From the NCBI GenBank assembly GCA_015059015.1, contig SVBG01000010.1, positions 1 to 64,000 of the forward strand: 64,000 nt of DNA, written 5' to 3'. Shown here one piece after another: positions 1 to 64,000 of this stretch; the stretch's first letter is position 1, and every line of letters begins with the position of its first letter. The position numbers and the translations under genes were made by a program. The DNA comes from Erysipelotrichaceae bacterium (GTDB lineage: Bacteria; Bacillota_I; Bacilli_A; ML615J-28; CAG-313). The notes beneath the pieces were generated by a model. That model saw only the letters and a program-made list of their open reading frames with translations. It did no database searches and was not told the DNA's origin.

Positions 1-314
1 TCAATAATTTTCTGAAATGTTCTGCATACGAGAATATTATTTTTTGTTGGGTGATGCACGAGCAGAGAATTATCGATTCCATACTTGAGAAGCTGGATAC
101 ACAGAACTGTGAGGTGAAATGCGTCTCGCTTGTAGCGGATGAAAAGACTCTGTGCGAAAGATTATCAATGGATGTAGAAAGAGGTATTCGCTCTGAAGAT
201 GTAATTGAGAGAAGCATAGCAATAATACCTATGTATCAAGCACTCAATACCATTATAATTGATACAAACGCAAAGGATGTGGCTGTGATTGCCAATGAGA
301 TTAAGCAGTTGTAA
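1..314 (+). CDS. C-terminal part of a small P-loop (AAA-type) nucleotide/shikimate-kinase-like protein
   Basis: The frame is open from base 3 with no stop, so the gene began before the window; the GTG/ATG pair at 51-56 is internal to it. The visible part ends in a helix-rich segment with the pattern L-x-x-R-L-x-x-D-[VI]-x-x-G-x-R, then E-R-S and a late I-I-D-T. This is the LID and C-terminal layout of small AAA/adenylate- or shikimate-kinase-like proteins. The Walker A region lies outside the window, so the substrate is unknown. Base use is visibly less AT-rich than in the next genes (GCG, CTG, GAG and AAG codons), which suggests acquisition by transfer. It is followed by a run of repeats and a terminator, so it is probably the last gene of its unit. 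Confidence 0.6.
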   Translation, partial: NNFLKCSAYENIIFCWVMHEQRIIDSILEKLDTQNCEVKCVSLVADEKTLCERLSMDVERGIRSEDVIERSIAIIPMYQALNTIIIDTNAKDVAVIANEIKQL

Positions 315-349
315 TACTGACAAATTCCAATTTATCGTTTAGAAATAGG

Positions 350-400
350 GGTATGCAAAAATATCCTAATGGTATGCAAATTTCAGGTAGGGGTATGCAA
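350..400. repeat. Three direct repeats GGTATGCAA with exact 21-bp period
   Basis: GGTATGCAA occurs at 350-358, 371-379 and 392-400, so starts are exactly 21 bp (two helical turns) apart. The first and third copies extend to GGGGTATGCAA. The twelve bases between copies are not conserved. This resembles a phased protein-binding array (operator or iteron-like) or a mobile-element remnant next to the compositionally foreign kinase. No gene overlaps it. Confidence 0.7.
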
Positions 401-438
401 TTGTATTAAAATTGTGTAACGTTGCCATTTAGATTATT

Positions 439-480
439 AATCTTGATACAATTTAATGTATCGAGATTTTTTATTTTTTA
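439..480 (+). terminator. Rho-independent terminator
   Basis: A 12-bp stem (439-450 with 457-468, one G-T wobble) and a 6-nt loop are followed by a T-rich run. It closes the upstream kinase unit before the promoter of the next gene. Confidence 0.7.
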
Positions 481-551
481 AGTAGTATCTAATAATATTT
501 TATGTTATACTAAATATAGAAATAATATGATATATAATAAGGAAGTATTAA

Positions 552-1937
552 ATGATTATGAAAAATAAATATGTTTTAAATATAAAAGGTCATGTTGAAA
601 ATAATAATAGTTATTATGAAGAGTATAATAGTAATTATTCAATAAATTCTGAATTATTATTAGAAGAATCTAATGCTATATGTAAACTAGGATATAAAAT
701 AAAAATTCATAAAGTTTGTGATGGATACATTGAATTAATGATTAATGAACAAGAAGTTTTTGAATTAAGACCAAATGAGACAAAGTATCTTATATCCAAA
801 GATATAACAACTGGCCGTAATGAAAACTTTAAAATTGATAAAGAATTATTATATGTAGAATTAAAAGAAATTGATGTTAGTAAAATTAGACATGTTCTTG
901 ATTATAAAGATTATGGACAACAAATAGATAAAAATATTAATAAGATAAAAGCGATAATTTCCAATAAAGAAATGTATTTTGATATTTATAATGAATTAAA
1001 GATATTTTTATTTAAATTAACTGATGAAAAATATGTAAAAATAATTATAAATTCTCATAATATTAATTTAATAAATGAATATAATAACTTAAAAAATTAT
1101 AAGGATATTATAAAAGAAACTATTGATAATATTGATAATTTTAAAAATGAAAATATAAAAGTTATTGATGGAATTATTAAGAATCAAATAATAACTGAAA
1201 GGGATTATCAAGTAATAATAAAATATCTATATCAACTTTCAGATAGTAATTATTCATATGATCATATTCCTTTTGATAGATTAGAAGAATTTTTAGACAT
1301 AGTATGTGGATATAATAAAATAGAATCGGATAACAATTATACATTGTTACATTATTATTTAACTAAGATAGTTACTCATCACCGATATTATTTTAACCAT
1401 GCTTATTTAGCACATCGTGTTTCTTTTAATATACGATATGAGAGTTTAAAAGGTTTTAGTAATCAAGAACTTTATGATATGATGATAACAGCAGGTGATT
1501 TTCTTTTAATGCAGTATAATAGAAAAGATGCTATGGAGTGTTACCTTGTAGCAAGCGAAATAGCTTTAAAAGAAAATGATTTAAAAGAGTCTGCATATGC
1601 ATTGCAAAAATATTATAAAATAAATAGTCAATTTCCTGAAAACTTAAAAGAAAAAGTTGATGTTGAAAAGATAAAAGAAGTATATAAAGAATATGCAGAA
1701 ATTGTTCTTTTAGGTGTAAATCATAAAGGTTTAAAAGTGGATGAAATAGAATTTACAGATGCTTTTGTAAATGGATATAAATATGTAATGATTGCTGTAG
1801 AAGAAGAAATTGATATTGTTGGAGATTTACACATACCATATCAAAGATGGAATTTGATAGAAAAATACTATTTAGAAAAATATAATATTGTTTGGAAAAA
1901 TCCTAAATTAATGAATCCAAGAGTAATGTTTGATTAG
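552..1937 (+). CDS. Hypothetical protein, helical C-terminal half (TPR-like)
   Basis: I do not recognise this 461-aa protein. It has no signal peptide or membrane segment, so it is probably cytoplasmic. The N-terminal ~120 residues are predicted mixed beta, with an N-E-Q-E-V-F-E-L-R-type strand pattern. The rest is helical, and around residues 305-360 paired amphipathic helices resemble TPR/Sel1 solenoid repeats. An AGGAAG ribosome binding site precedes ATG 552, and a TATACT/TATAAT-rich promoter region lies at about 505-540. The next gene starts 12 bp after its stop behind AGGAGG, so the two are probably co-transcribed and may work with the DUF1963-type protein. Confidence 0.55.
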   Translation: MIMKNKYVLNIKGHVENNNSYYEEYNSNYSINSELLLEESNAICKLGYKIKIHKVCDGYIELMINEQEVFELRPNETKYLISKDITTGRNENFKIDKELLYVELKEIDVSKIRHVLDYKDYGQQIDKNINKIKAIISNKEMYFDIYNELKIFLFKLTDEKYVKIIINSHNINLINEYNNLKNYKDIIKETIDNIDNFKNENIKVIDGIIKNQIITERDYQVIIKYLYQLSDSNYSYDHIPFDRLEEFLDIVCGYNKIESDNNYTLLHYYLTKIVTHHRYYFNHAYLAHRVSFNIRYESLKGFSNQELYDMMITAGDFLLMQYNRKDAMECYLVASEIALKENDLKESAYALQKYYKINSQFPENLKEKVDVEKIKEVYKEYAEIVLLGVNHKGLKVDEIEFTDAFVNGYKYVMIAVEEEIDIVGDLHIPYQRWNLIEKYYLEKYNIVWKNPKLMNPRVMFD

Positions 1938-1949
1938 GAGGAAGAAATT

Positions 1950-2537
1950 ATGAATAAAAATGCGGATTATGCGATTGCGTTAAAGGTCCGAAAACTAAAA
2001 CATAATGAAGAAATAGATGAATCATGTAGTAAGTTTTATGGTTCCCCAACGCTACCTAAAGAATTACTTAATAATTATCCTGATGATTGTGTATTTTTTC
2101 TTCAAATAAATTGTGAAGATTTAAAAGATTTAGATTCTGATAATAGACTTCCTCATGAGGGCTATTTATATTTCTTCATAGATGCAGAAATGTACCCTAG
2201 TGATGACTTATATATTTTTGTTGATTATACACCTTTAAAACCAACCCATATAATTGATGATTTTAACGAGAATTCACCAATTAATGAAGGATTAAATGAA
2301 CCTTATATAATAACTTTTGAGAAAGTTTCTGCAAATTATGAGGGAACTAAATTATTGGGATATCCTAGTAATTTTGTTGATGAATATGATGATAAACCTG
2401 CTTTATTATTGCAGTATGATCCACTTGATTTTGATGTTCCGTTTCTTGCAACATGTGATGGATATGCTTTTGTATTTTTTGGTAGAACAAAAGAAAAAAA
2501 GCTTTTAGGTGCTACTTTCGAGGTTGTTGGCTCATAG
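1950..2537 (+). CDS. DUF1963/YwqG-like protein
   Basis: This 195-aa cytoplasmic protein has the layout of the DUF1963 (YwqG) family: an early K-F-x-G-S-P-x-L-P-K motif (residues ~28-38), a F-F-L-Q-I-N strand followed by D-L, then L-P-H-E-G-Y-L-Y-F-F-I-D, and a late L-L-L-Q-Y-D-P segment. The early motif has Tyr where the family usually has Gly (F-Y-G-S-P). The biochemical role of the family is not established; members often sit in interbacterial-competition or stress loci as immunity-like or accessory proteins. A strong AGGAGG precedes ATG 1950, and the gene follows the 461-aa unknown by 12 bp. Confidence 0.7.
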   Translation: MNKNADYAIALKVRKLKHNEEIDESCSKFYGSPTLPKELLNNYPDDCVFFLQINCEDLKDLDSDNRLPHEGYLYFFIDAEMYPSDDLYIFVDYTPLKPTHIIDDFNENSPINEGLNEPYIITFEKVSANYEGTKLLGYPSNFVDEYDDKPALLLQYDPLDFDVPFLATCDGYAFVFFGRTKEKKLLGATFEVVGS

Positions 2538-2574
2538 AAATTAAATATTCTAAAAAAGGAAAGGAATAAAGTTT

Positions 2575-5500
2575 ATGAAATTGCAATACTTGTTAATAAT
2601 TTTTATATTATTTTTATTTATTGTAGGTTGTGATTATCAATATGATGATTCTATAAAAGAACCTGTTTTAGAATCAATTATAATTTCAAAAGAACCAAAT
2701 AAAACAACTTATTTTATTAATGAAGATATTGATTTATCAGGATTAGTTGTTGAAGCAGCTTATAGTGATAATTCTAAGAAAATTATTGATGATTATCAAG
2801 TAGAATATTCTAGTATTAATATTGGAATTAATAAGGTTATAATTAAATATGAAAATTTAGAAACTAGTTTTGATATATTAGTTAAAGATATTATTATTAC
2901 TTCGTTAAATATTATAAAAGGACCAAGTAAAACTAGCTATTATATAGATGAAGATATCGATTTATCAGGATTAGTTGTAGAAGCAGCTTATAGTGATAAT
3001 TCTAAGAAAATTATTGATGATTATCAAGTAGAATATCCTAGTATTAATATTGGAACAAATGAAATTATAGTTAAATATGATAATTTAGAAACTAGTTTTT
3101 TTGTTAGTTTTAAAGATTATGAAAGAGTTGAAATTAATTATATAGTTAATTATTCAAATTACTCAATTATGAATATCGATTTTACTAACTATGATTTAAG
3201 ATTTATTGATGCAAAATATGGTGTTAGACGAGATAAAGATATGATGATTGTCTATGATGAAGATAATTTTATAGAAACAAATATTTATGGATATGAAATA
3301 TCGGTTGATGAGTATGGAGAAGTTAAAGAAGTAGGTGTTAATGTTTCATTAGTAAAAAACGGGTTTGTTGTTTCAGGCCATGGTACAAGTTCTAAATTGT
3401 TAAAAGATGTAAGTGTTGGTGATATTTGTGTTTATATTGATGAAACTGTATATATTTATAAAAATAAAGATATTGATAGAAGAAGTAAAGTGTATTTAAA
3501 GTTAATTGATTTAATAAATGAAATAAATATTATTACTGATAACAAACTATATAATGTTTACGCAATGGAATTAAATGCTATTATTAAACAGTTTAATGTT
3601 ATTTATGATGAAACAGATGAAACGATAAATATTTTATATAATTTTTTATGTGATATTAGTGATAGCTTATTTGTTTCATTATATGATAATAATCACAGCT
3701 ATAATTATGTTGAACTTAATTATGATTTAATGGATAAAACATATGAAGATCCTAGTAATTTTATTAATTTCATTGATTATACTGAAAAGTTATATTATGG
3801 TGGTTTTAGAAATCAAGATACAATAGTTTTTTATAATGCCGATAATTATCGCGTGCGCAATTCTTATGGATATGAGATTGCGGTTGATAAAAATAATATT
3901 ATTATTGATAAAAAGATTTTAGTAGATTTACCAGAAGGTGGATATATTTTAAGTGGTCATGGTACTGGTGCAGAGTTTATAAAAAATAATTTAAATTTAG
4001 GTAATAAGGTTGAAATTACTGATTCTTGTATTAAGTTTTATAAAGACTTAGGATCTAATGAGTATAATGATTTAATTAGTAAACGTAATGATTTAGTATC
4101 AAAGATCAATGAACATTGTATAAATGCTATTCCACATGATTATAAATATATTTATAAATTAATGAATTATATTGATGGTACACTTTCTAAGAATAATTTG
4201 ATTATTAAAAGTTGTTATGATGTTAGTAATGTATCAAAGTGTATAAAAAAAGTAGAAGAATGTTTAGGTGTAGTATATAGTCAATTAATTGATCATAAGG
4301 TTTTAGAAACAAGAGGAATGTGGTACTATCCTTTTTCATATCCTACTGCATATGATGATACAACTTTAGAAGGTGTTATTAATACACTAGATATGTTTAA
4401 AGAAATGGGATTTAATGAAATTGTTATTATTCCGTTTAGTGGTAAATATTGTTTGTTTGAATCTGAATATTTTTATTTTTATGAACCATTAAATGATTAC
4501 TCTTATGGTGAATATGGTAATGATTATTTAACTTGTTTTATTACTGAAGCACATAAAAGAGGAATAACTGTTAATGCTTTTACACAAACATTTAGATGTT
4601 ATGAAGAAGGTTCTAAGGTATTTGATGAGTCACATTATCAACTTCAATATGATGGAACATTATCAATGGGGCAAATCTATTATTATGATATTTGTAATGA
4701 TTATGTACAAGAAAATTTAATAAATTGGTATATTGAATTAGTTACACTTTATGACTTTGATAAAGTTGAATATGATATTATTAGATATTCAGTATCTAAT
4801 TTAAGTAGTTTTAATGATGTTGAAGTAATTTTAGATACTGCAGTTATAAATGATCCAGGATATACAGAATACTCTATGAATAAATTTATGGAGATGTATA
4901 ACTTAGAAGGTGACTTAAAAGTTTTAATTAAAGAGTCACTTGATGTAAGATTAAAGTGGATGGAATTTAAAGAAAATGAGTTAACAAAATTTATTACTAA
5001 CGCTACAACTGCAATGAAACAAATAAAATCTAATTTAGTTATTAGTGCTGCAGTTTTAAATGAATATGAAAAGGTTAAAATAAATTATTTACAAGATGCT
5101 AAAAAATGGTTAGAACTTGGAATTGTTGATATAATTGAACCTATGGTTTATAGTGATGATTATTTATTTGTTGTTGATAAAATTGATTACTATAATAATG
5201 AATTTAGTGAATATGATGTTAGAATTGGATTATCATATGGTTTAACTGTTAATGAACTTATGATGCAATTAGAAGCTTCAAGCGGAAATGGGTATATTTT
5301 ATTTCATACAAGAGATTATTTAAATGTGAATTATTATAATATTATAAAATCAAGTTTCCATTTTGATTATGTTTCAGAGATTTCATCAAGCGAAGAAAAG
5401 AAATTAGCTATTATTAATGATTTAGTTGATAAAATTGAAAATTATTATGAAGTAAAAAATAAAACGAATTATACTAATCTTATAAATAGTTTTACTAACT

Positions 5501-5601
5501 ATGATTATAATAAAATAATTAATGAGTTATCTAAAGTACTTGATGAAGGTATGAAAAATTATATTTATGAAATAATTTTACAAATTGAAAGTATTAATTA
5601 A
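2575..5601 (+). CDS. Lipoprotein with Ig-like repeats and GHL10-type glycoside hydrolase domain
   Basis: This 1008-aa exported lipoprotein has a hydrophobic signal peptide ending in a V-G-C lipobox (Cys 19). Residues ~35-180 form two near-identical Ig-like repeats (Big_3-like, 76 aa, 228-bp DNA period: the same ~85 bp start at 2722 and 2950). Residues ~190-560 contain a duplicated module, each copy with Y-G-Y-E-I-x-V-D and later S-G-H-G-T. Residues ~575-930 look like a GHL10 (family-10-like, YngK/DUF187) TIM barrel: R-G-M-W-Y start, G-F-N-E-I-V-I, H-K-R-G-I-T-V-N-A-F, and D-K-V-E-Y-D-I-I-R-Y. The C-terminus is a helical tail. Cell-surface glycan hydrolysis is inferred; the exact substrate is unknown. 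Confidence 0.75.
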   Translation: MKLQYLLIIFILFLFIVGCDYQYDDSIKEPVLESIIISKEPNKTTYFINEDIDLSGLVVEAAYSDNSKKIIDDYQVEYSSINIGINKVIIKYENLETSFDILVKDIIITSLNIIKGPSKTSYYIDEDIDLSGLVVEAAYSDNSKKIIDDYQVEYPSINIGTNEIIVKYDNLETSFFVSFKDYERVEINYIVNYSNYSIMNIDFTNYDLRFIDAKYGVRRDKDMMIVYDEDNFIETNIYGYEISVDEYGEVKEVGVNVSLVKNGFVVSGHGTSSKLLKDVSVGDICVYIDETVYIYKNKDIDRRSKVYLKLIDLINEINIITDNKLYNVYAMELNAIIKQFNVIYDETDETINILYNFLCDISDSLFVSLYDNNHSYNYVELNYDLMDKTYEDPSNFINFIDYTEKLYYGGFRNQDTIVFYNADNYRVRNSYGYEIAVDKNNIIIDKKILVDLPEGGYILSGHGTGAEFIKNNLNLGNKVEITDSCIKFYKDLGSNEYNDLISKRNDLVSKINEHCINAIPHDYKYIYKLMNYIDGTLSKNNLIIKSCYDVSNVSKCIKKVEECLGVVYSQLIDHKVLETRGMWYYPFSYPTAYDDTTLEGVINTLDMFKEMGFNEIVIIPFSGKYCLFESEYFYFYEPLNDYSYGEYGNDYLTCFITEAHKRGITVNAFTQTFRCYEEGSKVFDESHYQLQYDGTLSMGQIYYYDICNDYVQENLINWYIELVTLYDFDKVEYDIIRYSVSNLSSFNDVEVILDTAVINDPGYTEYSMNKFMEMYNLEGDLKVLIKESLDVRLKWMEFKENELTKFITNATTAMKQIKSNLVISAAVLNEYEKVKINYLQDAKKWLELGIVDIIEPMVYSDDYLFVVDKIDYYNNEFSEYDVRIGLSYGLTVNELMMQLEASSGNGYILFHTRDYLNVNYYNIIKSSFHFDYVSEISSSEEKKLAIINDLVDKIENYYEVKNKTNYTNLINSFTNYDYNKIINELSKVLDEGMKNYIYEIILQIESIN
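2722..3038 (+). repeat. 228-bp tandem repeat coding Ig-like domains
   Basis: An ~85-bp block starting at 2722 (GAAGATATTGATTTATCAGG) recurs almost unchanged at 2950. Both encode the same D-L-S-G-L-V-V-E-A segment of consecutive Ig-like domains, a recent intragenic duplication. Confidence 0.8.
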
Positions 5602-5624
5602 ATTAGCTATTTAAGTATAAATAC

Positions 5625-5690
5625 TTTACATTTTATTAAAAATTTGGTATAATGTTTCATAATCATAATATTAGAATAATAATTATGATT
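5625..5690 (+). promoter_or_regulatory. Promoter plus 5'-UTR inverted repeat of the CorC/HlyC gene
   Basis: There is a -35 TTTACA at 5625-5630, a 17-bp spacer and TATAAT at 5648-5653. Just downstream, a perfect 9-bp inverted repeat (AATCATAAT 5661-5669 and ATTATGATT 5682-5690) can form a hairpin directly before the AAGGAG ribosome binding site. It may be an operator or an RNA element that affects translation. Confidence 0.65.
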
Positions 5691-5704
5691 AAAGAAGGAG
5701 ATTT

Positions 5705-7057
5705 ATGGAATCAAATGATGACGCGGACGCGGACGCTGATAGTATTTTACTGCAAATTATAATAATTGCTGTATTAACAATTATTAATGCTTTCTTTGCA
5801 ATGTCTGAAATGGCAGTAATATCCGCAAATAAGACAAAGATTGATATCTTAGCAAAAGATGGAAATAAGAAAGCAAAATTAGTACAAAAGTTAAATGATA
5901 ATCAAACTAACTTTTTATCAACTATTCAAGTAGGTATTACACTTGCAGGATTCTTCTCATCTGCTACGGCAGCTGGAAGTATTGCGGTATTATTAAGTGA
6001 TTGGTTAATTACTTTAAATGTACCTTATGCTGAGGGGATTGCAGTTGTCGTAATTACATTACTTTTATCGTTTTTAACATTAATTTTTGGTGAATTACTA
6101 CCTAAAAAAATTGCACTTGCTTTTCCTGAAAAAATTTCAATGCAAGTAGCTGGTGCTATTAATTTTGTTAGAGTTTTAGCAACTCCGATTGTGAAACTTT
6201 TATCTGGAACATGTAATTTAATTACTAAATTAATAGGAATTAATAAATATTTAGTAGAAGATAAGGTTTCAGAAGAAGAAATTATTTCGGTAGTAGAAGA
6301 AAGTGTTGAAGATGGTACACTTGATGTTGAAAAACAAAAAATGATTGAAAGTGTATTAAAATTTAACGATCTTACTGCAACAGATATTATGACACCACGT
6401 ATTAAAGTATTTATGATTGACATTGAAGAACCTTTAAATGAATACTTAAATGATATTTTTGAACAAAAGTTTACTCGTATTCCTGTTTATAAAGAAACAA
6501 GAGATAATATCATTGGTTGGATTCATGTTCGTGATTTAATGCAAGAAATCATTGAAAAAGGTGTTGAAAATGTTAAAATTGACAAGGTAATGCGTAAAGC
6601 ATTATATGTAAGAGACATGATGAAAATTAATAAATTATTTCAAGTAATGAAAGATACAAAAAATCAAATTGCTATTTTATTAGATGAATTTGGTGGAGTA
6701 TCAGGTATTGCGACAATGGAAGACATTGTAGAAGAAGTTGTTGGAAATATTTATGATGAATATGATGATGAAAAAAATTTTATAAGATTAAATGACAATC
6801 AATATCTTGTTAATGGTGATACACCTATTCAAGAAGTAAATCGTGATTTAGATCTAGAATTTGACGAAGAAAATAGTAACTATGATACAATCGGTGGATT
6901 AATTTTAGCTACACTTGATTCATTTCCAAAAGGTGGAGAAGTTTTAGAATTTGATAATATTGAACTATCTGTTCAAAAGGTAAAAAATCAAAAAATTGAA
7001 ACTATTAAAATCACAATTAATGAAAAAGTTATAGAAGATTTAGAAGAAATCGAATAA
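5705..7057 (+). CDS. CNNM/CorC-HlyC family membrane protein (DUF21 + CBS pair + CorC_HlyC domain)
   Basis: This 450-aa integral membrane protein belongs to the hemolysin-C/CorC (CNNM-like) family, linked to divalent-cation (Mg/Co) efflux or homeostasis. Residues ~15-200 are the DUF21 transmembrane region, with M-S-E-M-A-x-I-S and L-L-P-K-K-I-A signatures. Residues ~225-355 are two CBS domains, starting at the T-D-I-M-T-P-R motif and including D-E-F-G-G-V-S-G-I. Residues ~365-445 are the CorC_HlyC domain (V-N-G-D-T-P-I-x-E-V-N). The N-terminus is odd: D-D-A-D-A-D-A-D encoded by a GC-rich GACGCG repeat in an AT-rich genome. It has its own promoter upstream and a terminator downstream, so it is monocistronic. 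Confidence 0.88.
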   Translation: MESNDDADADADSILLQIIIIAVLTIINAFFAMSEMAVISANKTKIDILAKDGNKKAKLVQKLNDNQTNFLSTIQVGITLAGFFSSATAAGSIAVLLSDWLITLNVPYAEGIAVVVITLLLSFLTLIFGELLPKKIALAFPEKISMQVAGAINFVRVLATPIVKLLSGTCNLITKLIGINKYLVEDKVSEEEIISVVEESVEDGTLDVEKQKMIESVLKFNDLTATDIMTPRIKVFMIDIEEPLNEYLNDIFEQKFTRIPVYKETRDNIIGWIHVRDLMQEIIEKGVENVKIDKVMRKALYVRDMMKINKLFQVMKDTKNQIAILLDEFGGVSGIATMEDIVEEVVGNIYDEYDDEKNFIRLNDNQYLVNGDTPIQEVNRDLDLEFDEENSNYDTIGGLILATLDSFPKGGEVLEFDNIELSVQKVKNQKIETIKITINEKVIEDLEEIE

Positions 7058-7072
7058 TTAATTTAGTTTTAA

Positions 7073-7105
7073 AATAAGCTACTTAAAAAGTAGCTTATTG
7101 TTTTT
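7073..7105 (+). terminator. Rho-independent terminator
   Basis: An AATAAGCTACT arm pairs with AGTAGCTTATT around a short A-rich loop. A T-rich tail follows. It terminates the CorC-type gene. Confidence 0.75.
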
Positions 7106-7179
7106 CTTTTGTATAGGAAATTATCAATAATTTAATTATAAAGTGCTTTTTTTATTTAAAAAATAGTAAGATAAATCAT

Positions 7180-7208
7180 TTGAGTTTTTTAACAAAAATT
7201 GATATAAT
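7180..7208 (+). promoter_or_regulatory. Promoter of the PGN_0703-like gene
   Basis: TTGAGT at 7180-7185, a 17-bp spacer and TATAAT at 7203-7208 form a near-consensus vegetative promoter about 35 bp ahead of the start codon. Confidence 0.7.
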
Positions 7209-7243
7209 ATTATAGAAATAAATAAAGAAGATTGGAGATTAAT

Positions 7244-8338
7244 ATGTTAACACAAGAAGAAAAAGTATTAAAAGTATTACAACAAATTCCTTTTGTTGCT
7301 GCATCATATCGTAAAATTGTTGATGCATTAAAAGATGTTTTACCTGCTGAAGAAGTTTATATGGCATTAGGTCAACTTGTTGCTGAAGGTAAAATTACAA
7401 TGGCTATGAATTCAAAAGGTGATCCTGAATATTCAATTAAGTGGAATCCACAAGTTGATGAAGAAAGAAAATTAATTACAAGAGAATTTAATAAACGTTT
7501 TGATGAAAAAACTATTTTCTTTCCACGCTATGAAGGATATGTTGCTAATCTTGAAGACAACTTCTTTGGTGAAGAATATAATGAATTATTAGATGCATAT
7601 AAAGAATTAAATTTTGAATATGTTAAATGGCATCGTAATGCTAAAACTGGAGTTGTATATCCTCCAAAAATGCATTCTTTAAGTTCTGCTGGTGTTTTAG
7701 CTTATAATGTACTTGCTGGTTTAGAACTTGATCCATCTCAAGTTGAATATGGTGTTGAATTTGAAGTAATTGCTGCTGAACCAATGCGTGATCGTCCTGA
7801 AGAAATTAGTGCTCCTAAAGCTGAATTTAACGCAATCGTTAATTATGCTGATGCTATCGATTTTGTTCAAGCTGATTTCTTAGAACATTTCTATCAACCT
7901 TTCCGTCAAAGTATGTGGGCTTACCAATTTGGTACTCGTTATTTATTTGATAATGAAGAAGCTATTGAACTTTGGAAAGCATTTTCTAGAAAAGCAAATT
8001 ATGTTTATTTCAATGGTTATGATGTATTAAAATCATTAGTAGCTATTTATAGTGATGTTCTTGCTAATCCTGAAGCATATCAAGGTAAAAAAGTAACATT
8101 ATTAAACATTAATTGGAATGTTTCTAAAGATTCAACATTTGCAGCATTAGCTGGATTCCAAGCATCATATGATGAAGAAGCAAAACGTGCTGAAGAACAA
8201 TTTAATGAATTTTTAGCTAAACTTCCATTACCAGAAGGAACTACTTTAAATTATCAATATTTAACAGTTGAAGAAGTTACTGAAAACTTATCAGATGCTG
8301 CTAAAGAATACGTTAAGAATCGTTACGTTGGATTCTAA
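7244..8338 (+). CDS. Winged-helix protein with a divergent PGN_0703-nuclease-like core
   Basis: I chose ATG 7244 (364 aa) because GGAG sits 8 bp before it; the in-frame TTG at 7232 would lie inside that ribosome binding site. Residues ~1-65 look like a small winged helix. Residues ~135-300 resemble the PGN_0703 putative restriction-endonuclease fold: H-S-L-S-S-A near residue 143, an F-E-V-like strand, then E-F-N-A-I-V and, where the PD-(D/E)xK site would be, D-F-V-Q-A-D instead of an ExK. It may therefore be catalytically dead or mis-assigned. Codons are of the optimal type used by dnaK (GGT, GCT, CGT), so it is probably highly expressed. It is monocistronic with its own promoter and terminator. 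Confidence 0.5.
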   Translation: MLTQEEKVLKVLQQIPFVAASYRKIVDALKDVLPAEEVYMALGQLVAEGKITMAMNSKGDPEYSIKWNPQVDEERKLITREFNKRFDEKTIFFPRYEGYVANLEDNFFGEEYNELLDAYKELNFEYVKWHRNAKTGVVYPPKMHSLSSAGVLAYNVLAGLELDPSQVEYGVEFEVIAAEPMRDRPEEISAPKAEFNAIVNYADAIDFVQADFLEHFYQPFRQSMWAYQFGTRYLFDNEEAIELWKAFSRKANYVYFNGYDVLKSLVAIYSDVLANPEAYQGKKVTLLNINWNVSKDSTFAALAGFQASYDEEAKRAEEQFNEFLAKLPLPEGTTLNYQYLTVEEVTENLSDAAKEYVKNRYVGF

Positions 8339-8345
8339 TTAAAAA

Positions 8346-8382
8346 TTGAGAGACTTTATTATTTAAAGTCTCTTTTTTTTAT
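8346..8382 (+). terminator. Rho-independent terminator
   Basis: GAGACTTTA pairs with (T)AAAGTCTC, followed by eight T. It ends the preceding monocistronic unit. Confidence 0.75.
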
Positions 8383-8419
8383 TTATTTTATGTTATACTG
8401 ATATTGAAAGGAAGATAAT

Positions 8420-11400
8420 ATGAAAAAAAGTTTGTTTATTTTTGCGTTTTTATTTTTGTGTTTTATATCTTCATGTAAAGAAAGTAGTATTAAAATTGTT
8501 AATATGGAAGAAAAAAATGGTGAATATTATTTAACTGTTGATAAAATTGTAAATTTTATTACGATTACTGATTATGTTGAAACTAGTCAAACATATATAA
8601 TAGAAACTATTCCAAATGATTTAAAAATTATTGCTTCATCAATTTATCTTGAAGATGGTGAAAATATTATTATAATCAAGCAAGATGATAAAGAGTTTAT
8701 TTTGCATTTCTTTAAAGAGTATGATGTAACTGTTGAACTAGTTGATAAAAATAATAATTGTTTATATCAATTTGAAACATTAATTAATACATCGCTTAGC
8801 TATGATGAAATTATTTCAAATATTTCTATTCCTGAAGGATATGAGTGGGATGGAAGTGTAATTTATAATGATGAAGTAAAATATATTGATGAAATAACTG
8901 TTTTATTATCAGTTAAATTAACTGTTATATTTAAACCAATAAATTACAAAATTACAATTAATGATAATTTAGGTTTTAATAATGAATATATACTTGATGT
9001 AGAAACTGGTAAAATACTTGAATTTAATATTCCTAATGTAGAAGGATATAAATTTTTAGGTGTTTATGCAAATGATACTTTAATAGAAGAAGGTTCAGTT
9101 TATTCACCGAAGATGGGAACAAAATTTACTATTTACTATGAACCATTATCATTTAAAATAACATACTTGTATAATAATGAAGAAAAAGTAGTAGATGTTT
9201 TATATGATGGTGTAATTGAAAAATTTATTCCAGATAAAAAAGGATATGCTTTTGTTTATTGGGAATTAAATAAAGAAGAGTTTAGTGATATTGTATATAA
9301 TTATACAAATGATATAATTTTAACTGCAAAGTTTGAACCATTATCATTTAAAATAACATACTTATATAATAATGAAGAAAAAGTAGTAGATGTTTTATAT
9401 GATGGTGTAATTGAAGAATTTATTCCAGATAAAAAAGGATATACTTTTGTTTATTGGGAATTAAATAAAGAAGAGTTTAGTGATATAGTATATAATTATA
9501 CAAATGACATTACTTTAAATGGTATTTTTAAACCAAATATTTACAAAATTACATATCAAAATATAGATACACCGTATTCTTATGAAGTTTCATATGGTAG
9601 TGAGTTTATTTTACCTATTCCTGAAAAAGAAGGATTTGAATTTTTAGGGTGGTATTTAGGTGATGCTAAGATTGAAAATGGTAAATATAATTATGATTAT
9701 GATATTGTATTAAAGGCGAAATGGAAAGATCTTGGTGTAAAACTTAATTTAGAAACTTTTGGTGGTTATGTTGATGAAGAAGCATTAATTGAAAGTGATG
9801 GTACTATTATATTACCGATTCCTGAAAAAGAAGAATTTACATTTATCGGTTGGTATTATGATATTAATTATCAAAATAAGGCTTCAGTTGTATTAAGTAG
9901 TGAATATAATAATGAAGTTTTATATGCTAAATATTATCATAATGATGATTATTATGTTGATAGTTTTGTTATATCTAAATTTAATGAACATATTTCAACA
10001 TATGATGTATTAACAATGTTTGATTCATCTCAAACAGGATTTACTAGTAAATACTGGCATAAAATTGGTGTTTCTTTCAGTGGTAATAATTATTATGTAA
10101 GTGGAATAGCAAAAAATGGTGAAGCTTTAAGTAGTCTTAATAGTTATGATTTTGTCATATTAGCTTATTCATCATATGGTTTATATAGTCAATTTGAAAA
10201 AATGGAGATTAATATTGGAACTAAAGTTTTATTTAGTGCTGATCCTAGTACTATCGAAGAGAATGATGTTAATTTGTTAGTAAGTTTTATTAATAGTGAC
10301 ACATCTGAATATTATGATGAAATTTCAGATTATTTGGATTCTGTTTATAGTAAATATAATGAAATAGAACAAAATATTACACTGATAAACAATTATAATA
10401 ATATTCCAATTATTTGGGAATCATCACATAATGATATTATTTCTTGTACTGGTGTATTTAGAAAGCCAGTTTCTAATGTTTCTATAACTTTAACTGCATA
10501 TGTAAATAATGAAAAAATATATGAATTTACTGTTACTGCAAAAGGCGATGGTAAGAGTAATGCTCTTGCAACGGGTTATATTTATACACCATATAATACA
10601 ATAACACAAAATGCAATGAATGTTTTAGATATAATTTATTGTGCATTCTTAGATATTGATGCTAATGGTGATTTTACTAATGAATCTAGGATGATAAGTA
10701 ATATTAATAATTATATTAAACCACTTGCGAAAAATTCAGGTACTAAGATTGTTATTTCTGTTAATCAAAGTGCAAGTGGTGCATTTGCGAGCGTTGCTGC
10801 GAGTCCTACTTTAAGAGAAAAACTTGCTACTAATATTTTAAACTTTGTGGAAAAATTAGAAATTGATGGTATAGACATTGACTGGGAAACTCCAACATCA
10901 AGTGAGGCAACAACATTTACTCTACTTATGGAAGCAATTTATAATAAGATGAAAGCTAAAAATCCTGAATATTTAGTTACAGCGGCCATTGGTGGAGGTA
11001 AATGGCAACCACCTAAGTATGACTTAACTAATTCTAAAGCTTATTTAGATTATGTTAATTTAATGACATATTCAATGGCTACAGGTAACGGTTATTATCA
11101 AAATGCTTTATATAAATCAACAAAAGGAGCAACTCTAACTAGTTGTACAATTGTTGAAAGTGTTGATATTTTTAATGGCTATGGAATTGAAAATGCTAAA
11201 ATTTTAGTTGGTATTCCATTCTACTTAACTGTTCAAACAGAAAGTGGTGGACCAGGATCAAAAACTGGTAGTGGAAAGTCTAAATGGTATAATTTACTTG
11301 ATACTACATATGCATTATCTGATACAATGAAAGAATATTTTGATGAGGAATGTGGTGTTCCGTATCGATATGATTCTGTTAATAAGATTTTTATATCTTA

Positions 11401-11536
11401 TGAAAATGAAAAAAGCATCAAACGTAAGTGTGAATATATTAACGCAAATGGACTTGCAGGAATTATGTACTGGCAATATGGACAAGATGTTGATGATTAT
11501 TTAAGTAATGCGATTGGTAAATATATTAACGCTTAA
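8420..11536 (+). CDS. GH18 lipoprotein 1 with InlB-type repeats
   Basis: This 1038-aa lipoprotein has a signal peptide M-K-K-S-L-F-I...I-S-S-C. Residues ~170-515 hold about five InlB/Listeria-Bacteroides (Flg_new) beta-grasp repeats with the G-[YF]-x-F-x-G-W-Y pattern; two of them are a 65-aa near-identical tandem copy. A beta-sandwich-like linker follows. Residues ~715-1035 form a GH18 TIM barrel with the D-G-I-D-I-D-W-E active-site motif at 816-823 (catalytic Glu 823), a Y-V-N-L-M-T-Y strand and a terminal G-I-M-Y-W-Q-Y-G strand. It probably cleaves beta-1,4-GlcNAc-containing glycans at the cell surface. Promoter (TATACT about 8393) and AAGGAAG precede the ATG. The W-E-T-P after the motif differs from the W-E-Y-P of the three later GH18 genes. 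Confidence 0.85.
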   Translation: MKKSLFIFAFLFLCFISSCKESSIKIVNMEEKNGEYYLTVDKIVNFITITDYVETSQTYIIETIPNDLKIIASSIYLEDGENIIIIKQDDKEFILHFFKEYDVTVELVDKNNNCLYQFETLINTSLSYDEIISNISIPEGYEWDGSVIYNDEVKYIDEITVLLSVKLTVIFKPINYKITINDNLGFNNEYILDVETGKILEFNIPNVEGYKFLGVYANDTLIEEGSVYSPKMGTKFTIYYEPLSFKITYLYNNEEKVVDVLYDGVIEKFIPDKKGYAFVYWELNKEEFSDIVYNYTNDIILTAKFEPLSFKITYLYNNEEKVVDVLYDGVIEEFIPDKKGYTFVYWELNKEEFSDIVYNYTNDITLNGIFKPNIYKITYQNIDTPYSYEVSYGSEFILPIPEKEGFEFLGWYLGDAKIENGKYNYDYDIVLKAKWKDLGVKLNLETFGGYVDEEALIESDGTIILPIPEKEEFTFIGWYYDINYQNKASVVLSSEYNNEVLYAKYYHNDDYYVDSFVISKFNEHISTYDVLTMFDSSQTGFTSKYWHKIGVSFSGNNYYVSGIAKNGEALSSLNSYDFVILAYSSYGLYSQFEKMEINIGTKVLFSADPSTIEENDVNLLVSFINSDTSEYYDEISDYLDSVYSKYNEIEQNITLINNYNNIPIIWESSHNDIISCTGVFRKPVSNVSITLTAYVNNEKIYEFTVTAKGDGKSNALATGYIYTPYNTITQNAMNVLDIIYCAFLDIDANGDFTNESRMISNINNYIKPLAKNSGTKIVISVNQSASGAFASVAASPTLREKLATNILNFVEKLEIDGIDIDWETPTSSEATTFTLLMEAIYNKMKAKNPEYLVTAAIGGGKWQPPKYDLTNSKAYLDYVNLMTYSMATGNGYYQNALYKSTKGATLTSCTIVESVDIFNGYGIENAKILVGIPFYLTVQTESGGPGSKTGSGKSKWYNLLDTTYALSDTMKEYFDEECGVPYRYDSVNKIFISYENEKSIKRKCEYINANGLAGIMYWQYGQDVDDYLSNAIGKYINA
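9143..9532 (+). repeat. 195-bp tandem repeat coding two InlB-type domains
   Basis: The block starting CCATTATCATTTAAAATAAC at 9143 recurs at 9338 with only scattered substitutions. This gives two consecutive 65-aa repeats in GH18 lipoprotein 1 and marks a recent duplication. Confidence 0.85.
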
Positions 11537-11558
11537 TAGGAAGATATTGATAAACAAA

Positions 11559-11586
11559 AAAGAACTTGTTATTTTACAAGTTCTTT
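11559..11586. terminator. Bidirectional terminator between convergent genes
   Basis: AAAGAACTTGT (11559-11569) pairs with ACAAGTTCTTT (11576-11586). An A run on the left and T run on the right let it serve both the GH18 gene and the minus-strand small gene. Confidence 0.75.
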
Positions 11587-11873
11587 TAATTTTCGTCTAT
11601 TGCATCTTTAGAACCAATTGGTTTATCGGTACCAACTTCTTGTTCGTCTTGATTTTGATTAATAGATGAAATATTTTCAATTTTAATTTGTTTTGATGTA
11701 AGTAGAAGTAGATAGTAAATTATTTTATCAACATCAGTATCTGCTACTTCAAATACATAAGATACATCACTATTGAAACTTTTATAAATAATGTTGTAAT
11801 TTATTAAAAAGTTATCTATAGTTTCAATATAATTAAAATTAAATGTAATTTTTAATCTAATAGTTTCATTCAT
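11586..11873 (-). CDS. Hypothetical 95-aa protein
   Basis: I do not recognise this protein. It is a small, soluble alpha/beta protein with N-terminal beta strands (R-L-K-I-T-F-N-F) and a helix around residue 50-60. The acidic, polar C-terminal tail (about 25 residues) is probably disordered. On the minus strand TATAAT lies about 30 bp upstream and AAAGGA 10 bp upstream of the ATG, so it is likely a real gene. It stands alone between convergent and divergent neighbours. Confidence 0.6.
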   Translation of the reverse strand: MNETIRLKITFNFNYIETIDNFLINYNIIYKSFNSDVSYVFEVADTDVDKIIYYLLLLTSKQIKIENISSINQNQDEQEVGTDKPIGSKDAIDEN

Positions 11874-12006
11874 TTTTATATAATTCCTTTATTTTCTAAA
11901 TTATACTAGAAAATTATTTAAATGTCCACAAATTAAACAAGTATATTGAAAAAAAACAAACTTTGTAGTATAATAAATATAGAATTAAAATATGAGGTAA
12001 TTTTTT

Positions 12007-12681
12007 ATGAAAATATTTTATTTAGATTGCGGTGGAAGAACTAGATTTACTAGTAAACTTGTAAATCATTTATTAAAACATGATTATGATATTATTTTTT
12101 TAGCTGATGCTGTTGATATTGTTGATGATGTGAAAAAAAGTTTAGGTAGTTATCACTTAAATAAGACTAATTATCAATATGGAATTAATGTTTTATCAAA
12201 AGAGAAATTCAAAATTACTGATTTTCCACTTAAGTCTAATCATAAAGAAGTTGATAAAAAATATACAATGGATAAGTATAAAGAAAGACTTATATTGGTT
12301 GATTATTTAGATAAAAAGTTTATTGTTGCAAAAGCACCTAAACGAAAACCTTATAAACAAATATTTATTGTTAATTTAATTAAACTTGCAAAAACATTAA
12401 ATCCTGATTTAATAATTGGTAATTTTTGTACAGGCTATCTTGAAGATGCACTAGATGATAATAGTTTTAAATTTACTACAGGGTATATTGCTTTTGCATC
12501 TTTAGAAAATGCTGGATATAGTGATCCATTAAAAGGAAAAAATGAATATACATATGAATCAGAACGTGGAGATAGAGAGCGAATTGATCATGTGTTTACA
12601 AGAATTGATTTAATAGAAGCTAAATATATAGATATGCTGTATTATGGATACGACCATAAAGCAATTAAAGTAAAATTATAA
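12007..12681 (+). CDS. Divergent endonuclease/exonuclease/phosphatase (EEP) superfamily protein
   Basis: This 224-aa cytoplasmic protein has the C-terminal signature of the EEP (exonuclease III/DNase I-like) fold: E-R-I-D-H-V-F near residue 195 and a final Y-D-H-K-A-I strand, corresponding to the family R-x-D-[HY]-[IV] and S-D-H-x-P. The central G-D-F-N motif is replaced by G-N-F-C (about residue 138), and the usual N-terminal N-x-R/E metal motif is not evident, so nuclease activity is uncertain. It shares an operon with the HD hydrolase 16 bp downstream. The TATAAT promoter is near 11970 and GAGGT precedes the start. Confidence 0.6.
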   Translation: MKIFYLDCGGRTRFTSKLVNHLLKHDYDIIFLADAVDIVDDVKKSLGSYHLNKTNYQYGINVLSKEKFKITDFPLKSNHKEVDKKYTMDKYKERLILVDYLDKKFIVAKAPKRKPYKQIFIVNLIKLAKTLNPDLIIGNFCTGYLEDALDDNSFKFTTGYIAFASLENAGYSDPLKGKNEYTYESERGDRERIDHVFTRIDLIEAKYIDMLYYGYDHKAIKVKL

Positions 12682-12697
12682 GAAAGAGAGAATTATA

Positions 12698-13720
12698 ATG
12701 CGCGTTTTAATGCCTTCACCAGAACTTAAAATATTTGGTTTTAGAGAATGTGATATTAATAATTTACAAAAAATTTTATCATCTGAATTGTTAAAAGATT
12801 TTATTGAGTTAGAAACAATTGAAGGACAATTATTTGATTTAGGTAGTTTTATTTCATTTGTTATTTCAAATAGTGAATTTAGAAAAGTGTTTTTAAAAGC
12901 ATGTTATATGCAACTTGATGGCTTTCCTAATTGTATTTTAAATAACATGCCACTTTTACCTAATGAATTTAGTTTTAAACTTAATTTATTTTTATTACTA
13001 ATTGATTCACTTGATAAAAATAATAATATTAATCCTTTATATTTACAATTTTTAGAAATGGATAAAAGAGCATATCACAAAACAAATACTTTAGTAGATG
13101 CTTTTTTTGAAATGTGTAGATTAAATTTATTTTCTTTAGTAAGTGTACTCAATTTATTTGCAGAAAGTAATTTATTAGAACGCTCTGGTTGGGTAGAAAC
13201 TTTTGTTCCTACTAATCATAAAGAAAGTATCGCAGAACATATGTATGTGATGTATACCATGGCTAATATTTATCTACCTAATAAATTAGATGAACAAGGA
13301 TATGATAAACAACAAATTCTAACAATGATTATGATTCATGATTTAGCTGAAATATTAACTGGTGATATTCCTCATCCAAATAAAACAGATGAAGATGAAA
13401 TAAAAGAAGATTTAATTGCTAAAGCATTATGGTGTAATTTACTTTATAATGAATCTCCTGTTGCAAAAATAGTTTATGATGCTTGGATTTCTTGGAGTTT
13501 AGATATAGATATTAATGCTCATATAGCTCATGATTTTGATGCTATTCAGTTAAATTATCAATTCTTTACATATGCGTGCACGTATCCTGATACATATAGT
13601 GATGAAAATATTTTAAGGTGGACTAGACGTAGACCGAAGACTGAAATTGGTATGAAAATATATAAGCAAATAATTTTAGATAATCCTAAATTTGAAAAAA
13701 GAATTAATATAATTAAATAA
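12698..13720 (+). CDS. HD-domain hydrolase (YfbR/HDDC2 5'-deoxynucleotidase-like)
   Basis: This 340-aa protein carries an HD metal-dependent phosphohydrolase domain at ~140-330. The motifs are E-S-I-A-E-H (first His), H-D-L-A-E (HD pair plus Glu), G-D-I-P-H-P and a later H-D-F-D-A-I-Q, as in YfbR/HDDC2 deoxynucleoside-5'-monophosphatases. The N-terminal ~135 residues are unrecognised. It lies in an operon with the EEP-like protein upstream and LMW-PTP downstream, which suggests a phosphate-ester housekeeping set. The substrate is inferred from the family only. Confidence 0.75.
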   Translation: MRVLMPSPELKIFGFRECDINNLQKILSSELLKDFIELETIEGQLFDLGSFISFVISNSEFRKVFLKACYMQLDGFPNCILNNMPLLPNEFSFKLNLFLLLIDSLDKNNNINPLYLQFLEMDKRAYHKTNTLVDAFFEMCRLNLFSLVSVLNLFAESNLLERSGWVETFVPTNHKESIAEHMYVMYTMANIYLPNKLDEQGYDKQQILTMIMIHDLAEILTGDIPHPNKTDEDEIKEDLIAKALWCNLLYNESPVAKIVYDAWISWSLDIDINAHIAHDFDAIQLNYQFFTYACTYPDTYSDENILRWTRRRPKTEIGMKIYKQIILDNPKFEKRINIIK

Positions 13721-13752
13721 TAAAAAGTTAAATAGAAAGAATATAAATTATA

Positions 13753-14217
13753 ATGATAAAAGTATTATTTGTATGTCATGGAAATATTTGCAGAAGTCCA
13801 ATGGCAGAATTTATAATGAAAGATAAAGTAAAAAAATTATCGATTGAAAATTTATTTTACATTGATAGTAGAGCAACATCAAAAGAAGAAATCGGAAATA
13901 ATATTTATCCTAGTGCTTTAAAAACACTTAAAAATCATGGGATTTTTGGCGCAAGTCATTCTGCAAAGCAAATAACAATGGAAGATTATAATTATTTTGA
14001 TTATATCTTTGTAATGGAACAAGCTAATATTAGAATGCTTAAATATGTTTTAAAAAATTGTAATTTAGCTAAAGTTTCTTTAATTGGTGAATTCATTGAA
14101 GAAGGATTATGGATAGAAGATCCTTGGTATACAGATAATTTTGAAATTGTATTTGAACAATTAAATAAGGCTATTGATATTTTTATCAATCAATTAAGAA
14201 TAGAGGAGAAAATATGA
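13753..14217 (+). CDS. Low-molecular-weight protein-tyrosine phosphatase
   Basis: This 154-aa protein has the canonical P-loop C-H-G-N-I-C-R-S at residues 8-15 (Cys8 nucleophile, Arg14) and the general-acid loop D-P-W-Y at ~123-126. It dephosphorylates phosphotyrosine proteins. A natural partner would be the BY-kinase encoded at 24315-25046, although a PHP-type phosphatase sits closer to that gene. Its stop overlaps the start of GH18 lipoprotein 2 by 4 bp (ATGA), so expression is coupled. Confidence 0.88.
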   Translation: MIKVLFVCHGNICRSPMAEFIMKDKVKKLSIENLFYIDSRATSKEEIGNNIYPSALKTLKNHGIFGASHSAKQITMEDYNYFDYIFVMEQANIRMLKYVLKNCNLAKVSLIGEFIEEGLWIEDPWYTDNFEIVFEQLNKAIDIFINQLRIEEKI

Positions 14218-16967
14218 AAAAAACATTACTTATAATTTTTGTATTGTGCATTGCATGTTTTATGACAAGTTGTAAAAAAACTTATACAGTAACATTTAAA
14301 GATGGTGACACTGTATTAAAAACAGAGGAAGTAAAAAAAGGTGATAGTGCGATTGGTTTAACTCCAGAAAAAGAGGGTTATACATTTACTGGATGGGATA
14401 AATCATTTGCTAGTGTAACTAGTGATTTAACTGTTAATGCACAGTTTACTATTAATACATATACAGTAACATTTAAAGATGGTGATACTGTATTAAAAAC
14501 AGAAACAGTTAACTATGGATCTGCTGCAGTTGGGTTAACTCCAAATAAAGAGGGTTATACATTTACTGGTTGGGATAAATCATTTGACAATATAAAAAGT
14601 GATTTAGTTGTAAATGCTAATTTTACAGTTAATGCTTATACAGTAACGTTTAAAGATGGTGATACAGTATTAAAAATAGAAACTGTTAATTATGGAGAAA
14701 GTGCTATTGGTTTAACTCCAGAGAAAGTTGGATATACATTTATTGGTTGGGATAAAGAGTTTGACAATGTAACAAGTGATTTAGTAGTAAATGCAAAGTT
14801 TGAAGTTATTACTTTTAACGTTGTTATTTATGATCAAGAATCAATTTATCAATCAGTAACTGTAAATTATGGCGATACTTTACAAGATTTAAGTTTTTCT
14901 AAAGAAAATTGTTTTTTTGGTGGATTATTCACTGATTATGGTTATACTTATGAATATGATGTTAGTAAAGAGATTTTTGATGATTTAGTTCTATATGTAA
15001 AATTTTCAAAGATTTTTAATCTAACTTTATTTGTTGAAGATGAAGTGATTAATGTTACTGTACTAGAAAATACAATTGTTGATGATTTAGAAGTAAAAGA
15101 ACTTCCTGAGAAAAAATTTGTTGGTTGGTATTACGATCAAGAATATAAGCAATTTGCATCGATTAAAACAGTAATAGATTCTGATATGACGCTTTATGCA
15201 AAATATATTGCTCAAGTATATACAGTTACATTTGAAACAAATGGCGGAAATACTCTTAAAAGTGTGCAATTTAGTTCTGGAACTATTCCAAGTGAACCGA
15301 TGTATAATCCAAGTAAATTAGGATATGAATTTGCATATTGGAGTTTAGATGCTGAAGGAAAAAAAGTATATAACTTTACTGAAATTATTAAAAATAGTTT
15401 TACTCTTTACGCAAATTACGTAGAGACTGATTATTATGGATTATTAGATAGTATTGTCCCTGATGTAATAGATCAAGATATTGAATTACCAACAAGACGT
15501 GATTATTTCGAATATAATTGGGAGATTAGTGATACAAGTTTATTAAGTTATAGTGGAATATATAATCCAGATTTAGTTGATAAAGAAATTTCTATATCTT
15601 TAACAATAAATGTAATTGGAAGTGAAGAAAGTCTAATGTTTGAAAAAAATATAACAATTAAAAAATATGAATTAAAAGAACTTATTACTGGTGATATTGT
15701 GATGGGATATACATCATCATGGTATTATAGTGGTTATAGCGAAGAAGTGTTAAATACTGTTGACGTTTTATATATTAGTTTTGCGTATGTTAATGAAGAT
15801 GGTACATTGAATATTAATGGTATAAAAACACTATTAAGTGAAACAGTTGCTGCTGGGCATAAAAAAGGTATTCGTGTTTGTTTAAGTATTCAAGGCTATG
15901 GAGAAGATACTAAGAACTTTAGTGATTGTGCTGCAAGTTCAACCTTAAGAGTGAAACTTGCTAAATCTATGGTTGATGCAGTTGTAGAATATCGATTAGA
16001 TGGTATTGATATTGACTGGGAATATCCTGGATCATATAGTGGTAGAAGTTTGGCAGAAGATAGAACTAATTATACACTTTTAATTAAAGAAATTAGAAAA
16101 CAATTAGATGCTGTTAATCCTGAACATTTATTAACAGCGGCAATTCCTGCTGGTCCTTGGGGACATGAACGTTATGAATTAAATAAATTAGTTCAATATT
16201 TTGATTACATCAATATGATGAGTTACGATTTACAAAGTTCATCTGCAGGGACTCATCACGCAGCATTATATCCATCTAGTGGAGTTACATCAGGATGCTC
16301 AATTTCTGAAACAGTTGAAGTTTGGTCAAGTAAGGGTGTGCCACTTGAAAAGATGTGTTTAGGTATCGCCTTTTATGGTAAAGATATTAAAACTAAAACA
16401 TCAAATAACAATGGACTAGGTCAAAGTGCTATTACTGGAGGATATTATAAAAATAGCGCATTTACTGCTGCATGTACTAATTATATTGATTTAATCGGAA
16501 CGACTGTAAAATATAATTTTGATTATACTGCATGTGCACCATATATGTTTAATACTGAAAAAAGAATGTTTTACACTTACGAAAATGAATTATCAATCAT
16601 TTATAAATGTGAATATGCTAAAACAACGGGCTTAGGTGGAGTAATGATTTGGGAAATTGGTGAAGATAATACAAATACATTAATTACTGCTGTTGCACAA
16701 GGAATGGGAAGAAAACTTTCTGAAAAGCCCTATATTATTGGCGGTAATGAAACATTTAAAGTTGGTGATGAAATAGATATTAAAGCTATAAAAGAAGCAA
16801 GTGATACATTATTAAGTGAAAACTTAATTTACACAATTAGTGATAATACTGTTGCAACACTAAGTGGGACTAAAGTTTCATTTGTAAATACTGGCACAGT
16901 AACTATTACTGCATTAAATCAAGAAACAGGTTTTGTTTATGGAACATTAACAATTAATGTTGAATGA
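14214..16967 (+). CDS. GH18 lipoprotein 2 with InlB-type repeats and C-terminal Big_2-like domain
   Basis: This 917-aa lipoprotein has a signal peptide ending M-T-S-C. Residues ~22-205 are three nearly identical InlB-type repeats (T-V-T-F-K-D-G-D ... G-Y-T-F-x-G-W-D), followed by three more divergent ones to ~400. Residues ~410-490 are a beta-sandwich linker. Residues ~495-830 form a GH18 barrel with D-G-I-D-I-D-W-E at 596-603 (catalytic Glu603), Y-I-N-M-M-S-Y-D and G-V-M-I-W-E-I. The last ~75 residues look like a Big_2-type Ig fold. It likely cleaves surface or extracellular GlcNAc glycans. It overlaps the LMW-PTP gene by 4 bp behind GAGGAG, and a terminator follows. Confidence 0.87.
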   Translation: MKKTLLIIFVLCIACFMTSCKKTYTVTFKDGDTVLKTEEVKKGDSAIGLTPEKEGYTFTGWDKSFASVTSDLTVNAQFTINTYTVTFKDGDTVLKTETVNYGSAAVGLTPNKEGYTFTGWDKSFDNIKSDLVVNANFTVNAYTVTFKDGDTVLKIETVNYGESAIGLTPEKVGYTFIGWDKEFDNVTSDLVVNAKFEVITFNVVIYDQESIYQSVTVNYGDTLQDLSFSKENCFFGGLFTDYGYTYEYDVSKEIFDDLVLYVKFSKIFNLTLFVEDEVINVTVLENTIVDDLEVKELPEKKFVGWYYDQEYKQFASIKTVIDSDMTLYAKYIAQVYTVTFETNGGNTLKSVQFSSGTIPSEPMYNPSKLGYEFAYWSLDAEGKKVYNFTEIIKNSFTLYANYVETDYYGLLDSIVPDVIDQDIELPTRRDYFEYNWEISDTSLLSYSGIYNPDLVDKEISISLTINVIGSEESLMFEKNITIKKYELKELITGDIVMGYTSSWYYSGYSEEVLNTVDVLYISFAYVNEDGTLNINGIKTLLSETVAAGHKKGIRVCLSIQGYGEDTKNFSDCAASSTLRVKLAKSMVDAVVEYRLDGIDIDWEYPGSYSGRSLAEDRTNYTLLIKEIRKQLDAVNPEHLLTAAIPAGPWGHERYELNKLVQYFDYINMMSYDLQSSSAGTHHAALYPSSGVTSGCSISETVEVWSSKGVPLEKMCLGIAFYGKDIKTKTSNNNGLGQSAITGGYYKNSAFTAACTNYIDLIGTTVKYNFDYTACAPYMFNTEKRMFYTYENELSIIYKCEYAKTTGLGGVMIWEIGEDNTNTLITAVAQGMGRKLSEKPYIIGGNETFKVGDEIDIKAIKEASDTLLSENLIYTISDNTVATLSGTKVSFVNTGTVTITALNQETGFVYGTLTINVE

Positions 16968-16973
16968 TTATTA

Positions 16974-17003
16974 AAGTAATTCCATATTTTGGGATTACTT
17001 TTT
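16974..17003 (+). terminator. Rho-independent terminator
   Basis: AAGTAATTCC pairs with GGGATTACTT (one wobble) across a short T-rich loop, with five T after it. It closes the 12007-16967 operon. Confidence 0.75.
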
Positions 17004-17073
17004 CTTATAATAACGCAATTTTTATTGAATTTATAATAAATTTTGATATAATATATGTAGAAATGAGGTTAGA

Positions 17074-18939
17074 ATGATGAAAAAAATATTATTGTGTTTT
17101 ACTATTTTCATTATATTACTTTTTAGTTCCTGTGATAATAATGTAAATAATCAAGATTCTAATAATCATGAACATAGTTTTGTAGAAGGAATATGTTCTT
17201 GTGGAGAAAAAGATCCTAATTATCATGAACATAGTTTTGTAGAAGGAATATGTTCTTGTGGAGAAAAAGATCCAAATTATCATTTTCATAGTTATGAAAA
17301 TGGTAAGTGTTCCTGTGGTATAATTGATCCTAATCACACGCATAGTTATACAGATGGTAAATGCGTATGTGGAGAAAAAGATCCTAATTATCATATACAT
17401 GACTATATTGACGGAATATGTTCTTGTGGAGAAAAAGATCCTAATAATGTTGTAGTATATACTATTACTTTTGATCCGCTATTTAGTGATTCAACAATAA
17501 CAGCATACGTAAATGAAGGTGAATTTGTTGAAAAATTAATTCCAGATTTATATGAAGGGTATAATTTTATTGGTTGGACATTGTCTTTTGGAAGTGAAGA
17601 ATTATTTGATTTTAATACACCTATTTATAATAATATGATTTTATATGCTGTGTGGGAAGAAGTTATTATCATTGTAGAAAAAGATTATTCAGGTATTATT
17701 GACGAATTTGTTCCTGATGTTGTTGCTAGTTCATTAGAATTACCTACACGATATGATGATTTAAGATTGATATGGAGTACTTCTAATCAGTATACGCTTA
17801 ATAATTATGGGAATTTAATTAAGCCAAGAGATGAAGAAGAGCTAATTGTTTATTTAACCGTATATGATCAAGGCGAGTTATTCGATTTTGAAAAAAATGT
17901 TATTGTTCCTGCAATCGAGTTTGATCCACTACCAAGTAGCAATCTAGTATTTGGATATTATTCAACATGGAACTTTTTTGGTTATACAGATAAAATGCTT
18001 GAGACTTGTGATGTAATTAATTTATGTTTTGGGTATGTAACTACGGATTTTAAGATTGATACAGCAAGTATCTTAGCTGTTATTAATCAAGTTCTTAGTG
18101 TAAGAGAAAAAGGTGTTAGAGTTGTTTTATCTATTCAAGGATACAGTGAAGCGGGTACAAACTTTAGTAGAGCTGCAGCAACAGAAGAAGGAAGAATTAC
18201 TTTGGCGGAATCAATGCTAAGAGTTGTTGAAAAATTTCATTTAGATGGAATTGATATTGACTGGGAGTATCCTGGTTTTAATACAGGTACTAGTGTCTCT
18301 GTAGATAAAGCAAATTATACTCTTTTATGTAAACAAATTAGTGAAACATTTAAAAAAGCTAACCCTGATTATTTAATAACTGCAGCGATTCCAGGTGGTA
18401 GTAACGGACCTTATCGTTTTGATTTGGGTAATGTTTCAAAATATTTAGATTATATTCATATTATGACGTATGATATGCAAAATGGATCTCTTGCTACTCA
18501 TCATACAGCGTTATATGATTCTTCAGCAACACTTTCAGGTTGTACTGTTGCATCATCAGTTCAAACATATAAGAGTTATGGAGTTCCATCATCTAAGATC
18601 GTAATAGGACTTGCTTTTTATGGTAAGAGAACTTATTCAACAGGATTAAATAATAGAGCTAGTGGTGGATATAAATCTATAACATATGATTTAATTGTAA
18701 GAGATTATTTATCTAGACTTAATAAAGATGTAATATATGGTTTTGATGAAACTGCATATGCACCATATTTAATAGATAAAACGAATGGATATTTCATTAC
18801 CTATGATGATGAAAAATCTATTACTGCTAAATGTAATTATGCAGTAAATAATGATTTAGGCGGAGTAATGATATGGGAAATTGGACAAGATACTTCAGAT
18901 ACATTACTTTCAGCTGTATATAATAGTATGAAAAAATAA
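17074..18939 (+). CDS. GH18 lipoprotein 3 with Cys/His tandem repeats
   Basis: This 621-aa lipoprotein has a signal peptide ending F-S-S-C (Cys20). Residues 32-124 are five tandem ~19-aa units of the form H-x-H-[SD]-[FY]-x-x-G-x-C-x-C-G-x-x-D-P-N, rich in paired His and Cys. An InlB-type repeat follows (~125-190) and then a beta linker. The GH18 barrel spans ~290-620 with D-G-I-D-I-D-W-E at 391-398, Y-I-H-I-M-T-Y-D and G-V-M-I-W-E-I-G. The spaced CxC and HxH pairs could bind metal or form disulfides; this is inference. A TATAAT promoter precedes it at about 17050, and GH18 gene 4 follows 21 bp after its stop, so the two form an operon. Confidence 0.86.
   Translation: MMKKILLCFTIFIILLFSSCDNNVNNQDSNNHEHSFVEGICSCGEKDPNYHEHSFVEGICSCGEKDPNYHFHSYENGKCSCGIIDPNHTHSYTDGKCVCGEKDPNYHIHDYIDGICSCGEKDPNNVVVYTITFDPLFSDSTITAYVNEGEFVEKLIPDLYEGYNFIGWTLSFGSEELFDFNTPIYNNMILYAVWEEVIIIVEKDYSGIIDEFVPDVVASSLELPTRYDDLRLIWSTSNQYTLNNYGNLIKPRDEEELIVYLTVYDQGELFDFEKNVIVPAIEFDPLPSSNLVFGYYSTWNFFGYTDKMLETCDVINLCFGYVTTDFKIDTASILAVINQVLSVREKGVRVVLSIQGYSEAGTNFSRAAATEEGRITLAESMLRVVEKFHLDGIDIDWEYPGFNTGTSVSVDKANYTLLCKQISETFKKANPDYLITAAIPGGSNGPYRFDLGNVSKYLDYIHIMTYDMQNGSLATHHTALYDSSATLSGCTVASSVQTYKSYGVPSSKIVIGLAFYGKRTYSTGLNNRASGGYKSITYDLIVRDYLSRLNKDVIYGFDETAYAPYLIDKTNGYFITYDDEKSITAKCNYAVNNDLGGVMIWEIGQDTSDTLLSAVYNSMKK
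17167..17445 (+). repeat. 57-bp-type tandem repeats coding HxH...CxCG units
   Basis: Five in-frame units run in tandem. The first two (17167 and 17224) are virtually identical at DNA level; the later ones have diverged. They encode the Cys/His module after the lipid-anchored N-terminus. Confidence 0.85.
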
Positions 18940-18960
18940 AAATTGAAAAGAGGGTTAAAA

Positions 18961-20895
18961 ATGAAACTAAAGTATTTTTTAATTTTTACAATTTGCTTGG
19001 GTGTTATACTATCAAGTGGATGTAATAATAAATGTAGTAATAATCATGAACATTTTTATATAGAAGGTAAGTGTGAGTGTGGAGAAACTGATCCAAACTA
19101 TGTACCACATATTCATAATTATATAGAAGGGAAATGTGAGTGTGGAGAAACTGATCCAAACTATATACCACATATTCATAATTATATAGAAGGTAAGTGT
19201 GAGTGTGGAGAAACTGATCCAAACTATGTACCACATGTTCATAATTTTGTAAACGGCAAATGTGAATGTGGAGAAACTGATCCTAATTATGTACACGTAC
19301 ATGAATTTGTTGATGGTAAATGTGAATGTGGTTTTGAAGAAGAAAGTGAAATTGATAAATTATTAAAAGATGAAGAAGGTGCAACTGAATTTAGAGTTTA
19401 TTTTAATTATATGGATGACAGTGAATATGTAATGGTTACTGTAAGTTTAAATAAAGTAGTTGTAAGACCTAATAAACCATCACGTGATGGATTTAAGTTT
19501 CTTGGATGGTATACTGATGAATCGGGTACAAACCTTTATAATTTTAATACTCCGATAACTAAGTCTATTATGTTATATGCTATATGGGAAGAAATTCCTT
19601 TTGTAGATTATACTTACTTGTTGAATGAAATAGTACCTAACGTTGTTAGTGAAGATTTTGAATTATATAGACGTAACCCCTATAATGATGATATTCATTT
19701 AGCTTGGGTTTCATCAGATCCTCAAACTATTTCTCCAACTGGTATTGTAATTCCAGGTGATGAAACTGAAATTGTTACATTGACGATGGAAGTAATTGAT
19801 GATGGATATTCAACATTCTTTAGCAAAGATGTAGAAGTTGAACCAGCAACGTTTAATGAACTTAGATCAGGTAGAACTATTTTTGGTTATTATGCTTCTT
19901 ATAACTTTAATGGTTATACTGAAGATCAATTAAAATGTAATGTAATTAATTTAAGTTTTGCATATGTAACATATGATTATAAATTGGATATGAATTCCTT
20001 GAATGAACAAATATTGTATGGTGCTTTAGCTGCAAGAAAACAAGGTGTTAGAGTTGTGTTATCTATCCAAGGTTATGGTGATGAAAGTAAAAATTTCAAA
20101 GATGCTGCATCAACTCCAGAAAATAGAGCAATATTTATTAAGAATATTGTTGATGTTGTAGATAAATACCATTTTAATGGAGTTGATTTAGACTGGGAGT
20201 ATCCAGGTTGGTTTACACCTTTAAAGAAAGATTCTGATGCTGAAAATTATACAGCACTATGCCAAGAATTAAATACTGCATTAAAAGAAAAAAATCCAGA
20301 TTATTTATTAACTGCTGCTATTCCTGGTGGTGCAGAGGGCTTTAAACGTTATAATTTAGCTGAATGTTCAAAATATTTAGATTATATTCACTTAATGACA
20401 TATGACTTAGAAGCATCATCTAAAGTATATCATCATACTGCGTTATATGCCAACGTGGGAAAAGGCACTGCAACTGATGCAGCTGTTAAAGAATCTGTTG
20501 AAATATTTAAATTGAAAGGTGTTCCAGCAGAAAAAATTGTTGTTGGTATTGCGTTTTATGGTAAATATACTACACCAGTCTCTTCCACAAATGGCGGCTT
20601 AGGAAGTGATTCAAAAACAGGTAAATATACAACTCTTACTTATGCAAGAATTAAGTCTAACTTCTTAAATAGAGTAGGTGACACTGTTACAGAATACTGG
20701 GATAGTATTTGTTATGCACCATATTTGTATGATTCTGCATATAATTATTTTATTACTTATGAAAATGCTAGATCGATAAATGAAAAAGCAAAATATATGC
20801 GAAAGAATGGTCTTGGTGGTGTTATGATTTGGGAACTAGGTGAAGACTCTAGTGACGGTGAATTGATGGCTGCTGTTGTTAGCAGTATGAGATAA
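18961..20895 (+). CDS. GH18 lipoprotein 4 with Cys/His tandem repeats
   Basis: I start at ATG 18961 (644 aa) because AAGAGG lies just upstream; the in-frame TTG at 18943 would put that site inside the gene. The signal peptide ends S-S-G-C (Cys21). Residues 29-123 are five Cys/His units like those of lipoprotein 3, here mostly 21 aa with P-H between units. An InlB-type repeat follows (~140-215), then a linker and a GH18 barrel (~305-644) with N-G-V-D-L-D-W-E at 406-413 (Glu413). It is a paralogue of gene 3 with a slightly different active-site motif, so specificity may differ. A terminator follows 7 bp after the stop. Confidence 0.86.
   Translation: MKLKYFLIFTICLGVILSSGCNNKCSNNHEHFYIEGKCECGETDPNYVPHIHNYIEGKCECGETDPNYIPHIHNYIEGKCECGETDPNYVPHVHNFVNGKCECGETDPNYVHVHEFVDGKCECGFEEESEIDKLLKDEEGATEFRVYFNYMDDSEYVMVTVSLNKVVVRPNKPSRDGFKFLGWYTDESGTNLYNFNTPITKSIMLYAIWEEIPFVDYTYLLNEIVPNVVSEDFELYRRNPYNDDIHLAWVSSDPQTISPTGIVIPGDETEIVTLTMEVIDDGYSTFFSKDVEVEPATFNELRSGRTIFGYYASYNFNGYTEDQLKCNVINLSFAYVTYDYKLDMNSLNEQILYGALAARKQGVRVVLSIQGYGDESKNFKDAASTPENRAIFIKNIVDVVDKYHFNGVDLDWEYPGWFTPLKKDSDAENYTALCQELNTALKEKNPDYLLTAAIPGGAEGFKRYNLAECSKYLDYIHLMTYDLEASSKVYHHTALYANVGKGTATDAAVKESVEIFKLKGVPAEKIVVGIAFYGKYTTPVSSTNGGLGSDSKTGKYTTLTYARIKSNFLNRVGDTVTEYWDSICYAPYLYDSAYNYFITYENARSINEKAKYMRKNGLGGVMIWELGEDSSDGELMAAVVSSMR
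19045..19329 (+). repeat. 63-bp tandem repeats coding HxH...CxCG units
   Basis: Five units lie in tandem, the central ones with a 63-bp period and near-identical sequence (GTGAGTGTGGAGAAACTGAT in several copies). They encode the N-terminal Cys/His module of GH18 lipoprotein 4. Confidence 0.85.
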
Positions 20896-20902
20896 AAAAT
20901 TT

Positions 20903-20938
20903 GCTCTAAAGATTAATTTTATCTTTAGAGCTTGTTTT
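20903..20938 (+). terminator. Rho-independent terminator
   Basis: GCTCTAAAGAT (20903-20913) pairs with ATCTTTAGAGC (20921-20931), followed by TTGTTTT. It ends the GH18 pair, 21 bp before the next start. Confidence 0.8.
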
Positions 20939-20951
20939 AAAAGGAGAGAGT

Positions 20952-22079
20952 ATGAATAAATATTTAAATGAATATACTGAATTTATTAAACAGTTTAATA
21001 CAGTAGGAACAAATGTAGTTTTTCATAAACACAATGGTTACACAGAATATGTGTCAACTGGTTTTGCAGATTTAGAAAACAAAACACCAACTCACAAAGA
21101 TTCAATTTACCGTATCGCATCAATATCTAAAGTGATTGTTGCTATAGGATTATTAAAATTATATGAACAAGGATTAGTAGATTTAGATGAAGATGTTTCT
21201 AAATATCTTGGATTTGAGGTTAGGAATCCAAAATTTCCAGATGTGAAAATTACCTTGCGAATGGTGCTAACACAAACTTCATCAATAATTGATGATGGTA
21301 TATTTGAAAACGGAATATACAAAGGATATGATGGTTCAAATTGTACAGATGATTTTATTAATTTAAAAGATTTGTTAACTCCTAACTCTAAACATTTTTA
21401 TAAAGGATATAGTGAGTATTTACCTGGAACAAATTTTATTTATTCTAATCTTGGATGTGGTATTTTAGCTTGTGTATGTGAGAAAATTACCAATAGATAT
21501 TTTCCTGATTATATAATTGATGTACTATTAAAACCACTAGATATTAGAAGTGGATTTAGATTAGAGAATATTGAAAAAATTGAAAATCTTGTTGGTCACT
21601 ATACATTTGATAATGGTCATTTCAATCTTTATCGAAACTATGATAGTTTTAAAAAAGTACAATGTTTAAAATATCCACTTGGAGAGAATTATCGTGGTGT
21701 TGCAGGGGGACTTTATATAACTGCAAGTGATTTATGTAAAATAATGTCAATGTTAATGAACAAGGGTGTTTATAATGAAATTAGAATCTTAAATGAATCT
21801 ACTGTTATTGAAATGGAAAAAGTTCAGTGGAAAGGCACTCCTAGCGATCCAACTTATAAAGCAAAAGGTCTTCAAATGATTATTATGGATGAGTTTACAA
21901 AATCTCCATTAAAAGGGCATTTCGGTAATGCATATGGACTTCGTAGTTTCATGTTATATAATGATTTAGGTGGATTAATCTTTTTATGTAATGGTGCTGA
22001 CTTTATTAATGACGTTGAACATATGACGATTTTACAAGAAAAAGTAATTAAATTTCTTGTTGAAAAAACTAATATATAA
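20952..22079 (+). CDS. Serine hydrolase, beta-lactamase/class C (AmpC/EstB-like) family
   Basis: This 375-aa protein has the active-site S-x-x-K motif (S-I-S-K near residue 56) and Y-S-N at ~164, matching the class-C beta-lactamase / D-alanyl-D-alanine carboxypeptidase / esterase fold. A late H-x-G-like segment (K-G-H-F-G-N) provides the third motif. No signal peptide is visible, so it may be a cytoplasmic esterase or peptidase rather than a penicillinase. AAGGAGAG precedes ATG 20952, and the next gene follows after 15 bp. Confidence 0.8.
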   Translation: MNKYLNEYTEFIKQFNTVGTNVVFHKHNGYTEYVSTGFADLENKTPTHKDSIYRIASISKVIVAIGLLKLYEQGLVDLDEDVSKYLGFEVRNPKFPDVKITLRMVLTQTSSIIDDGIFENGIYKGYDGSNCTDDFINLKDLLTPNSKHFYKGYSEYLPGTNFIYSNLGCGILACVCEKITNRYFPDYIIDVLLKPLDIRSGFRLENIEKIENLVGHYTFDNGHFNLYRNYDSFKKVQCLKYPLGENYRGVAGGLYITASDLCKIMSMLMNKGVYNEIRILNESTVIEMEKVQWKGTPSDPTYKAKGLQMIIMDEFTKSPLKGHFGNAYGLRSFMLYNDLGGLIFLCNGADFINDVEHMTILQEKVIKFLVEKTNI

Positions 22080-22094
22080 TTATGGTGATATAAA

Positions 22095-22898
22095 ATGAAA
22101 AAATGTTTTACAATCAATCAAATGCGTAAAAAAGAAAACTTTATTGATTATATGAAACTTCTTGATAATGATATTTATCAAGCTATTGAAATATTCTATC
22201 CATATAATCAAAGTCAAGAACAAATAAAACAGTATACTGATTCTGTATTAGAAATATGTGAAAAATATCCAAATGTTGAACTTGTACTTCATTTACCGCA
22301 TAGTATTTATAATGGTCTTTGTTTAGATCAACATTTAAATGCTGGTTCTAAAGAAATAATGATGGCTGGTATGAAATATGCTAGTTTGTTTGGAATAAAA
22401 AAATTAACACTACATTTAGGTCATATAGATAAAAATATTGTAAGAAGTAGTTATTATGAAAAAGTATCATTAATTTTAAAAGAATTATGTGATTATGCTA
22501 AACAATTTGATCAAGTAATAATGATAGAAAATATGCCAGGGAGTAATGAACTTGGGTATAGTCCAGAGGAATTATTAACAATTATTAAATTAACCGATAA
22601 AGACAATTTAAAATTTATTTTTGATACTGGTCATGCTCATGTAAGTGAATTTGATGATTTTATTTATTTATATTTATTAAAAGATTATTTATATCATATT
22701 CATTATAGTGATAATGATGGAAGTAGAGATGCTCATACTAGAATAGGAACTGGAACATATGATTTTAAAAAACATTTTGAAGTTTTAAAAGAAATCGATT
22801 ATCAAGAACTTCACTGTATGGAAATCTTGCATCAAAATGCTGATGATTTAATTGAAATTGCAAATGATGTTACGAAGTTTGACAATAAAATAAATTAA
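22095..22898 (+). CDS. Sugar phosphate isomerase/epimerase-like TIM barrel (AP endonuclease 2 superfamily)
   Basis: This 267-aa protein has the xylose-isomerase-like TIM-barrel features: L-V-L-H-L-P-H early, L-T-L-H-L-G-H, M-I-E-N-M-P, F-D-T-G-H-A-H and H-Y-S-D-N-D-G-S-R-D-A-H. The His, Glu and Asp residues form the expected metal site. The family includes sugar isomerases and epimerases and endonuclease IV; with the glycan-processing neighbours a sugar role is more likely, but this is inferred. It is probably co-transcribed with the serine hydrolase. Confidence 0.78.
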   Translation: MKKCFTINQMRKKENFIDYMKLLDNDIYQAIEIFYPYNQSQEQIKQYTDSVLEICEKYPNVELVLHLPHSIYNGLCLDQHLNAGSKEIMMAGMKYASLFGIKKLTLHLGHIDKNIVRSSYYEKVSLILKELCDYAKQFDQVIMIENMPGSNELGYSPEELLTIIKLTDKDNLKFIFDTGHAHVSEFDDFIYLYLLKDYLYHIHYSDNDGSRDAHTRIGTGTYDFKKHFEVLKEIDYQELHCMEILHQNADDLIEIANDVTKFDNKIN

Positions 22899-22923
22899 AA
22901 TAATTTTTAGGAGAAATATTATT

Positions 22924-23004
22924 TTGTTTTTTATCAACTTACAAAGTGAAATTTTAACAATATTAAATAATATTTTAGTCTTAACAAATAATTTTTCTTC
23001 ATAA
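22924..23004 (+). CDS. Possible 26-aa small protein
   Basis: AGGAG at 22909-22913 is followed, 10 bp on, by TTG 22924 and 26 sense codons, then TAA directly before a terminator. The peptide begins M-F-F-I-N-L-Q-S-E and is rich in Ile, Leu and Asn. The AGGAG plus terminator arrangement with no other gene to serve is the main argument; the length is too short for a coding-bias test. Confidence 0.3.
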   Translation: MFFINLQSEILTILNNILVLTNNFSS

Positions 23005-23038
23005 AGTCTAAAGATTTTATTACTTTAGACTTTTTATT
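23003..23038 (+). terminator. Rho-independent terminator
   Basis: AAAGTCTAAAG (23003-23013) pairs perfectly with CTTTAGACTTT (23023-23033) ahead of a T run. It ends the serine hydrolase/TIM-barrel unit. Confidence 0.8.
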
Positions 23039-23061
23039 TTGCATATAATATTATACTTTAC

Positions 23062-23090
23062 TTGAAAAAAATATATTTTTATGCTATAAT
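23062..23090 (+). promoter_or_regulatory. Promoter of the polysaccharide-regulation operon
   Basis: TTGAAA 23062-23067, a 17-bp spacer and TATAAT 23085-23090 lie ahead of the Wzz-type gene. Confidence 0.7.
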
Positions 23091-23125
23091 AAATAATAAT
23101 AATAAGCAAAAAGTGAGGAAAAAAC

Positions 23126-24331
23126 ATGGAAAATATGAATCAAAATGCTAATAATGCAACTAATGAAGGTATTTCATTTGTAGAATTATTTTCTCTTTTG
23201 AAAAGAAATATCATATTAATTGCGATTGTTACATTAGTCTTTACTATAATTGGTGGTATTTATGGTAGATTTATTAAAAAACCAGTATATTCAGCTACTG
23301 CAACTGCGTTAGTTCAAGTTGAAAGTAGCAGTATGACAGAATATAATGCATTTGTATATGCGCAATATCTTGTTAATAGTATGTCTGAATTTATTGTTTC
23401 TGATAATGTTACAAAAGAAGTTGCTAAAGTTTTAGTAGATGAACAATATCAATTTACTCATACAGAAAATAATGATACAGTTATTCATTTTAGTAATCTT
23501 GAACAAAAAGAGTACACTGAAGAAGAATATGAAAAATTAGTTTCTGCAAAATCTACTATTGTTAAAAATGGAACTAAGATTTCATATAATGATGAAAGTT
23601 TAATTATAAAAATTACATACAGTCTAGAAGAAGTTGATGAAAATACTGATGAAGAAGTTATTAAGACTGTAAATCTTTTAATTCAAAAAACAAAAGAAGT
23701 TTCGTTAACTTCTAAAAATCCGATACCTTTATATAAGTTTCATACGGATGAATCGTTTAAAGCAGTAGTATATGCATATGAAAAAAAATATAATACCAAA
23801 TTTGAAGTTGATTATGAAAAAGAACAAATAACAGGTTTTAAAGATGAGAATTTTAAAGTTATAGAACCAACTGATTTAACTGATAAAATCAAAGAAGATA
23901 AAACTATCTTAGAAAGAAATTTCTTTATTTATTATGAAGATGATACAAAAGTAATTGCAATTAAATCTAGTGATGATAGTAAAAATTTAGATCCTGATAT
24001 TGCTAGTAATTGTTTAGTTTATTTGAATGCAAAAGCTTTAGAAAATCCTGATAAATACGTTAAAGAATACTTATATCCAACATTTGCTAATAAACTAGTT
24101 GAGATGAATAACCAACCTTCGTATGCTACTAAGTCTACTAAAACAACTTTAATTGTTATTATTGCGTTTATTTTAGGTGTTGCTTTATCTTGTGGTATTG
24201 TATTGGTTAGATATTTACTTGATGATACATTTAAGTCAAGAACACAATTAGAAGAAGCTACAGGTATTAACGTGTTAACTTCAATACCAAAATTCAATAT
24301 TAAGGAGGAAGAAAATGATGAAATTGAGTAA
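23126..24331 (+). CDS. Wzz/CpsC-type chain-length regulator and BY-kinase modulator
   Basis: This 401-aa membrane protein has the polysaccharide co-polymerase topology: a TM at ~30-52, a long extracytoplasmic region and a second TM at ~340-365 followed by a short cytoplasmic tail (R-T-Q-L-E-E-A-T-G). In Gram-positives such CpsC/CapA proteins activate the separate BY-kinase encoded next. The extracytoplasmic part is larger than in typical ~230-aa CpsC proteins. It overlaps the kinase gene by 17 bp. Together with the PHP phosphatase it controls polymer length and export. Confidence 0.82.
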   Translation: MENMNQNANNATNEGISFVELFSLLKRNIILIAIVTLVFTIIGGIYGRFIKKPVYSATATALVQVESSSMTEYNAFVYAQYLVNSMSEFIVSDNVTKEVAKVLVDEQYQFTHTENNDTVIHFSNLEQKEYTEEEYEKLVSAKSTIVKNGTKISYNDESLIIKITYSLEEVDENTDEEVIKTVNLLIQKTKEVSLTSKNPIPLYKFHTDESFKAVVYAYEKKYNTKFEVDYEKEQITGFKDENFKVIEPTDLTDKIKEDKTILERNFFIYYEDDTKVIAIKSSDDSKNLDPDIASNCLVYLNAKALENPDKYVKEYLYPTFANKLVEMNNQPSYATKSTKTTLIVIIAFILGVALSCGIVLVRYLLDDTFKSRTQLEEATGINVLTSIPKFNIKEEENDEIE

Positions 24332-25046
24332 ATTTATTAAAAATAAAAATCATTTAGATCGTCATAATGTTATTATTATTGATAAACCTGGTAATGAAGT
24401 AATTTCTGAATCGTTTAATCGTTTAAAAGATAATATTTTATTTTTTAATGCTGATAATAATATTAAAGTAATTCAAATTAGTTCATCAACTGCCTGTGAG
24501 GGTAAAACTACTGTAATTTCAAATTTAGCTGTTACACTTGCAAAAAATGAATTAAAAGTATTATTAGTTGAGGGTGATTTAAGATCTCCACGTGCTCATC
24601 GTCCATTTAATTTAGAATGTGAAAATGGACTTTATGATTATATTTTACAAAATAAACAATTGAAAGACATTGTAAAACATACAACTTATGGGGTTGATGT
24701 TGTTACTCGTGGTGATAAAATTGAAAATCCTTCTGCTGCTATATCATCTCAAAAATTCAAAGATTTAATTTTAGCAGCAAGAGAAGTTTATGATTATGTT
24801 TTAATTGACTGTCCACCAGTTCTTGAAATTTCTGACTATATTCATACATCGGCTTGTGCAGATGGAACTATTTTCTGTGTTGCTTATGGTGTAACTAAAA
24901 AACATAATGTAAAAGAAGCAATTGAATTGTTAAAACAAGGAAATATTAATATTTTAGGTAGTGTATATACAATGGTTGACAATGCTCATGCTAAAGCTTA
25001 TGGTAATAATCGTTATTATGGTTATTATTATCATAATGAGGAATAA
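24315..25046 (+). CDS. CpsD/CapB-type bacterial tyrosine kinase
   Basis: This 243-aa BY-kinase has Walker A S-T-A-C-E-G-K-T-T (~58-66), Walker A' V-L-L-V-E-G-D-L-R (~82-90) and Walker B Y-V-L-I-D-C-P-P (~161-168). A C-terminal tyrosine cluster (residues ~229-239, six Tyr within R-Y-Y-G-Y-Y-Y and nearby) is the expected autophosphorylation site. It partners with the Wzz-type protein and is opposed by the PHP phosphatase 16 bp downstream. AAGGAGG precedes the double ATG. Confidence 0.9.
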   Translation: MMKLSKFIKNKNHLDRHNVIIIDKPGNEVISESFNRLKDNILFFNADNNIKVIQISSSTACEGKTTVISNLAVTLAKNELKVLLVEGDLRSPRAHRPFNLECENGLYDYILQNKQLKDIVKHTTYGVDVVTRGDKIENPSAAISSQKFKDLILAAREVYDYVLIDCPPVLEISDYIHTSACADGTIFCVAYGVTKKHNVKEAIELLKQGNINILGSVYTMVDNAHAKAYGNNRYYGYYYHNEE

Positions 25047-25062
25047 AAGGAGCATTATTTAA

Positions 25063-25746
25063 ATGATAGATATTCATTCACACGTTATATTTGATGTTGA
25101 TGACGGAGCATGTGATATTGGACAATCTATAGAAATAATTAAAGAAATGATTAGCGTGGGGGTTACAGACTTAATATGTACCCCACATTATCGTCTTAAA
25201 ATGTTTGAAACTAGTAAAGAAAAAGTTGAAACTAATTTTAATGTTTTATCGAAAAAAGTTGCTGAACTAAATTTAAATATTAATTTATATTTAGGAAGAG
25301 AAATATATTTTAATAAATCTATTTATAAAGAATTGGAATTATTTAAGATTAATAATAATAAAATTATTTTGATTGAGTTTTCTTATACCAATAATCCAGA
25401 AATAGAGGAAGTATTATATAATATTAAAAGATTTGGTTTTAAAGTTATTATTGCGCATATAGAAAGATATGAATATTTATCTTTTGATGATATTGTAAAT
25501 CTAAAAAGTAAAAATGTTTATATCCAAATTAATGCATCCACTATAGTTGGTAGAAATGGTTCTAAAGAAAGGAAAAAAGCTTTTAAACTTATTAAAGCAG
25601 GTGTTGTAGATTTTATTGCTAGTGATATACATTATAATCGTACAAATTATTTAAAAGAAGCATACGATATAATTAATAAGAAATTTGGTAAAGAAATGTG
25701 TGAGAAGTTGTTTAATCAAAATGCTAAATTTTTGATAGAGGTATAG
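25063..25746 (+). CDS. CpsB/CapC-type PHP-fold protein-tyrosine phosphatase
   Basis: This 227-aa protein has the PHP signature M-I-D-I-H-S-H at the N-terminus (His5/His7), then D-D-G-A, C-T-P-H-Y, G-R-E-I-Y-F, I-I-A-H-I-E-R-Y and A-S-D-I-H, which are the metal ligands of the YwqE/CpsB family. It dephosphorylates the BY-kinase tail. The order here is C-D-B rather than the streptococcal B-C-D. AAAGGAG precedes the start. Confidence 0.9.
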   Translation: MIDIHSHVIFDVDDGACDIGQSIEIIKEMISVGVTDLICTPHYRLKMFETSKEKVETNFNVLSKKVAELNLNINLYLGREIYFNKSIYKELELFKINNNKIILIEFSYTNNPEIEEVLYNIKRFGFKVIIAHIERYEYLSFDDIVNLKSKNVYIQINASTIVGRNGSKERKKAFKLIKAGVVDFIASDIHYNRTNYLKEAYDIINKKFGKEMCEKLFNQNAKFLIEV

Positions 25747-25748
25747 AT

Positions 25749-26573
25749 ATGGGAGATAAATTTATAGAATTAATTAAATATTTGTTTTTAGGTCTACTTC
25801 AAGGAATTGCAGAAGTATTACCAATTTCATCCAGTGGACATTTACAAATAGCAAATGATATTTTAAAAATTGGTGATAATTCTGTTACTTTAAGTGTATT
25901 TCTTCATATTGCTTCGCTTCTTGCTGTATTTATTTATCTTAGAAAAGAATTATTAGTTTTGATTAAAGGTTTCTTTGGATTTATATTTAAAGATCGTAAT
26001 CTTTATAAAAAAGACTTTATGCTTGTTGTATATTTATGTGTTACAACACTTGTGTTAGTTGTATTTACAGTAATTTTAAAACTTTTAGGTTTTGAAAGTT
26101 CACCACTTTGGTTAATTGGGTTATGTCTAATAATTAATTCAATGATGTTGTTTACTTTTGGAAAATTTACTGGTACTAGAGGTATTTATGAAATTAACTT
26201 AAAAGATGCTTTATTGATTGGATTGTTCCAATGTGCAGGCTCGTTTGCTGGTATTTCTAGAAGTGGTTCATGTCTTTGTGGATGTCAGGTTAGAAAAATT
26301 GAAAAAGAAGATAGTGCTAAATATGCATTTTTATTATTTGTTCCTGCAATGTTGGGTGTAACTGCTTTGGAATTAACAAATTTAGCAAGCTTATTTGATG
26401 ATACATCAAAAATTCATTTATATTTAATCAGTTTTATTATAACGTTTGTAACTACATATTTTGCATTTGCAGTTTTAAAGAAAATAATTAGCAAGGGGAA
26501 AATTACATATTTTGGTATATATTGTGCAATATTGGGAATTATTACATTTGTATATGCTATTTTAGTAAAATAA
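25749..26573 (+). CDS. uppP: Undecaprenyl-diphosphatase UppP/BacA
   Basis: This 274-aa polytopic membrane protein has both BacA signatures: G-I-A-E-V-L-P-I-S-S-S-G-H at ~19-31 and G-I-S-R-S-G-S at ~171-177 (usual PGxSRSG; here A-G-I-S-R-S-G). It recycles the lipid carrier by removing phosphate from undecaprenyl-PP for cell wall and polysaccharide synthesis, and it can confer bacitracin tolerance. It lies 2 bp after the phosphatase gene, so the carrier step is tied to the polysaccharide operon. Confidence 0.9.
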   Translation: MGDKFIELIKYLFLGLLQGIAEVLPISSSGHLQIANDILKIGDNSVTLSVFLHIASLLAVFIYLRKELLVLIKGFFGFIFKDRNLYKKDFMLVVYLCVTTLVLVVFTVILKLLGFESSPLWLIGLCLIINSMMLFTFGKFTGTRGIYEINLKDALLIGLFQCAGSFAGISRSGSCLCGCQVRKIEKEDSAKYAFLLFVPAMLGVTALELTNLASLFDDTSKIHLYLISFIITFVTTYFAFAVLKKIISKGKITYFGIYCAILGIITFVYAILVK

Positions 26574-26579
26574 ATAATT

Positions 26580-27224
26580 ATGATAAATGAGGGAATAATA
26601 ATAGGGATAATTATTGCTTTTGATTTAGATAGAGATGGAAATCAGTATGTAATTAGAGGTTCTTTAGAGTTTCTAGATAAACCTATGATTAAATACACTT
26701 CTTGTCTATTAGAAAAAGTTGATATTTCATCTCAATTTGTCTATACTAATCAAAAGGGGATTGTTTTTAAAAAAGTACTTGAAAAGAATATAAAATATAT
26801 TGTTAGAAAAAACAATTATTTATATACCAACAATAATGTGTTATCAGATTTTAAAAATTATTTAGTTAATGTAAATCATATTTTAATATTTGATCCAAAA
26901 TATCCTTTATTTGATGATACATTATTAAAAGAATTAATTGAAAAACATAAACATTGTTATAGTGACCTAACATATATAAAGGGATTAGATAGAGGTTCTA
27001 TTGTAATTCCAAATGTTTTTGTAATTGATAAACTTTTTTTTGAAGAATTATTTGTTAATGAATTTTATCCGAAAAACATTGAAATAAATTATTTAATAAA
27101 AATAGCAGTATCTTTACAAAAAAAATTGCATTTTATTGAGACAGTTTATGTTTATAAGATAGCAATGATTTCTAACAAAAAATCATTAGATATCTTAGAA
27201 TCGATCTTAATAAATAGAAAGTAG
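26580..27224 (+). CDS. Hypothetical protein, possibly a degenerate nucleotidyltransferase
   Basis: I do not firmly recognise this 214-aa cytoplasmic protein. A segment around residues 100-140 (L-I-F-D-P-K-Y-P-L, then helix) and the position next to a sugar kinase and a GlmU-type enzyme suggest a MobA/GlmU-like fold. The L-A-A-G-x-G-T-R-M nucleotide loop is absent, so it would be inactive. There is no clear ribosome binding site before ATG 26580; translation may be coupled to uppP, 6 bp upstream. Confidence 0.45.
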   Translation: MINEGIIIGIIIAFDLDRDGNQYVIRGSLEFLDKPMIKYTSCLLEKVDISSQFVYTNQKGIVFKKVLEKNIKYIVRKNNYLYTNNNVLSDFKNYLVNVNHILIFDPKYPLFDDTLLKELIEKHKHCYSDLTYIKGLDRGSIVIPNVFVIDKLFFEELFVNEFYPKNIEINYLIKIAVSLQKKLHFIETVYVYKIAMISNKKSLDILESILINRK

Positions 27225-27232
27225 GTAATATA

Positions 27233-28390
27233 GTGAGTAAAAAAAGATTTCCTCTACCAAATGTTGTTTTAAGTGAATATTTTAAAGTTGAAAATATACA
27301 AGAAGTAAGACGATATGGTAATGGTCTTATAAATAATACATTCTTAGTCATATTTCCAACATGTAAATATATAATTCAAAAAATTAATGATGAAGTATTT
27401 ACTAATCCGTTTGCGGTAATGAATAATATTGAACTTGTAACGGCACACATAAGAAAAAATGTAATTTATAGTGGACAAGATGATAAAACTTGTGTTTTAA
27501 CTACTGTTTTAACTAAGTATGGTCAAACTATGGCAATAGTTAATGATGAGTATTGGCGTTGTACAAGGTTTATTGAAGAAGGAATAACCTATGATCATAC
27601 AGACGATCCTCATATTTTTGAAGAAGCTGGACGTGCAGTTGGCCTTTTCCATCGTCAATTAGATGATTTTCATACTAGGTTACTAGTTGATACAATTAAA
27701 AATTTCCATAATACACCACATCGTTATTGTACTTTTTTGGATATATTAAAAATTGATAGAGCCAATAGAGTGAAAGATTGTCAGGAAGAAATTAAGTTTA
27801 TAATTGATCATGAAGACAAAATTAATGTAATTACTAAATTGTTACATGAACGTAAAATTCCCAAAAGGGTTACTCATAATGATACTAAACTTAATAATAT
27901 TATGATTGATAAAGTTACACATAAAGCTCTTGGTTTAATTGACTTAGATACTGTTATGAAAGGCTCCTTATTATATGACTATGGAGATGCTCTAAGATGC
28001 GGTGCTTCAACAGCTGCAGAGGATGATCCTAATTTAGACAATGTAGGAATCAATAAAACAGTATTTGAAGCATTTACTCGTGGTTATTTATCTGAAGTAA
28101 AAGGTATCATAGTAGATGATGAAATAAAGAATTTAGTTTATAGTTTCTTCTTAATGTGTTATGAAGTAGGACTTAGATTTCTATCAGACTATATTGATGG
28201 AGATAGATATTTTAAATTAACTCCTGAAACTAAACAAAAAAGACCTAATATTAATTTAGAAAGAGCGAAAAATCAATTAAAATTAGCAAAAGAAGTAAAA
28301 TCAAATTATACTGATTTAACAAAAATTGTAAATAATATTCTTCATGAGCAAGGATATCGTATTACGTTAGAAGAAGGTAGTAGTATATGA
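27233..28390 (+). CDS. APH-fold sugar kinase, N-acetylhexosamine 1-kinase (NahK)-like
   Basis: This 385-aa protein starts at GTG 27233. It has the phosphotransferase (APH) layout of NahK-type kinases: N-G-L-I-N-N-T-F nucleotide loop (~26-33), Y-I-I-Q-K-I-N, F-x-N-P-x-x-V-M-N-N-I, the catalytic loop V-T-H-N-D-T-K-L-N-N-I (~214-224) and L-I-D-L-D-T-V (~234-240), then a D-Y-G-D-A-L-R segment. NahK phosphorylates GlcNAc/GalNAc at C1. It overlaps the uridylyltransferase gene by 4 bp, which fits a salvage pathway from hexosamine to UDP-sugar. Another hydroxyl substrate cannot be excluded. Confidence 0.75.
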   Translation: MSKKRFPLPNVVLSEYFKVENIQEVRRYGNGLINNTFLVIFPTCKYIIQKINDEVFTNPFAVMNNIELVTAHIRKNVIYSGQDDKTCVLTTVLTKYGQTMAIVNDEYWRCTRFIEEGITYDHTDDPHIFEEAGRAVGLFHRQLDDFHTRLLVDTIKNFHNTPHRYCTFLDILKIDRANRVKDCQEEIKFIIDHEDKINVITKLLHERKIPKRVTHNDTKLNNIMIDKVTHKALGLIDLDTVMKGSLLYDYGDALRCGASTAAEDDPNLDNVGINKTVFEAFTRGYLSEVKGIIVDDEIKNLVYSFFLMCYEVGLRFLSDYIDGDRYFKLTPETKQKRPNINLERAKNQLKLAKEVKSNYTDLTKIVNNILHEQGYRITLEEGSSI

Positions 28391-29115
28391 AAAATGTAAT
28401 TATTCTAGCAGCAGGAAAAGGAACAAGAATGAAAAGTGAATTACCTAAATGTGCTTGTCCTATTTTAGGTAAACCAATGATTAAATATTTAGTTGATGAT
28501 TGTATAGAAGCAGGAATCGATAATATTATTGTTGTTGTTGGATATAAAAGAGAAATAATTAAAGATGTATTAAAAGATTATGATAACGTTTCTTATGCAT
28601 ATCAAGAAGAACAACTAGGCACTGGACATGCTTGTATGGTAACTAAAGATTTGTTAGAAAATGTTAATGGTTCAACTGTTATTGTTCCAGGTGATATGCC
28701 TTTAGTAGGTAAAGAAAACTTGATCAATCTTTTAAAATATCATGAAGAAAATAATCTTTCAATGACAATTCTTTCTTCAATTTTTGATAATCCATTTAGT
28801 TATGGACGAATTGTTCGTGAAAATAATAATGTTACTGCAATTGTTGAAGAAAAAGAATGTACTGAAGAACAAAAATTAATTAAAGAAATTAATACAGGTC
28901 TGTATGCTGTTGATAATAAAACATTATTTGAAGCTCTTAAGTTAATTGATAATAACAATTCTAAAAATGAATATTATCTAACTGATATTGTAAAAGTCAT
29001 TAGCAAAACAGCTAGAGTTGATGCAGTCGTATTACCATATGATTATCATTTAACTGGTATTAATGATTTAGAAACACTTTCATATGTAGAAGAAAAATTA
29101 AAAGGCGAAAACTAA
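28387..29115 (+). CDS. GlmU-type N-acetylglucosamine-1-phosphate uridylyltransferase (single domain)
   Basis: This 242-aa protein has the nucleotidyltransferase loop L-A-A-G-K-G-T-R-M-K-S (7-17) followed by E-L-P-K, then the Q-L-G-T-G-H-A pattern (~77-83), the V-P-G-D-M-P-L metal site (~99-105) and the Y-G-R-I-V-R / E-E-K-E-C segment. All fit the GlmU N-terminal domain. The left-handed beta-helix acetyltransferase half of bifunctional GlmU is absent, and the stop is followed at once by a terminator, so this is a complete single-domain enzyme. It is co-expressed with the NahK-like kinase. Confidence 0.85.
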   Translation: MKNVIILAAGKGTRMKSELPKCACPILGKPMIKYLVDDCIEAGIDNIIVVVGYKREIIKDVLKDYDNVSYAYQEEQLGTGHACMVTKDLLENVNGSTVIVPGDMPLVGKENLINLLKYHEENNLSMTILSSIFDNPFSYGRIVRENNNVTAIVEEKECTEEQKLIKEINTGLYAVDNKTLFEALKLIDNNNSKNEYYLTDIVKVISKTARVDAVVLPYDYHLTGINDLETLSYVEEKLKGEN

Positions 29116-29129
29116 TTTCGCCTTTTTTT
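29101..29129 (+). terminator. Rho-independent terminator overlapping the stop codon
   Basis: AAAGGCGAAA pairs with TTTCGCCTTT and eight T follow. The 5' arm is the end of the uridylyltransferase reading frame. Confidence 0.8.
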
Positions 29130-29253
29130 TAAATGAATTAGATATAAAAATATAAAATTTTACATTCTATTTACAAGTCTATTAATTTAACTAATTAATA
29201 ATTAAAATTATTAGATGTAAGTATGATATAATAAATTCACTATAGGGGGTATT

Positions 29254-30228
29254 ATGGAAAGAATTTATAATCAAGTAAAAAGAATCATTGATAATTTAAA
29301 CTTTGATAAAATTTATAAGGGTTTTAGAAAATGTAAATTTATATTAAAGATTCATAGTAATTATTATTGTAATGATAAATTATTATTAAATGAAGTTTTA
29401 TTATCTAATAATGACTTAGAAAAAAAATATGTCATATACGAAATCAAAACCAATGAAATTAATATTAAAGATATTGTTATAAATGTTGTAATTAGAATGT
29501 TTGAAATGCAGTTTGAAATTAATCAATGTAGTGAACAATGTTTAAAATTTTTGTTAGTTAAAAAAGATTCAAATTATTTTATTAAAAAATATCAACAAAG
29601 TTTACTTATGGTGAATATTTTAAAAGGGAACGAAAAAGTATTAAATAAGTATGTAAAATTATTGAATGAAAGAAAAAATAATGACTTTGTAACTCAAATA
29701 GAAGAAGTAATAGAAAAAAATATTGGATTAAAAAAATATGTGGAATTAAAATTGTTAGAAATTTTTAAACCTGATGAATACAGATATGAATTGAGATTTA
29801 TCTTAGATAAATTAGAAGATCCATGTAATTTATTAAATTATATAAATTACTCAATAGAATTTAGTATCGTATATTTATTAGTAGAAAATAAGATATTGGA
29901 TGTTAAAGTTACAGAGTTAATATTAAACGAGGACAAGCCACTATTTAGTTTTGATAAACTAATATTGCAGAAAGATAAACAAACAAAAAAATTTTTAATG
30001 CATAAAATGATAAATGCGAGAAAAACATTTTTAAAAGGTAAAATTTTGAAGATAGATTTCAAAAATGTTAGTTCTTGTGATGATTTATTATATCTTCCTA
30101 ATGAAATAACAATTCAACATAATAATAAAATAATTACTAAAAAAGGTGAGTTTATTTTACAAGTAAATGAACACTTAGAAATAATAGGCGGATATGAATG
30201 CTTATCATTAGAGAAAATACTAATATAA
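29254..30228 (+). CDS. Hypothetical 324-aa protein
   Basis: I do not recognise this protein. It is Lys-, Ile- and Asn-rich, soluble and mainly helical, with no signal peptide and no clear motif. TATAAT lies about 25 bp upstream and a GGGGG-containing ribosome binding site precedes ATG 29254, so it is a real monocistronic gene. It ends in a bidirectional terminator shared with the XRE regulator. Amino-acid content is more biased to AT-rich codons than in the metabolic genes, typical of poorly constrained accessory genes. Confidence 0.55.
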   Translation: MERIYNQVKRIIDNLNFDKIYKGFRKCKFILKIHSNYYCNDKLLLNEVLLSNNDLEKKYVIYEIKTNEINIKDIVINVVIRMFEMQFEINQCSEQCLKFLLVKKDSNYFIKKYQQSLLMVNILKGNEKVLNKYVKLLNERKNNDFVTQIEEVIEKNIGLKKYVELKLLEIFKPDEYRYELRFILDKLEDPCNLLNYINYSIEFSIVYLLVENKILDVKVTELILNEDKPLFSFDKLILQKDKQTKKFLMHKMINARKTFLKGKILKIDFKNVSSCDDLLYLPNEITIQHNNKIITKKGEFILQVNEHLEIIGGYECLSLEKILI

Positions 30229-30229
30229 A

Positions 30230-30258
30230 AAACTATTAAGAATAACTCTTAATAGTTT
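30230..30258. terminator. Bidirectional terminator
   Basis: AAACTATTAAGA (30230-30241) pairs perfectly with TCTTAATAGTTT (30247-30258) between convergent genes. A and T runs flank it. Confidence 0.75.
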
Positions 30259-30589
30259 AAAACATAGTTTCAAAAATTGGAAATTTAATAAAACAACATT
30301 CTTCTTGAATGGTAATTAATGGTGCAAAATCAAATAATTCTATAACGCTAATGTGTAAGGCGATACAAATAGATTCAATTTTATTTAGACTTATATGTTT
30401 AGTACCACGTAATAAATCATTAAGATAAGAATAATTAAGATTTAGTAATATTGCGAAATTATATAAAGATAAGTCAGAACATAAAAAAATATATTCTAAT
30501 TTTAATGCAAATGCTTCGCTAAGTGGGATTGTATTAAAATTTACTTTCATAATCTTATCTAAATACTTGCTGTATTCAATAGTTTTCAT
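30257..30589 (-). CDS. XRE-type helix-turn-helix protein
   Basis: This 110-aa protein has a Cro/C1-type HTH at residues ~28-80. The helix pair is L-S-L-Y-N-F-A-I-L-L-N and Y-S-Y-L-N-D-L-L-R-G-T, with the following L-N-K-I-E-S-I-C-I-A-L helix typical of HTH_3. It is a probable DNA-binding regulator whose target is unknown. It lies just downstream (same strand) of tRNA-Arg(CCT), outside the prophage boundary, so it is host-encoded. Confidence 0.65.
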   Translation of the reverse strand: MKTIEYSKYLDKIMKVNFNTIPLSEAFALKLEYIFLCSDLSLYNFAILLNLNYSYLNDLLRGTKHISLNKIESICIALHISVIELFDFAPLITIQEECCFIKFPIFETMF

Positions 30590-30605
30590 AAATCACCTAA
30601 TAAAA

Positions 30606-30681
30606 TGGCATCCCAACAGGGAATCGAACCTTGATCGGTAGCTTAGGAGGCTACTGCTCTATCCTATTGAGCTATTGGGAC
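30606..30681 (-). tRNA. tRNA-Arg (anticodon CCT)
   Basis: The reverse complement folds as a complete tRNA. It has a 7-bp acceptor (GTCCCAA/TTGGGAT, first pair G-T), the D-arm with AGCTCAATAGGATAGAGCA, an anticodon stem GTAGC/GCTAC with loop CTCCTAA (anticodon CCT, reads AGG), a T-arm with GGTTCGATTCC, discriminator G and an encoded CCA. Confidence 0.95.
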
Positions 30682-30800
30682 ACATATAGTATATTATCTT
30701 AAATTTTAAGTAAAAAGTAAAGTCATTTGATAAGATATGTTATTTAAAATATTGCTTTAGTGCATAAATTAGTTGCTAAAGTAGTTTAAGATTGATTTTA

Positions 30801-30906
30801 TTGATATTAAGTTTGAAATATGATATAATTGGATTATCAGTTATACTGATACATTTCTAGAGTGTATCAACCCGAGATACTTTTGTAGTAGCTAGGGTTT
30901 TTAAAA
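30801..30906 (+). ncRNA. Candidate small RNA 1: promoter plus short hairpin transcript
   Basis: TTGATA (30801-30806), a 17-bp spacer and TATAAT (30824-30829) form a strong promoter with no open reading frame behind it. The ~67-nt transcript from ~30836 could form TATCAGT/ACTGATA and then AACCC/GGGTT around an inner TAC/GTA, ending in TTTTT at 30898-30902. It lies between two tRNA-Arg genes, on the opposite strand. The function is unknown. Confidence 0.45.
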
Positions 30907-30928
30907 TAAAATAGTTTTATCATAAAAT

Positions 30929-31036
30929 TTGATTTTACATTTTTAATAGTTTATAATATTTTCGTCGGTTTATCTGATACTAGATATTTATTTATTATAT
31001 TTAAAGCGGGTACAATAGGTAGCCCGTATTTTTATT
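30929..31036 (+). ncRNA. Candidate small RNA 2: promoter plus short hairpin transcript
   Basis: TTGATT (30929-30934), a 17-bp spacer and TATAAT (30952-30957) are followed by a ~70-nt non-coding stretch. It ends in a GC-rich hairpin (CGGGTAC...GTAGCCCG, 31007-31026) and a T run. It has the same architecture as candidate 1, about 130 bp further on. Confidence 0.45.
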
Positions 31037-31151
31037 TTTAATAGAAATTTTACATTAATCTATTTTGTTGAATAAAAAATAAAAATATTATATACTATAT
31101 ATGCTATCATAATATTAAAAGTTTATTAATTTATGGATTTTTTAAATAAAA

Positions 31152-31178
31152 AATAGTATAGTTTTTAACTATACTATT
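31152..31178 (-). terminator. Original terminator of tRNA-Arg(TCT)
   Basis: AATAGTATAGTT (31152-31163) pairs with AACTATACTATT (31167-31178), with the T run on the minus strand. It lies just beyond the displaced tRNA 3' end, so it must have ended the tRNA transcript before the element inserted. Confidence 0.7.
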
Positions 31179-31189
31179 AATTATCTAAG

Positions 31190-31246
31190 ATGGCGTCCCA
31201 GAAGAGATTCGAACTCCCGACACACGGCTTAGAAGGCCGTTGCTCT
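31190..31246 (-). pseudogene. Displaced 3' part of tRNA-Arg(TCT): left attachment repeat (att)
   Basis: This 57-bp stretch is identical to 44470-44526. It covers the CCA end, T-arm, variable loop, whole anticodon arm and the end of the D-arm of tRNA-Arg(TCT), then diverges at 31247. It is the duplicated attachment site left when the element integrated into the tRNA gene. It is a tRNA fragment and cannot act as a tRNA. Confidence 0.92.
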
Positions 31247-31381
31247 GTTCAAATCAAATTTAGGTCATTTTTGAGCTTCATAAACTTTTAAAGAATAAAC
31301 TTAATTCTTAATTTAGGTTGTGATGTGTTTTTGTTAAACACGCTAATAATATAATTTAAATAAAATTTTTTTGCAAATAAT

Positions 31382-31468
31382 TTGATAAAAAATTTAAAAT
31401 AACATATAATATTAGAGAACTAGACCTGTGATAGTAAATAACTATCGCCAATAGGCTAGTTTTTTTTA
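31382..31468 (+). ncRNA. Candidate small RNA 3 (inside the prophage)
   Basis: TTGATA (31382-31387), a 17-bp spacer and TATAAT (31405-31410) precede a ~50-nt element. Its ends AACTAG and CTAGTT pair, with CCT/AGG and GATAGT/ACTATC stems inside, and eight T follow. It has the same design as candidates 1 and 2 but lies just inside the left attachment site. It could also act as a structured regulatory or replication element. Confidence 0.45.
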
Positions 31469-31780
31469 TTTCTTTTTTTTATGTTTATTAACTTTATCAA
31501 TAATTTTTACATAATCTTCATTATGTAATTTATAATTTTTAAGTGGTTCACTAAAATGCTTTTTATCATCATACCTTAATTCATTTCTAATATAAGACTT
31601 ACCACTTTTATTTTTTTGTGGATTATTAATTTCAATATTTTTATGATGACCACGTTTTGGACTTTCTGTTAATCCCATAAAACCAAATTTATTACCTTTT
31701 TTATCAACTATTAATTTAGGGTGTTTAGCACGTTTACGTTTACCACCTTCAATTTTATCATATTTTCTAAAAGTAAACAA
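31466..31780 (-). CDS. Small basic prophage protein
   Basis: This 104-aa, very Lys/Arg/His-rich protein begins at TTG 31780 (AAGGAAG six bases upstream). Recognisable blocks are K-R-A-K-H-P-K-L-I-V-D, K-F-G-F-M-G-L-T-E-S and R-G-H-H-K-N. I have the impression that similar small basic proteins occur on Firmicutes mobile elements, but I cannot name a family. It is probably nucleic-acid binding. It is the last gene on the minus strand before the left attachment site. Confidence 0.55.
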   Translation of the reverse strand: MFTFRKYDKIEGGKRKRAKHPKLIVDKKGNKFGFMGLTESPKRGHHKNIEINNPQKNKSGKSYIRNELRYDDKKHFSEPLKNYKLHNEDYVKIIDKVNKHKKKK

Positions 31781-31833
31781 TTATAACTTCCTTTCTAAAG
31801 TCTTAAATTGTATTTAAGTCTTTTTTTTATTTA

Positions 31834-32100
31834 TTAAAATGGAATATAAAGATTTACAGCTTTAAGAATTTTATCAAATGAATTTAAATCTTTAAAATTA
31901 ATAATTAAATTTCCATAATCTTCTGAATCAAAAATAATTACTTCATTTAATTCTTCAAATGCTTCAACTATTGTTAATAAATCTTCATATTTTTTTAAAT
32001 CTTTTTCATATGATTCATACGATAAATTATATTTATTGTTCTTTGCATTTTCCATTAAATCTTTTAATGTTTTTATATTTTCTTTTATAAATTCTATCAT
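31834..32100 (-). CDS. Hypothetical 88-aa prophage protein
   Basis: I do not recognise this protein. It is acidic and mostly helical: an E-F-I-K-E-N-I helix start, a Lys/Tyr-rich middle and an E-E-L-N-E-V-I-I-F-D strand. It starts 1 bp after the stop of the upstream gene (32102) behind GGAGAT, so it is translated as part of the integrase-end operon. Confidence 0.55.
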   Translation of the reverse strand: MIEFIKENIKTLKDLMENAKNNKYNLSYESYEKDLKKYEDLLTIVEAFEELNEVIIFDSEDYGNLIINFKDLNSFDKILKAVNLYIPF

Positions 32101-32101
32101 T

Positions 32102-32491
32102 TTAACTATCTCCTAGAAAATCAAAAATATCTAATTGAATGAATTTAATTTTTTTCTTTTGTAATAATTCTCTTTGAAGTAAATAATTTACAATAGATTC
32201 AACATCAGTAAAAACTTCCAACCAACCATAACCAGAATATCTATCTTCTTTAAACTCAAACCTAATACAAATTTTTCCACAAAATTTACTTGCTAAAAAA
32301 GTATTTGTACCTGTTTTAATATGTCTATAATCTTCAATTTTAATTTCTAATTGTTTATATCTTAACCCTTTATCAAAATAAATTATTAATCTATTATCAT
32401 CATCAATAACTGATGATTTTATTTCACAATGTTCAGTAATATAAAAATCAAAATCTTCAATAATACTCTTTAAATAAGATTGTTTAAACAT
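32102..32491 (-). CDS. Hypothetical 129-aa prophage protein
   Basis: I do not recognise this protein. It is an alpha/beta protein with alternating strands (L-I-I-Y-F-D, L-E-I-K-I-E, I-C-I-R-F-E-F) and a helical end. No membrane segment is present. It follows the recombinase gene by 8 bp on the same strand, as accessory genes such as excision or control factors often do; no HTH is evident. Confidence 0.55.
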   Translation of the reverse strand: MFKQSYLKSIIEDFDFYITEHCEIKSSVIDDDNRLIIYFDKGLRYKQLEIKIEDYRHIKTGTNTFLASKFCGKICIRFEFKEDRYSGYGWLEVFTDVESIVNYLLQRELLQKKKIKFIQLDIFDFLGDS

Positions 32492-32499
32492 GTTATCAC

Positions 32500-33333
32500 C
32501 TAATAATTCATATTTTGTATAAACTGCTGTTGGATATATTCATTATCATAATGAACATATCTTTCAGTAGTTTTTAAATTTTTATGTCCCATTAATGTCA
32601 TTAATATAAATAATGATGTTCCATTTTTATGTAATATTGATGCAAAAGTATGTCTTAACATATGTGGATGAAATTTATTTAAAGCTAATTGTTTTTTTAT
32701 TCTTTCAAATAAATTTCTTACTGCAGAATAACTAGTATTTTCAAATAATAAAACTTGATCTAAATTTTTTAGATGTAATTTTAACAAGTATGCAGTTCCT
32801 TCTCTAAAATAACAATATCTACTTTTAGATGTTTTTGTTTGAACTAAATAAATCGAATTGTTTGTAAAATTAATATTTTTCACTTGTATATTTAAAAGTT
32901 CATTAATACGAATACCAGTTTCTAAAAGAAGAAACATAATTAATTTATTTTTTAAAATAAGTTTTTCACTTGTATTTAAATAATTAACTAAATTATTTAA
33001 TTCTATAGTATTAAGACTATTAAAATGATTTTGTTTTTCTTTTAACATTTTTAAATTATTTAAATACTCATTTTCTATTTGACAATATTCAAACATTTTC
33101 TTTAATGGTTTAAATCTTTTGTTAATAGTACTATTGGATACATTATTCTCATGCATTTCATAAATGTATTGTAATAATACTTTAGATGTAATCTCATCAT
33201 CAGTTAAAATATCATTCTTATTTAAAAATTTAAATAAAGAATTTAAATGAGATAAATAACATTTATAAGTTCCTTCAGATAATGTAGCTTTAACAAAAGA
33301 TAAATATAAATTTTTCATCTCTGCTAACAACAT
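32500..33333 (-). CDS. int: Tyrosine recombinase (prophage integrase)
   Basis: This 277-aa protein has an N-terminal SAM-like core-binding domain (~1-95) and a catalytic domain with Arg142 (T-G-I-R-I-N-E-L), a Lys in the K-T-S-K beta-hairpin (~167-170), H224-x-x-R227 (H-M-L-R-H-T-F-A), His250 (L-M-G-H) and the nucleophile Tyr259 (E-R-Y-V-H-Y). All catalytic residues are present. It is compact, XerC/D-like in size, and presumably inserts the element into tRNA-Arg(TCT). AGGAG precedes ATG 33333, overlapping the end of the small upstream gene. Confidence 0.92.
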   Translation of the reverse strand: MLLAEMKNLYLSFVKATLSEGTYKCYLSHLNSLFKFLNKNDILTDDEITSKVLLQYIYEMHENNVSNSTINKRFKPLKKMFEYCQIENEYLNNLKMLKEKQNHFNSLNTIELNNLVNYLNTSEKLILKNKLIMFLLLETGIRINELLNIQVKNINFTNNSIYLVQTKTSKSRYCYFREGTAYLLKLHLKNLDQVLLFENTSYSAVRNLFERIKKQLALNKFHPHMLRHTFASILHKNGTSLFILMTLMGHKNLKTTERYVHYDNEYIQQQFIQNMNY

Positions 33334-33344
33334 ATTTTATACTC

Positions 33345-33485
33345 CTATTTTGGTAATATAGATTTTATTTCTTCTAAAATTTCATTTTTTACTACAACAT
33401 TTACATTATTTTTATCACATATTTTTTCTACTTCATCATAAACATTTTTTATATTTAAAATAAATATTTCAATAATATCATTCAT
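33345..33485 (-). CDS. Small 46-aa prophage protein
   Basis: This gene lies in the gap between integrase and rep. AGGA precedes ATG 33485, and 46 sense codons end in TAG at 33345-33347, just ahead of the integrase start. The peptide (M-N-D-I-I-E-I-F-I-L-N ... E-E-I-K-S-I-L-P-K) is acidic, mostly helical and unrecognised. The spacing in the operon supports it. Confidence 0.5.
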   Translation of the reverse strand: MNDIIEIFILNIKNVYDEVEKICDKNNVNVVVKNEILEEIKSILPK

Positions 33486-33494
33486 TACAATTTC

Positions 33495-34595
33495 CTAATT
33501 ATTAATTTTTTGTTTTCCAATACTTTTAACATAATTCAAAGTTAAAGTATTATAACCTAAAGTAGATAATTTTTCATTAACACAATTTAATGATTTTCTT
33601 TCAAATTCAGCCATATTTGAATAAGCTAATTCTTCAACTAATTTGTATAATTCATTTTCACCATTAATTAAAGTATACATCGCAAGAAAACGAGAACAAG
33701 AACGTTTAAACCATTCACAACATGTATCAAATGAATTAGTAGATTTAGGACTAGATAATATTTCAATTGCTTTAATATCTTCTAATAATTTACTCCAAAG
33801 AGGATGAACATTACCTTCTTCATCAAGTAAAGTAAGAAAATCATTTAAAGTTCCTAGAACTACTGAATTAAATAAATCTAAATTATCTTCTTCATAAGCT
33901 AATAAGAATGCATTAATAATGCATGTGATTTTTGAGTGATCTTGTATTTGCATTTCAATACGCATCCAAGGTTCAGCAAGAGGATCTAATCCCTGTTCAA
34001 CAGCTTTATTATAAATACGAGTAAAAGAAGAACTGGTTCCTTTTTTACCTGCATAGATAGTTAAAGGTTTTACTTTTGCCTCTTCCTCATTTTTAGGTGG
34101 TTGCCCAGTGATTATATAACCTTTTGAATAAATTGATTTAAAATATCCATCATTAATACAATTATACATAACCCACATATTTAAAGGATAATCACCTAAT
34201 ATATCAGTAGCAGGATCTAAACGAGTATATTTAGCACTTAATTGATTACAATAATTAAATAGATTAAACCAAAGTTTTCTTTCTAATAAATATCTACAAC
34301 CAACACCAGTTACCTGGAGTAATGTTGTAAATTTATCATTTTTATTTCTTGGTCCAAATAGTAAAAGATTAATTCCTTCTACTAACGAAACTCTATATTT
34401 AAATCCATGAAAACCTTGTTCCAAATCACACATAAAATTAATAAATCTTTCAGGAATTTCTAATAATTTTAATAACTCATCTAATTCTATATAAGATTTA
34501 GGTTTACCCAAATTAATATCAAAAGTATCATAATATGGAATATGATCAAATACGCATTGAAACCAGTCAAAACAAGAAGATATTGTATAACTCAT
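33495..34595 (-). CDS. rep: Replication initiation protein, Rep_trans family (RstA/pT181-Rep-like)
   Basis: This 366-aa protein opens with F-D-W-F-Q-C-V-F, has a G-F-H-G-F-K-Y strand near residue 60 and the signature Y-T-R-L-D-P-A-T-D (~126-134), matching the R-x-D-x-A-x-D motif of Rep_trans initiators. A following G-x-x-G-T-S-S-S-F-T-R-I-Y-N-K segment (~188-202) is also typical of them. Such proteins nick the double-strand origin for rolling-circle replication; CTXphi RstA belongs here. AGGAG precedes ATG 34595. The GC-rich hairpin just upstream (34626-34647) may be part of the origin. Confidence 0.8.
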   Translation of the reverse strand: MSYTISSCFDWFQCVFDHIPYYDTFDINLGKPKSYIELDELLKLLEIPERFINFMCDLEQGFHGFKYRVSLVEGINLLLFGPRNKNDKFTTLLQVTGVGCRYLLERKLWFNLFNYCNQLSAKYTRLDPATDILGDYPLNMWVMYNCINDGYFKSIYSKGYIITGQPPKNEEEAKVKPLTIYAGKKGTSSSFTRIYNKAVEQGLDPLAEPWMRIEMQIQDHSKITCIINAFLLAYEEDNLDLFNSVVLGTLNDFLTLLDEEGNVHPLWSKLLEDIKAIEILSSPKSTNSFDTCCEWFKRSCSRFLAMYTLINGENELYKLVEELAYSNMAEFERKSLNCVNEKLSTLGYNTLTLNYVKSIGKQKINN

Positions 34596-34625
34596 AATAA
34601 TCTCCTAGTATATATTAATAGTGCG

Positions 34626-34647
34626 AGGGGGTGTTACAATACCCCTT
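34626..34647. other. GC-rich hairpin upstream of rep, candidate origin/packaging structure
   Basis: GGGGTGTT (34628-34635) can pair with AATACCCC (34638-34645), extendable by two more pairs with one wobble. Four consecutive G-C pairs stand out in this AT-rich element. No T run follows on the minus strand, so it is not an obvious terminator. Its place beside rep suggests a rolling-circle origin or single-strand packaging hairpin (inference). Confidence 0.4.
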
Positions 34648-34660
34648 AAATTTTTTGAAG

Positions 34661-34903
34661 CTATAATTCTTCATCAAAAAATACATCACTTTCATCTTCT
34701 GGAGCTGCATTAACAGATTTATTCTTTTTATTGATTTCATTAAATCTTGCTTCAGCTTCAGCTTCTCCAATTGGAATATCTTCCATAGATTTAAATTTTT
34801 CTATTAATGGAAACATTGTAAATAAATGAAATATTAAGCATATTACAAGAATTACAATTCCAATAACAATTCTATAATTAACTATAAAATCAATAATTTT
34901 CAT
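34661..34903 (-). CDS. Small single-TM protein paired with the Zot-like ATPase
   Basis: I start at ATG 34903 (80 aa) because GGAGA sits just before it; an earlier in-frame ATG at 34924 would contain that site. One TM spans ~12-33 (I-G-I-V-I-L-V-I-C-L-I). A Glu/Ala-rich acidic cytoplasmic or extracytoplasmic tail follows. It starts immediately downstream of the ATPase gene and likely acts with it in phage assembly (compare small pI/pXI partners). The family is not recognised. Confidence 0.6.
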   Translation of the reverse strand: MKIIDFIVNYRIVIGIVILVICLIFHLFTMFPLIEKFKSMEDIPIGEAEAEARFNEINKKNKSVNAAPEDESDVFFDEEL

Positions 34904-34907
34904 CTGT

Positions 34908-36221
34908 TTATCTCCTTTCTGCAAAAGTGATGTATTGATTACTTAAATCTTCAGTATTACATTTTGATGAGTAATACTTACTTGAATTAGATGTATAATT
35001 TGAATCTAATTCTCTAAATAATGCTTTATAAGAATGACTATCGAAAGTTCCCCAAAAAGCATATAATGGACCAACAAACTGATAACGATCATAAAGACCA
35101 GTATCATCTTTTAATTTAGTATCTTCTATTCTGTAATAACCTTTAAATCTTAATTTCATAATAGAATATGAAAATAAAAAGTTATTAATTTTATTTAATT
35201 TAACAATTAAATTTCTTAAAATACCTGGTGAATTATAATATTTATCCCATTCTTCAAGATATTTATCATATCTAAATAAATATTTAATTCGATATTTTAA
35301 TTGATTAAAATTAATTGCTATTTTCTTTATTAAACTGCAAGCATTTTGAACTGATGGAAATACTCTAATCATTCTTTTATCATGATAACGAAGAAGAACA
35401 TCCATTTGATCTCTTTCTTCTTTAAAATAATTTCCATTTTCTTGAACTGCAGCCCAATAATAAATTAGATCATCTCCACCATTTCTTGCCAAAGAAAGTG
35501 TGATAGAAGAACCTGATTCTTTTTGTTCTTTAGAATTTGATTTAATATTTCCTTTATGATGAGAAGCTTCATCATAAGTAACAACAACTGGATAACAAAT
35601 TTGCCAGTTATTATCTCTTACTGCAGTATTTAATTCCATTGATTTTACATCAAACCATTTAGCTAATTTTCTATGAGTTATATTATATCTATATCCGTTA
35701 TGTAACATGTAATCACCAGGATAATTAATATTAAAATAGTACTCCATGTAATCATAAAGTAAATCTATTTTAGATTTAATACTTAAATAATCAGTATGAT
35801 ATGTATTTAATTCATTTTGAAAATGAGCTAAATAATTATAAAATGAGTTTTTAATTTTAGATCTATCTAACTGAACTGTATCAATAAATTCATTATTTAT
35901 CATTTCTGCATTAACTAAATCATCAATATATTTATTAACTTCATTAAAGTTAATATCTTTTAAAGATTCTTTTATCTCATGCATACGAGAATTTTGTTCC
36001 ATAACTAAACCTTTAGTTATCATTTGAGAGATAAAATTTAATAAAGTAGATTTGTTAGATCCTTTTTTACCAAAAATTAAGCCACAATACCCTAAACTCA
36101 TACAATAATAAGGCATATAATTATAGGATTTAAATAATGCATTTAATCTTACAATTTTAAATGTTAAAATTACAACAAGTAAAACAATTAACCAAAAAAC
36201 TATTTCAGAAAATATTACCAT
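34908..36221 (-). CDS. zot: Zot/pI-like membrane ATPase for phage assembly
   Basis: This 437-aa protein has an N-terminal TM (~5-25), then a P-loop G-K-K-G-S-N-K-S-T (51-59), Walker B V-V-V-T-Y-D-E-A (212-219) and an A-R-N-G-G-D-D-L-I...Q sensor block (245-260). The last compares with the R-H-x-x-D-I-x-x-x-x-Q block of Zot/gene I proteins of filamentous phages. The Walker A has Asn where the consensus has Gly before Lys, and the TM precedes rather than follows the ATPase domain, as reported for some monoderm-type versions (from memory). It would power extrusion of single-stranded DNA through the membrane. Its start overlaps the end of the 58-aa membrane-protein gene by 7 bp. Confidence 0.78.
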   Translation of the reverse strand: MVIFSEIVFWLIVLLVVILTFKIVRLNALFKSYNYMPYYCMSLGYCGLIFGKKGSNKSTLLNFISQMITKGLVMEQNSRMHEIKESLKDINFNEVNKYIDDLVNAEMINNEFIDTVQLDRSKIKNSFYNYLAHFQNELNTYHTDYLSIKSKIDLLYDYMEYYFNINYPGDYMLHNGYRYNITHRKLAKWFDVKSMELNTAVRDNNWQICYPVVVTYDEASHHKGNIKSNSKEQKESGSSITLSLARNGGDDLIYYWAAVQENGNYFKEERDQMDVLLRYHDKRMIRVFPSVQNACSLIKKIAINFNQLKYRIKYLFRYDKYLEEWDKYYNSPGILRNLIVKLNKINNFLFSYSIMKLRFKGYYRIEDTKLKDDTGLYDRYQFVGPLYAFWGTFDSHSYKALFRELDSNYTSNSSKYYSSKCNTEDLSNQYITFAERR

Positions 36222-36391
36222 TCAACACTTCTTTTATATAATTTTCTAACAGTTAGATAGACTAAAATAATTGGAAGTAAAACAAAAGAAACTAATACAA
36301 CTACTATTAATAACAAAGTAATTAATATTTTTAAAAACCAGTTTCTAGTTCCTGTAATAGCTTGAGCAATACCATAAATCATGTTAATCAT
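36215..36391 (-). CDS. 58-aa single-TM prophage protein (minor coat candidate)
   Basis: This gene is too short for a usual ORF cutoff. AAAGGAG lies upstream of ATG 36391, which overlaps the preceding gene's TGA (ATGA), and the end overlaps the ATPase start. It has an N-terminal amphipathic stretch (M-I-N-M-I-Y-G-I-A-Q-A-I), a strongly hydrophobic TM (~20-44) and a basic end (V-R-K-L-Y-K-R). Size and topology fit a small virion protein such as the pVII/pIX/pVI class; this is inference. Confidence 0.65.
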   Translation of the reverse strand: MINMIYGIAQAITGTRNWFLKILITLLLIVVVLVSFVLLPIILVYLTVRKLYKRSVEW

Positions 36392-36642
36392 TTAAAAAAT
36401 CTCCTTTGATTAGGTGGTAGTTGCTTATCTTCTTCAAGTATAGATTCGATAATATTAACAAAATCATTAATATACAACTTTTGTGCAACTCCAGTTTCTT
36501 TATCTATTGTTTGACAATAAATAATATTTTTATATAGATTTTCATAAATATCAAATCTATTTTTTAAAATCGACTGTCTAAAAAATAAGACAATACCAAA
36601 TACTAATAATATGCAAAATAAAATAATAATTAATATAATCAT
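36388..36642 (-). CDS. 84-aa N-terminally anchored prophage protein
   Basis: The first ~22 residues are a TM (M-I-I-L-I-I-I-L-F-C-I-L-L-V-F), then a soluble helical domain with a Pro-Arg-rich end. AAGGAG precedes ATG 36642. It is coupled to the next gene by a 4-bp overlap, within the assembly operon. The family is not recognised. Confidence 0.6.
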   Translation of the reverse strand: MIILIIILFCILLVFGIVLFFRQSILKNRFDIYENLYKNIIYCQTIDKETGVAQKLYINDFVNIIESILEEDKQLPPNQRRFFK

Positions 36643-36643
36643 A

Positions 36644-36898
36644 TTAACTCCTTAATAAACTTTTTTTAAAATTATAGAATTTTTTTCTTAAATAAAATGC
36701 AATATGCCAATTAAAATAAGGATGATCAGAAAGATTTTTTATATAACATTCTTGAATAACAAATAAACATTGTTTAGAAAGTTTATTTAAAGAATTAAAA
36801 AATTTTTCTGCTTTATAATAATCAAGATTAATATATTCAGAATAAAAATCAAAATAATAATTAACATCAAATTTAGAAAATTTAATATTTTTTTTCAT
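36644..36898 (-). CDS. Hypothetical 84-aa prophage protein
   Basis: I do not recognise this protein. It is soluble and aromatic-rich (Y-Y-F-D-F-Y-S-E-Y, Y-F-N-W-H), with a basic C-terminus. TAGGAG precedes the start. It sits between the unknown 116-aa gene and the anchored 84-aa gene in one operon. Confidence 0.5.
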   Translation of the reverse strand: MKKNIKFSKFDVNYYFDFYSEYINLDYYKAEKFFNSLNKLSKQCLFVIQECYIKNLSDHPYFNWHIAFYLRKKFYNFKKSLLRS

Positions 36899-36908
36899 AA
36901 TTAAACTC

Positions 36909-37259
36909 CTAACAAATTAAATGATAATAAAAATCTTCAGCTTTTGTCAAAGTATAAGCTTCAACAAAACAATCTAAATAATGAGAATTAAAAAATCTAT
37001 AACAAGATTTACAAGAATCATCATATAAAAAACCTATAATCTTAAATCTTTTTGTTTTATAATCAAGTATAGAAACACAAATAGTATATTTCCATTTAGT
37101 CAAACTATCAAAACTATTAGAATATGAACTTAATTTTATAGGTAAAACTTTTGTATAATCTTTTATAAAATCAACAAAATCTAAATAAGATTGAAAAGTT
37201 TTTATTTCATTATTATTACATACTGATAAATTTAATTCATTAAATCTAAAAAATAACAT
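36909..37259 (-). CDS. Hypothetical 116-aa prophage protein, first of the assembly operon
   Basis: I do not recognise this protein. It has alpha/beta character with several Cys (D-D-S-C-K-S-C-Y region, ~83-88) that could bind metal. AAGGAG precedes ATG 37259. It is the first gene of the minus-strand run that leads to the Zot-like ATPase and rep, and it is divergent from the three plus-strand paralogues. Confidence 0.5.
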   Translation of the reverse strand: MLFFRFNELNLSVCNNNEIKTFQSYLDFVDFIKDYTKVLPIKLSSYSNSFDSLTKWKYTICVSILDYKTKRFKIIGFLYDDSCKSCYRFFNSHYLDCFVEAYTLTKAEDFYYHLIC

Positions 37260-37277
37260 GTTTTACTCCTTAATAAT

Positions 37278-37306
37278 TTGATTTTAGTTTTATAATTTGA
37301 TATAAT
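37278..37306 (+). promoter_or_regulatory. Plus-strand promoter of the three small paralogues
   Basis: TTGATT (37278-37283), a 17-bp spacer and TATAAT (37301-37306) lie between divergent operons. They drive the only protein-coding plus-strand genes in the prophage. Confidence 0.7.
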
Positions 37307-37330
37307 ATGTAAAAAAGGGAGATAGATAAA

Positions 37331-37525
37331 ATGTGGAATATAATTAAGTTTTTAGATATTTATTATAATGAAAATCCTAGTCAAAATTTTGTTGCTGGAA
37401 ATCAAGAATATGATGTTGAAAAAATAATATATTTTTTAATAATATTAGTTTTAAGCGCAACAATAGTGTTTTTAATATGTTATATTATTGATATAAAACA
37501 TAAAGATAAAGATAAAAAGAAATAA
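37331..37525 (+). CDS. Small single-TM paralogue 1 (NPxQN motif)
   Basis: This 64-aa protein has N-terminal amphipathic W-N-I-I-K-F-L, an E-N-P-S-Q-N motif, one TM (~30-51) and a Lys-rich end (K-D-K-D-K-K-K). It is the most divergent of three tandem relatives. It is preceded by GGGAG and by a strong promoter. A role in immunity, superinfection exclusion, holin-like release or as a coat variant is possible; none is shown by the sequence. Confidence 0.65.
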   Translation: MWNIIKFLDIYYNENPSQNFVAGNQEYDVEKIIYFLIILVLSATIVFLICYIIDIKHKDKDKKK

Positions 37526-37552
37526 AAATAATGAAAATGGAGATAAATAATT

Positions 37553-37744
37553 ATGCTTAATATATTTAAATTTTTAGAAACAATAATTCATCAAAACCCA
37601 AATCAAAATGTTACAATGAATGAAGATAAATATGATAAAACTTATTTTATAATTTTAATATTTGGAATCATATTTGTATTTTTATTAAGCTATTTTTTAG
37701 GAAATATAAAAGACAAATTTAAAAAGAAAAATGGAGATAAATAA
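37553..37744 (+). CDS. Small single-TM paralogue 2 (NPxQN motif)
   Basis: This 63-aa protein has L-N-I-F-K-F-L, Q-N-P-N-Q-N, one TM (~30-48) and a basic end (K-K-K-N-G-D-K). Its leader (AATGGAGATAAATAATTATG) is identical to that of paralogue 3, which shows a recent tandem duplication. Confidence 0.65.
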   Translation: MLNIFKFLETIIHQNPNQNVTMNEDKYDKTYFIILIFGIIFVFLLSYFLGNIKDKFKKKNGDK

Positions 37745-37746
37745 TT

Positions 37747-37929
37747 ATGCTTAATATTTTTAAATATTTAAATATTATCGAACAACAAAATCCAAATCAA
37801 ATAATAGAAAAAGGAAAACAAATTCAAATAGACATTAAAACTGGCATAATATTAATTTTAATAGCAATTATTATAATTTTAATATCATTCATAATAGAAT
37901 TAAAATTAAAAAGTAAAAGTAAGAAATAA
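37747..37929 (+). CDS. Small single-TM paralogue 3 (NPxQN motif)
   Basis: This 60-aa protein has L-N-I-F-K-Y-L, Q-N-P-N-Q, one very Ile-rich TM (~30-50) and a basic end (K-L-K-S-K-S-K-K). It starts 2 bp after paralogue 2 stops, and its stop lies in a terminator stem that also holds the stop of the minus-strand neighbour. Confidence 0.65.
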   Translation: MLNIFKYLNIIEQQNPNQIIEKGKQIQIDIKTGIILILIAIIIILISFIIELKLKSKSKK

Positions 37930-37950
37930 TTATTTATTTCTTATTTTTTT
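37921..37950. terminator. Convergent terminator overlapping both stop codons
   Basis: AAGAAATAA (37921-37929) pairs with TTATTTCTT (37934-37942). The stop of paralogue 3 ends at 37929 and the stop of the minus-strand adsorption-like gene begins at 37930. A strong T run follows on the plus strand. Confidence 0.6.
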
Positions 37951-39276
37951 ATAATAAACAAATAATTTAAAAGATATTAATAAAATAATAATTATTAATG
38001 AATAAAAAATAAAAGATTTTATAAAATTTGTAAAATTAAAATTTTTACAATTATCCTTGATAATAATTTGAGGAGGATCCTGTTGAATAATTTTAACACC
38101 TAAATATGAATAAACAATATTTGTAACATGAACCTCTTTAAAACCATCAATTGTTAAATTATAACCTAAAAGAGAAGCATCACCATAATCTTCTAAATAT
38201 ATAGAAGAAGAAAATCTATAATATGAATTATTTATATAAAATAATTCTCCATCTTTAGATAAAGAACTATCAATTATTAAGTTAGTATGCTTTAAACAAT
38301 AATACCATAACCAAGTAAAATCTTCTTTATCATCTGAAAATATTGTAAAATCAAAAGTAAATTCTTTTCCATTATGAAAATTCGGATGTGAATAAACAAT
38401 ATGAAAAGAAATACTTTCCATATAATCAATATCTAATATATTTTGACATAAAATATTTTCATAAATATTAAAATAAATTTTTAAATCTCTTTTATAATAA
38501 TCAAGACCACTCGAACCATGTTTCATAATAGTATAAAATAATTTAATTGCATAAAATTTATATTCAAATTCATAAAAATCAAAATTCATCACCCATTTTG
38601 AATTTATTATTGAATAAAAAACAATATCACTAGGATTAAATTCTTTTATTGAAGAACTATATTCAACAAACTTTAAATCATTAGGTAAATAAGGATTATT
38701 TTCATAAAATTTACAAACATATGATTTATTTGTCAAAACAATATATCTACCATTAAGATCTTTTTCAACAAAATAAAATCTATAGAAAAAACAATTTTCA
38801 TTTTTATAAAAATAACCAGTTGTATTATTTAAAAAAGAGAATTCATCAAGTAATTCTTCTTCTACAAAATCTAAAGTAAAAAGATTATTTGTATCTAATA
38901 AATATATTTGTTGAGCACAAATAGTAGGTGAATTATCATTTTCATATGCCCAATACCCGTTATATACATAAATTTTTTCAAATAAAGTAGGATATAAATT
39001 TACAGTTGTATTAAACAATTCAGGTGGTAAATAATTATTTCCTTTCAATACAGGATATTTATTTTCGCCAACAACAAAATTATAACGCATTGCATTCACT
39101 TCTTCAAAATATCCTACTGAATCAGGTATTTGTTGATTAGCAGGTTGCATTGCTCTAGTAGATGTAACTATTAACTCTTTTCCATCTACATATACAGTTT
39201 CATTTGCTGCATGAACTGATGGTATTGTTAATAATAATAAAAAACAAATTAATAAACTATAAATTATCTTTTTCAT
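37930..39276 (-). CDS. pIII-like candidate: secreted, C-terminally anchored prophage surface protein
   Basis: I start at ATG 39276 (448 aa) because GGAGTG lies upstream and the signal peptide begins there. The signal peptide is M-K-K-I-I-Y-S...S-V-H-A with cleavage before A-N-E. A ~390-residue ectodomain rich in Tyr, Phe and Asn follows, then a C-terminal TM (~415-438) and a basic tail (Y-K-K-I-R-N-K). This is the topology of the filamentous-phage adsorption protein pIII; it is the largest exported protein of the element and the last of the structural operon. The assignment rests on topology and context, not sequence similarity. Confidence 0.6.
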   Translation of the reverse strand: MKKIIYSLLICFLLLLTIPSVHAANETVYVDGKELIVTSTRAMQPANQQIPDSVGYFEEVNAMRYNFVVGENKYPVLKGNNYLPPELFNTTVNLYPTLFEKIYVYNGYWAYENDNSPTICAQQIYLLDTNNLFTLDFVEEELLDEFSFLNNTTGYFYKNENCFFYRFYFVEKDLNGRYIVLTNKSYVCKFYENNPYLPNDLKFVEYSSSIKEFNPSDIVFYSIINSKWVMNFDFYEFEYKFYAIKLFYTIMKHGSSGLDYYKRDLKIYFNIYENILCQNILDIDYMESISFHIVYSHPNFHNGKEFTFDFTIFSDDKEDFTWLWYYCLKHTNLIIDSSLSKDGELFYINNSYYRFSSSIYLEDYGDASLLGYNLTIDGFKEVHVTNIVYSYLGVKIIQQDPPQIIIKDNCKNFNFTNFIKSFIFYSLIIIILLISFKLFVYYKKIRNK

Positions 39277-39562
39277 GTTTAACACACTCCAACGATTGGC
39301 CACAATTAGGACAATAATTTATATCTTCAACATCATTAAAATCACAAATAGGACAATGAAAAAAAGAAATAGGATCATAACTACCTTTATGTACTTTTAA
39401 AATAGGTTTCATCTTTTTTGTTTTATCTACTAATTCTTTAATAATATCTAATTCTTTAGGAAGTTCATCATATAATTTTACATATGGTCCACCCCAAAAA
39501 TCATTATCATTTAAAATTTTATGATTTTTAATTTTAATAAAAGCTTTATAATATTTGTTCAT
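39257..39562 (-). CDS. Zinc-ribbon prophage protein
   Basis: This 101-aa protein has a C-terminal zinc ribbon formed by C-P-I-C (~71-74) and C-P-N-C-G (~86-90). The N-terminal 65 residues are helical and unrecognised. It is cytoplasmic, sits between two exported-protein genes and overlaps the pIII-like gene by 20 bp. It may bind DNA or a partner during assembly or regulation. Confidence 0.6.
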   Translation of the reverse strand: MNKYYKAFIKIKNHKILNDNDFWGGPYVKLYDELPKELDIIKELVDKTKKMKPILKVHKGSYDPISFFHCPICDFNDVEDINYCPNCGQSLECVKHEKDNL

Positions 39563-39570
39563 ATTATCAC

Positions 39571-40314
39571 CTATTGCTTTTTATAATCTAATTTTCTTTT
39601 CATAAAAATTGCTATAACAACACCTGCAGCAATAGTTATTACTGCAACAATTATTCCAATAATTAAACCATAATTTATTGGTTTAACATAATTAATATCA
39701 GAGTTTAAACCATCTAATATATTAATTCTAAATACTCCTTCAGCTGAATATCCTGTAGTTGATGAATATGAGTAAGAACCATAATAAACACCTTTATTAA
39801 GTTTTTCTTCATCTGTTAAATCAAAGTATTGTGATGTAAAGATAATATTTAGATCTACATTAGGAATTACTTCACATTTTTGTAAAGTATTTAATAATTG
39901 CTCTTTATTTAATGCATTTCTTGTATATATCCAACCATTAAAATAATAATCTGCAGCAAATTCTTTAACAACTTTTACTTTTAAAGAAACTATTGTGCTT
40001 TGTGTATAATTATCACCTAAATATTTTAAAGAATAAGTAATGTCGTATTCACCAAGTTCTGTACCATTACCAGTATAAGTATCCTTTAAAAGTTCAATTC
40101 CAAATTCAATATTATTAAAATCAGTATATTTAATAACTAAATCTTTAATTTCAGATAAGGTTAATGTTCCAGTTTTGCTTTTATAAATAACTGTTTCATT
40201 TGCACTAAAATGTGGTGAATCATAATTATTTATATTTTCATCAGCATAAACATGTGTAGATAGAAAACAAAAACTTAATACTAAAATTAATATAAATATT
40301 AATTTTTTTACCAT
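39571..40314 (-). CDS. Exported, C-terminally anchored prophage protein (minor coat candidate)
   Basis: This 247-aa protein has a signal peptide M-V-K-K-L-I-F...H-V-Y-A, a beta-rich Ig-like ectodomain (~25-205), and a C-terminal TM (~213-235, G-L-I-I-G-I-I-V-A-V) with a basic tail. It overlaps the upstream exported-protein gene by 7 bp. The topology fits a virion end-cap or adhesion component. Confidence 0.6.
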   Translation of the reverse strand: MVKKLIFILILVLSFCFLSTHVYADENINNYDSPHFSANETVIYKSKTGTLTLSEIKDLVIKYTDFNNIEFGIELLKDTYTGNGTELGEYDITYSLKYLGDNYTQSTIVSLKVKVVKEFAADYYFNGWIYTRNALNKEQLLNTLQKCEVIPNVDLNIIFTSQYFDLTDEEKLNKGVYYGSYSYSSTTGYSAEGVFRINILDGLNSDINYVKPINYGLIIGIIVAVITIAAGVVIAIFMKRKLDYKKQ

Positions 40315-41093
40315 TTTCTTCTATACCTTCTCTTTCCAGTAAATAAAGATAGAATTAATAAAATTATTAATAAAAAAATAATTAAAACAATTAATTTAAT
40401 TTCAAATCCAATTTCATTCCACCATTCACTAAATACAAATTTATCATCAGTATCTTCTACAGGTTCATCCTCAATTTCATTTTTTATTTTAAATTCTGCA
40501 TTAAGTATTCCATAAGAAGAACTATTATTACTTACAGATGTTAAATATCCATCATATATTTCATCAATAGTTAAAATAGAGCCATCAGTTGTTTTAAAAG
40601 ATGTTGCAGTTAAGTTTTTATAAGATGTTGGAAATTTAACTATAAAATCATTAAATTCTAGAATTCCATCAATATAAAATTCTTGAGGAACATCATTCTT
40701 ATTATAAAAAATATAATATGTGAAGTCATAAGTATTTTTTTTCCAATACTCATAAAATTCAAATTCTAATGCTTCAATAGGAATCATTTCATTAACATCA
40801 TAATAAACATATGTTCCATCGATTATTTGATAATACCCTTTAAAAATCCAACCATAAGAATAAACACCTTCAAAATAAAAACATCCATCTATAATATCTT
40901 CGTCAGCAAGAGCTGAATAAACAGTTGAAGTAAAATATGAAGAATTATAATTTAAAGAATTTGATTCATTCGATTCATATATGTTATAATGTTTTATTTT
41001 TAAATCATAAACAATTTCATCTGCCTTAGTAATAACAGAAGTAGATACAAAAATTGTAAATAAACATAATATAAATAAGAAAATTTTTTTCAT
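40308..41093 (-). CDS. Exported, C-terminally anchored prophage protein (minor coat candidate)
   Basis: This 261-aa protein has a signal peptide M-K-K-I-F-L-F...V-I-T-K-A, a Tyr/Glu-rich ectodomain, then W-W-N-E-I-G-F-E and a C-terminal TM (~232-252) with an Arg/Lys end (G-K-R-R-Y-R-R-K-W). It is first gene after the coat-protein terminator, behind AAAGGA. The family is not recognised. Confidence 0.6.
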   Translation of the reverse strand: MKKIFLFILCLFTIFVSTSVITKADEIVYDLKIKHYNIYESNESNSLNYNSSYFTSTVYSALADEDIIDGCFYFEGVYSYGWIFKGYYQIIDGTYVYYDVNEMIPIEALEFEFYEYWKKNTYDFTYYIFYNKNDVPQEFYIDGILEFNDFIVKFPTSYKNLTATSFKTTDGSILTIDEIYDGYLTSVSNNSSSYGILNAEFKIKNEIEDEPVEDTDDKFVFSEWWNEIGFEIKLIVLIIFLLIILLILSLFTGKRRYRRKW

Positions 41094-41119
41094 AAAAAAT
41101 TCCTTTCTTTTAAAATTTT

Positions 41120-41152
41120 AAAAATAGAGGGATATTTTTGTATCCCCCTATT
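41120..41152 (-). terminator. Strong terminator right after the coat-protein gene
   Basis: Arms 41123-41134 and 41141-41152 pair over 12 positions with one mismatch (GGGATA/TATCCC core), and TTTTT follows on the minus strand. A strong terminator directly downstream of the major-coat gene is the arrangement known from Ff phages (after gene VIII). Confidence 0.75.
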
Positions 41153-41176
41153 CAGATATGGAGAAAAATACAATAA

Positions 41177-41365
41177 TTAACGAAGATATTTACCAGCTTT
41201 ACGTAAAGCAGGTTTAACTGCTAATTGATAAATTATTAAACCAGCACAAGCAATACCTACAATAATTGCAGCAGCTTTAAAACCTGGTTTAGTTAACCAA
41301 TCAGCCATTTTCTCATACCATTTTAAATCAACAGTTTCTGTTAATACTCTTAAAAACTTAGGCAT
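41177..41365 (-). CDS. Major coat protein candidate of the filamentous prophage
   Basis: This 62-aa protein has an N-terminal amphipathic half with acidic residues (E-T-V-D-L-K-W-Y-E-K-M-A-D-W), one Ala/Ile-rich TM (~29-50, K-A-A-A-I-I-V-G-I-A) and a positively charged C-terminus (L-R-K-A-G-K-Y-L-R). This is the acidic / hydrophobic / basic order of filamentous-phage coat proteins, the basic end facing DNA. No cleavable signal peptide is evident. It has its own promoter-like TATACT, a good AGGAG and a strong terminator right after it, as expected for the most abundant virion protein. Confidence 0.68.
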   Translation of the reverse strand: MPKFLRVLTETVDLKWYEKMADWLTKPGFKAAAIIVGIACAGLIIYQLAVKPALRKAGKYLR

Positions 41366-41380
41366 TTATTTTATTCTCCT

Positions 41381-41411
41381 TTCACGTGAATTTTTTATAT
41401 TAAATAGTATA
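41381..41411 (-). promoter_or_regulatory. Coat-gene promoter region with palindrome
   Basis: On the minus strand TATACT is read at 41411-41406. Between it and AGGAG lies the perfect palindrome TTCACGTGAA (41381-41390), a possible repressor site. No convincing -35 at 17 bp was found. Confidence 0.4.
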
Positions 41412-41464
41412 GACATGATGCTTTTAAATCACTTCAATAACTGCCTTTAAAATTATTGTCTATT

Positions 41465-42040
41465 CTATAAAATATCTAGATCTAATTCATTTGAAGTATT
41501 TGATACTTCATCTTCATCGATATCTTTAGGTTTTTCAATAAATCTGAAATTACCTTTATTTGCTTTTTTAATAGAAACCATTAAAGCAAGTTCAGTTTGA
41601 CTAAAGAAATGAGTATGACATTGTCCATTAGGAGCTAACCAATATTGAACAGAGTAATATTTTTCGTCATTTTGTTTAACACCTTTTACTAAACGATAGT
41701 AAATTGGAGCTTCAAATTGATGAGATAAGAAATAACCATCAGTTTTACCATTAACTAGTCTAACTTGATTATATTCATCTAAAGAAATATTTTCTCGATA
41801 TTTTTGAGTATCACCTAATGAATTGATGATTAAACCATTTTCATGTAATATAAATTCATATGTATATGATTTAGTTGTTTTACCAACACGTGGTAAAAAC
41901 AAACCATTTACTTTAGATAATTTTTTAATTTCACTTGCTGTTAAATCATTAATTTTAACATAAGAAGAAGTAGTAGAAGTTGTTTCTTTTTCAACCTTTT
42001 CTACATTTTTTACTTCAGTTTTCTTTTCTTGTTTTTCCAT
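41465..42040 (-). CDS. Hypothetical 191-aa prophage protein with acidic tail (possible ssDNA-binding)
   Basis: The protein has a charged, Glu/Lys/Thr-rich N-terminus (~1-28), a beta-rich core (~50-150) and an acidic C-terminus (D-I-D-E-D-E-V ... L-D-L-D-I-L). Acidic tails of this kind occur in SSB-like proteins, and filamentous phages need a ssDNA-binding protein, which is otherwise missing here. That is inference; no OB-fold motif was identified. AGAAGGA precedes the start. It is the gene just upstream of the coat gene. Confidence 0.5.
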   Translation of the reverse strand: MEKQEKKTEVKNVEKVEKETTSTTSSYVKINDLTASEIKKLSKVNGLFLPRVGKTTKSYTYEFILHENGLIINSLGDTQKYRENISLDEYNQVRLVNGKTDGYFLSHQFEAPIYYRLVKGVKQNDEKYYSVQYWLAPNGQCHTHFFSQTELALMVSIKKANKGNFRFIEKPKDIDEDEVSNTSNELDLDIL

Positions 42041-42094
42041 AATTAATTTCCTTCTTTCTGATAAGATTATTTTATATCCTCTTACCTGGATAAA

Positions 42095-42316
42095 TTATTT
42101 TTTATTTGCTGCCCAAAATGCTCTATGTGCTTTTTGAGCATTAATGTCATCAGTTCTAGCAGATACTAAAAGAACATTATTTTTATTTTTCCATTCATCT
42201 GTAGGTATAATATTATAACCATTGAAAGAACCATCTAATACTGAATAACTTTTAGTTATCTTTTTTATTGGAACTTTTTGTTTTGTTACTTTATCATAAT
42301 AAAAGAACTTTGACAT
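42095..42316 (-). CDS. Hypothetical 73-aa prophage protein
   Basis: I start at ATG 42316 because GAGGTG precedes it; a longer frame back to 42370 overlaps the upstream gene. It is a small basic protein with W-K-N-K and A-H-R-A-F-W-A-A-N-K-K at the end. The family is not recognised. It belongs to the right-end run of small genes upstream of the coat gene. Confidence 0.5.
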   Translation of the reverse strand: MSKFFYYDKVTKQKVPIKKITKSYSVLDGSFNGYNIIPTDEWKNKNNVLLVSARTDDINAQKAHRAFWAANKK

Positions 42317-42320
42317 TTTT

Positions 42321-42548
42321 TCACCTCTTAAATCTATTTGAAACATTATCAAATATAATTTCTTTTGCAACTGGACCTAAACAGTATCCAGTTCTAACCA
42401 TTTGTTTAATACATTCTGAATGATATGTTATTAACACTGGATCTCTTTTTGCAACTGCTTTAAACATGCATTTCCTATGAGCTTTTATTGAAGCACACCA
42501 CTTATCATGATCTTTTTGATTTTTATAATTTGACTTTGCTGTAATCAT
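42321..42548 (-). CDS. Hypothetical 75-aa basic prophage protein
   Basis: The protein is basic and soluble, with Lys, Arg and His throughout and Cys at four positions (W-C-A-S, K-C-M-F, S-E-C-I and G-Y-C-L). No family is recognised. It could bind nucleic acid. It lies 4 bp ahead of the 73-aa gene. Confidence 0.5.
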   Translation of the reverse strand: MITAKSNYKNQKDHDKWCASIKAHRKCMFKAVAKRDPVLITYHSECIKQMVRTGYCLGPVAKEIIFDNVSNRFKR

Positions 42549-42556
42549 TAAATAAC

Positions 42557-42844
42557 CTACTTATTAAAATTATTTAAATACAATTTTAATTGATTAGCAT
42601 TTGTATTTGAACCATTAACTGTTTTTAAATCTCTTTTTGCCCAAGACTCTGTAGCATTAGATTTAATAAGAGTAATGGCTCTTCCTTTTGACATCCTTGA
42701 TAAACGTTTTGCATTTTTTCTAACAAAATCATAACACCCTCTATCATTTGACATAACAATTTGTAATGTATGATTCCCTACAGGATCAGAACCATAAACT
42801 TTATAAGTTTTTGGATTATACTTTGTATAATTTGTTTTTCTCAA
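42557..42844 (-). CDS. Hypothetical 95-aa basic prophage protein
   Basis: It starts at TTG 42844 with GGTG seven bases upstream; an in-frame ATG option is blocked by a stop. It is rich in Lys/Arg/Asn and contains R-K-N-A-K-R-L-S-R-M-S-K-G-R, suggesting nucleic-acid binding. The family is not recognised. Confidence 0.5.
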   Translation of the reverse strand: MRKTNYTKYNPKTYKVYGSDPVGNHTLQIVMSNDRGCYDFVRKNAKRLSRMSKGRAITLIKSNATESWAKRDLKTVNGSNTNANQLKLYLNNFNK

Positions 42845-42872
42845 TTTAACACCATTTTAACCTTTCTATATT

Positions 42873-43022
42873 TTAAAAAATAATACTATCTTCTGATAAT
42901 GTAATATTAATTACATCTTCAACAATTCCAGGATCATTATTAATTAATCCTAATGCATCAATAAAACAATAAACTACTAATATAATTACAAGCAAACAAA
43001 TTAGTCTTGATATTAATTTCAT
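42873..43022 (-). CDS. 49-aa membrane-anchored prophage protein sharing a C-terminal motif with its neighbour
   Basis: GGTGAT precedes ATG 43022; TAA lies at 42873-42875. It has an N-terminal TM (~6-22, L-I-C-L-L-V-I-I-L-V-V-Y) and a short acidic ectodomain ending I-T-L-S-E-D-S-I-I-F. The upstream 318-aa exported protein ends I-T-L-S-E-D-S-I-V-F, so the two share a C-terminal tag. It is too short for usual ORF cutoffs but well supported by start, TM and shared tail. Confidence 0.65.
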   Translation of the reverse strand: MKLISRLICLLVIILVVYCFIDALGLINNDPGIVEDVINITLSEDSIIF

Positions 43023-43038
43023 TTGCTATCACCTACTT

Positions 43039-43995
43039 TTAAAATACTATACTATCTTCTGATAAAGTAATAGAAGGATTACTAAATAAATTATCTTTAT
43101 TCATATTAATTGCATAAATAGTAAATTGTTGTCCATTTGAAAATACAACATCTAAATTGTACCAATTAGAACATTGCATTAAACATTCAATTTGAATTTG
43201 AGTTAATCCTGAATTAGGATTATTATTTAAAAAACAATTTAAAATTTGAATAATCGAAAAATTACTAAAATCTTCAAAAACTGAACTTGTAAATCCTGGT
43301 GTAATGTCATTTTGAGCAAAACATTCTAATAATTCTTGAGATAAAGATAAATTTACACTATAAGATATATCACCAACAGTTCCAACATGTAAATAATCAA
43401 CTCCAAGCTCTAGTAACTTATCATTTAAAATATTATCATTAGATAAATTTTCATAATTAATAACATATTCGTTTAACTGATAATCTACTAAATAACTGTT
43501 ACTTTCGGTAATAAACATTTGACAACTATTTAATTGAGTTACTTTATAATTACAATCAATAGTACATGTTGCAGGATTAATAGTTTCATACTCTGGTGCA
43601 GAAACAGTTAAAATAATTTGAATATCAAAATGTTGAATAAAATTTACAGTACATGTATATGAATCTTCTGATACTTCTAAACTAATATAATCATTAACAT
43701 CTAATGTTGAAGTTGTTTTCCAACTTAAATCCCATGCTAGAAAAGGAGTTTCATTAAAATTACCTTCTAAATTTGCAGTAATAGCATAAGATTCAGTTGC
43801 TTCAGAATTACCTTCATTAACTGCTTTTTTTCTTGATAATTTAATATGATTTGAATTTTCAGTTTGAACAACTAAATTTTTATTTGTATTTACTAAATCT
43901 TTATTATTTGAATTAATAAATACACATGACATTACAGCAATTAAACAAATCAATAATGCTGATAAACTAAATAAAATAATTTTTTTTCTTTTCAT
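43039..43995 (-). CDS. Exported 318-aa prophage protein with C-terminal ITLSEDSI tag
   Basis: It has a basic N-terminus M-K-R-K-K and a hydrophobic segment (~6-25) ending V-M-S-C, a possible lipobox or anchor. The ectodomain is beta-rich with many Asn/Ser and Cys (T-C-T-V, I-D-C-N, C-L-M-Q-C). The last residues I-T-L-S-E-D-S-I-V-F match the end of the next, 49-aa gene. It could be a surface or virion protein, or a lysogenic-conversion lipoprotein. Confidence 0.55.
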   Translation of the reverse strand: MKRKKIILFSLSALLICLIAVMSCVFINSNNKDLVNTNKNLVVQTENSNHIKLSRKKAVNEGNSEATESYAITANLEGNFNETPFLAWDLSWKTTSTLDVNDYISLEVSEDSYTCTVNFIQHFDIQIILTVSAPEYETINPATCTIDCNYKVTQLNSCQMFITESNSYLVDYQLNEYVINYENLSNDNILNDKLLELGVDYLHVGTVGDISYSVNLSLSQELLECFAQNDITPGFTSSVFEDFSNFSIIQILNCFLNNNPNSGLTQIQIECLMQCSNWYNLDVVFSNGQQFTIYAINMNKDNLFSNPSITLSEDSIVF

Positions 43996-44078
43996 TTTGT
44001 TTTTTCCTCTTTCTAAAATTTTTTATTTTATTGTTTTATTGAACTAATTAATAAAATTTGGTATAATAAGTAAAATAC

Positions 44079-44327
44079 TTAATTTAATTTTTCAAATGGA
44101 ATACCAATTAAAGAAGTTAAACTAATTGAAATATTAGTTATTTCATTATTAGAATTTAATAAAAAAAGTTTAACATCAGTTACATGATTAATAGTTGATA
44201 AACATTTAATTTTGAATTTACTATCTAAAATCAAAATTTCATCATTCTCTTTTAATCCCATTGCAATTAAAAGATCATGTGATGTAAATAAATTTAAATT
44301 TTTTGTTTTTTCTTTTGCTTGTTCCAT
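44079..44327 (-). CDS. Hypothetical 82-aa prophage protein (rightmost gene)
   Basis: It is a small soluble protein with a short helical start and L-I-A-M-G-L-K-E-N-D-E-I-L-I-L-D, a pattern seen in small beta-barrel/AbrB-like or phage-control proteins but not decisive. TGGAGG precedes the start. It lies next to the tRNA-side terminators, so it needs its own promoter or read-through. Confidence 0.5.
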   Translation of the reverse strand: MEQAKEKTKNLNLFTSHDLLIAMGLKENDEILILDSKFKIKCLSTINHVTDVKLFLLNSNNEITNISISLTSLIGIPFEKLN

Positions 44328-44345
44328 TGTTTATCCTCCATAAAT

Positions 44346-44418
44346 GCAAAAAAAGCCTAATTCTTGAAATTAAGAATTAAGCTTAAAAAATAAAAGAGAA
44401 TAAAAGTTTAATTCTCTT
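44346..44418 (-). terminator. Tandem terminators downstream of tRNA-Arg(TCT)
   Basis: There are two minus-strand hairpins. AGAGAAT/ATTCTCT (44395-44418) is followed by a T-rich run, and AGCTTAATTCTT/AAGAATTAGGCT (44354-44383) is followed by seven T. They end the tRNA transcript within prophage DNA and insulate phage genes from it. Confidence 0.65.
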
Positions 44419-44469
44419 ATTCTCTAATTTGTTTATATAAATCGATTCTAAAATCGATTTTAAGACTAA

Positions 44470-44526
44470 ATGGCGTCCCAGAAGAGATTCGAACTCCCGA
44501 CACACGGCTTAGAAGGCCGTTGCTCT
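44470..44526 (-). repeat. Right attachment repeat (att)
   Basis: This 57-bp direct repeat is identical to 31190-31246. It forms the 3' part of the intact tRNA gene, so the element brought a copy that restores the tRNA. Confidence 0.92.
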
Positions 44527-44547
44527 ATCCAACTGAGCTACTGGGAC
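44471..44547 (-). tRNA. tRNA-Arg (anticodon TCT)
   Basis: The reverse complement gives a complete cloverleaf. It has acceptor GTCCCAG/CTGGGAC, D-arm AGCTCAGTTGGATAGAGCA, anticodon stem ACGGC/GCCGT with loop CTTCTAA (anticodon TCT, reads AGA), T-arm with AGTTCGAATCT and encoded CCA. Its 3' 56 bases lie in the attachment repeat and are supplied by the prophage. Confidence 0.96.
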
Positions 44548-44572
44548 GTAAACTTAACACATAAGCATAATT

Positions 44573-44601
44573 ATTATATCATAATTTGATGCTTTTGTAA
44601 A
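44573..44601 (-). promoter_or_regulatory. Promoter of tRNA-Arg(TCT)
   Basis: On the minus strand TTTACA (44601-44596), a 17-bp spacer and TATAAT (44578-44573) lie about 25 bp ahead of the tRNA 5' end. Confidence 0.7.
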
Positions 44602-44637
44602 GTAAATGACTATATTAAAATAAGAAAGAGTGTAGAT

Positions 44638-45207
44638 ATGAAATGTTTTATTCATCTTAATAATGATAGTAGTGATTATTGTTCAGTGTGTAAAAGACCT
44701 ATTTGTACAAATTGTGAAACAAATGAAGATGGTATTTGTCCTAGATGTTCTAATTTTACACATAAGACGATATATAATTATAATAAAAAGATAGTATTAT
44801 TTCTGTTACTTGTTTTTTTTATTAGAGTTACTACTTATTATGATGTTGTTGTTTTTACAATTTATAATAATGGTTTAATTAGTTTTACATCTACAGGTGT
44901 TATAGTTTTAATAGCATTATTTATACCATTTTGTATTAATATTATAAAATATGGATTTAAAAATGCAATTAAATATCAAATTTTTGGTAAAACATCTGCT
45001 ATTGAAATAGCTGATAACAAAAAATGGAGATCATGGATTACTTATATAATAGGAATAGTAATGTTTATATTGTTAGGTGTTTTATATATTGTATTTACAC
45101 CATTGTTTATCATTACTGATTTAATTCATTTGATTAAATCAGTTAAAGATTTCTTTTATCATAAGAAAAAAATTTTAACAGAGACACAAATTAATAATTT
45201 AGGATAG
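44638..45207 (+). CDS. B-box-type zinc-finger membrane protein
   Basis: This 189-aa protein has an N-terminal B-box-like zinc finger: C3-x-x-H, C-x-x-C (C-S-V-C) and C-x-x-C (C-T-N-C) and C-P-R-C pairs within the first 40 residues. Then come three to four TM segments (~53-70, ~83-103, ~140-165). This architecture is common in Bacillota membrane proteins of unknown role. It starts a host operon with the guanylate-kinase-like and protease genes (9-bp and 2-bp gaps). Confidence 0.7.
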   Translation: MKCFIHLNNDSSDYCSVCKRPICTNCETNEDGICPRCSNFTHKTIYNYNKKIVLFLLLVFFIRVTTYYDVVVFTIYNNGLISFTSTGVIVLIALFIPFCINIIKYGFKNAIKYQIFGKTSAIEIADNKKWRSWITYIIGIVMFILLGVLYIVFTPLFIITDLIHLIKSVKDFFYHKKKILTETQINNLG

Positions 45208-45216
45208 AGGTATTTT

Positions 45217-45747
45217 ATGTTAATTTTAGTAGGACCTAGTGCGTCAGGTAAAACACAAATAGTAAAAATTTTAATTGAAAAGTATGGACTTAAGAAAATG
45301 GTTACTTATACTTCTCGGGGGAAAAGACCTGGAGAAATAGATGGAATTGATTATTTTTTTCTATCAAAAGAAGAGTTTGAAAAAAGAATTAGTGAAGGTT
45401 TTTTTATTGAACATGTTGTTTATAATGGTAATTATTATGGAACATCAATTTCTCAAGTTTCTAGTGATAAAGTAGTAATTTTGGAACCAACTGGTCTAAA
45501 ACATTATTTAAGTAAAATTAAGGATGAAGTAAAAGTTGTATTTTTAAGATGTTCAAGGGATATTGTTAGAATTAGAATGCAAGGTCGTGGAGATCATTTA
45601 GAAATAATTGAAAGAAGATTAGATTTAGATGAAAAAGTGTTTAATAAAGACGTTATGAAACTTGCAGACTGGGTTGTTGATACTTCTGCATCTAATATTT
45701 ATGATAATGCTAAAGAAATTTATACTTTGTATAAGGAATTTATCTAA
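45217..45747 (+). CDS. Guanylate kinase-like protein
   Basis: This 176-aa P-loop protein has G-P-S-A-S-G-K-T (~6-13), T-Y-T-S-R-G-K-R-P-G-E-x-D-G-x-D-Y (~31-47) and G-x-Y-Y-G-T-S, all guanylate-kinase landmarks (GMP + ATP to GDP + ADP). It is shorter than typical ~205-aa Gmk and somewhat divergent, so it may be a second GMK-like enzyme rather than the essential one. Confidence 0.72.
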   Translation: MLILVGPSASGKTQIVKILIEKYGLKKMVTYTSRGKRPGEIDGIDYFFLSKEEFEKRISEGFFIEHVVYNGNYYGTSISQVSSDKVVILEPTGLKHYLSKIKDEVKVVFLRCSRDIVRIRMQGRGDHLEIIERRLDLDEKVFNKDVMKLADWVVDTSASNIYDNAKEIYTLYKEFI

Positions 45748-45749
45748 TT

Positions 45750-46445
45750 ATGAATTATCGAATTCAAATTTTAGATGATCATAATATTCCTTATGTCATT
45801 ATAAAAAAGACGTATAAAAGAGTTTCGGTAAAATATAATTCTAATTGTGTTTTAGAAATAAGACAACCTATATATTTTCCAGATGTTGAAATGATTAAGT
45901 TTATTGAAAAACATATTGATTGGATTATTGTACACAAACCAGTTAAACCTTTACCTCATGAAAAATATAAAGATGGTGATTCATATTTATTATTAGGTAG
46001 AGAATATACATTAAAAATCGTATATTCTAATCATCAAGAAGTAATTTTCTTAAATAATCAAATTATTGTTCATACTGCAAATGATAAAAATATTGAAAAA
46101 TTATTAGACAAATTTCGTTTTCAACAAGCTGAAATTGTATTTAATGAAATTTTATATAAATGTTTTTGTTCTATGAATAAGCATTTAATTAAATATCCAA
46201 CATTAACTATAAAAGTTGCTAAGTCTCGTTGGGGATGTTGCTATATAAAAGAAAATAGAATCATGTTAAATATATCTTTAATACATGTTCCTTTGACTTT
46301 AATAGAATATGTAATTTTTCATGAATTAGTGCATTTTGTTTATCCTAATCATTCAAAAGATTTTCATAATTTATTAAGTTTATATGTTCGTGATGAGAAA
46401 ATGAAAAGAAATGAATTAAAGTTTTATAATATAATTTATAAATAA
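45750..46445 (+). CDS. YgjP-type (DUF45) metallopeptidase
   Basis: This 231-aa protein has the DUF45/YgjP signature: S-R-W-G-C-C (~154-159), then the zinc site H-E-L-V-H-F-x-x-P-N-H (~190-200) and S-K-D-F-H. It is likely a cytoplasmic zinc metalloprotease (WLM/SprT-related). The ATG follows the guanylate-kinase-like stop by 2 bp, so it is co-translated. A terminator overlaps its stop. Confidence 0.82.
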   Translation: MNYRIQILDDHNIPYVIIKKTYKRVSVKYNSNCVLEIRQPIYFPDVEMIKFIEKHIDWIIVHKPVKPLPHEKYKDGDSYLLLGREYTLKIVYSNHQEVIFLNNQIIVHTANDKNIEKLLDKFRFQQAEIVFNEILYKCFCSMNKHLIKYPTLTIKVAKSRWGCCYIKENRIMLNISLIHVPLTLIEYVIFHELVHFVYPNHSKDFHNLLSLYVRDEKMKRNELKFYNIIYK

Positions 46446-46475
46446 CAAGAAAATTTTTCTTGTTATTTTTTTTGT
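46441..46475 (+). terminator. Rho-independent terminator overlapping the stop codon
   Basis: AATAACAAGAAA (46441-46452) pairs with TTTCTTGTTATT (46456-46467), and a long T run follows. Confidence 0.75.
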
Positions 46476-46584
46476 AGTATGCTGTAGAAAAAATGTATTT
46501 AATGAAATTATTTAAAATAAATAAATAATATATCATTTTTTGACGAAATGTTTTAGATTTAATATCTTTATTTATTTAATAAAA

Positions 46585-46604
46585 TATGATAAATTGTTAT
46601 CATA
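46585..46604. promoter_or_regulatory. Perfect inverted repeat before the XRE-TPR gene (operator candidate)
   Basis: TATGATAA (46585-46592) and TTATCATA (46597-46604) form an 8-bp palindrome with a 4-bp spacer about 22 bp ahead of the start of a helix-turn-helix regulator. It is a natural autoregulatory site. Confidence 0.5.
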
Positions 46605-46625
46605 AATTTTATAGGGGGAAATAAA

Positions 46626-47879
46626 ATGAAAATAAAAAAAGAAAACAATGTAGTTTCTTTATCTGATGATGTAAATCAAAAGAAAAAATATGGTGTTTTA
46701 TTAAAAAGGAAAAGACAAGAACATCATATGACATTAGAAAATTTATGTCAGGGGATTTGTACGGTAAGTTATTTAAGCAGAATAGAAAATAATTTGGTAG
46801 ATGTTGAAGAAAAGTATTATATTAGTTTATTTAAAAAATTAGATATAGATTTTAATGAACTTAAAGAAGCGAAAGAAAATGAGATTTTTACCGAGCTTTT
46901 GAAATGCTATTTACAAGAAAGTGATAATGAAGCAATTGAAATAATATCCGATGCATTAAAATCAAATTTCTATGTTGAAATTGAGATGGAATTAATGGTG
47001 CTATATGATAATATAATACACTGTTTATACAGTGAAGCGTTAAGACAAATTTTAGATTTTAATAATAAAACCAAAAATTTAATGGATAATGAATTAAATT
47101 TCTTTTTATTTTTAACAGCACTATATGCTTATAGAACAAATCAAGCTATTTTTGCATATCGACAAATTGTTTTCTTGTGTGAAACTCAACTTGTTAATTC
47201 CATATATAAATATGCAGTATTTGATCTAGCACTTGATATTTTTGATAATATTGGAGCTAAAGAACAATTTTTAAAATATTATTCTTTACTTATTAATGAT
47301 AAGTATAGTGCTGTTTATCCAAAATCAGCTATGAAACATCAAGCTCAAAAATTATTAATAGAGTCATACCTTTTAAAGGATGAAGAGGATGTTTTGTTAG
47401 ATGAATTATATGAAAAATCTAGTGGTAGATGCAAGGAAGAAATTGCGTGGCAAATATTGAAAAAAGAATATAAAAAGAATTGTTTTGTAAAGTGTTTAGA
47501 ATTTTTACAAGACTATGACCCAACCCCAAAATTACTTGCATTAGAAGCATTACTTGTTTTAAGAGTTAGCGATATTAAATATGCCTTTAGACTTGAAGAA
47601 AGAAGAAAAAAGGTTATATATAGGGCATATGATGAATCATTTGAATTGATGTATTTGATAGCTATTCAAATAAAACGTTATGAAGATTATCGAAGTGCAT
47701 ATGATTTATTTAAAAAACTTATGAATTTACAAAATGAACAAACATATTGTGCTTTTTTATTTGATGAACAAACTATAATGTTTATAGAAATTGCGTTAAA
47801 TTGTGGTAAAAATAAAGATGCATTAAAACTTATAATGAATATTTTAAAAGGTAAATTAACTTTTCCTTATTTCTTGTAA
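46626..47879 (+). CDS. XRE-family regulator with C-terminal TPR-like domain (PlcR/Rgg type)
   Basis: This 417-aa protein has a Cro/C1 HTH at ~19-75 (L-K-R-K-R-Q-E-H-H-M-T-L-E-N-L ... S-Y-L-S-R-I-E-N-N). A long helical region made of TPR-like pairs (~85-410) follows. This is the RRNPP-type layout, in which short peptides bind the TPR part. No small peptide gene is evident next to it, so peptide control is only a possibility. GGGGGA precedes ATG 46626. Confidence 0.68.
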   Translation: MKIKKENNVVSLSDDVNQKKKYGVLLKRKRQEHHMTLENLCQGICTVSYLSRIENNLVDVEEKYYISLFKKLDIDFNELKEAKENEIFTELLKCYLQESDNEAIEIISDALKSNFYVEIEMELMVLYDNIIHCLYSEALRQILDFNNKTKNLMDNELNFFLFLTALYAYRTNQAIFAYRQIVFLCETQLVNSIYKYAVFDLALDIFDNIGAKEQFLKYYSLLINDKYSAVYPKSAMKHQAQKLLIESYLLKDEEDVLLDELYEKSSGRCKEEIAWQILKKEYKKNCFVKCLEFLQDYDPTPKLLALEALLVLRVSDIKYAFRLEERRKKVIYRAYDESFELMYLIAIQIKRYEDYRSAYDLFKKLMNLQNEQTYCAFLFDEQTIMFIEIALNCGKNKDALKLIMNILKGKLTFPYFL

Positions 47880-47937
47880 TTATATTACTTTTAATTTGTA
47901 GAAAAATATAGTATAATAGTATTATACGAGGTGTACT

Positions 47938-48567
47938 ATGAACTTATATTTAGAAAAATTTAATAATGAAAATGAAGTATATCATGAATTTTTTGATGAA
48001 TTAAGAAACTATGCAAAATTATATAATGTACCGATTATTAAAAGAGATTCTTTAGTGTTAATTCAAAGTTTATTAAATATTATTAACGCAAAAACTATGT
48101 TAGAAATTGGAACTGCCATAGGGTATTCTGCGTTATCTTTTGTTTGTAGTAAAGATGATTTAATTGTAGATACAATTGAAAGAAACGAAGAAATGTATAA
48201 AGAAGCTTGCAAAAATATTAAACAACTTAATAAACAAAATAATATAAATGTTATTTTTCAAGATGCGTTAGAAGTTGATAATACTGAATTAAGAAAATAT
48301 GATGTAATTTTTATTGATGCTGCAAAAGCACAGTATCAAAAGTTTTTTGATAAATATGCACCACTACTAAATGAAAATGGTATTATTTTAACAGATAATA
48401 TTATTTTTCATGGATGTGTAGAAGAACAAGAAAATTTGAGTAAAAATGTTCGTAGCATGGTTAAAAAAATTGATAATTATAATCATTATTTAAGTACACT
48501 AGAAGAGTACATAACATATTACATTGATAGTGGTGATGGTTTAGCTATCACAATGAGGAAAAAATAA
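47938..48567 (+). CDS. trmR: TrmR-type tRNA 5-hydroxyuridine O-methyltransferase
   Basis: This 209-aa class I SAM methyltransferase has the E-I-G-T-A-I-G-Y-S (~54-62) glycine loop, the D-T-I-E-R acidic end of beta-2, F-I-D-A-A-K (~124-129) and T-D-N-I-I-F, as in YrrM/COMT-type enzymes. In B. subtilis TrmR methylates ho5U34 to mo5U34 in tRNA. Context agrees: two U32-type genes homologous in order to yrrN-yrrO follow directly (stop and start overlap). Promoter TATAAT is near 47913. Confidence 0.82.
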   Translation: MNLYLEKFNNENEVYHEFFDELRNYAKLYNVPIIKRDSLVLIQSLLNIINAKTMLEIGTAIGYSALSFVCSKDDLIVDTIERNEEMYKEACKNIKQLNKQNNINVIFQDALEVDNTELRKYDVIFIDAAKAQYQKFFDKYAPLLNENGIILTDNIIFHGCVEEQENLSKNVRSMVKKIDNYNHYLSTLEEYITYYIDSGDGLAITMRKK

Positions 48568-49454
48568 TGAAATTGATTGTAGAATTATCAAATAAAAATT
48601 TAATAAAAAAATATTTAAAATTTAATTTAGTAAGTTATTTAGTAATAGGATATGAGGGCCTATCGTTTAATTCTTATGCTAAATTTAATGTTGAAGAAAT
48701 AATTGAAATTTATAATTTATTAAAAAATACAAACGTTAAGCTAATTTTAAATGCTGAAAGATTATTTGCTGATAATGAATTAAAAGAGTTAGATAAACTA
48801 ATTGATAAAGGCTTTTTTAATTACTTTGAATATATTACTTATTCTGATTTTGGATTAAAAATATATTTAGAAAATAATGATGTCAATATTAAATATATTT
48901 TTAGAGCATCAACATATCTTACTAATAGCTGTGATGTAAATGAGTATAATTTAATAAATGATTATGTTGTTTTATCTAGCGAAATTTCAAGTGAAGAATT
49001 AATAGAGTTATCAAAAAATCTTAATAGACCAGCAATTGTAGACTTATTTGGTAAGTCAGCCTGCTTTTATTCAAGACGACCTCTATTAACTAATTATTTT
49101 AAATATCGTGAGTTGCCTAATGATCCAAAAAAAGATAATTATTTTGTTGTTGAAGAATTAAGAAACGATTATTTAAGTATTGTTGAAAATGAAATAGGAA
49201 CAATTATCTTAGAACCAAAGTTTCATATGCTTGCAGAAGAAGTTTTGAAGGTAGAAAATATTGAATTTGGAATGATAAGTTTTAATAAAATTACGCAAAA
49301 AAATATGATTTCAATTGTTAATGCATATAATAATCTATTAACTACTTTTAATCTCGAAATCTTTTATAAAATATTAAATGAGACAAATATTGGATATTAT
49401 AAAGGTGCATATAATATTAAATCAGTTTTATTAAAAGGAGGATGTAATGAATAA
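48567..49454 (+). CDS. YrrN-like (TrhP1-type) U32-family tRNA hydroxylation protein
   Basis: This 295-aa protein occupies the yrrN position between TrmR and the larger U32 protein. It is a TIM-barrel-like chain with G-Y-E-G-L-S-F-N-S and L-I-L-N-A-E-R-L-F blocks but without the cysteine cluster of its neighbour. In the known pathway YrrN and YrrO act together in prephenate-dependent hydroxylation of wobble uridine. It overlaps both neighbours by 1 and 8 bp. Confidence 0.72.
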   Translation: MKLIVELSNKNLIKKYLKFNLVSYLVIGYEGLSFNSYAKFNVEEIIEIYNLLKNTNVKLILNAERLFADNELKELDKLIDKGFFNYFEYITYSDFGLKIYLENNDVNIKYIFRASTYLTNSCDVNEYNLINDYVVLSSEISSEELIELSKNLNRPAIVDLFGKSACFYSRRPLLTNYFKYRELPNDPKKDNYFVVEELRNDYLSIVENEIGTIILEPKFHMLAEEVLKVENIEFGMISFNKITQKNMISIVNAYNNLLTTFNLEIFYKILNETNIGYYKGAYNIKSVLLKGGCNE

Positions 49455-50646
49455 AATAGAATTACTTGCTCCTGCTGGGAATTTAGAAAAAGCAAAAATA
49501 GCACTTTTATATGGTGCGGATGCTGTTTATGTTGGTGGAAAACAGTTTAGTTTACGTGCTCGTGCATCGAACTTCACAATTGATGATATTAAAGAGTTAT
49601 GTATTTTTTCTAAAAGTTTAAATAAAAAAGTTTATGTTACGATGAATATAATTCCACATAATGAAGATTTGGCTAATTTAGAGGAATATTTAAAACAATT
49701 AGAAGAATGTGGTGTTAATGCAATTATAACTTCAAGTCTTTATATTATAAAGACTTGTGAGAAAGTGGCGCCTAATATTGAAAGGCATGTTTCTACACAA
49801 ATGTCAATTACTAATTCAAATACAATTAATCATTGGAAAAAAATGAATGTCACAAGAGTTGTACTAGCACGTGAAAATACGTTATGTGAAATTGAAGAGA
49901 TTGCTGTAAATTCCGATTTAGAACTTGAAGTATTTATTCATGGTGGAATGTGTTCTAGTTATTCAGGTCGTTGTGTATTAAGTAATCATATGACAGAAAG
50001 AGATGCTAATCGTGGTGGGTGTGCTCATTCGTGTAGATGGAATTATAATTTATATGATGGAAGAAGAAAGATTACTAAAAAAGGTGAATTTTATAATATT
50101 GGTTCAAAAGATTTAATGGCTGTCAGATTTATTCCAAAGTTAATTGATTTAAACATTGCATCACTTAAAATTGAAGGTCGCATGAAATCTACATATTACT
50201 TAGCGACTGTAGTAGGTTGTTATAGAAAACTAATAGATTTATATTATAAAAATCATAATATAACTGAAGAAGAATTTAAATGGTTTGAAAAAGAAATTTC
50301 TAAAGCAGAAAATAGACTTACATCTATCGGTTTTTATAAGGGAATACCTTCGGTCAATGAACAATTATATGATACAAGATGTGAACAACCAACTCAAGAA
50401 TATATTGGTTATGTACTTGACTATAGTGATGGTATAGCTACTATTGAACAAAGAAATTATTTTTGTGTTGGAGACTTAGTTGAGGCTTTTGGACCAAATA
50501 TTGAAACTACACAGTTTGTTATTGAAAAATTAATTGATTGTGAAACTAATGAGTTAGAAACGGTTGCACGTCATCCATTACAAAAATTTTATATTAACAC
50601 ACCAATAAAATTATCTAAACATGATATGCTTAGAAAAGTAAAGTAA
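49447..50646 (+). CDS. YrrO-like (TrhP2-type) peptidase U32-family tRNA hydroxylation protein
   Basis: This 399-aa protein has the U32 signature E-V-F-I-H-G-G-M-C-S-S-Y-S-G-R-C (~159-174), followed by R-G-G-C-A-H-S-C-R-W (~187-196). Its four or more Cys probably ligate an Fe-S cluster. It begins L-L-A-P-A-G-N-L-E-K-A with D-A-V-Y-V-G-G, typical of the family. It likely hydroxylates U34 of tRNA together with YrrN. AAAGGAGG precedes ATG 49447. Confidence 0.85.
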   Translation: MNKIELLAPAGNLEKAKIALLYGADAVYVGGKQFSLRARASNFTIDDIKELCIFSKSLNKKVYVTMNIIPHNEDLANLEEYLKQLEECGVNAIITSSLYIIKTCEKVAPNIERHVSTQMSITNSNTINHWKKMNVTRVVLARENTLCEIEEIAVNSDLELEVFIHGGMCSSYSGRCVLSNHMTERDANRGGCAHSCRWNYNLYDGRRKITKKGEFYNIGSKDLMAVRFIPKLIDLNIASLKIEGRMKSTYYLATVVGCYRKLIDLYYKNHNITEEEFKWFEKEISKAENRLTSIGFYKGIPSVNEQLYDTRCEQPTQEYIGYVLDYSDGIATIEQRNYFCVGDLVEAFGPNIETTQFVIEKLIDCETNELETVARHPLQKFYINTPIKLSKHDMLRKVK

Positions 50647-50719
50647 AAAATACTTGCAAAGATTATAAAAATTTGATATAATTAAATAGAATTTTTTAAA
50701 TAGAAAAGAGGAATTTAAA

Positions 50720-51217
50720 ATGGCTCAAGAACATTTAATAACACAAGAGGGTTATAACGCCTTACTGGAAAAATTAAAGGAATTAAAAAGATTACAAGCT
50801 GAAAATCTAATTGCAATCCAAGATGCTAGAGGACAAGGGGACTTATCAGAAAATGCTGACTGGTCTGCTGCAAGAGAACAACAAGCTAAACTTGCTGCTG
50901 AAATTGCTGAATTAGAAGCTAATATTCGTAATGCGAAAATCATTGATTCTGAAAAAGTAAGTGAAACATCAAATTTAGGTAAATTTGTAACTGTACAATT
51001 TTTGGAAGATGATGAAAATGAACAAGTTACATATCAAATTGTTGGTACTGTTGAAGCTGATCCAATCAATGGAAAAATTTCTGCAGATTGTCCACTTGGT
51101 CGTGCTATTTTAACTGCAAAACCTGGCGATATTGTTACAGTAAGAACTGAAGACGGTGATCGTTTTGATGTTAAACTTGCAAAAGTATCTGTAAAAAAAC
51201 CTGCAAATAAAAAATAA
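50720..51217 (+). CDS. greA: Transcription elongation factor GreA
   Basis: This 165-aa protein has the GreA N-terminal coiled coil (G-Y-N-A-L-L-E-K-L-K-E-L, then the D-x-S-E-N-A-D-W-x-A-A-R-E tip) and the C-terminal domain ending with S-P-x-G-x-A-type S-A-D-C-P-L-G-R-A-I-L. It rescues backtracked RNA polymerase. The synteny with yrrM-N-O is as in Bacillus. It has its own promoter (TATAAT about 50677) and AGAGGA before the start. Confidence 0.92.
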   Translation: MAQEHLITQEGYNALLEKLKELKRLQAENLIAIQDARGQGDLSENADWSAAREQQAKLAAEIAELEANIRNAKIIDSEKVSETSNLGKFVTVQFLEDDENEQVTYQIVGTVEADPINGKISADCPLGRAILTAKPGDIVTVRTEDGDRFDVKLAKVSVKKPANKK

Positions 51218-51224
51218 TATAATA

Positions 51225-51941
51225 ATGAAACAAAATATTATAGCTATTATTTGTGCAATGGATCTTGAATTAGATGGATATAAAAAGATTCTTAGTAATT
51301 TATCTTCTGAAGTAATAATAGGACATGAATTTTTAATTGGTGACTATTTAAATAATAAACTTGTTATCACTAAGTGTGGAATAGGTAAAGTTAATGCTGC
51401 CGCAATAACTTTATTAATGATTGAACATTATAATCCGGACTTATTAATTAATTCTGGTATTGCAGGCGGATATGCTAGATGTCTTAAGACACTTGATGTT
51501 GTTATTGCAGAAAAAGTTGTTTATTCTGATGTTGATATGACTACGGATGCCTTTACTAATTTAAGATATGGTCAATTACAAGATTTTCCATTAACATTTG
51601 ACTCAAATAAGCAAATATTAGATAAAGTAAAAAAATTAAAACTAAATAATAATATTTATTTTGGAACAATTATGACAGGTGATCAATTTGTTACAGATTA
51701 TGATAAAACAGATAATATAGTTTCTAATTACTTTGGTGATTTAAATGTTTTAGCATGTGATATGGAATCTTGTGCAATTGCTCATGTATGTTATTTAACG
51801 AATACAAGATTCATTATTGTTAGATCTATTTCTGACTTGATTGGGTCTAGTGATGCATTTGATTATCAAACATTTGCGCCGGTTGCAGCTTCTAACGCTA
51901 CTCAAATAGTTAATTATATATTAAAAGAAATAGAAATTTAA
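51225..51941 (+). CDS. mtnN: 5'-methylthioadenosine/S-adenosylhomocysteine nucleosidase
   Basis: This 238-aa protein has the PNP-like fold: G-I-G-K-V-N-A-A, N-S-G-I-A-G-G (~75-81), D-M-E-S-C-A-I-A-H-V (~179-188, catalytic Glu in the MES-type block) and V-R-S-I-S-D-L. It removes adenine from SAH and MTA, recycling the by-product of TrmR and other methyltransferases. It lies 7 bp after greA. Confidence 0.9.
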   Translation: MKQNIIAIICAMDLELDGYKKILSNLSSEVIIGHEFLIGDYLNNKLVITKCGIGKVNAAAITLLMIEHYNPDLLINSGIAGGYARCLKTLDVVIAEKVVYSDVDMTTDAFTNLRYGQLQDFPLTFDSNKQILDKVKKLKLNNNIYFGTIMTGDQFVTDYDKTDNIVSNYFGDLNVLACDMESCAIAHVCYLTNTRFIIVRSISDLIGSSDAFDYQTFAPVAASNATQIVNYILKEIEI

Positions 51942-51956
51942 AATTATTTAGCATAA

Positions 51957-51992
51957 TAAAAATGGTTCTAATACATAGAACCATTTTTATTA
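51957..51992 (+). terminator. Rho-independent terminator
   Basis: AAATGGTTCTA pairs with TAGAACCATTT around ATACA, followed by TTAT. It ends the greA-mtnN unit. Confidence 0.75.
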
Positions 51993-52040
51993 TATCTTTT
52001 AAATTATAGAGATAATTTAAAAAATAATAAATTAATAGCA

Positions 52041-52071
52041 TAAAAAAACGTTAGCGAAAAATTGCTAACGT
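52041..52071 (-). terminator. Terminator of the tcdA-like gene
   Basis: ACGTTAGC (52048-52055) and GCTAACGT (52064-52071) pair, with seven T on the minus strand. The stop codon (52065-52067) lies inside the stem. Confidence 0.75.
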
Positions 52072-52793
52072 GTTATTAATTCTAATATAATATATCTTGA
52101 TATTAATAGTCCAGCTATGCTTGGGACAAATGATATACTTCCTGGAATTTGATGCTTAATGAAGTTTTCTTCGTTAAGTAATTTTTGTTCTAAAATAGAA
52201 GTGGATAAATCAATTGGAAGTTCTGTAGAAAATAAAACTGGAATATGTAAGATATTTCTTTTCTTTAGTTCATAACGCATAACTTTTGCTAAGGGACAAG
52301 TATGGGTTTTAGAAATATCAACGATTTGGAATTTTGTTGGATCTAGTTTGTTACCTGTTCCCATTGAACTAATTATTGGAATGTTTAGTTGTTTTGCTTT
52401 TTCAATGATTGCTATTTTACCTGAAATGGTATCTATACAATCAACTATAAAGTCAATGTTTTCAAAACTTATGTTGTTGATAGTTTCTGGTAAAACAAAT
52501 GTTTCGTAAGTTATAACATTTGCATCTGGATTTATAGTTAAGATTCTTTCTTTTGTAACTGTTGTTTTTAATTTACCTACTGTTGAAATAGTAGCAATAA
52601 TTTGTCTATTGATGTTTGATTTGCTAACTGTATCATTGTCTATAAGTACAAAGTTTTTAATACCGGTTCTAACTAACCCTTCTACTACATAACTACCTAC
52701 ACCACCAAGACCAAAAATCATTACTGTTTTAGTGTTTAATAATTCAATGTTCCCTTCACCTAATAATAAAGCAGATCTGATAAATTTATCCAT
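52065..52793 (-). CDS. tcdA: tRNA threonylcarbamoyladenosine dehydratase TcdA (ThiF/E1-like)
   Basis: I start at ATG 52793 (242 aa) because GGAGG lies before it; the TTG at 52808 would include that site. It has the E1-like ATP site G-L-G-G-V-G-S-Y-V (~28-36), D-N-D-T-V-x-x-S-N-I-N-R-Q (~53-65) and D-C-I-D-T (~116-120). It cyclises t6A37 to ct6A in tRNA at the cost of ATP, usually with CsdL-type sulfur partners. It is monocistronic on the minus strand. Confidence 0.88.
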   Translation of the reverse strand: MDKFIRSALLLGEGNIELLNTKTVMIFGLGGVGSYVVEGLVRTGIKNFVLIDNDTVSKSNINRQIIATISTVGKLKTTVTKERILTINPDANVITYETFVLPETINNISFENIDFIVDCIDTISGKIAIIEKAKQLNIPIISSMGTGNKLDPTKFQIVDISKTHTCPLAKVMRYELKKRNILHIPVLFSTELPIDLSTSILEQKLLNEENFIKHQIPGSISFVPSIAGLLISRYIILELITR

Positions 52794-52838
52794 AAAGAAA
52801 TCCTCCAACCATATTATACTAAAAAGTGTTAAAATTTG

Positions 52839-53510
52839 CTAATCTTTTAGTTTTAAATATAATTTAGTTAATGCTCTTTTTTCTATTCTTGATACATAAC
52901 TACGTGATATTCCCATAGATTTTGCAATATCTCGTTGTGTTTCTACTTGATAGTTGTTTAAACCGAATCTTCTAGAAATTATTTCTAATTCTTGTGGGTT
53001 TAGTTCAGTAAGGGCTTGTCTTAGTTTTTCATAATGCTCTAATTTGATTAATTCATCAGTCATGGATGGACTTGGATCGATTATTACATCACAAATTTTA
53101 ATTTCATTTCCTTCTTTATCTTCACCAATTGGAGTGTATAGAGATATTGTATCTTTATATTTTTTTATATTTCTTAAGTGCATTAAGATTTCATTTTCAA
53201 TGCAACGAGAAGCATATGTTGCAAGTCTTACATTAGATTCAAAATTATATGAATCTACTGCTTTAATTAAACCAAATGTCCCAATTGATAATAAATCATC
53301 TTTTTCTACTTTTGTATTTTCAAATTTTTTTACGATGTGAGCTACAAGTCTTAAATTATGTTCAATTAGAACATTTCTTGCATTTATATCTTTATTTTTC
53401 CATTTTTCTAAATATTCTTTTTCCTCACATTCTGATAAAACTTCGGGAAAATTTGCTTGATTCATTGAACCAAGAAGTGGAAATAAAAACAATGTTAATA
53501 AGTTAAACAT
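52839..53510 (-). CDS. SigK-like sporulation sigma factor
   Basis: This 223-aa sigma-70 family protein has region 2 (N-L-R-L-V-A-H-I-V-K-K-F ... D-L-L-S-I-G-T-F-G-L-I-K-A-V ... L-A-T-Y-A-S-R-C-I-E-N-E-I-L-M) and region 4 (R-D-I-A-K-S-M-G-I-S-R-S-Y-V-S-R-I-E-K-R-A). The P-I-G-x-D-K-E-G-N-E-I block is typical of SigK/SigE. The first ~20 residues are hydrophobic (M-F-N-L-L-T-L-F-L-F-P-L-L-G), matching the membrane-tethering pro-sequence of pro-SigK. The gene is not interrupted by a skin-type element. Whether the organism still sporulates cannot be told from this window. Confidence 0.85.
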   Translation of the reverse strand: MFNLLTLFLFPLLGSMNQANFPEVLSECEEKEYLEKWKNKDINARNVLIEHNLRLVAHIVKKFENTKVEKDDLLSIGTFGLIKAVDSYNFESNVRLATYASRCIENEILMHLRNIKKYKDTISLYTPIGEDKEGNEIKICDVIIDPSPSMTDELIKLEHYEKLRQALTELNPQELEIISRRFGLNNYQVETQRDIAKSMGISRSYVSRIEKRALTKLYLKLKD

Positions 53511-53610
53511 AAAATTCCTTTCTTAAAATCAGCGTAATTAGTGAAATGATAGACAAATAATGTTTTTTTTAGTATAATATATTTGATTGTTTATTTATGA
53601 GGTGACAATA

Positions 53611-54168
53611 TTGTCTAAATATATTCCAACTAAACTAGCTAAATCCATTTATGATATAGACTACAATGAATTATATGCAAATGGCAAAAGAATCATACTT
53701 TTTGATTTGGATAATACACTTATATCATATTATGAAAATAGGCCTAATGATAAATTAATAGAATTTGGTAATTGGCTTTTATCAATTGGTTTTAAAGTTT
53801 ATGTGCTTAGTAACAATAAAGGAAAAAGAATTAATTTATTTATGGAGACTTTTCCTGCGACAGGTTCTGGTAATTTAATGAAAAAACCTTTTGCACATAA
53901 AGTGAAGAAGTTTCTTAAAAATAATAATATTAATGATTATAATGAAATTATAATGATTGGTGATCAACTTGTAACAGATATTCTATGTGCCAATAATGTT
54001 GGGGTTGAATCAATATTAATAAAATCTATTTCAAGAGAAAGTGAAAAACTATATACTATTGTTAATAGATGGAGAGAACCTTATATCGTAAAACGTATTG
54101 CAAGAAAAAATCCTGAATATGCTGCACAAATCTATGAAATAATTAAAAAGGAGAAAAATCATGGCTAA
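53611..54168 (+). CDS. yqeG: YqeG-type HAD-IIIA phosphatase
   Basis: I start at TTG 53611 (185 aa) since GAGGTGA sits just before it. The HAD motif I is L-F-D-L-D-N-T-L (residues ~32-39); later I-G-D-Q-L-V-T-D-I (~119-127) provides motif IV. It belongs to the YqeG family, always next to the ribosome-assembly GTPase YqeH as here (8-bp overlap). Confidence 0.85.
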   Translation: MSKYIPTKLAKSIYDIDYNELYANGKRIILFDLDNTLISYYENRPNDKLIEFGNWLLSIGFKVYVLSNNKGKRINLFMETFPATGSGNLMKKPFAHKVKKFLKNNNINDYNEIIMIGDQLVTDILCANNVGVESILIKSISRESEKLYTIVNRWREPYIVKRIARKNPEYAAQIYEIIKKEKNHG

Positions 54169-55312
54169 ATGTATAGGTTGCGGAATTAAATTACAAACAC
54201 ATGATGAATCTTTACCTGGTTATGTTCCACTGCTTGTTAGTGCTGATTTAGGAGATAATGTTTATTGTAAGCGTTGCTATCAAATTATTCATAATGGAAA
54301 AAAATATGATCCAGAAATTTCTGATAATGACTACTATAAAAAAATAAGTGTTATTAAAGAACAAAAAGCAATCATTGTGTTGATGATTGATATTATGGAT
54401 ATTTATGGCGGATTTATCCCAAATCTACATGAGTATATCGGTGATAATAAAGTAATAATCGTTGTAAATAAAGTTGATATTATGCCAAAAGACGTACATC
54501 TTAAAAAAATCGAAGAGCGTATTAGAGGCATTGCAGCAAAAGAAAAACTTGATGTTTTAAGTGTAATTATGATTTCTGCTAAAAAGAAACAAAATATCGA
54601 AAGTGTATTAAATAAAATATTTAAAATTAAAGATAATGCACTTAAAAAATCTAAGTCTTATCGTGAAAGACGCTTAAATAAAATTCGTGATTGCTATATT
54701 TTAGGATGTGCTAGTGTTGGTAAGTCAACATTTATTAATGCTATTAAAGAAAAATATTTAGATGATAAGAAATTAATTACTACAAGTGATCAATTCCAAA
54801 CAACAATGGATTTTATTAAAGTTTATATTGATGATGATAATTATATTATTGATACACCTGGACTTATAAATTATCGTTCTTTTGGTGCTTATTTAGATTA
54901 TGAATCAATGAAAGTATTAACACCAAAAAGTTATTTAAAACCTAAAACTTATCAACTTAATCCTGATCAAACAATTTTTATGGGTGCTTTAGCAAGACTA
55001 GATTTTGTAAAAGGTGATAAAATTAATGTAAGTTTTTATACATCTAATGATTTATATATTCATCGTACTAAAACTATTAATGCAGATAATATTTCTGATG
55101 CACAAAAACTAAAGTTATTAGTTCCACCACATAATGAAAAAGAACTAGAGAGATTAAGCGAAACAAAAGAAGTGATGTTTAATATAGAAAGCGGAGCTTA
55201 TGATTTATTAATAAGTGGTTTAGGATTTGTTCATGTTGTTGGATCTAATATTGCATTGAAAGTTCAAGTTCATAAAAATATTGATGTTAGACTTGTTGAA
55301 ACTTTTATATAA
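54161..55312 (+). CDS. yqeH: Ribosome biogenesis GTPase YqeH
   Basis: This 383-aa circularly permuted GTPase has an N-terminal zinc finger (C-I-G-C-G ... Y-C-K-R-C), G4 N-K-V-D (~102-105), S-A-K (~142), then G1 G-C-A-S-V-G-K-S-T (~181-189) and G3 D-T-P-G (~223-226). The C-terminal beta domain binds RNA. It is needed for 30S subunit maturation. AAGGAG precedes the start. Confidence 0.92.
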   Translation: MAKCIGCGIKLQTHDESLPGYVPLLVSADLGDNVYCKRCYQIIHNGKKYDPEISDNDYYKKISVIKEQKAIIVLMIDIMDIYGGFIPNLHEYIGDNKVIIVVNKVDIMPKDVHLKKIEERIRGIAAKEKLDVLSVIMISAKKKQNIESVLNKIFKIKDNALKKSKSYRERRLNKIRDCYILGCASVGKSTFINAIKEKYLDDKKLITTSDQFQTTMDFIKVYIDDDNYIIDTPGLINYRSFGAYLDYESMKVLTPKSYLKPKTYQLNPDQTIFMGALARLDFVKGDKINVSFYTSNDLYIHRTKTINADNISDAQKLKLLVPPHNEKELERLSETKEVMFNIESGAYDLLISGLGFVHVVGSNIALKVQVHKNIDVRLVETFI

Positions 55313-55334
55313 TATAAGGTGAAAATATACTTAT

Positions 55335-55934
55335 ATGATGGAAAAATATGATTATTTAAAAGAAAAGTTAAAAAAGTCAATGACAATTAATGGAGTTGTT
55401 CAAAAAAGATATTATCATTCGTTAGAAGTAGCAAAAAAGGCATTAGAACTTAATGAAAGATTAAACCTTGGTTTAAACCCTGATAAAGTTTATCTTGCAG
55501 GACTTTTACATGATGCTGCAAAATTAAAAAGTGATGAATATTTGTGGAGTATAATTGAAAAAGACTTTCCTAATGACCTAGATAAATTTAAAAATTCAAA
55601 ACCAATTTGGCATAGTCTTGCGGGTCCTTTTGTAGTTAAGAATGAATATCAAATCGATGATGAAGAAATATTATCCGCAATATGTTACCATTCAACTGGT
55701 AAAGTAAATATGTCAACCCTTGATAAAGTGTTATTTGTGGCTGATTATATTGAAGATACACGTAGTAAAGATTATACAAAAGAGGCAATTTCTGCTAGTT
55801 TTGTAAGTCTAGATAAGGCTGTTAAAATAATACTTATTCAAAAAGTTGATTTTTTAGAAAAAAGTGGTAAAATAATATGTGAATTAACATTAGATGCTTT
55901 AAAATATTATTTAGGAAATGGTGAAGAATGTTAA
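55335..55934 (+). CDS. yqeK: YqeK-type HD hydrolase (symmetrical Ap4A hydrolase)
   Basis: This 199-aa HD-domain protein has R-Y-Y-H-S-L-E-V-A first, L-H-D-A-A-K (~64-69), the H-S-L-A-G-P block and I-C-Y-H-S-T-G, then A-D-Y-I-E-D-T-R. YqeK enzymes split Ap4A into two ADP. yqeI and nadD, usually between yqeH and yqeK, are absent here. It overlaps rsfS by 7 bp. Confidence 0.88.
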   Translation: MMEKYDYLKEKLKKSMTINGVVQKRYYHSLEVAKKALELNERLNLGLNPDKVYLAGLLHDAAKLKSDEYLWSIIEKDFPNDLDKFKNSKPIWHSLAGPFVVKNEYQIDDEEILSAICYHSTGKVNMSTLDKVLFVADYIEDTRSKDYTKEAISASFVSLDKAVKIILIQKVDFLEKSGKIICELTLDALKYYLGNGEEC

Positions 55935-56233
55935 ATGAAATTTTAAAAAGTTTAGAAAAAGCAGTTGTATCTGATATTAAAGTATATGATATGAAAGAAA
56001 AAACGCCTTTTTATGATTATACTGTAATTTGTTCAGTAAATACTTCACGTCAAGGTGCAGCGGCTGTTAATTATTTAAGAGATGATGCGGAAAAATTAGG
56101 CCTATGGGTAAGAGGATATAGTTCTAACCCTGAAAGTGCTTGGTTTTTAGTTGATTTAAACGAAATTGTGGTTCACATTTTTGTTGGTGAAGAAAGAATA
56201 CGTTATAATTTAGATGGAATGTATTCTAAATAA
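55928..56233 (+). CDS. rsfS: Ribosome silencing factor RsfS
   Basis: This 101-aa protein has a conserved D-Y-x-V-I-C-S and later W-F-L-V-D-L-N-E-I-V-V-H-I-F core, typical of RsfS/YqeL. It binds L14 (uL14) to block subunit joining when nutrients are short. It is the last gene of the yqe cluster. Confidence 0.88.
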   Translation: MLNEILKSLEKAVVSDIKVYDMKEKTPFYDYTVICSVNTSRQGAAAVNYLRDDAEKLGLWVRGYSSNPESAWFLVDLNEIVVHIFVGEERIRYNLDGMYSK

Positions 56234-56301
56234 ATATATTTAATATAATAAAATATCAAGTTTTGTTAAAAGATTCATATAATTAGATTAGGAGTGATAA
56301 A

Positions 56302-56568
56302 ATGAAATTATCTGAACTATCTAATAAAGATGTTATAAGAGATGAAGATGGTACAAAACTTGGTAAAATTCAAGATGTTACAATTGATACTGCAACTGGT
56401 AGAATAATCAGTATTCATATTAATAATGGTTTTAGATTAAGTGGAATATTTTCAAGCAATGATGAAGTACTTGTTCCTTGGAATAAAATCGTTAAAATTG
56501 GCAGTGACGTAATTATCGTAGAAACAGTTCATAAAATTAATAATATGGAAATAAAGAACAATACCTAG
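56302..56568 (+). CDS. YlmC/YmxH-type PRC-barrel protein
   Basis: This 88-aa protein is a PRC-barrel: M-K-L-S-E-L-S, then D-G-T-K-L-G-K-I-Q-D-V-T-I-D, G-R-I-I-S-I-H-I and V-P-W-N-K-I-V-K-I-G-S-D-V-I-I-V. It is a family often found in spore-formers, role unclear. AGGAGTGAT precedes ATG 56302 and the ROK gene follows after 14 bp. Confidence 0.78.
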   Translation: MKLSELSNKDVIRDEDGTKLGKIQDVTIDTATGRIISIHINNGFRLSGIFSSNDEVLVPWNKIVKIGSDVIIVETVHKINNMEIKNNT

Positions 56569-56582
56569 GAGGAAAAAGAGTT

Positions 56583-57932
56583 ATGAAAAGTTATGTTCCA
56601 AGTTTAGAAAAAGATTTTAGACCAATGATTATTGAACTTCGTAAGTTCAAAGAAAAAGGTACTGTCCCTTTTGCAATCTGTGTAGAACGTCAAAGTGGTT
56701 ATAAATATCGTTATGATTTAAACGTTTTACCAGGTAAAAATGCAGAAAATGAAGAAATGATTGAAAGAGTAATTAAGAGTATTCTTTGGATAGTTGGTGG
56801 CTTTAAAATTTATCTTGGTGGTAATGACGAATTAGTTAAAGCAATGCAAGAAGTGTTCTCATATAATGGTTCACGTAAATTTGACGTTGAATTTATGGAA
56901 AGAGTTTATAAACAAAAATTTGAAGTAGTTGCATGTAGTTATGAAAATGTTCCTGCATCTGTTGAAGCTTCTATTCCTGCTGGTGGACATTTAGAAGGTA
57001 ACCGTATTGGTTTTGACGCAGGTGGATCAGATAGAAAAGTATCAGCTGTTGTTAATGGTGAAGTTATCCACTCAGAAGAAGTTGTTTGGTTCCCTAAAAT
57101 TAACGAAGATCCAGAATATCATTATCAAGGAATCCTAGATTCATTCCGTCGTGCTGCTGAAAAAATGCCTAGTGTTGATGCTATTGGTGTGTCAAGTGCT
57201 GGTATTTACATTGACAACGAAGTAAGAGTTGCTTCATTATTTATTAAAGTTCCTCAAGATGAGTTTGATGCAAAAGTTGTTGATATGTACATTCGTGCTG
57301 CAAAACAATATGGTGATGTACCTCTAACTGTTGCTAATGATGGTGATGTTACAGCTTTAGCTGGTTCTATGAGTTTAAAATCTGGACAAGTTTTAGGTAT
57401 CGCTATGGGTACTAGTGAAGCTGCAGGTTATGTTAATAAAGATGGTAACTTAAATGGTTGGTTATCAGAACTTGCGTTTGTACCAGTTGACTATAATAAA
57501 GGTGCTATGGTAGATGAATGGAGTGGAGACTATGGTTGTGGTGTTAAATACTTTAGCCAAGATGGTGTTATCAAACTTGCTGGTTTTGCTGGAATTGAAC
57601 TTGATGAAAACGCATCTCCTGCTGAAAAATTAAAAGTTGTTCAAGGATTAATGAAAGAACATGATCCTCGTGCAAAAGAAATTTATGAAAATATTGGTAC
57701 ATATTTAGGTTATAGTATTGCTTATTATTCAGAATTCTATGATATTAAATATTTATTATTATTAGGTCGTGTAACTAGTGGTGAAGGTGGCGACATCTTA
57801 ATTGAAAAAGCTAATGAAGTATTAAAGAATGTATTCCCTGAATATAAAGATATTAAGATCGTTACACCTGATGAATGGACTCGTCGTGTAGGTCAATCTA
57901 TCGCAGCTGCAAGTTTACCTGCTTCTAAATAA
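56583..57932 (+). CDS. ROK-family protein with unusual N-terminal domain
   Basis: This 449-aa protein has a ROK-type/BadF-like ATPase core at ~150-440: I-G-F-D-A-G-G-S-D (phosphate 1), V-D-A-I-G-V-S-S-A-G, V-A-N-D-G-D-V-T-A-L-A (catalytic D region, ~257-267), and L-G-I-A-M-G-T-S-E-A-A-G-Y (phosphate 2). The ROK zinc motif C-x-C-G-x-x-G-C-x-E is not present, and the first ~145 residues are an extra domain. It is possibly a sugar kinase or a non-catalytic relative. Optimal codon use suggests high expression. Confidence 0.68.
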   Translation: MKSYVPSLEKDFRPMIIELRKFKEKGTVPFAICVERQSGYKYRYDLNVLPGKNAENEEMIERVIKSILWIVGGFKIYLGGNDELVKAMQEVFSYNGSRKFDVEFMERVYKQKFEVVACSYENVPASVEASIPAGGHLEGNRIGFDAGGSDRKVSAVVNGEVIHSEEVVWFPKINEDPEYHYQGILDSFRRAAEKMPSVDAIGVSSAGIYIDNEVRVASLFIKVPQDEFDAKVVDMYIRAAKQYGDVPLTVANDGDVTALAGSMSLKSGQVLGIAMGTSEAAGYVNKDGNLNGWLSELAFVPVDYNKGAMVDEWSGDYGCGVKYFSQDGVIKLAGFAGIELDENASPAEKLKVVQGLMKEHDPRAKEIYENIGTYLGYSIAYYSEFYDIKYLLLLGRVTSGEGGDILIEKANEVLKNVFPEYKDIKIVTPDEWTRRVGQSIAAASLPASK

Positions 57933-57943
57933 CATAATTATTA

Positions 57944-58564
57944 ATGAATTTATCAGTTGAAGTTTTTTGTGATGCAGGGTATTTAGCTAATTCGTATTTA
58001 ATATATAATAGTGAAGTTTGTATTTTAATTGATCCTGCAAATAATATTAAAACTTTAAAAAAGTTTATTGGAGATAAAAAACTAGTTGGTGTGTTTTTAA
58101 CTCATGGTCATTATGATCATTTTATAAGATTATTTGATATTATAAAAGAATTTGATTGTAATGTTTATATGCATAAAAATGCTTATAAAAAAATACTAGA
58201 TAATAATTTATCTTGCGCAACATTGTTTGGTTGTTATGATAAATTTGAACTTGATCAAAATAAAATATCTTTTATTGATGAAGGATGTGTTTTAGGCTTT
58301 GGAGATACAAAAATTAAAGTATTATATCACCCTGGTCATACTAATTGTTCATTAAGTTATAAAATTGATAATATGTTGTTTTGTGGTGATGTCTTATTTC
58401 CAATGAGTGTTGGAAGAAGTGATTTGCCTACAGGCAATGTGATAGCGCTAAATGATACACTTGCTAGAATTAAAAAAATGAAACATAATTTATTAGTGTA
58501 TCCAGGACATGATGAAATGTTTGTATTAAGTGATGCACTAAAATATAATCCGTATTTAAAGTGA
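57944..58564 (+). CDS. Metallo-beta-lactamase-fold hydrolase (glyoxalase II-like)
   Basis: This 206-aa protein has the zinc motif T-H-G-H-Y-D-H (~50-56), H-P-G-H-T (~129-133), C-G-D-V-L-F (~147-152) and a late Y-P-G-H-D-E (~187-192), the GloB/YqgX-type layout. It probably hydrolyses a thioester or related substrate. It lies 11 bp after the ROK gene. Its end is followed by GAAGAA...TTCTTC and a T run (58562-58586), a weak terminator before hrcA. Confidence 0.85.
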   Translation: MNLSVEVFCDAGYLANSYLIYNSEVCILIDPANNIKTLKKFIGDKKLVGVFLTHGHYDHFIRLFDIIKEFDCNVYMHKNAYKKILDNNLSCATLFGCYDKFELDQNKISFIDEGCVLGFGDTKIKVLYHPGHTNCSLSYKIDNMLFCGDVLFPMSVGRSDLPTGNVIALNDTLARIKKMKHNLLVYPGHDEMFVLSDALKYNPYLK

Positions 58565-58624
58565 AGAAGAAATTCTTCACTTTTTTTAGTATTAAAAAAA
58601 ATTTTTTGCATAAAATATAAAAAA

Positions 58625-58695
58625 TTAGCACTTTATACTTGACAGTGCTAATTTAATGTGATATACTATTAGCAGATAAACGTTGAGAGTGCTAA
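58625..58695 (+). promoter_or_regulatory. hrcA operon promoter with two CIRCE operators
   Basis: CIRCE 1 is TTAGCACTT-N9-CAGTGCTAA (58625-58651); the -35 TTGACA (58639-58644) lies inside it. The -10 TATACT is at 58662-58667 (17-bp spacer). CIRCE 2 is TTAGCAGAT-N9-GAGTGCTAA (58669-58695), with a weaker left arm, over the likely start site. HrcA binding would block RNA polymerase at both places. Confidence 0.93.
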
Positions 58696-58710
58696 AAGGA
58701 GGTAATAGTA

Positions 58711-59754
58711 TTGCTAACAGATAGACAAAAAAGAATTATGATTGCTGTTGTTGAAGGCTATATAGATAGCCCTAATGCTGAACCGATTGGATCTAGTGTG
58801 TTATCACAATATGAAGGATTAGATGTTTCTACTGCTACACTTCGTAATGAAATGGCAACACTTGAAGAACTTGGGTATTTAGAAAAAACACATACTTCAA
58901 GTGGAAGAATTCCTACTGAAAAGGGTTATCGTTTGTATGTTGAAGAACTGATGAATATTGAAGAACTTCAAGATGATTTAGATGAACAAGTTGCACAGTT
59001 TTTTGAAAATTCAAAACTTTCTAAGAAAGAAACATTAGTAAAATTAGTTGAAAGCATTGTTAATAATAAAGATTTTAATTATGGAGCTGTTATTTTAGAA
59101 AAAACGGCATATAATTCTTTAATTAAGAAAATAGATTTTATTTATTTAAAGAATCGTCGTGGAATTTTCTTATTAGTGACTGATCATGGACTAGTACTTC
59201 ATCGTGATGTTTTGATACCTGAAGGTATAAATATTCAAAGTATTGAAAATACAATAGAATTTTTAGATGAGAAACTTCATGATGTTCTTTTAAATGATTT
59301 TAAAAATGCAAAAACTATTAATATAACTACAGATAATTTCTTTGATTATATTACTAATGCTTCAGCAGTACTTGAATTATGTTTAAGAAATATTCGAAAA
59401 TTAGTTGATGATAAACGTTCAATTGTTGGACAATATAATGTATTAAATCATTATGATTTTGCGGATTTAAATCTTGCTCAAGAATATATTGAATGTTTAA
59501 AAAATGGTTCGATTTATCAAATCGTAGAATTTGATGCTGGACCAATTCCTGTTATATCTAGTTCTGATGCAAGTGGTATTTCTATTAAACTTGGAACAGA
59601 AAATAATTTAAAGATTATGAAAAAATGTGCTTGTGTTACTGCATATTTTAATAGTAAACATCATACAGGTGCTATAACAATTTATGGTCCGCTTAGAATG
59701 AAATATAAACAAGTTATATCATTCTTAAGAGCACTTGTAAATAATATGAAATAG
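58711..59754 (+). CDS. hrcA: Heat-inducible transcription repressor HrcA
   Basis: This 347-aa protein starts at TTG 58711 with AGGAGG upstream. It has an N-terminal winged helix (D-R-Q-K-R-I-M, P-I-G-S-S-V-L, L-R-N-E-M-A-T-L-E-E-L-G-Y) and the following H-T-S-S-G-R-I-P-T-E-K-G-Y-R hallmark. A GAF-like domain follows. It represses its own operon through CIRCE, with GroEL as modulator. Confidence 0.95.
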   Translation: MLTDRQKRIMIAVVEGYIDSPNAEPIGSSVLSQYEGLDVSTATLRNEMATLEELGYLEKTHTSSGRIPTEKGYRLYVEELMNIEELQDDLDEQVAQFFENSKLSKKETLVKLVESIVNNKDFNYGAVILEKTAYNSLIKKIDFIYLKNRRGIFLLVTDHGLVLHRDVLIPEGINIQSIENTIEFLDEKLHDVLLNDFKNAKTINITTDNFFDYITNASAVLELCLRNIRKLVDDKRSIVGQYNVLNHYDFADLNLAQEYIECLKNGSIYQIVEFDAGPIPVISSSDASGISIKLGTENNLKIMKKCACVTAYFNSKHHTGAITIYGPLRMKYKQVISFLRALVNNMK

Positions 59755-59763
59755 GAGGATGAA

Positions 59764-60315
59764 ATGGAAGATAATAAGAAAGATGAAGTTTTAGAAGAAG
59801 TGGTTGAAGAGAAAAAAGAAGAACCAAAGAAAAAAAGTAAAAAAGTAAAACTTGATATTACACAAGAACCTGAATTTATCGCGTTACAAGAAGAAAATGC
59901 AAAGCTTATGGATCAACTATTAAGAAAACAAGCTGAATTTGAAAATTATAAAAAACGTGTTGTTGAAGAACGTCAAAGAGATCGTAAGTATGCATTACAA
60001 GATTTCTTAATGGAGTCAATTGAAACGTTAGATATTTTAGATAAAGCTGTTAATTTTAAAACAGATGATCAAGTATTAAAAAATTTCTTAAGTGGATTTA
60101 TTATGGTAAACAATCGTTTAAAAAATATATTAGAAAATTACGGTGTAGTTCAAATTGATTGTTTAAATAAACCATTTGATCCTACATTTCATTCAGCGCT
60201 TGAAACTGTTGAAGCTGAAGGTGTAGAAACAAATATTGTAGTTGAAGTTGTAATGACTGGCTACATGTATAAAGACCGCGTATTAAGACCTGCAATGGTT
60301 AAAGTAAGTAAATAA
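59764..60315 (+). CDS. grpE: Nucleotide exchange factor GrpE
   Basis: This 183-aa protein has a charged N-terminus, a long coiled coil with R-K-Q-A-E-F-E-N-Y-K-K-R (~54-65) and a C-terminal beta domain ending V-M-x-x-G-Y-x-Y-K-D-R-V-L-R-P-A-M-V. It releases ADP from DnaK. It is separated from hrcA by 9 bp. Confidence 0.95.
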   Translation: MEDNKKDEVLEEVVEEKKEEPKKKSKKVKLDITQEPEFIALQEENAKLMDQLLRKQAEFENYKKRVVEERQRDRKYALQDFLMESIETLDILDKAVNFKTDDQVLKNFLSGFIMVNNRLKNILENYGVVQIDCLNKPFDPTFHSALETVEAEGVETNIVVEVVMTGYMYKDRVLRPAMVKVSK

Positions 60316-60350
60316 ATAAATAATTTAATAAATTAGGAGGAAAATAAATT

Positions 60351-62177
60351 ATGAGTAAAATTATTGGTATTGACTTAGGTACAACAAATTCATGTGTATC
60401 TGTTATTGAAGGTGGCGAAGCTACTGTTATTGTAAACACAGATGGATTTAGAACTACTCCATCAGTTGTTGCGTTTAGAAATGGTGAAATTATCGTTGGT
60501 GAAAATGCACGTCGTCAAGCTGCTACTAACCTTGATACAGTATTTTCTGTAAAACGTCATATGGGTACTGATCATAAAATCCATATTAATTCAACAAATA
60601 AAGATTATACACCTCAAGAAATCTCTGCAATGATTCTTCAAAACTTAAAAGCTACTGCAGAAGCATATCTTGGTAGCCCTGTAACTGAAGCTGTTATTAC
60701 TGTTCCTGCATACTTTAATGATGCACAACGTCAAGCAACTAAAGATGCTGGTAAAATTGCTGGACTTGAAGTAAAACGTATTATTAATGAACCAACTGCT
60801 GCTGCACTTGCATATGGTATTGATAAGAACCAAGATAAAGAACAAACTATTTTAGTTTATGACCTTGGCGGTGGAACATTTGACGTATCTGTATTAAGTT
60901 TAGCTGATGGTACTTATGAAGTATTATCAACTGCTGGTAATAATAAACTTGGTGGTGATGATTTTGATAATCGTTTAGTAAATCACTTACTTGCAGAATT
61001 CAAGAAAATGAATGGTATTGACTTATCTAATGATAAATCTGCTATGTTTAGATTAAAACTTGCTGCAGAAGAAGCTAAGAAAACTTTAAGTAATGTTACG
61101 ACTGCTAATGTAAATATTCCATTTATCACAATGACTAATGGAATGCCTGTTCACTTTGATGTATCTGTAACTCGTGCTACATTTGAATCATTAATTAAAG
61201 ATTTAGTTGATTCAACTTGTGTTGCAGTACGTGATGCGTTAAAACAAGCTAAGATTACTGCAAGAGATCTTGATCAAGTATTATTAGTTGGTGGTTCTAC
61301 ACGTGTTCCATGTGTTCAAGAATTAGTTAGAAGAGAACTTGGTAAAGAACCTAATCGTTCAATTAACCCTGATGAAGTTGTTGCAATGGGGGCTGCTATT
61401 CAAGCTGGTGTTTTAGCAGGTGATGTTAATGATGTATTATTATTAGACGTAACTCCATTATCACTTGGTATTGAAACATTAGGTGGTGTTTCAACTGTTA
61501 TTATCCCTCGTAACACTACTATTCCGACAACAAAATCTCAAGTATTCTCAACTGCTGCAGATAACCAACCAGCTGTTGATATCCATGTAGTTCAAGGTGA
61601 AAGAAGTATGGCTGCTGATAATAAGACATTAGGTCGTTTCCAATTATCTGGTATTCCTCTAGCACCTCGTGGTGTTCCTCAAATTGAAGTTAAATTCGAT
61701 ATTGATGCTAATGGTATCGTACACGTTTCTGCTAAAGATTTAGGTACAGGTAAAGTACAAACTATTACAATTACTGGTAACTCAAGTCTTTCTGAAGAAG
61801 AAATTGATCGTATGGTTAAAGAAGCTGAAGCAAATGCAGATGCTGATAAAGCTAAGAAAGAAGAAGCTGATTTAAGAAATGAATGTTCTCAATACATCTT
61901 CCAAATTGAACAATCTATGAAAGATTTAGGTTCTGAAGTTACAGAAGATGAAAAGAACCAAGTTGAAAATGCGATTAAAGAATTACAAGAAGCTTTAAAT
62001 GGTAGTGATTTAGAATTAATTAAAACTAAGAAAGAAGCATTACTTACAGCTGCTCAAGGTGTTGCTACTAAAGCATATCAAAAAGCACAAAATGAACAAA
62101 ATGCAGGAAATGGTTCTCAAAATGACGATGGCACTATTAATGCTGATTTTGAAGACATTTCTGATGATAAAAAATAA
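60351..62177 (+). CDS. dnaK: Hsp70 chaperone DnaK
   Basis: This 608-aa protein begins with [12 protein letters not shown] and has [12 protein letters not shown], the [10 protein letters not shown] phosphate loop and L-V-G-G-S-T-R-V-P. The linker [12 protein letters not shown] leads to the substrate-binding domain and acidic tail. It lacks the Gram-negative loop in the ATPase domain, as in Bacillota. AGGAGG precedes it. Confidence 0.97.
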
Positions 62178-62208
62178 TTATCATAAAATATGATAGGAGG
62201 CTATTAAG

Positions 62209-63315
62209 GTGGCAGCAAAGCGAGATTATTATGAAGTACTAGGTGTACCAAAAGACGCCTCACAAGAAGACATAAAGAAGGCTTATCGTGTACTTGCAAA
62301 AAAATATCATCCTGATATTTGTAAAGAACCAAATGCTAATGAAAGATTTGCAGAGATTCAAGTTGCATATGATTGTTTAAGTGATCCTGAAAAAAGATCA
62401 AATTACGATCGTTTTGGAACAGAAGATGTAAATGGAGGATTTGGTGGTGGTCAAGGGTTTGATGGGTTCTCTGGATTTGGTTTTGAAGATATTTTTAGTA
62501 GTTTCTTTGGTGGTGGATCACGTGGTAAAAGTGGTCCTGCTAGAGGAAGAGATATTGAACAACAAGTTACACTTACATTTGAAGAAGCATGTTATGGCGT
62601 AAGAAAAGAAATCAAGTTTGTTAGATTTGATACATGTACAAAATGTGGTGGAACTGGAGCGTATTCAAGAAATGATATATCAACTTGTAGTAGATGTAGC
62701 GGTAGAGGAAGAGTAATTACAGTTCAAAATACAATTTTAGGACAAATGAGATCGGAATCTGAGTGTCCTGAATGTCGTGGTACTGGACAAAAGATTACTA
62801 AAGCTTGTCCTGATTGTAATGGCCAAGGTCGCCGTCGTGTATCTAAAAATATAGAAGTTAATATCCCTGCTGGTATTGACAATGATCAAACAATTCGTGT
62901 CGCTGGTGAAGGTGAAGCTGGAACAAGAGGAGGAACTCAAGGTGACTTATTTGTACATATTACAGTTAAAGATCATGAGTTCTTTGTTAGAGATGGAAAT
63001 AATATTTTATTAGAATTACCAATTACATTTAGCCAAGCGGCATTAGGTGATGTAATTGATGTAAAAACAATTCATGGTCCAGTTAAAATGACTATTAAAG
63101 CTGGAACTCAAACAGGAGATAAATATAGACTAGCTGATAAAGGTATAGATAATAAAATTACTAAAAAGGTTGGTCATCAAATTGTTATAGTTAAAGTTGT
63201 AACTCCAACTAACTTAACACCTAAACAAAAAGAATTATTTAAAGAACTAGCAGATACAGATGAAACAAGTGGAAATAAAATTTTTGACCGTATAAAAAAG
63301 TTTTTTAAAAAGTAA
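62209..63315 (+). CDS. dnaJ: Chaperone DnaJ (type I)
   Basis: This 368-aa protein starts at GTG 62209 after GGAGG. It has a J-domain with H-P-D (~34-36), a Gly/Phe-rich linker, four C-x-x-C-x-G-x-G zinc repeats ([32 protein letters not shown]) and the C-terminal substrate domain. It stimulates DnaK ATPase and ends the heat-shock operon. Confidence 0.96.
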
Positions 63316-63319
63316 ATAA

Positions 63320-63354
63320 AATAGAACTGCTTTAAAAGTAGTTCTATTTTTTCT
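63320..63354 (+). terminator. Terminator of the hrcA-dnaJ operon
   Basis: ATAGAACTGCT pairs with AGTAGTTCTAT (one mismatch) around a short A/T loop, with six T after it. Confidence 0.75.
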
Positions 63355-63414
63355 CTTGAAATTAATTAAAAAAAAGAGTATAATATTATCGGGAAAAAGT
63401 GAGGGCTTTAAAAA

Positions 63415-64000
63415 ATGAAACATTTACAAAGAATTATTTTTAGTATTATTGTTGTTTGTATTTTATGCGTGAGCGTAAGCTGTGGAAAAAAATACACTGT
63501 TAAATTCATAAATGATAATGAAACTATTAAAGAATTTAAAGTTAAAAAGGGAGAAAAAGTTTCCGCAGAGGCAGTTTCTAAAAACGGATATGAATTTGTT
63601 GGATGGTTTTTAAATGATGAATTATATGATTTTGATTTAGAAGTTAAATCTGATATTACACTTTCATCTAAATGGAATGCTATAAATTATAATATAATTT
63701 ATGATATGCATGGTGGCGTAAATAATGAATCAAATCCTGCATCATATAGTGTAGAAGATGAAGTGGTCCTTTCAGCACCAACAAAAGAAGGTAATAATTT
63801 CTTAGGATGGCTTTTAAATGATGAATTAGTTACTAAAATTCCTGCTGGTACTACTGGAGAATTAAAACTTGAAGCCGTATGGCTTGAAAGATTATATAAT
63901 ATTGTTTATCATTTAGATGGTGGTGAAAATAATTTTAGTAATCCAACTTCGTATACAGTTAAAGATAATGTTATATTTAGAGAACCTATTAGAAATGGTT
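63415..64000 (+). CDS. InlB-repeat lipoprotein, cut by the window end
   Basis: The first 195 codons are visible. The signal peptide has M-K-H-L-Q-R-I-I...V-S-V-S-C lipobox (Cys23). Three InlB-type repeats follow, recognisable by G-[YNF]-x-F-[VL]-G-W and by the Y-x-x-x-G-G segment; the third is truncated. GAGG precedes ATG 63415, and a TTGAAA/TATAAT promoter (63356 and 63383 areas) lies upstream. By analogy with the four GH18 lipoproteins a catalytic or binding domain may follow, but it is outside the window. Confidence 0.85.
   Translation, partial: MKHLQRIIFSIIVVCILCVSVSCGKKYTVKFINDNETIKEFKVKKGEKVSAEAVSKNGYEFVGWFLNDELYDFDLEVKSDITLSSKWNAINYNIIYDMHGGVNNESNPASYSVEDEVVLSAPTKEGNNFLGWLLNDELVTKIPAGTTGELKLEAVWLERLYNIVYHLDGGENNFSNPTSYTVKDNVIFREPIRNG

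Follow-up and report, generated by a model that had tools for sequence, protein, structure and literature searches.

Tandem units on two neighbouring GH18 lipoproteins

The window analysed was a stretch of 64,000 nt from a gut Erysipelotrichaceae bacterium (assembly GCA_015059015.1, contig SVBG01000010.1, positions 1-64,000). Two neighbouring ORFs on its forward strand encode GH18 lipoproteins of 621 aa (lipoprotein 1, 17074..18939; PF00704, 2.8e-61) and of 644 aa counted from ATG (lipoprotein 2, 18961..20895; PF00704, 1.9e-68). For the latter, ATG 18961 is the most likely start, TTG 18943 being also possible. Each protein begins with a signal peptide and a lipobox, called by our own script and not by SignalP (FSSC with Cys20, 17074..17133; SSGC with Cys21, 18961..19023). 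Further downstream lie a Listeria-Bacteroides (InlB B-type) repeat (PF09479; 17458..17652, residues 129-193, 4.6e-7, and 19393..19581, 4.3e-14, respectively) and the GH18 catalytic domain (PF00704; 17947..18891, residues 292-606, and 19879..20847). Family membership of both proteins was assigned from this domain and from the motifs GIDIDWE and GVDLDWE, respectively, which we take to be the GH18 DGxDxDWE-type motif.

A scan of the DNA for the pattern HxHx[FY]xxGxCxCG gave 10 matches in the window, five in each of these ORFs, confirming the claim of an earlier note that both lipoproteins carry five units directly after the lipid anchor. In lipoprotein 1, the units are HEHSFVEGICSCGEKDPNY, present twice (17167..17223 and 17224..17280), HFHSYENGKCSCGIIDPN (17281..17334), HTHSYTDGKCVCGEKDPNY (17335..17391) and HIHDYIDGICSCGEKDPNN (17392..17448), with spacings of 19, 19, 18 and 19 aa. 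Those of lipoprotein 2 are HEHFYIEGKCECGETDPNYVP (19045..19107), HIHNYIEGKCECGETDPNYIP (19108..19170), HIHNYIEGKCECGETDPNYVP (19171..19233), HVHNFVNGKCECGETDPNYV (19234..19293) and HVHEFVDGKCECG (19294..19332), spaced by 21, 21, 21 and 20 aa. DP follows the core in nine of the ten; the tenth, starting at 19294, is devoid of DPN, ends GFEEESE and is identical over 54 nt to its orthologue. A chance origin was rejected, as the pattern did not occur in any of 100 dinucleotide shuffles of the window (0 expected, 10 observed).

Units 1 and 2 of lipoprotein 1 differ at 1 of 57 nt, and units 2 and 3 of lipoprotein 2 at 2 of 57, and this near-identity of neighbours therefore points to recent repeat turnover. 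Copy numbers in the orthologues from a second species are nevertheless 5 and 5, and 15 of 16 pairs of close orthologues agree in unit number, the remaining one having 4 vs 5; in a length-variable stalk of the Periscope type, close relatives would differ in repeat number. The suggestion that the repeats are recent enough to expand or contract was thus borne out in part, for sequence turnover, whereas unit number was nearly constant.

Distribution and position of the unit

The earlier note had proposed to look for the unit in other proteins, and in the whole genome 66 copies were found, spread over 22 exported proteins of diverse kinds. Consequently, a GH18-specific feature was rejected, and what had seemed unusual for an exported glycosidase turned out to be a general, mostly anchor-side module. 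All 14 arrays of at least three units adjoin a membrane anchor, eight of them after an N-terminal lipobox and six before a C-terminal Cys-TM-Lys/Arg tail. Our script placed units away from the anchor in 4 of the 22 proteins, and one four-unit array (protein G009) lies 79 residues from the lipid Cys. This position beside the anchor supports the stalk function that had been suggested.

Eight places resemble the C-terminal tail, six of them behind unit arrays; of the other two, one lies behind a B-repeat (E 6.9e-4) and one behind a coiled-coil-like stretch (E 0.73). Likewise, B-repeats take the place of unit arrays in two further GH18 proteins encoded in the window. Since other stalks fill the same place in related proteins, the array appears to be one of several interchangeable stalk modules. 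InlB B-type repeats (PF09479) share with the units their tandem arrangement and their place in sister proteins, but they are about 65 residues long, are unrelated in sequence and are devoid of the Cys/His ligand pattern.

The unit also occurs in proteins of Clostridia and Bacteroidales, in-frame matches from Paludibacteraceae being retained, and other gut bacteria have single units within long secreted proteins. Matches of the HCHRYGGGRCHCG type that occurred singly in short ORFs, on contigs from Bacteroidales and Proteobacteria, were dropped as other-frame chance. A phage origin was rejected: viral contigs gave one stretch, in a 108-aa ORF devoid of any further unit, which was read as chance. 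Pfam and NCBIfam held no model of the unit, and an NCBIfam search with the arrays returned nothing useful. A full-text literature search for unit strings gave unrelated papers only, and one on HxH/CxCG lipoprotein repeats gave nothing relevant.

Conservation of the putative ligand positions

Hereafter, the unit is written H1-x-H2-x-[FY]-x-x-G-x-C1-x-C2-G. Among 15 orthologous pairs from two species, the His/Cys positions had changed at 0 of 180 places despite 21 silent codon changes, and the two Gly positions at 0 of 90, with 34 silent changes; these zero values are partly by construction, since the search pattern demands H2, G, C1 and C2 (three of the four ligands), an effect that is limited, though not removed, by the orthologue unit counts and by the count of ligand-deficient units. 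Other unit positions had changed at 168 of 585 places and residues outside the units at 797 of 9197 (Fisher, 4.6e-23 and 7.9e-41). Beyond the ligands, Gly and Asp-Pro, little is conserved in the units. This fast change at non-ligand positions, together with tandem DNA repeats and their recent turnover, would be expected of a neutral low-complexity spacer that is maintained by DNA repeat turnover and has no ordered site. However, the 270 ligand and Gly positions remained unchanged in the face of 55 silent changes, and the same unit recurs in Clostridia and Bacteroidales proteins, so that such a spacer is hardly credible.

Exceptions to the pattern were rare and compensated. In proteins from five genomes, 168 units had all four ligands and three were short of one in register; all three retained a substitute His or Cys, two as CxxC and one by replacement of H2 with Cys. 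The left and right pairs were also coupled: HxH occurred with CxC in 168 cases and with CxxC in two, CxxH with CxxC in eight, and plain H with CxxC in two. When H1 was not required in the scan, it was present, among the matches listed, at 13 of 13 CxCG places of the genome and, with codons read by eye, at 0 of 19 CxxCG places in 15 genomes. Each unit thus offers four conserved Cys/His ligands, as zinc hairpins and knuckles do. Ligand invariance, compensated exceptions and left/right coupling, along with the DYW zinc precedent described below, argue well for the metal sites that had been suspected.

The same note had alternatively considered a disulfide-linked stalk. The CxC cysteines would then pair within or between neighbouring units, and the histidines would serve another purpose. 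In favour of this, the proteins are exported, with two Cys per unit that are invariant in orthologues. However, the His residues are just as invariant, one of the compensated exceptions has Cys in place of His, and the presence of H1 tracks the Cys spacing. Furthermore, neither DsbA nor VKOR, the two thiol oxidases covered by the search, was matched in this genome, which is 97.97% complete (control genomes: DsbA in 8 of 14, VKOR in 3 of 14). Disulfide stapling is therefore disfavoured, and we regard it as unlikely.

Resemblance to the second zinc site of DYW domains

Array 1 matched the Pfam model DYW_deaminase at 27.5 bits (cut-off 24), in five stretches covering profile positions 77-90 of 93; it was the only one of three arrays to pass this cut-off, the other two scoring 11.1 and 14.3 bits. 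The best PDB match of a 19-column unit profile was a DYW crystal structure (7o4e, E 0.04, FHHFESGLCSCGD), although the PDB matches to DYW (E 0.04 and 1.4) are not significant alone. Zinc 2 of 7o4e is held by H947, C954, C956 and H924, so that H947-x6-C954-x-C956 equals H2-x6-C1-x-C2 of the unit. The plant PPR-DYW RNA-editing deaminase OTP86 (7o4e/7o4f) and the unit thereby share three of four ligands within H-x6-C-x-C-G, as well as an aromatic residue after H-x and a Gly before x-C, and zinc 2 of DYW is structural. In contrast, the deaminase helix supplies the fourth DYW ligand, H924, whereas in the unit this part would fall to H1, which precedes H2 by two residues; DYW occurs singly, in an enzyme of plant organelles, whereas the arrays are tandem, exported and free of a deaminase. 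With respect to PF14432, the zinc 2 half-site H-x6-C-x-C-G is present at the level of sequence, but the deaminase core with the catalytic zinc site (profile before position 77) was not matched by the array. The unit is not a DYW deaminase member, yet it may work like the DYW zinc 2 site.

AlphaFold2 predicted for array 2 (mean pLDDT 82.1) short strands flanking a turn, one hairpin per unit. The same pattern was predicted for array 1, whose best pLDDT was 73.2 (73, 62, 40, 36 and 35 for the five models). The geometry between units was not predicted, pTM being 0.30-0.40. Foldseek gave no match to solved folds at E 0.001 and VIA none, for which the units may be too short; a PDB search with whole arrays gave glutathione peroxidase as best match (E 0.49 and 0.14).

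A proposed zinc-hairpin stalk

Taken together, we consider it probable, and our best joint reading, that every unit is an independent hairpin built around a structural zinc and that the array forms an anchor-proximal stalk. The sequences themselves establish the units, their invariance, their location and the exchange of modules, whereas the metal, the geometry of the hairpin and the role as a stalk are inferred. In a beta-hairpin of this kind, H1 and H2 from one strand and C1 and C2 from the next would jointly coordinate a single structural metal ion, with Zn2+ as the most likely candidate. Such a site would be similar to zinc site 2 of plant DYW domains, except that its four ligands would all fall within 12 residues. 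The DPNY(V)(P)(P) tail would serve as a linker joining hairpins head to tail. A short, metal-stiffened stalk adjoining the anchor (N-terminal diacyl-Cys or C-terminal Cys-TM-Lys/Arg tail) could then hold the functional domain (in the present case a GH18 glycosidase) at a distance from the membrane.

Alternatively, the main task of the arrays might be to gather zinc, or some other soft metal, at the membrane so that it can be taken up, structure being secondary. The presence of 66 potential sites, spread over many surface proteins, and the multi-site arrays are compatible with such a reservoir, but the arrays are carried by enzymes and proteins of many kinds, and four closely spaced ligands are more in keeping with tight structural binding than with a labile site. 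The absence from the genome of any ZnuA above cut-off also counts against it, and we find a reservoir quite unlikely. The ZnuA result was counted against the zinc-stalk reading as well.

Another possibility is that the arrays bind each other or a wall or host ligand via metal, thereby clustering surface proteins. The unit is indeed common to many proteins of one surface, and Aap B-repeats are reported to show zinc-dependent homophilic binding (PMC9802226). On the other hand, non-ligand positions change fast, with little else conserved, and the place closest to the membrane would be a poor one for cell-cell contact, which makes an adhesive role very unlikely. Aap/SasG B-repeats are large domains with zinc between molecules. 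They resemble the unit arrays in being tandem surface repeats tied to zinc, and zinc inside a 13-residue unit would set the arrays apart from them.

If zinc is bound by the hairpins, the unit would be a complete zinc module of very small size that is used serially outside the cell, where one does not usually look for structural zinc hairpins. It would give a name to a module that is unannotated in many surface proteins of gut Bacillota, with the rule that an array means an anchor-side stalk, and it would provide a simple modular part for enzyme display. The surface architecture of gut anaerobes would also be tied to zinc supply. A further, speculative and rather unlikely extension is that serial hairpins fold only with zinc in all array-bearing proteins of the bacterium, so that host or dietary zinc would determine, for this entire class of surface enzymes together, how far they reach, how well they resist proteases or how they are displayed.

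Other units of gut Bacillota, of the types CxxH/CxxC and GHxYxxGxCxxCG, share the core Hx[FY]xxGxC and sometimes a DP(N/D)Y tail with the HxH/CxC unit, but differ from it in ligand spacing and in the first ligand. CxxH...CxxC units were also found at the head of some arrays in the present genome.

Occurrence of the unit and attached domains

The unit H1-x-H2-x-[FY]-x-x-G-x-C1-x-C2-G, often followed by DPNY, contains four putative ligands (H1, H2, C1 and C2) and is repeated in two adjacent ORFs, GH18 lipoprotein 1 (17074-18939, array 1) and GH18 lipoprotein 2 (18961-20895, array 2), both consisting of a signal peptide with lipobox, five units, one B-repeat (Listeria-Bacteroides repeat, PF09479) and a GH18 domain. 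The earlier note had described five tandem HxH/CxCG units on each, which was borne out by 10 pattern matches in the window against none in 100 shuffles. It had also suggested seeking the unit in other proteins, and there it was found: array 1 served as a protein query and ORFs were called around its matches alone, which may miss distant variants, and this brought out 71 units in 22 ORFs of the same genome (G000; 2.01 Mb, 97.97% complete). They were of the forms HxH/CxC (66), CxxH/CxxC (4) and plain H/CxxC (1). The exact pattern matched G000 66 times (54 forward, 12 reverse) and its reversed control never. The unit is a module found genome-wide in G000.

Besides the window pair, unit proteins carried, among others, a GHL10, NAGPA (five proteins), CHAP, Amidase_2, BspA-type LRR, Endonuclease_1, Staphylococcal nuclease homologue or another GH18 domain; among the 20 scanned with Pfam, three showed B-repeats alone and two had no match at E 0.001. 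All five NAGPA (phosphodiester glycosidase) proteins of G000 (L024, L026, two at L028, L029) ended in a unit array and a Cys-transmembrane (TM) tail. Pfam and NCBIfam gave no unit model at their cut-offs, the DYW tail aside. EGF_2 scored 22.3 bits (cut-off 22.1) on the L021 array, yet no single stretch passed alone. Full-text searches of the open literature, by unit strings and by words for the motif, turned up no account of it.

Placement beside membrane anchors

According to a simple script with our own lipobox and hydrophobicity rules, the first unit shortly followed the lipid Cys in 12 of the 22 proteins, and in six the last unit shortly preceded a C-terminal TM with Lys/Arg end; the remaining four fitted neither placement (L032, +40; L034; L035, +706; L036, a secreted GH18). 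Arrays of at least three units adjoined an anchor in 14 of 14 cases in G000 and in 13 of 14 in G011 (same genus), the last being cut where its contig ends. In G009, from the same family, two of four did so, one was cut and one lay 79 residues from the lipid Cys.

All six C-terminal tails after G000 arrays read KKKC[GS][KN]K-TM-K/R. A tail search gave eight places. Six of them followed unit arrays; of the other two, one followed a B-repeat (E 6.9e-4) and the other a coiled-coil-like stretch, a weak match (E 0.73), yet with a readable tail. Since the tail also follows other stretches, and since the other window GH18 proteins (8420-11536 and 14214-16967) carry B-repeats but lack units, the anchor-side place is taken by interchangeable stalk types. 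Together with the unit-bearing pair and a GHL10 lipoprotein (2575-5601), these proteins form a cluster of five exported glycosidase-like lipoproteins (2575-20895) differing in stalk repeats (Big_3, B-repeats, unit arrays).

The tail KKKC[GS][KN]K-TM-[KR] occurred on about eight G000 proteins (C-termini of L021, L024, L026, L028 and L029; L278; L279) and took the form C[SQ]MG-TM-RK in a sister genus. It is tripartite like MYXO-CTERM (PMC11980579), and NCBIfam returned for it nothing but a sub-cut-off LPXTG match. This constant-Cys tail could be a sorting signal, so far undescribed, in gut Bacilli. In Clostridia and Oscillospiraceae proteins (L072, L119, L145), units stood ahead of an amphipathic C-terminus, LNFFQRIWQAILNFFKSLFGKKD for example, which may be a further type of membrane anchor.

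Constraint on the putative ligands and repeat turnover

Units were compared one by one in 15 orthologous pairs between G000 and G011, skipping those of other than HxH/CxC form and excluding a 16th close pair (L029/L236) on account of unequal copy numbers. Ligand positions showed no amino-acid change at 180 sites against 21 silent codon changes, and the two Gly none at 90 sites against 34 silent ones. The remaining unit positions had 168 changes at 585 sites and residues outside units 797 at 9197; linker and surface positions therefore changed at roughly three times the rate seen elsewhere in the proteins, with unchanged ligands. Because the unit-finding pattern itself includes H2, [FYW], G, C1 and C2, decayed units were checked separately, through copy number (equal in nearly all close pairs, as given below) and through missing ligands: just three units had lost a ligand in register, compared with 168 that retain all four, and in all three the loss was compensated, by CxxC in HTHNYVNGYCDECG and HIHDYVDGVCTGCG and by His2 to Cys in HRCQYVDGYCECG. 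The units are real and conserved.

The proposal that the repeats are recent enough to expand or contract held only in part. Neighbouring units were near-identical within G000 (protein 1 units 1-2, 1 of 57 nt; protein 2 units 2-3, 2 of 57 nt), the corresponding G011 units differing by 9-15 of 54, and unit 5 of protein 2 was identical in both species. Against it, both species have five units in the window lipoproteins, and a comparison of repeat number between relatives showed the same count in 15 of 16 close orthologue pairs.

Coupling of the two pairs and distribution

Five genomes contained 168 HxH/CxC, two HxH/CxxC, eight CxxH/CxxC and two plain H/CxxC units (Fisher 8.7e-15, treating units as independent, which they are not). 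The 156 units of named-genome loci, which were fetched via the HxH/CxCG pattern and come partly from the same genomes, were HxH/CxC (136), HxH/CxxC (4), CxxH/CxxC (1), CxH/CxxC (1), plain H/CxxC (9), plain H/CxC (3) or without H2 (2). When H1 was not required, it was present at 13 of 13 G000 CxCG places among the matches listed and absent from the single one in genome G156; among the matches listed, 0 of 19 CxxCG places, in 15 of 295 genomes, had it. This coupling may mean that the parts of a single site have co-adapted, or that there are two sister families of units.

The CxCG form was rare in the class (2 of 295 sampled genomes, G000 included) and present in 5 of 15 genomes of the family. 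A one-genome-per-species pattern scan, whose counts are lower bounds, gave at least 101 stretches; in-frame matches, among those listed, fell in gut Bacilli, Clostridia, Oscillospiraceae, Lachnospiraceae and some Paludibacteraceae, frequently as lone units lying where domains meet or ahead of C-terminal ends.

Likeness to a zinc site and predicted structure

Against the DYW_deaminase model of Pfam (cut-off 24), array 1 reached 27.5 bits from five stretches, of which the highest-scoring one covered profile positions 77-90 of 93; array 2 and the L021 array stayed below the cut-off at 11.1 and 14.3 bits. For a 19-column profile of 33 units, the top PDB match was 7o4e, the DYW domain of OTP86 (E 0.04), with 7w86 (DYW1) in third place among six (E 1.4), aligning vHeYieGkCeCGE to FHHFESGLCSCGD. 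The OTP86 structural zinc ligands are C954, C956, H947 and H924 (PMC7611903). With C954 as first Cys, the aligned His is therefore H947, equivalent to H2. H1, in contrast, corresponds to position 945, which is Arg in OTP86 (PMC7611903), so that the fourth ligand is H924 inside the deaminase domain in DYW and putatively H1, on the same strand, in the unit. The unit resembles the DYW structural zinc site in sequence; kinship with the deaminase was rejected, its core being absent and the likeness limited to the site.

AlphaFold2 modelled array 2 (34 array sequences) with mean pLDDT 82.1 and pTM 0.40, placing short strands at Y7-I8 and K11-C12 and likewise in its other units. The pattern was similar for array 1 (7 sequences; 73.2, pTM 0.30), its five models ranging from 73 down to 35. 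Foldseek gave no match at E 0.001 or better. As regards disulfides, neither DsbA (PF01323) nor VKOR (PF07884) was detected in G000 at E 0.001, whereas of 14 control genomes 8 were positive for the former and 3 for the latter; as regards zinc import, ZnuA (PF01297) gave a sub-threshold match only. The units are best read as serial putative structural zinc hairpins forming anchor-proximal stalks.

Elsewhere in the window, a minus-strand gene run (30257-43995) includes several small signal/TM proteins, a phage integrase (32500-33333, minus), a Rep_trans replication initiator (33495-34595, minus) and a P-loop-like ORF (34908-36221, minus). The run has the look of an integrated element, perhaps one akin to a filamentous phage or a plasmid.
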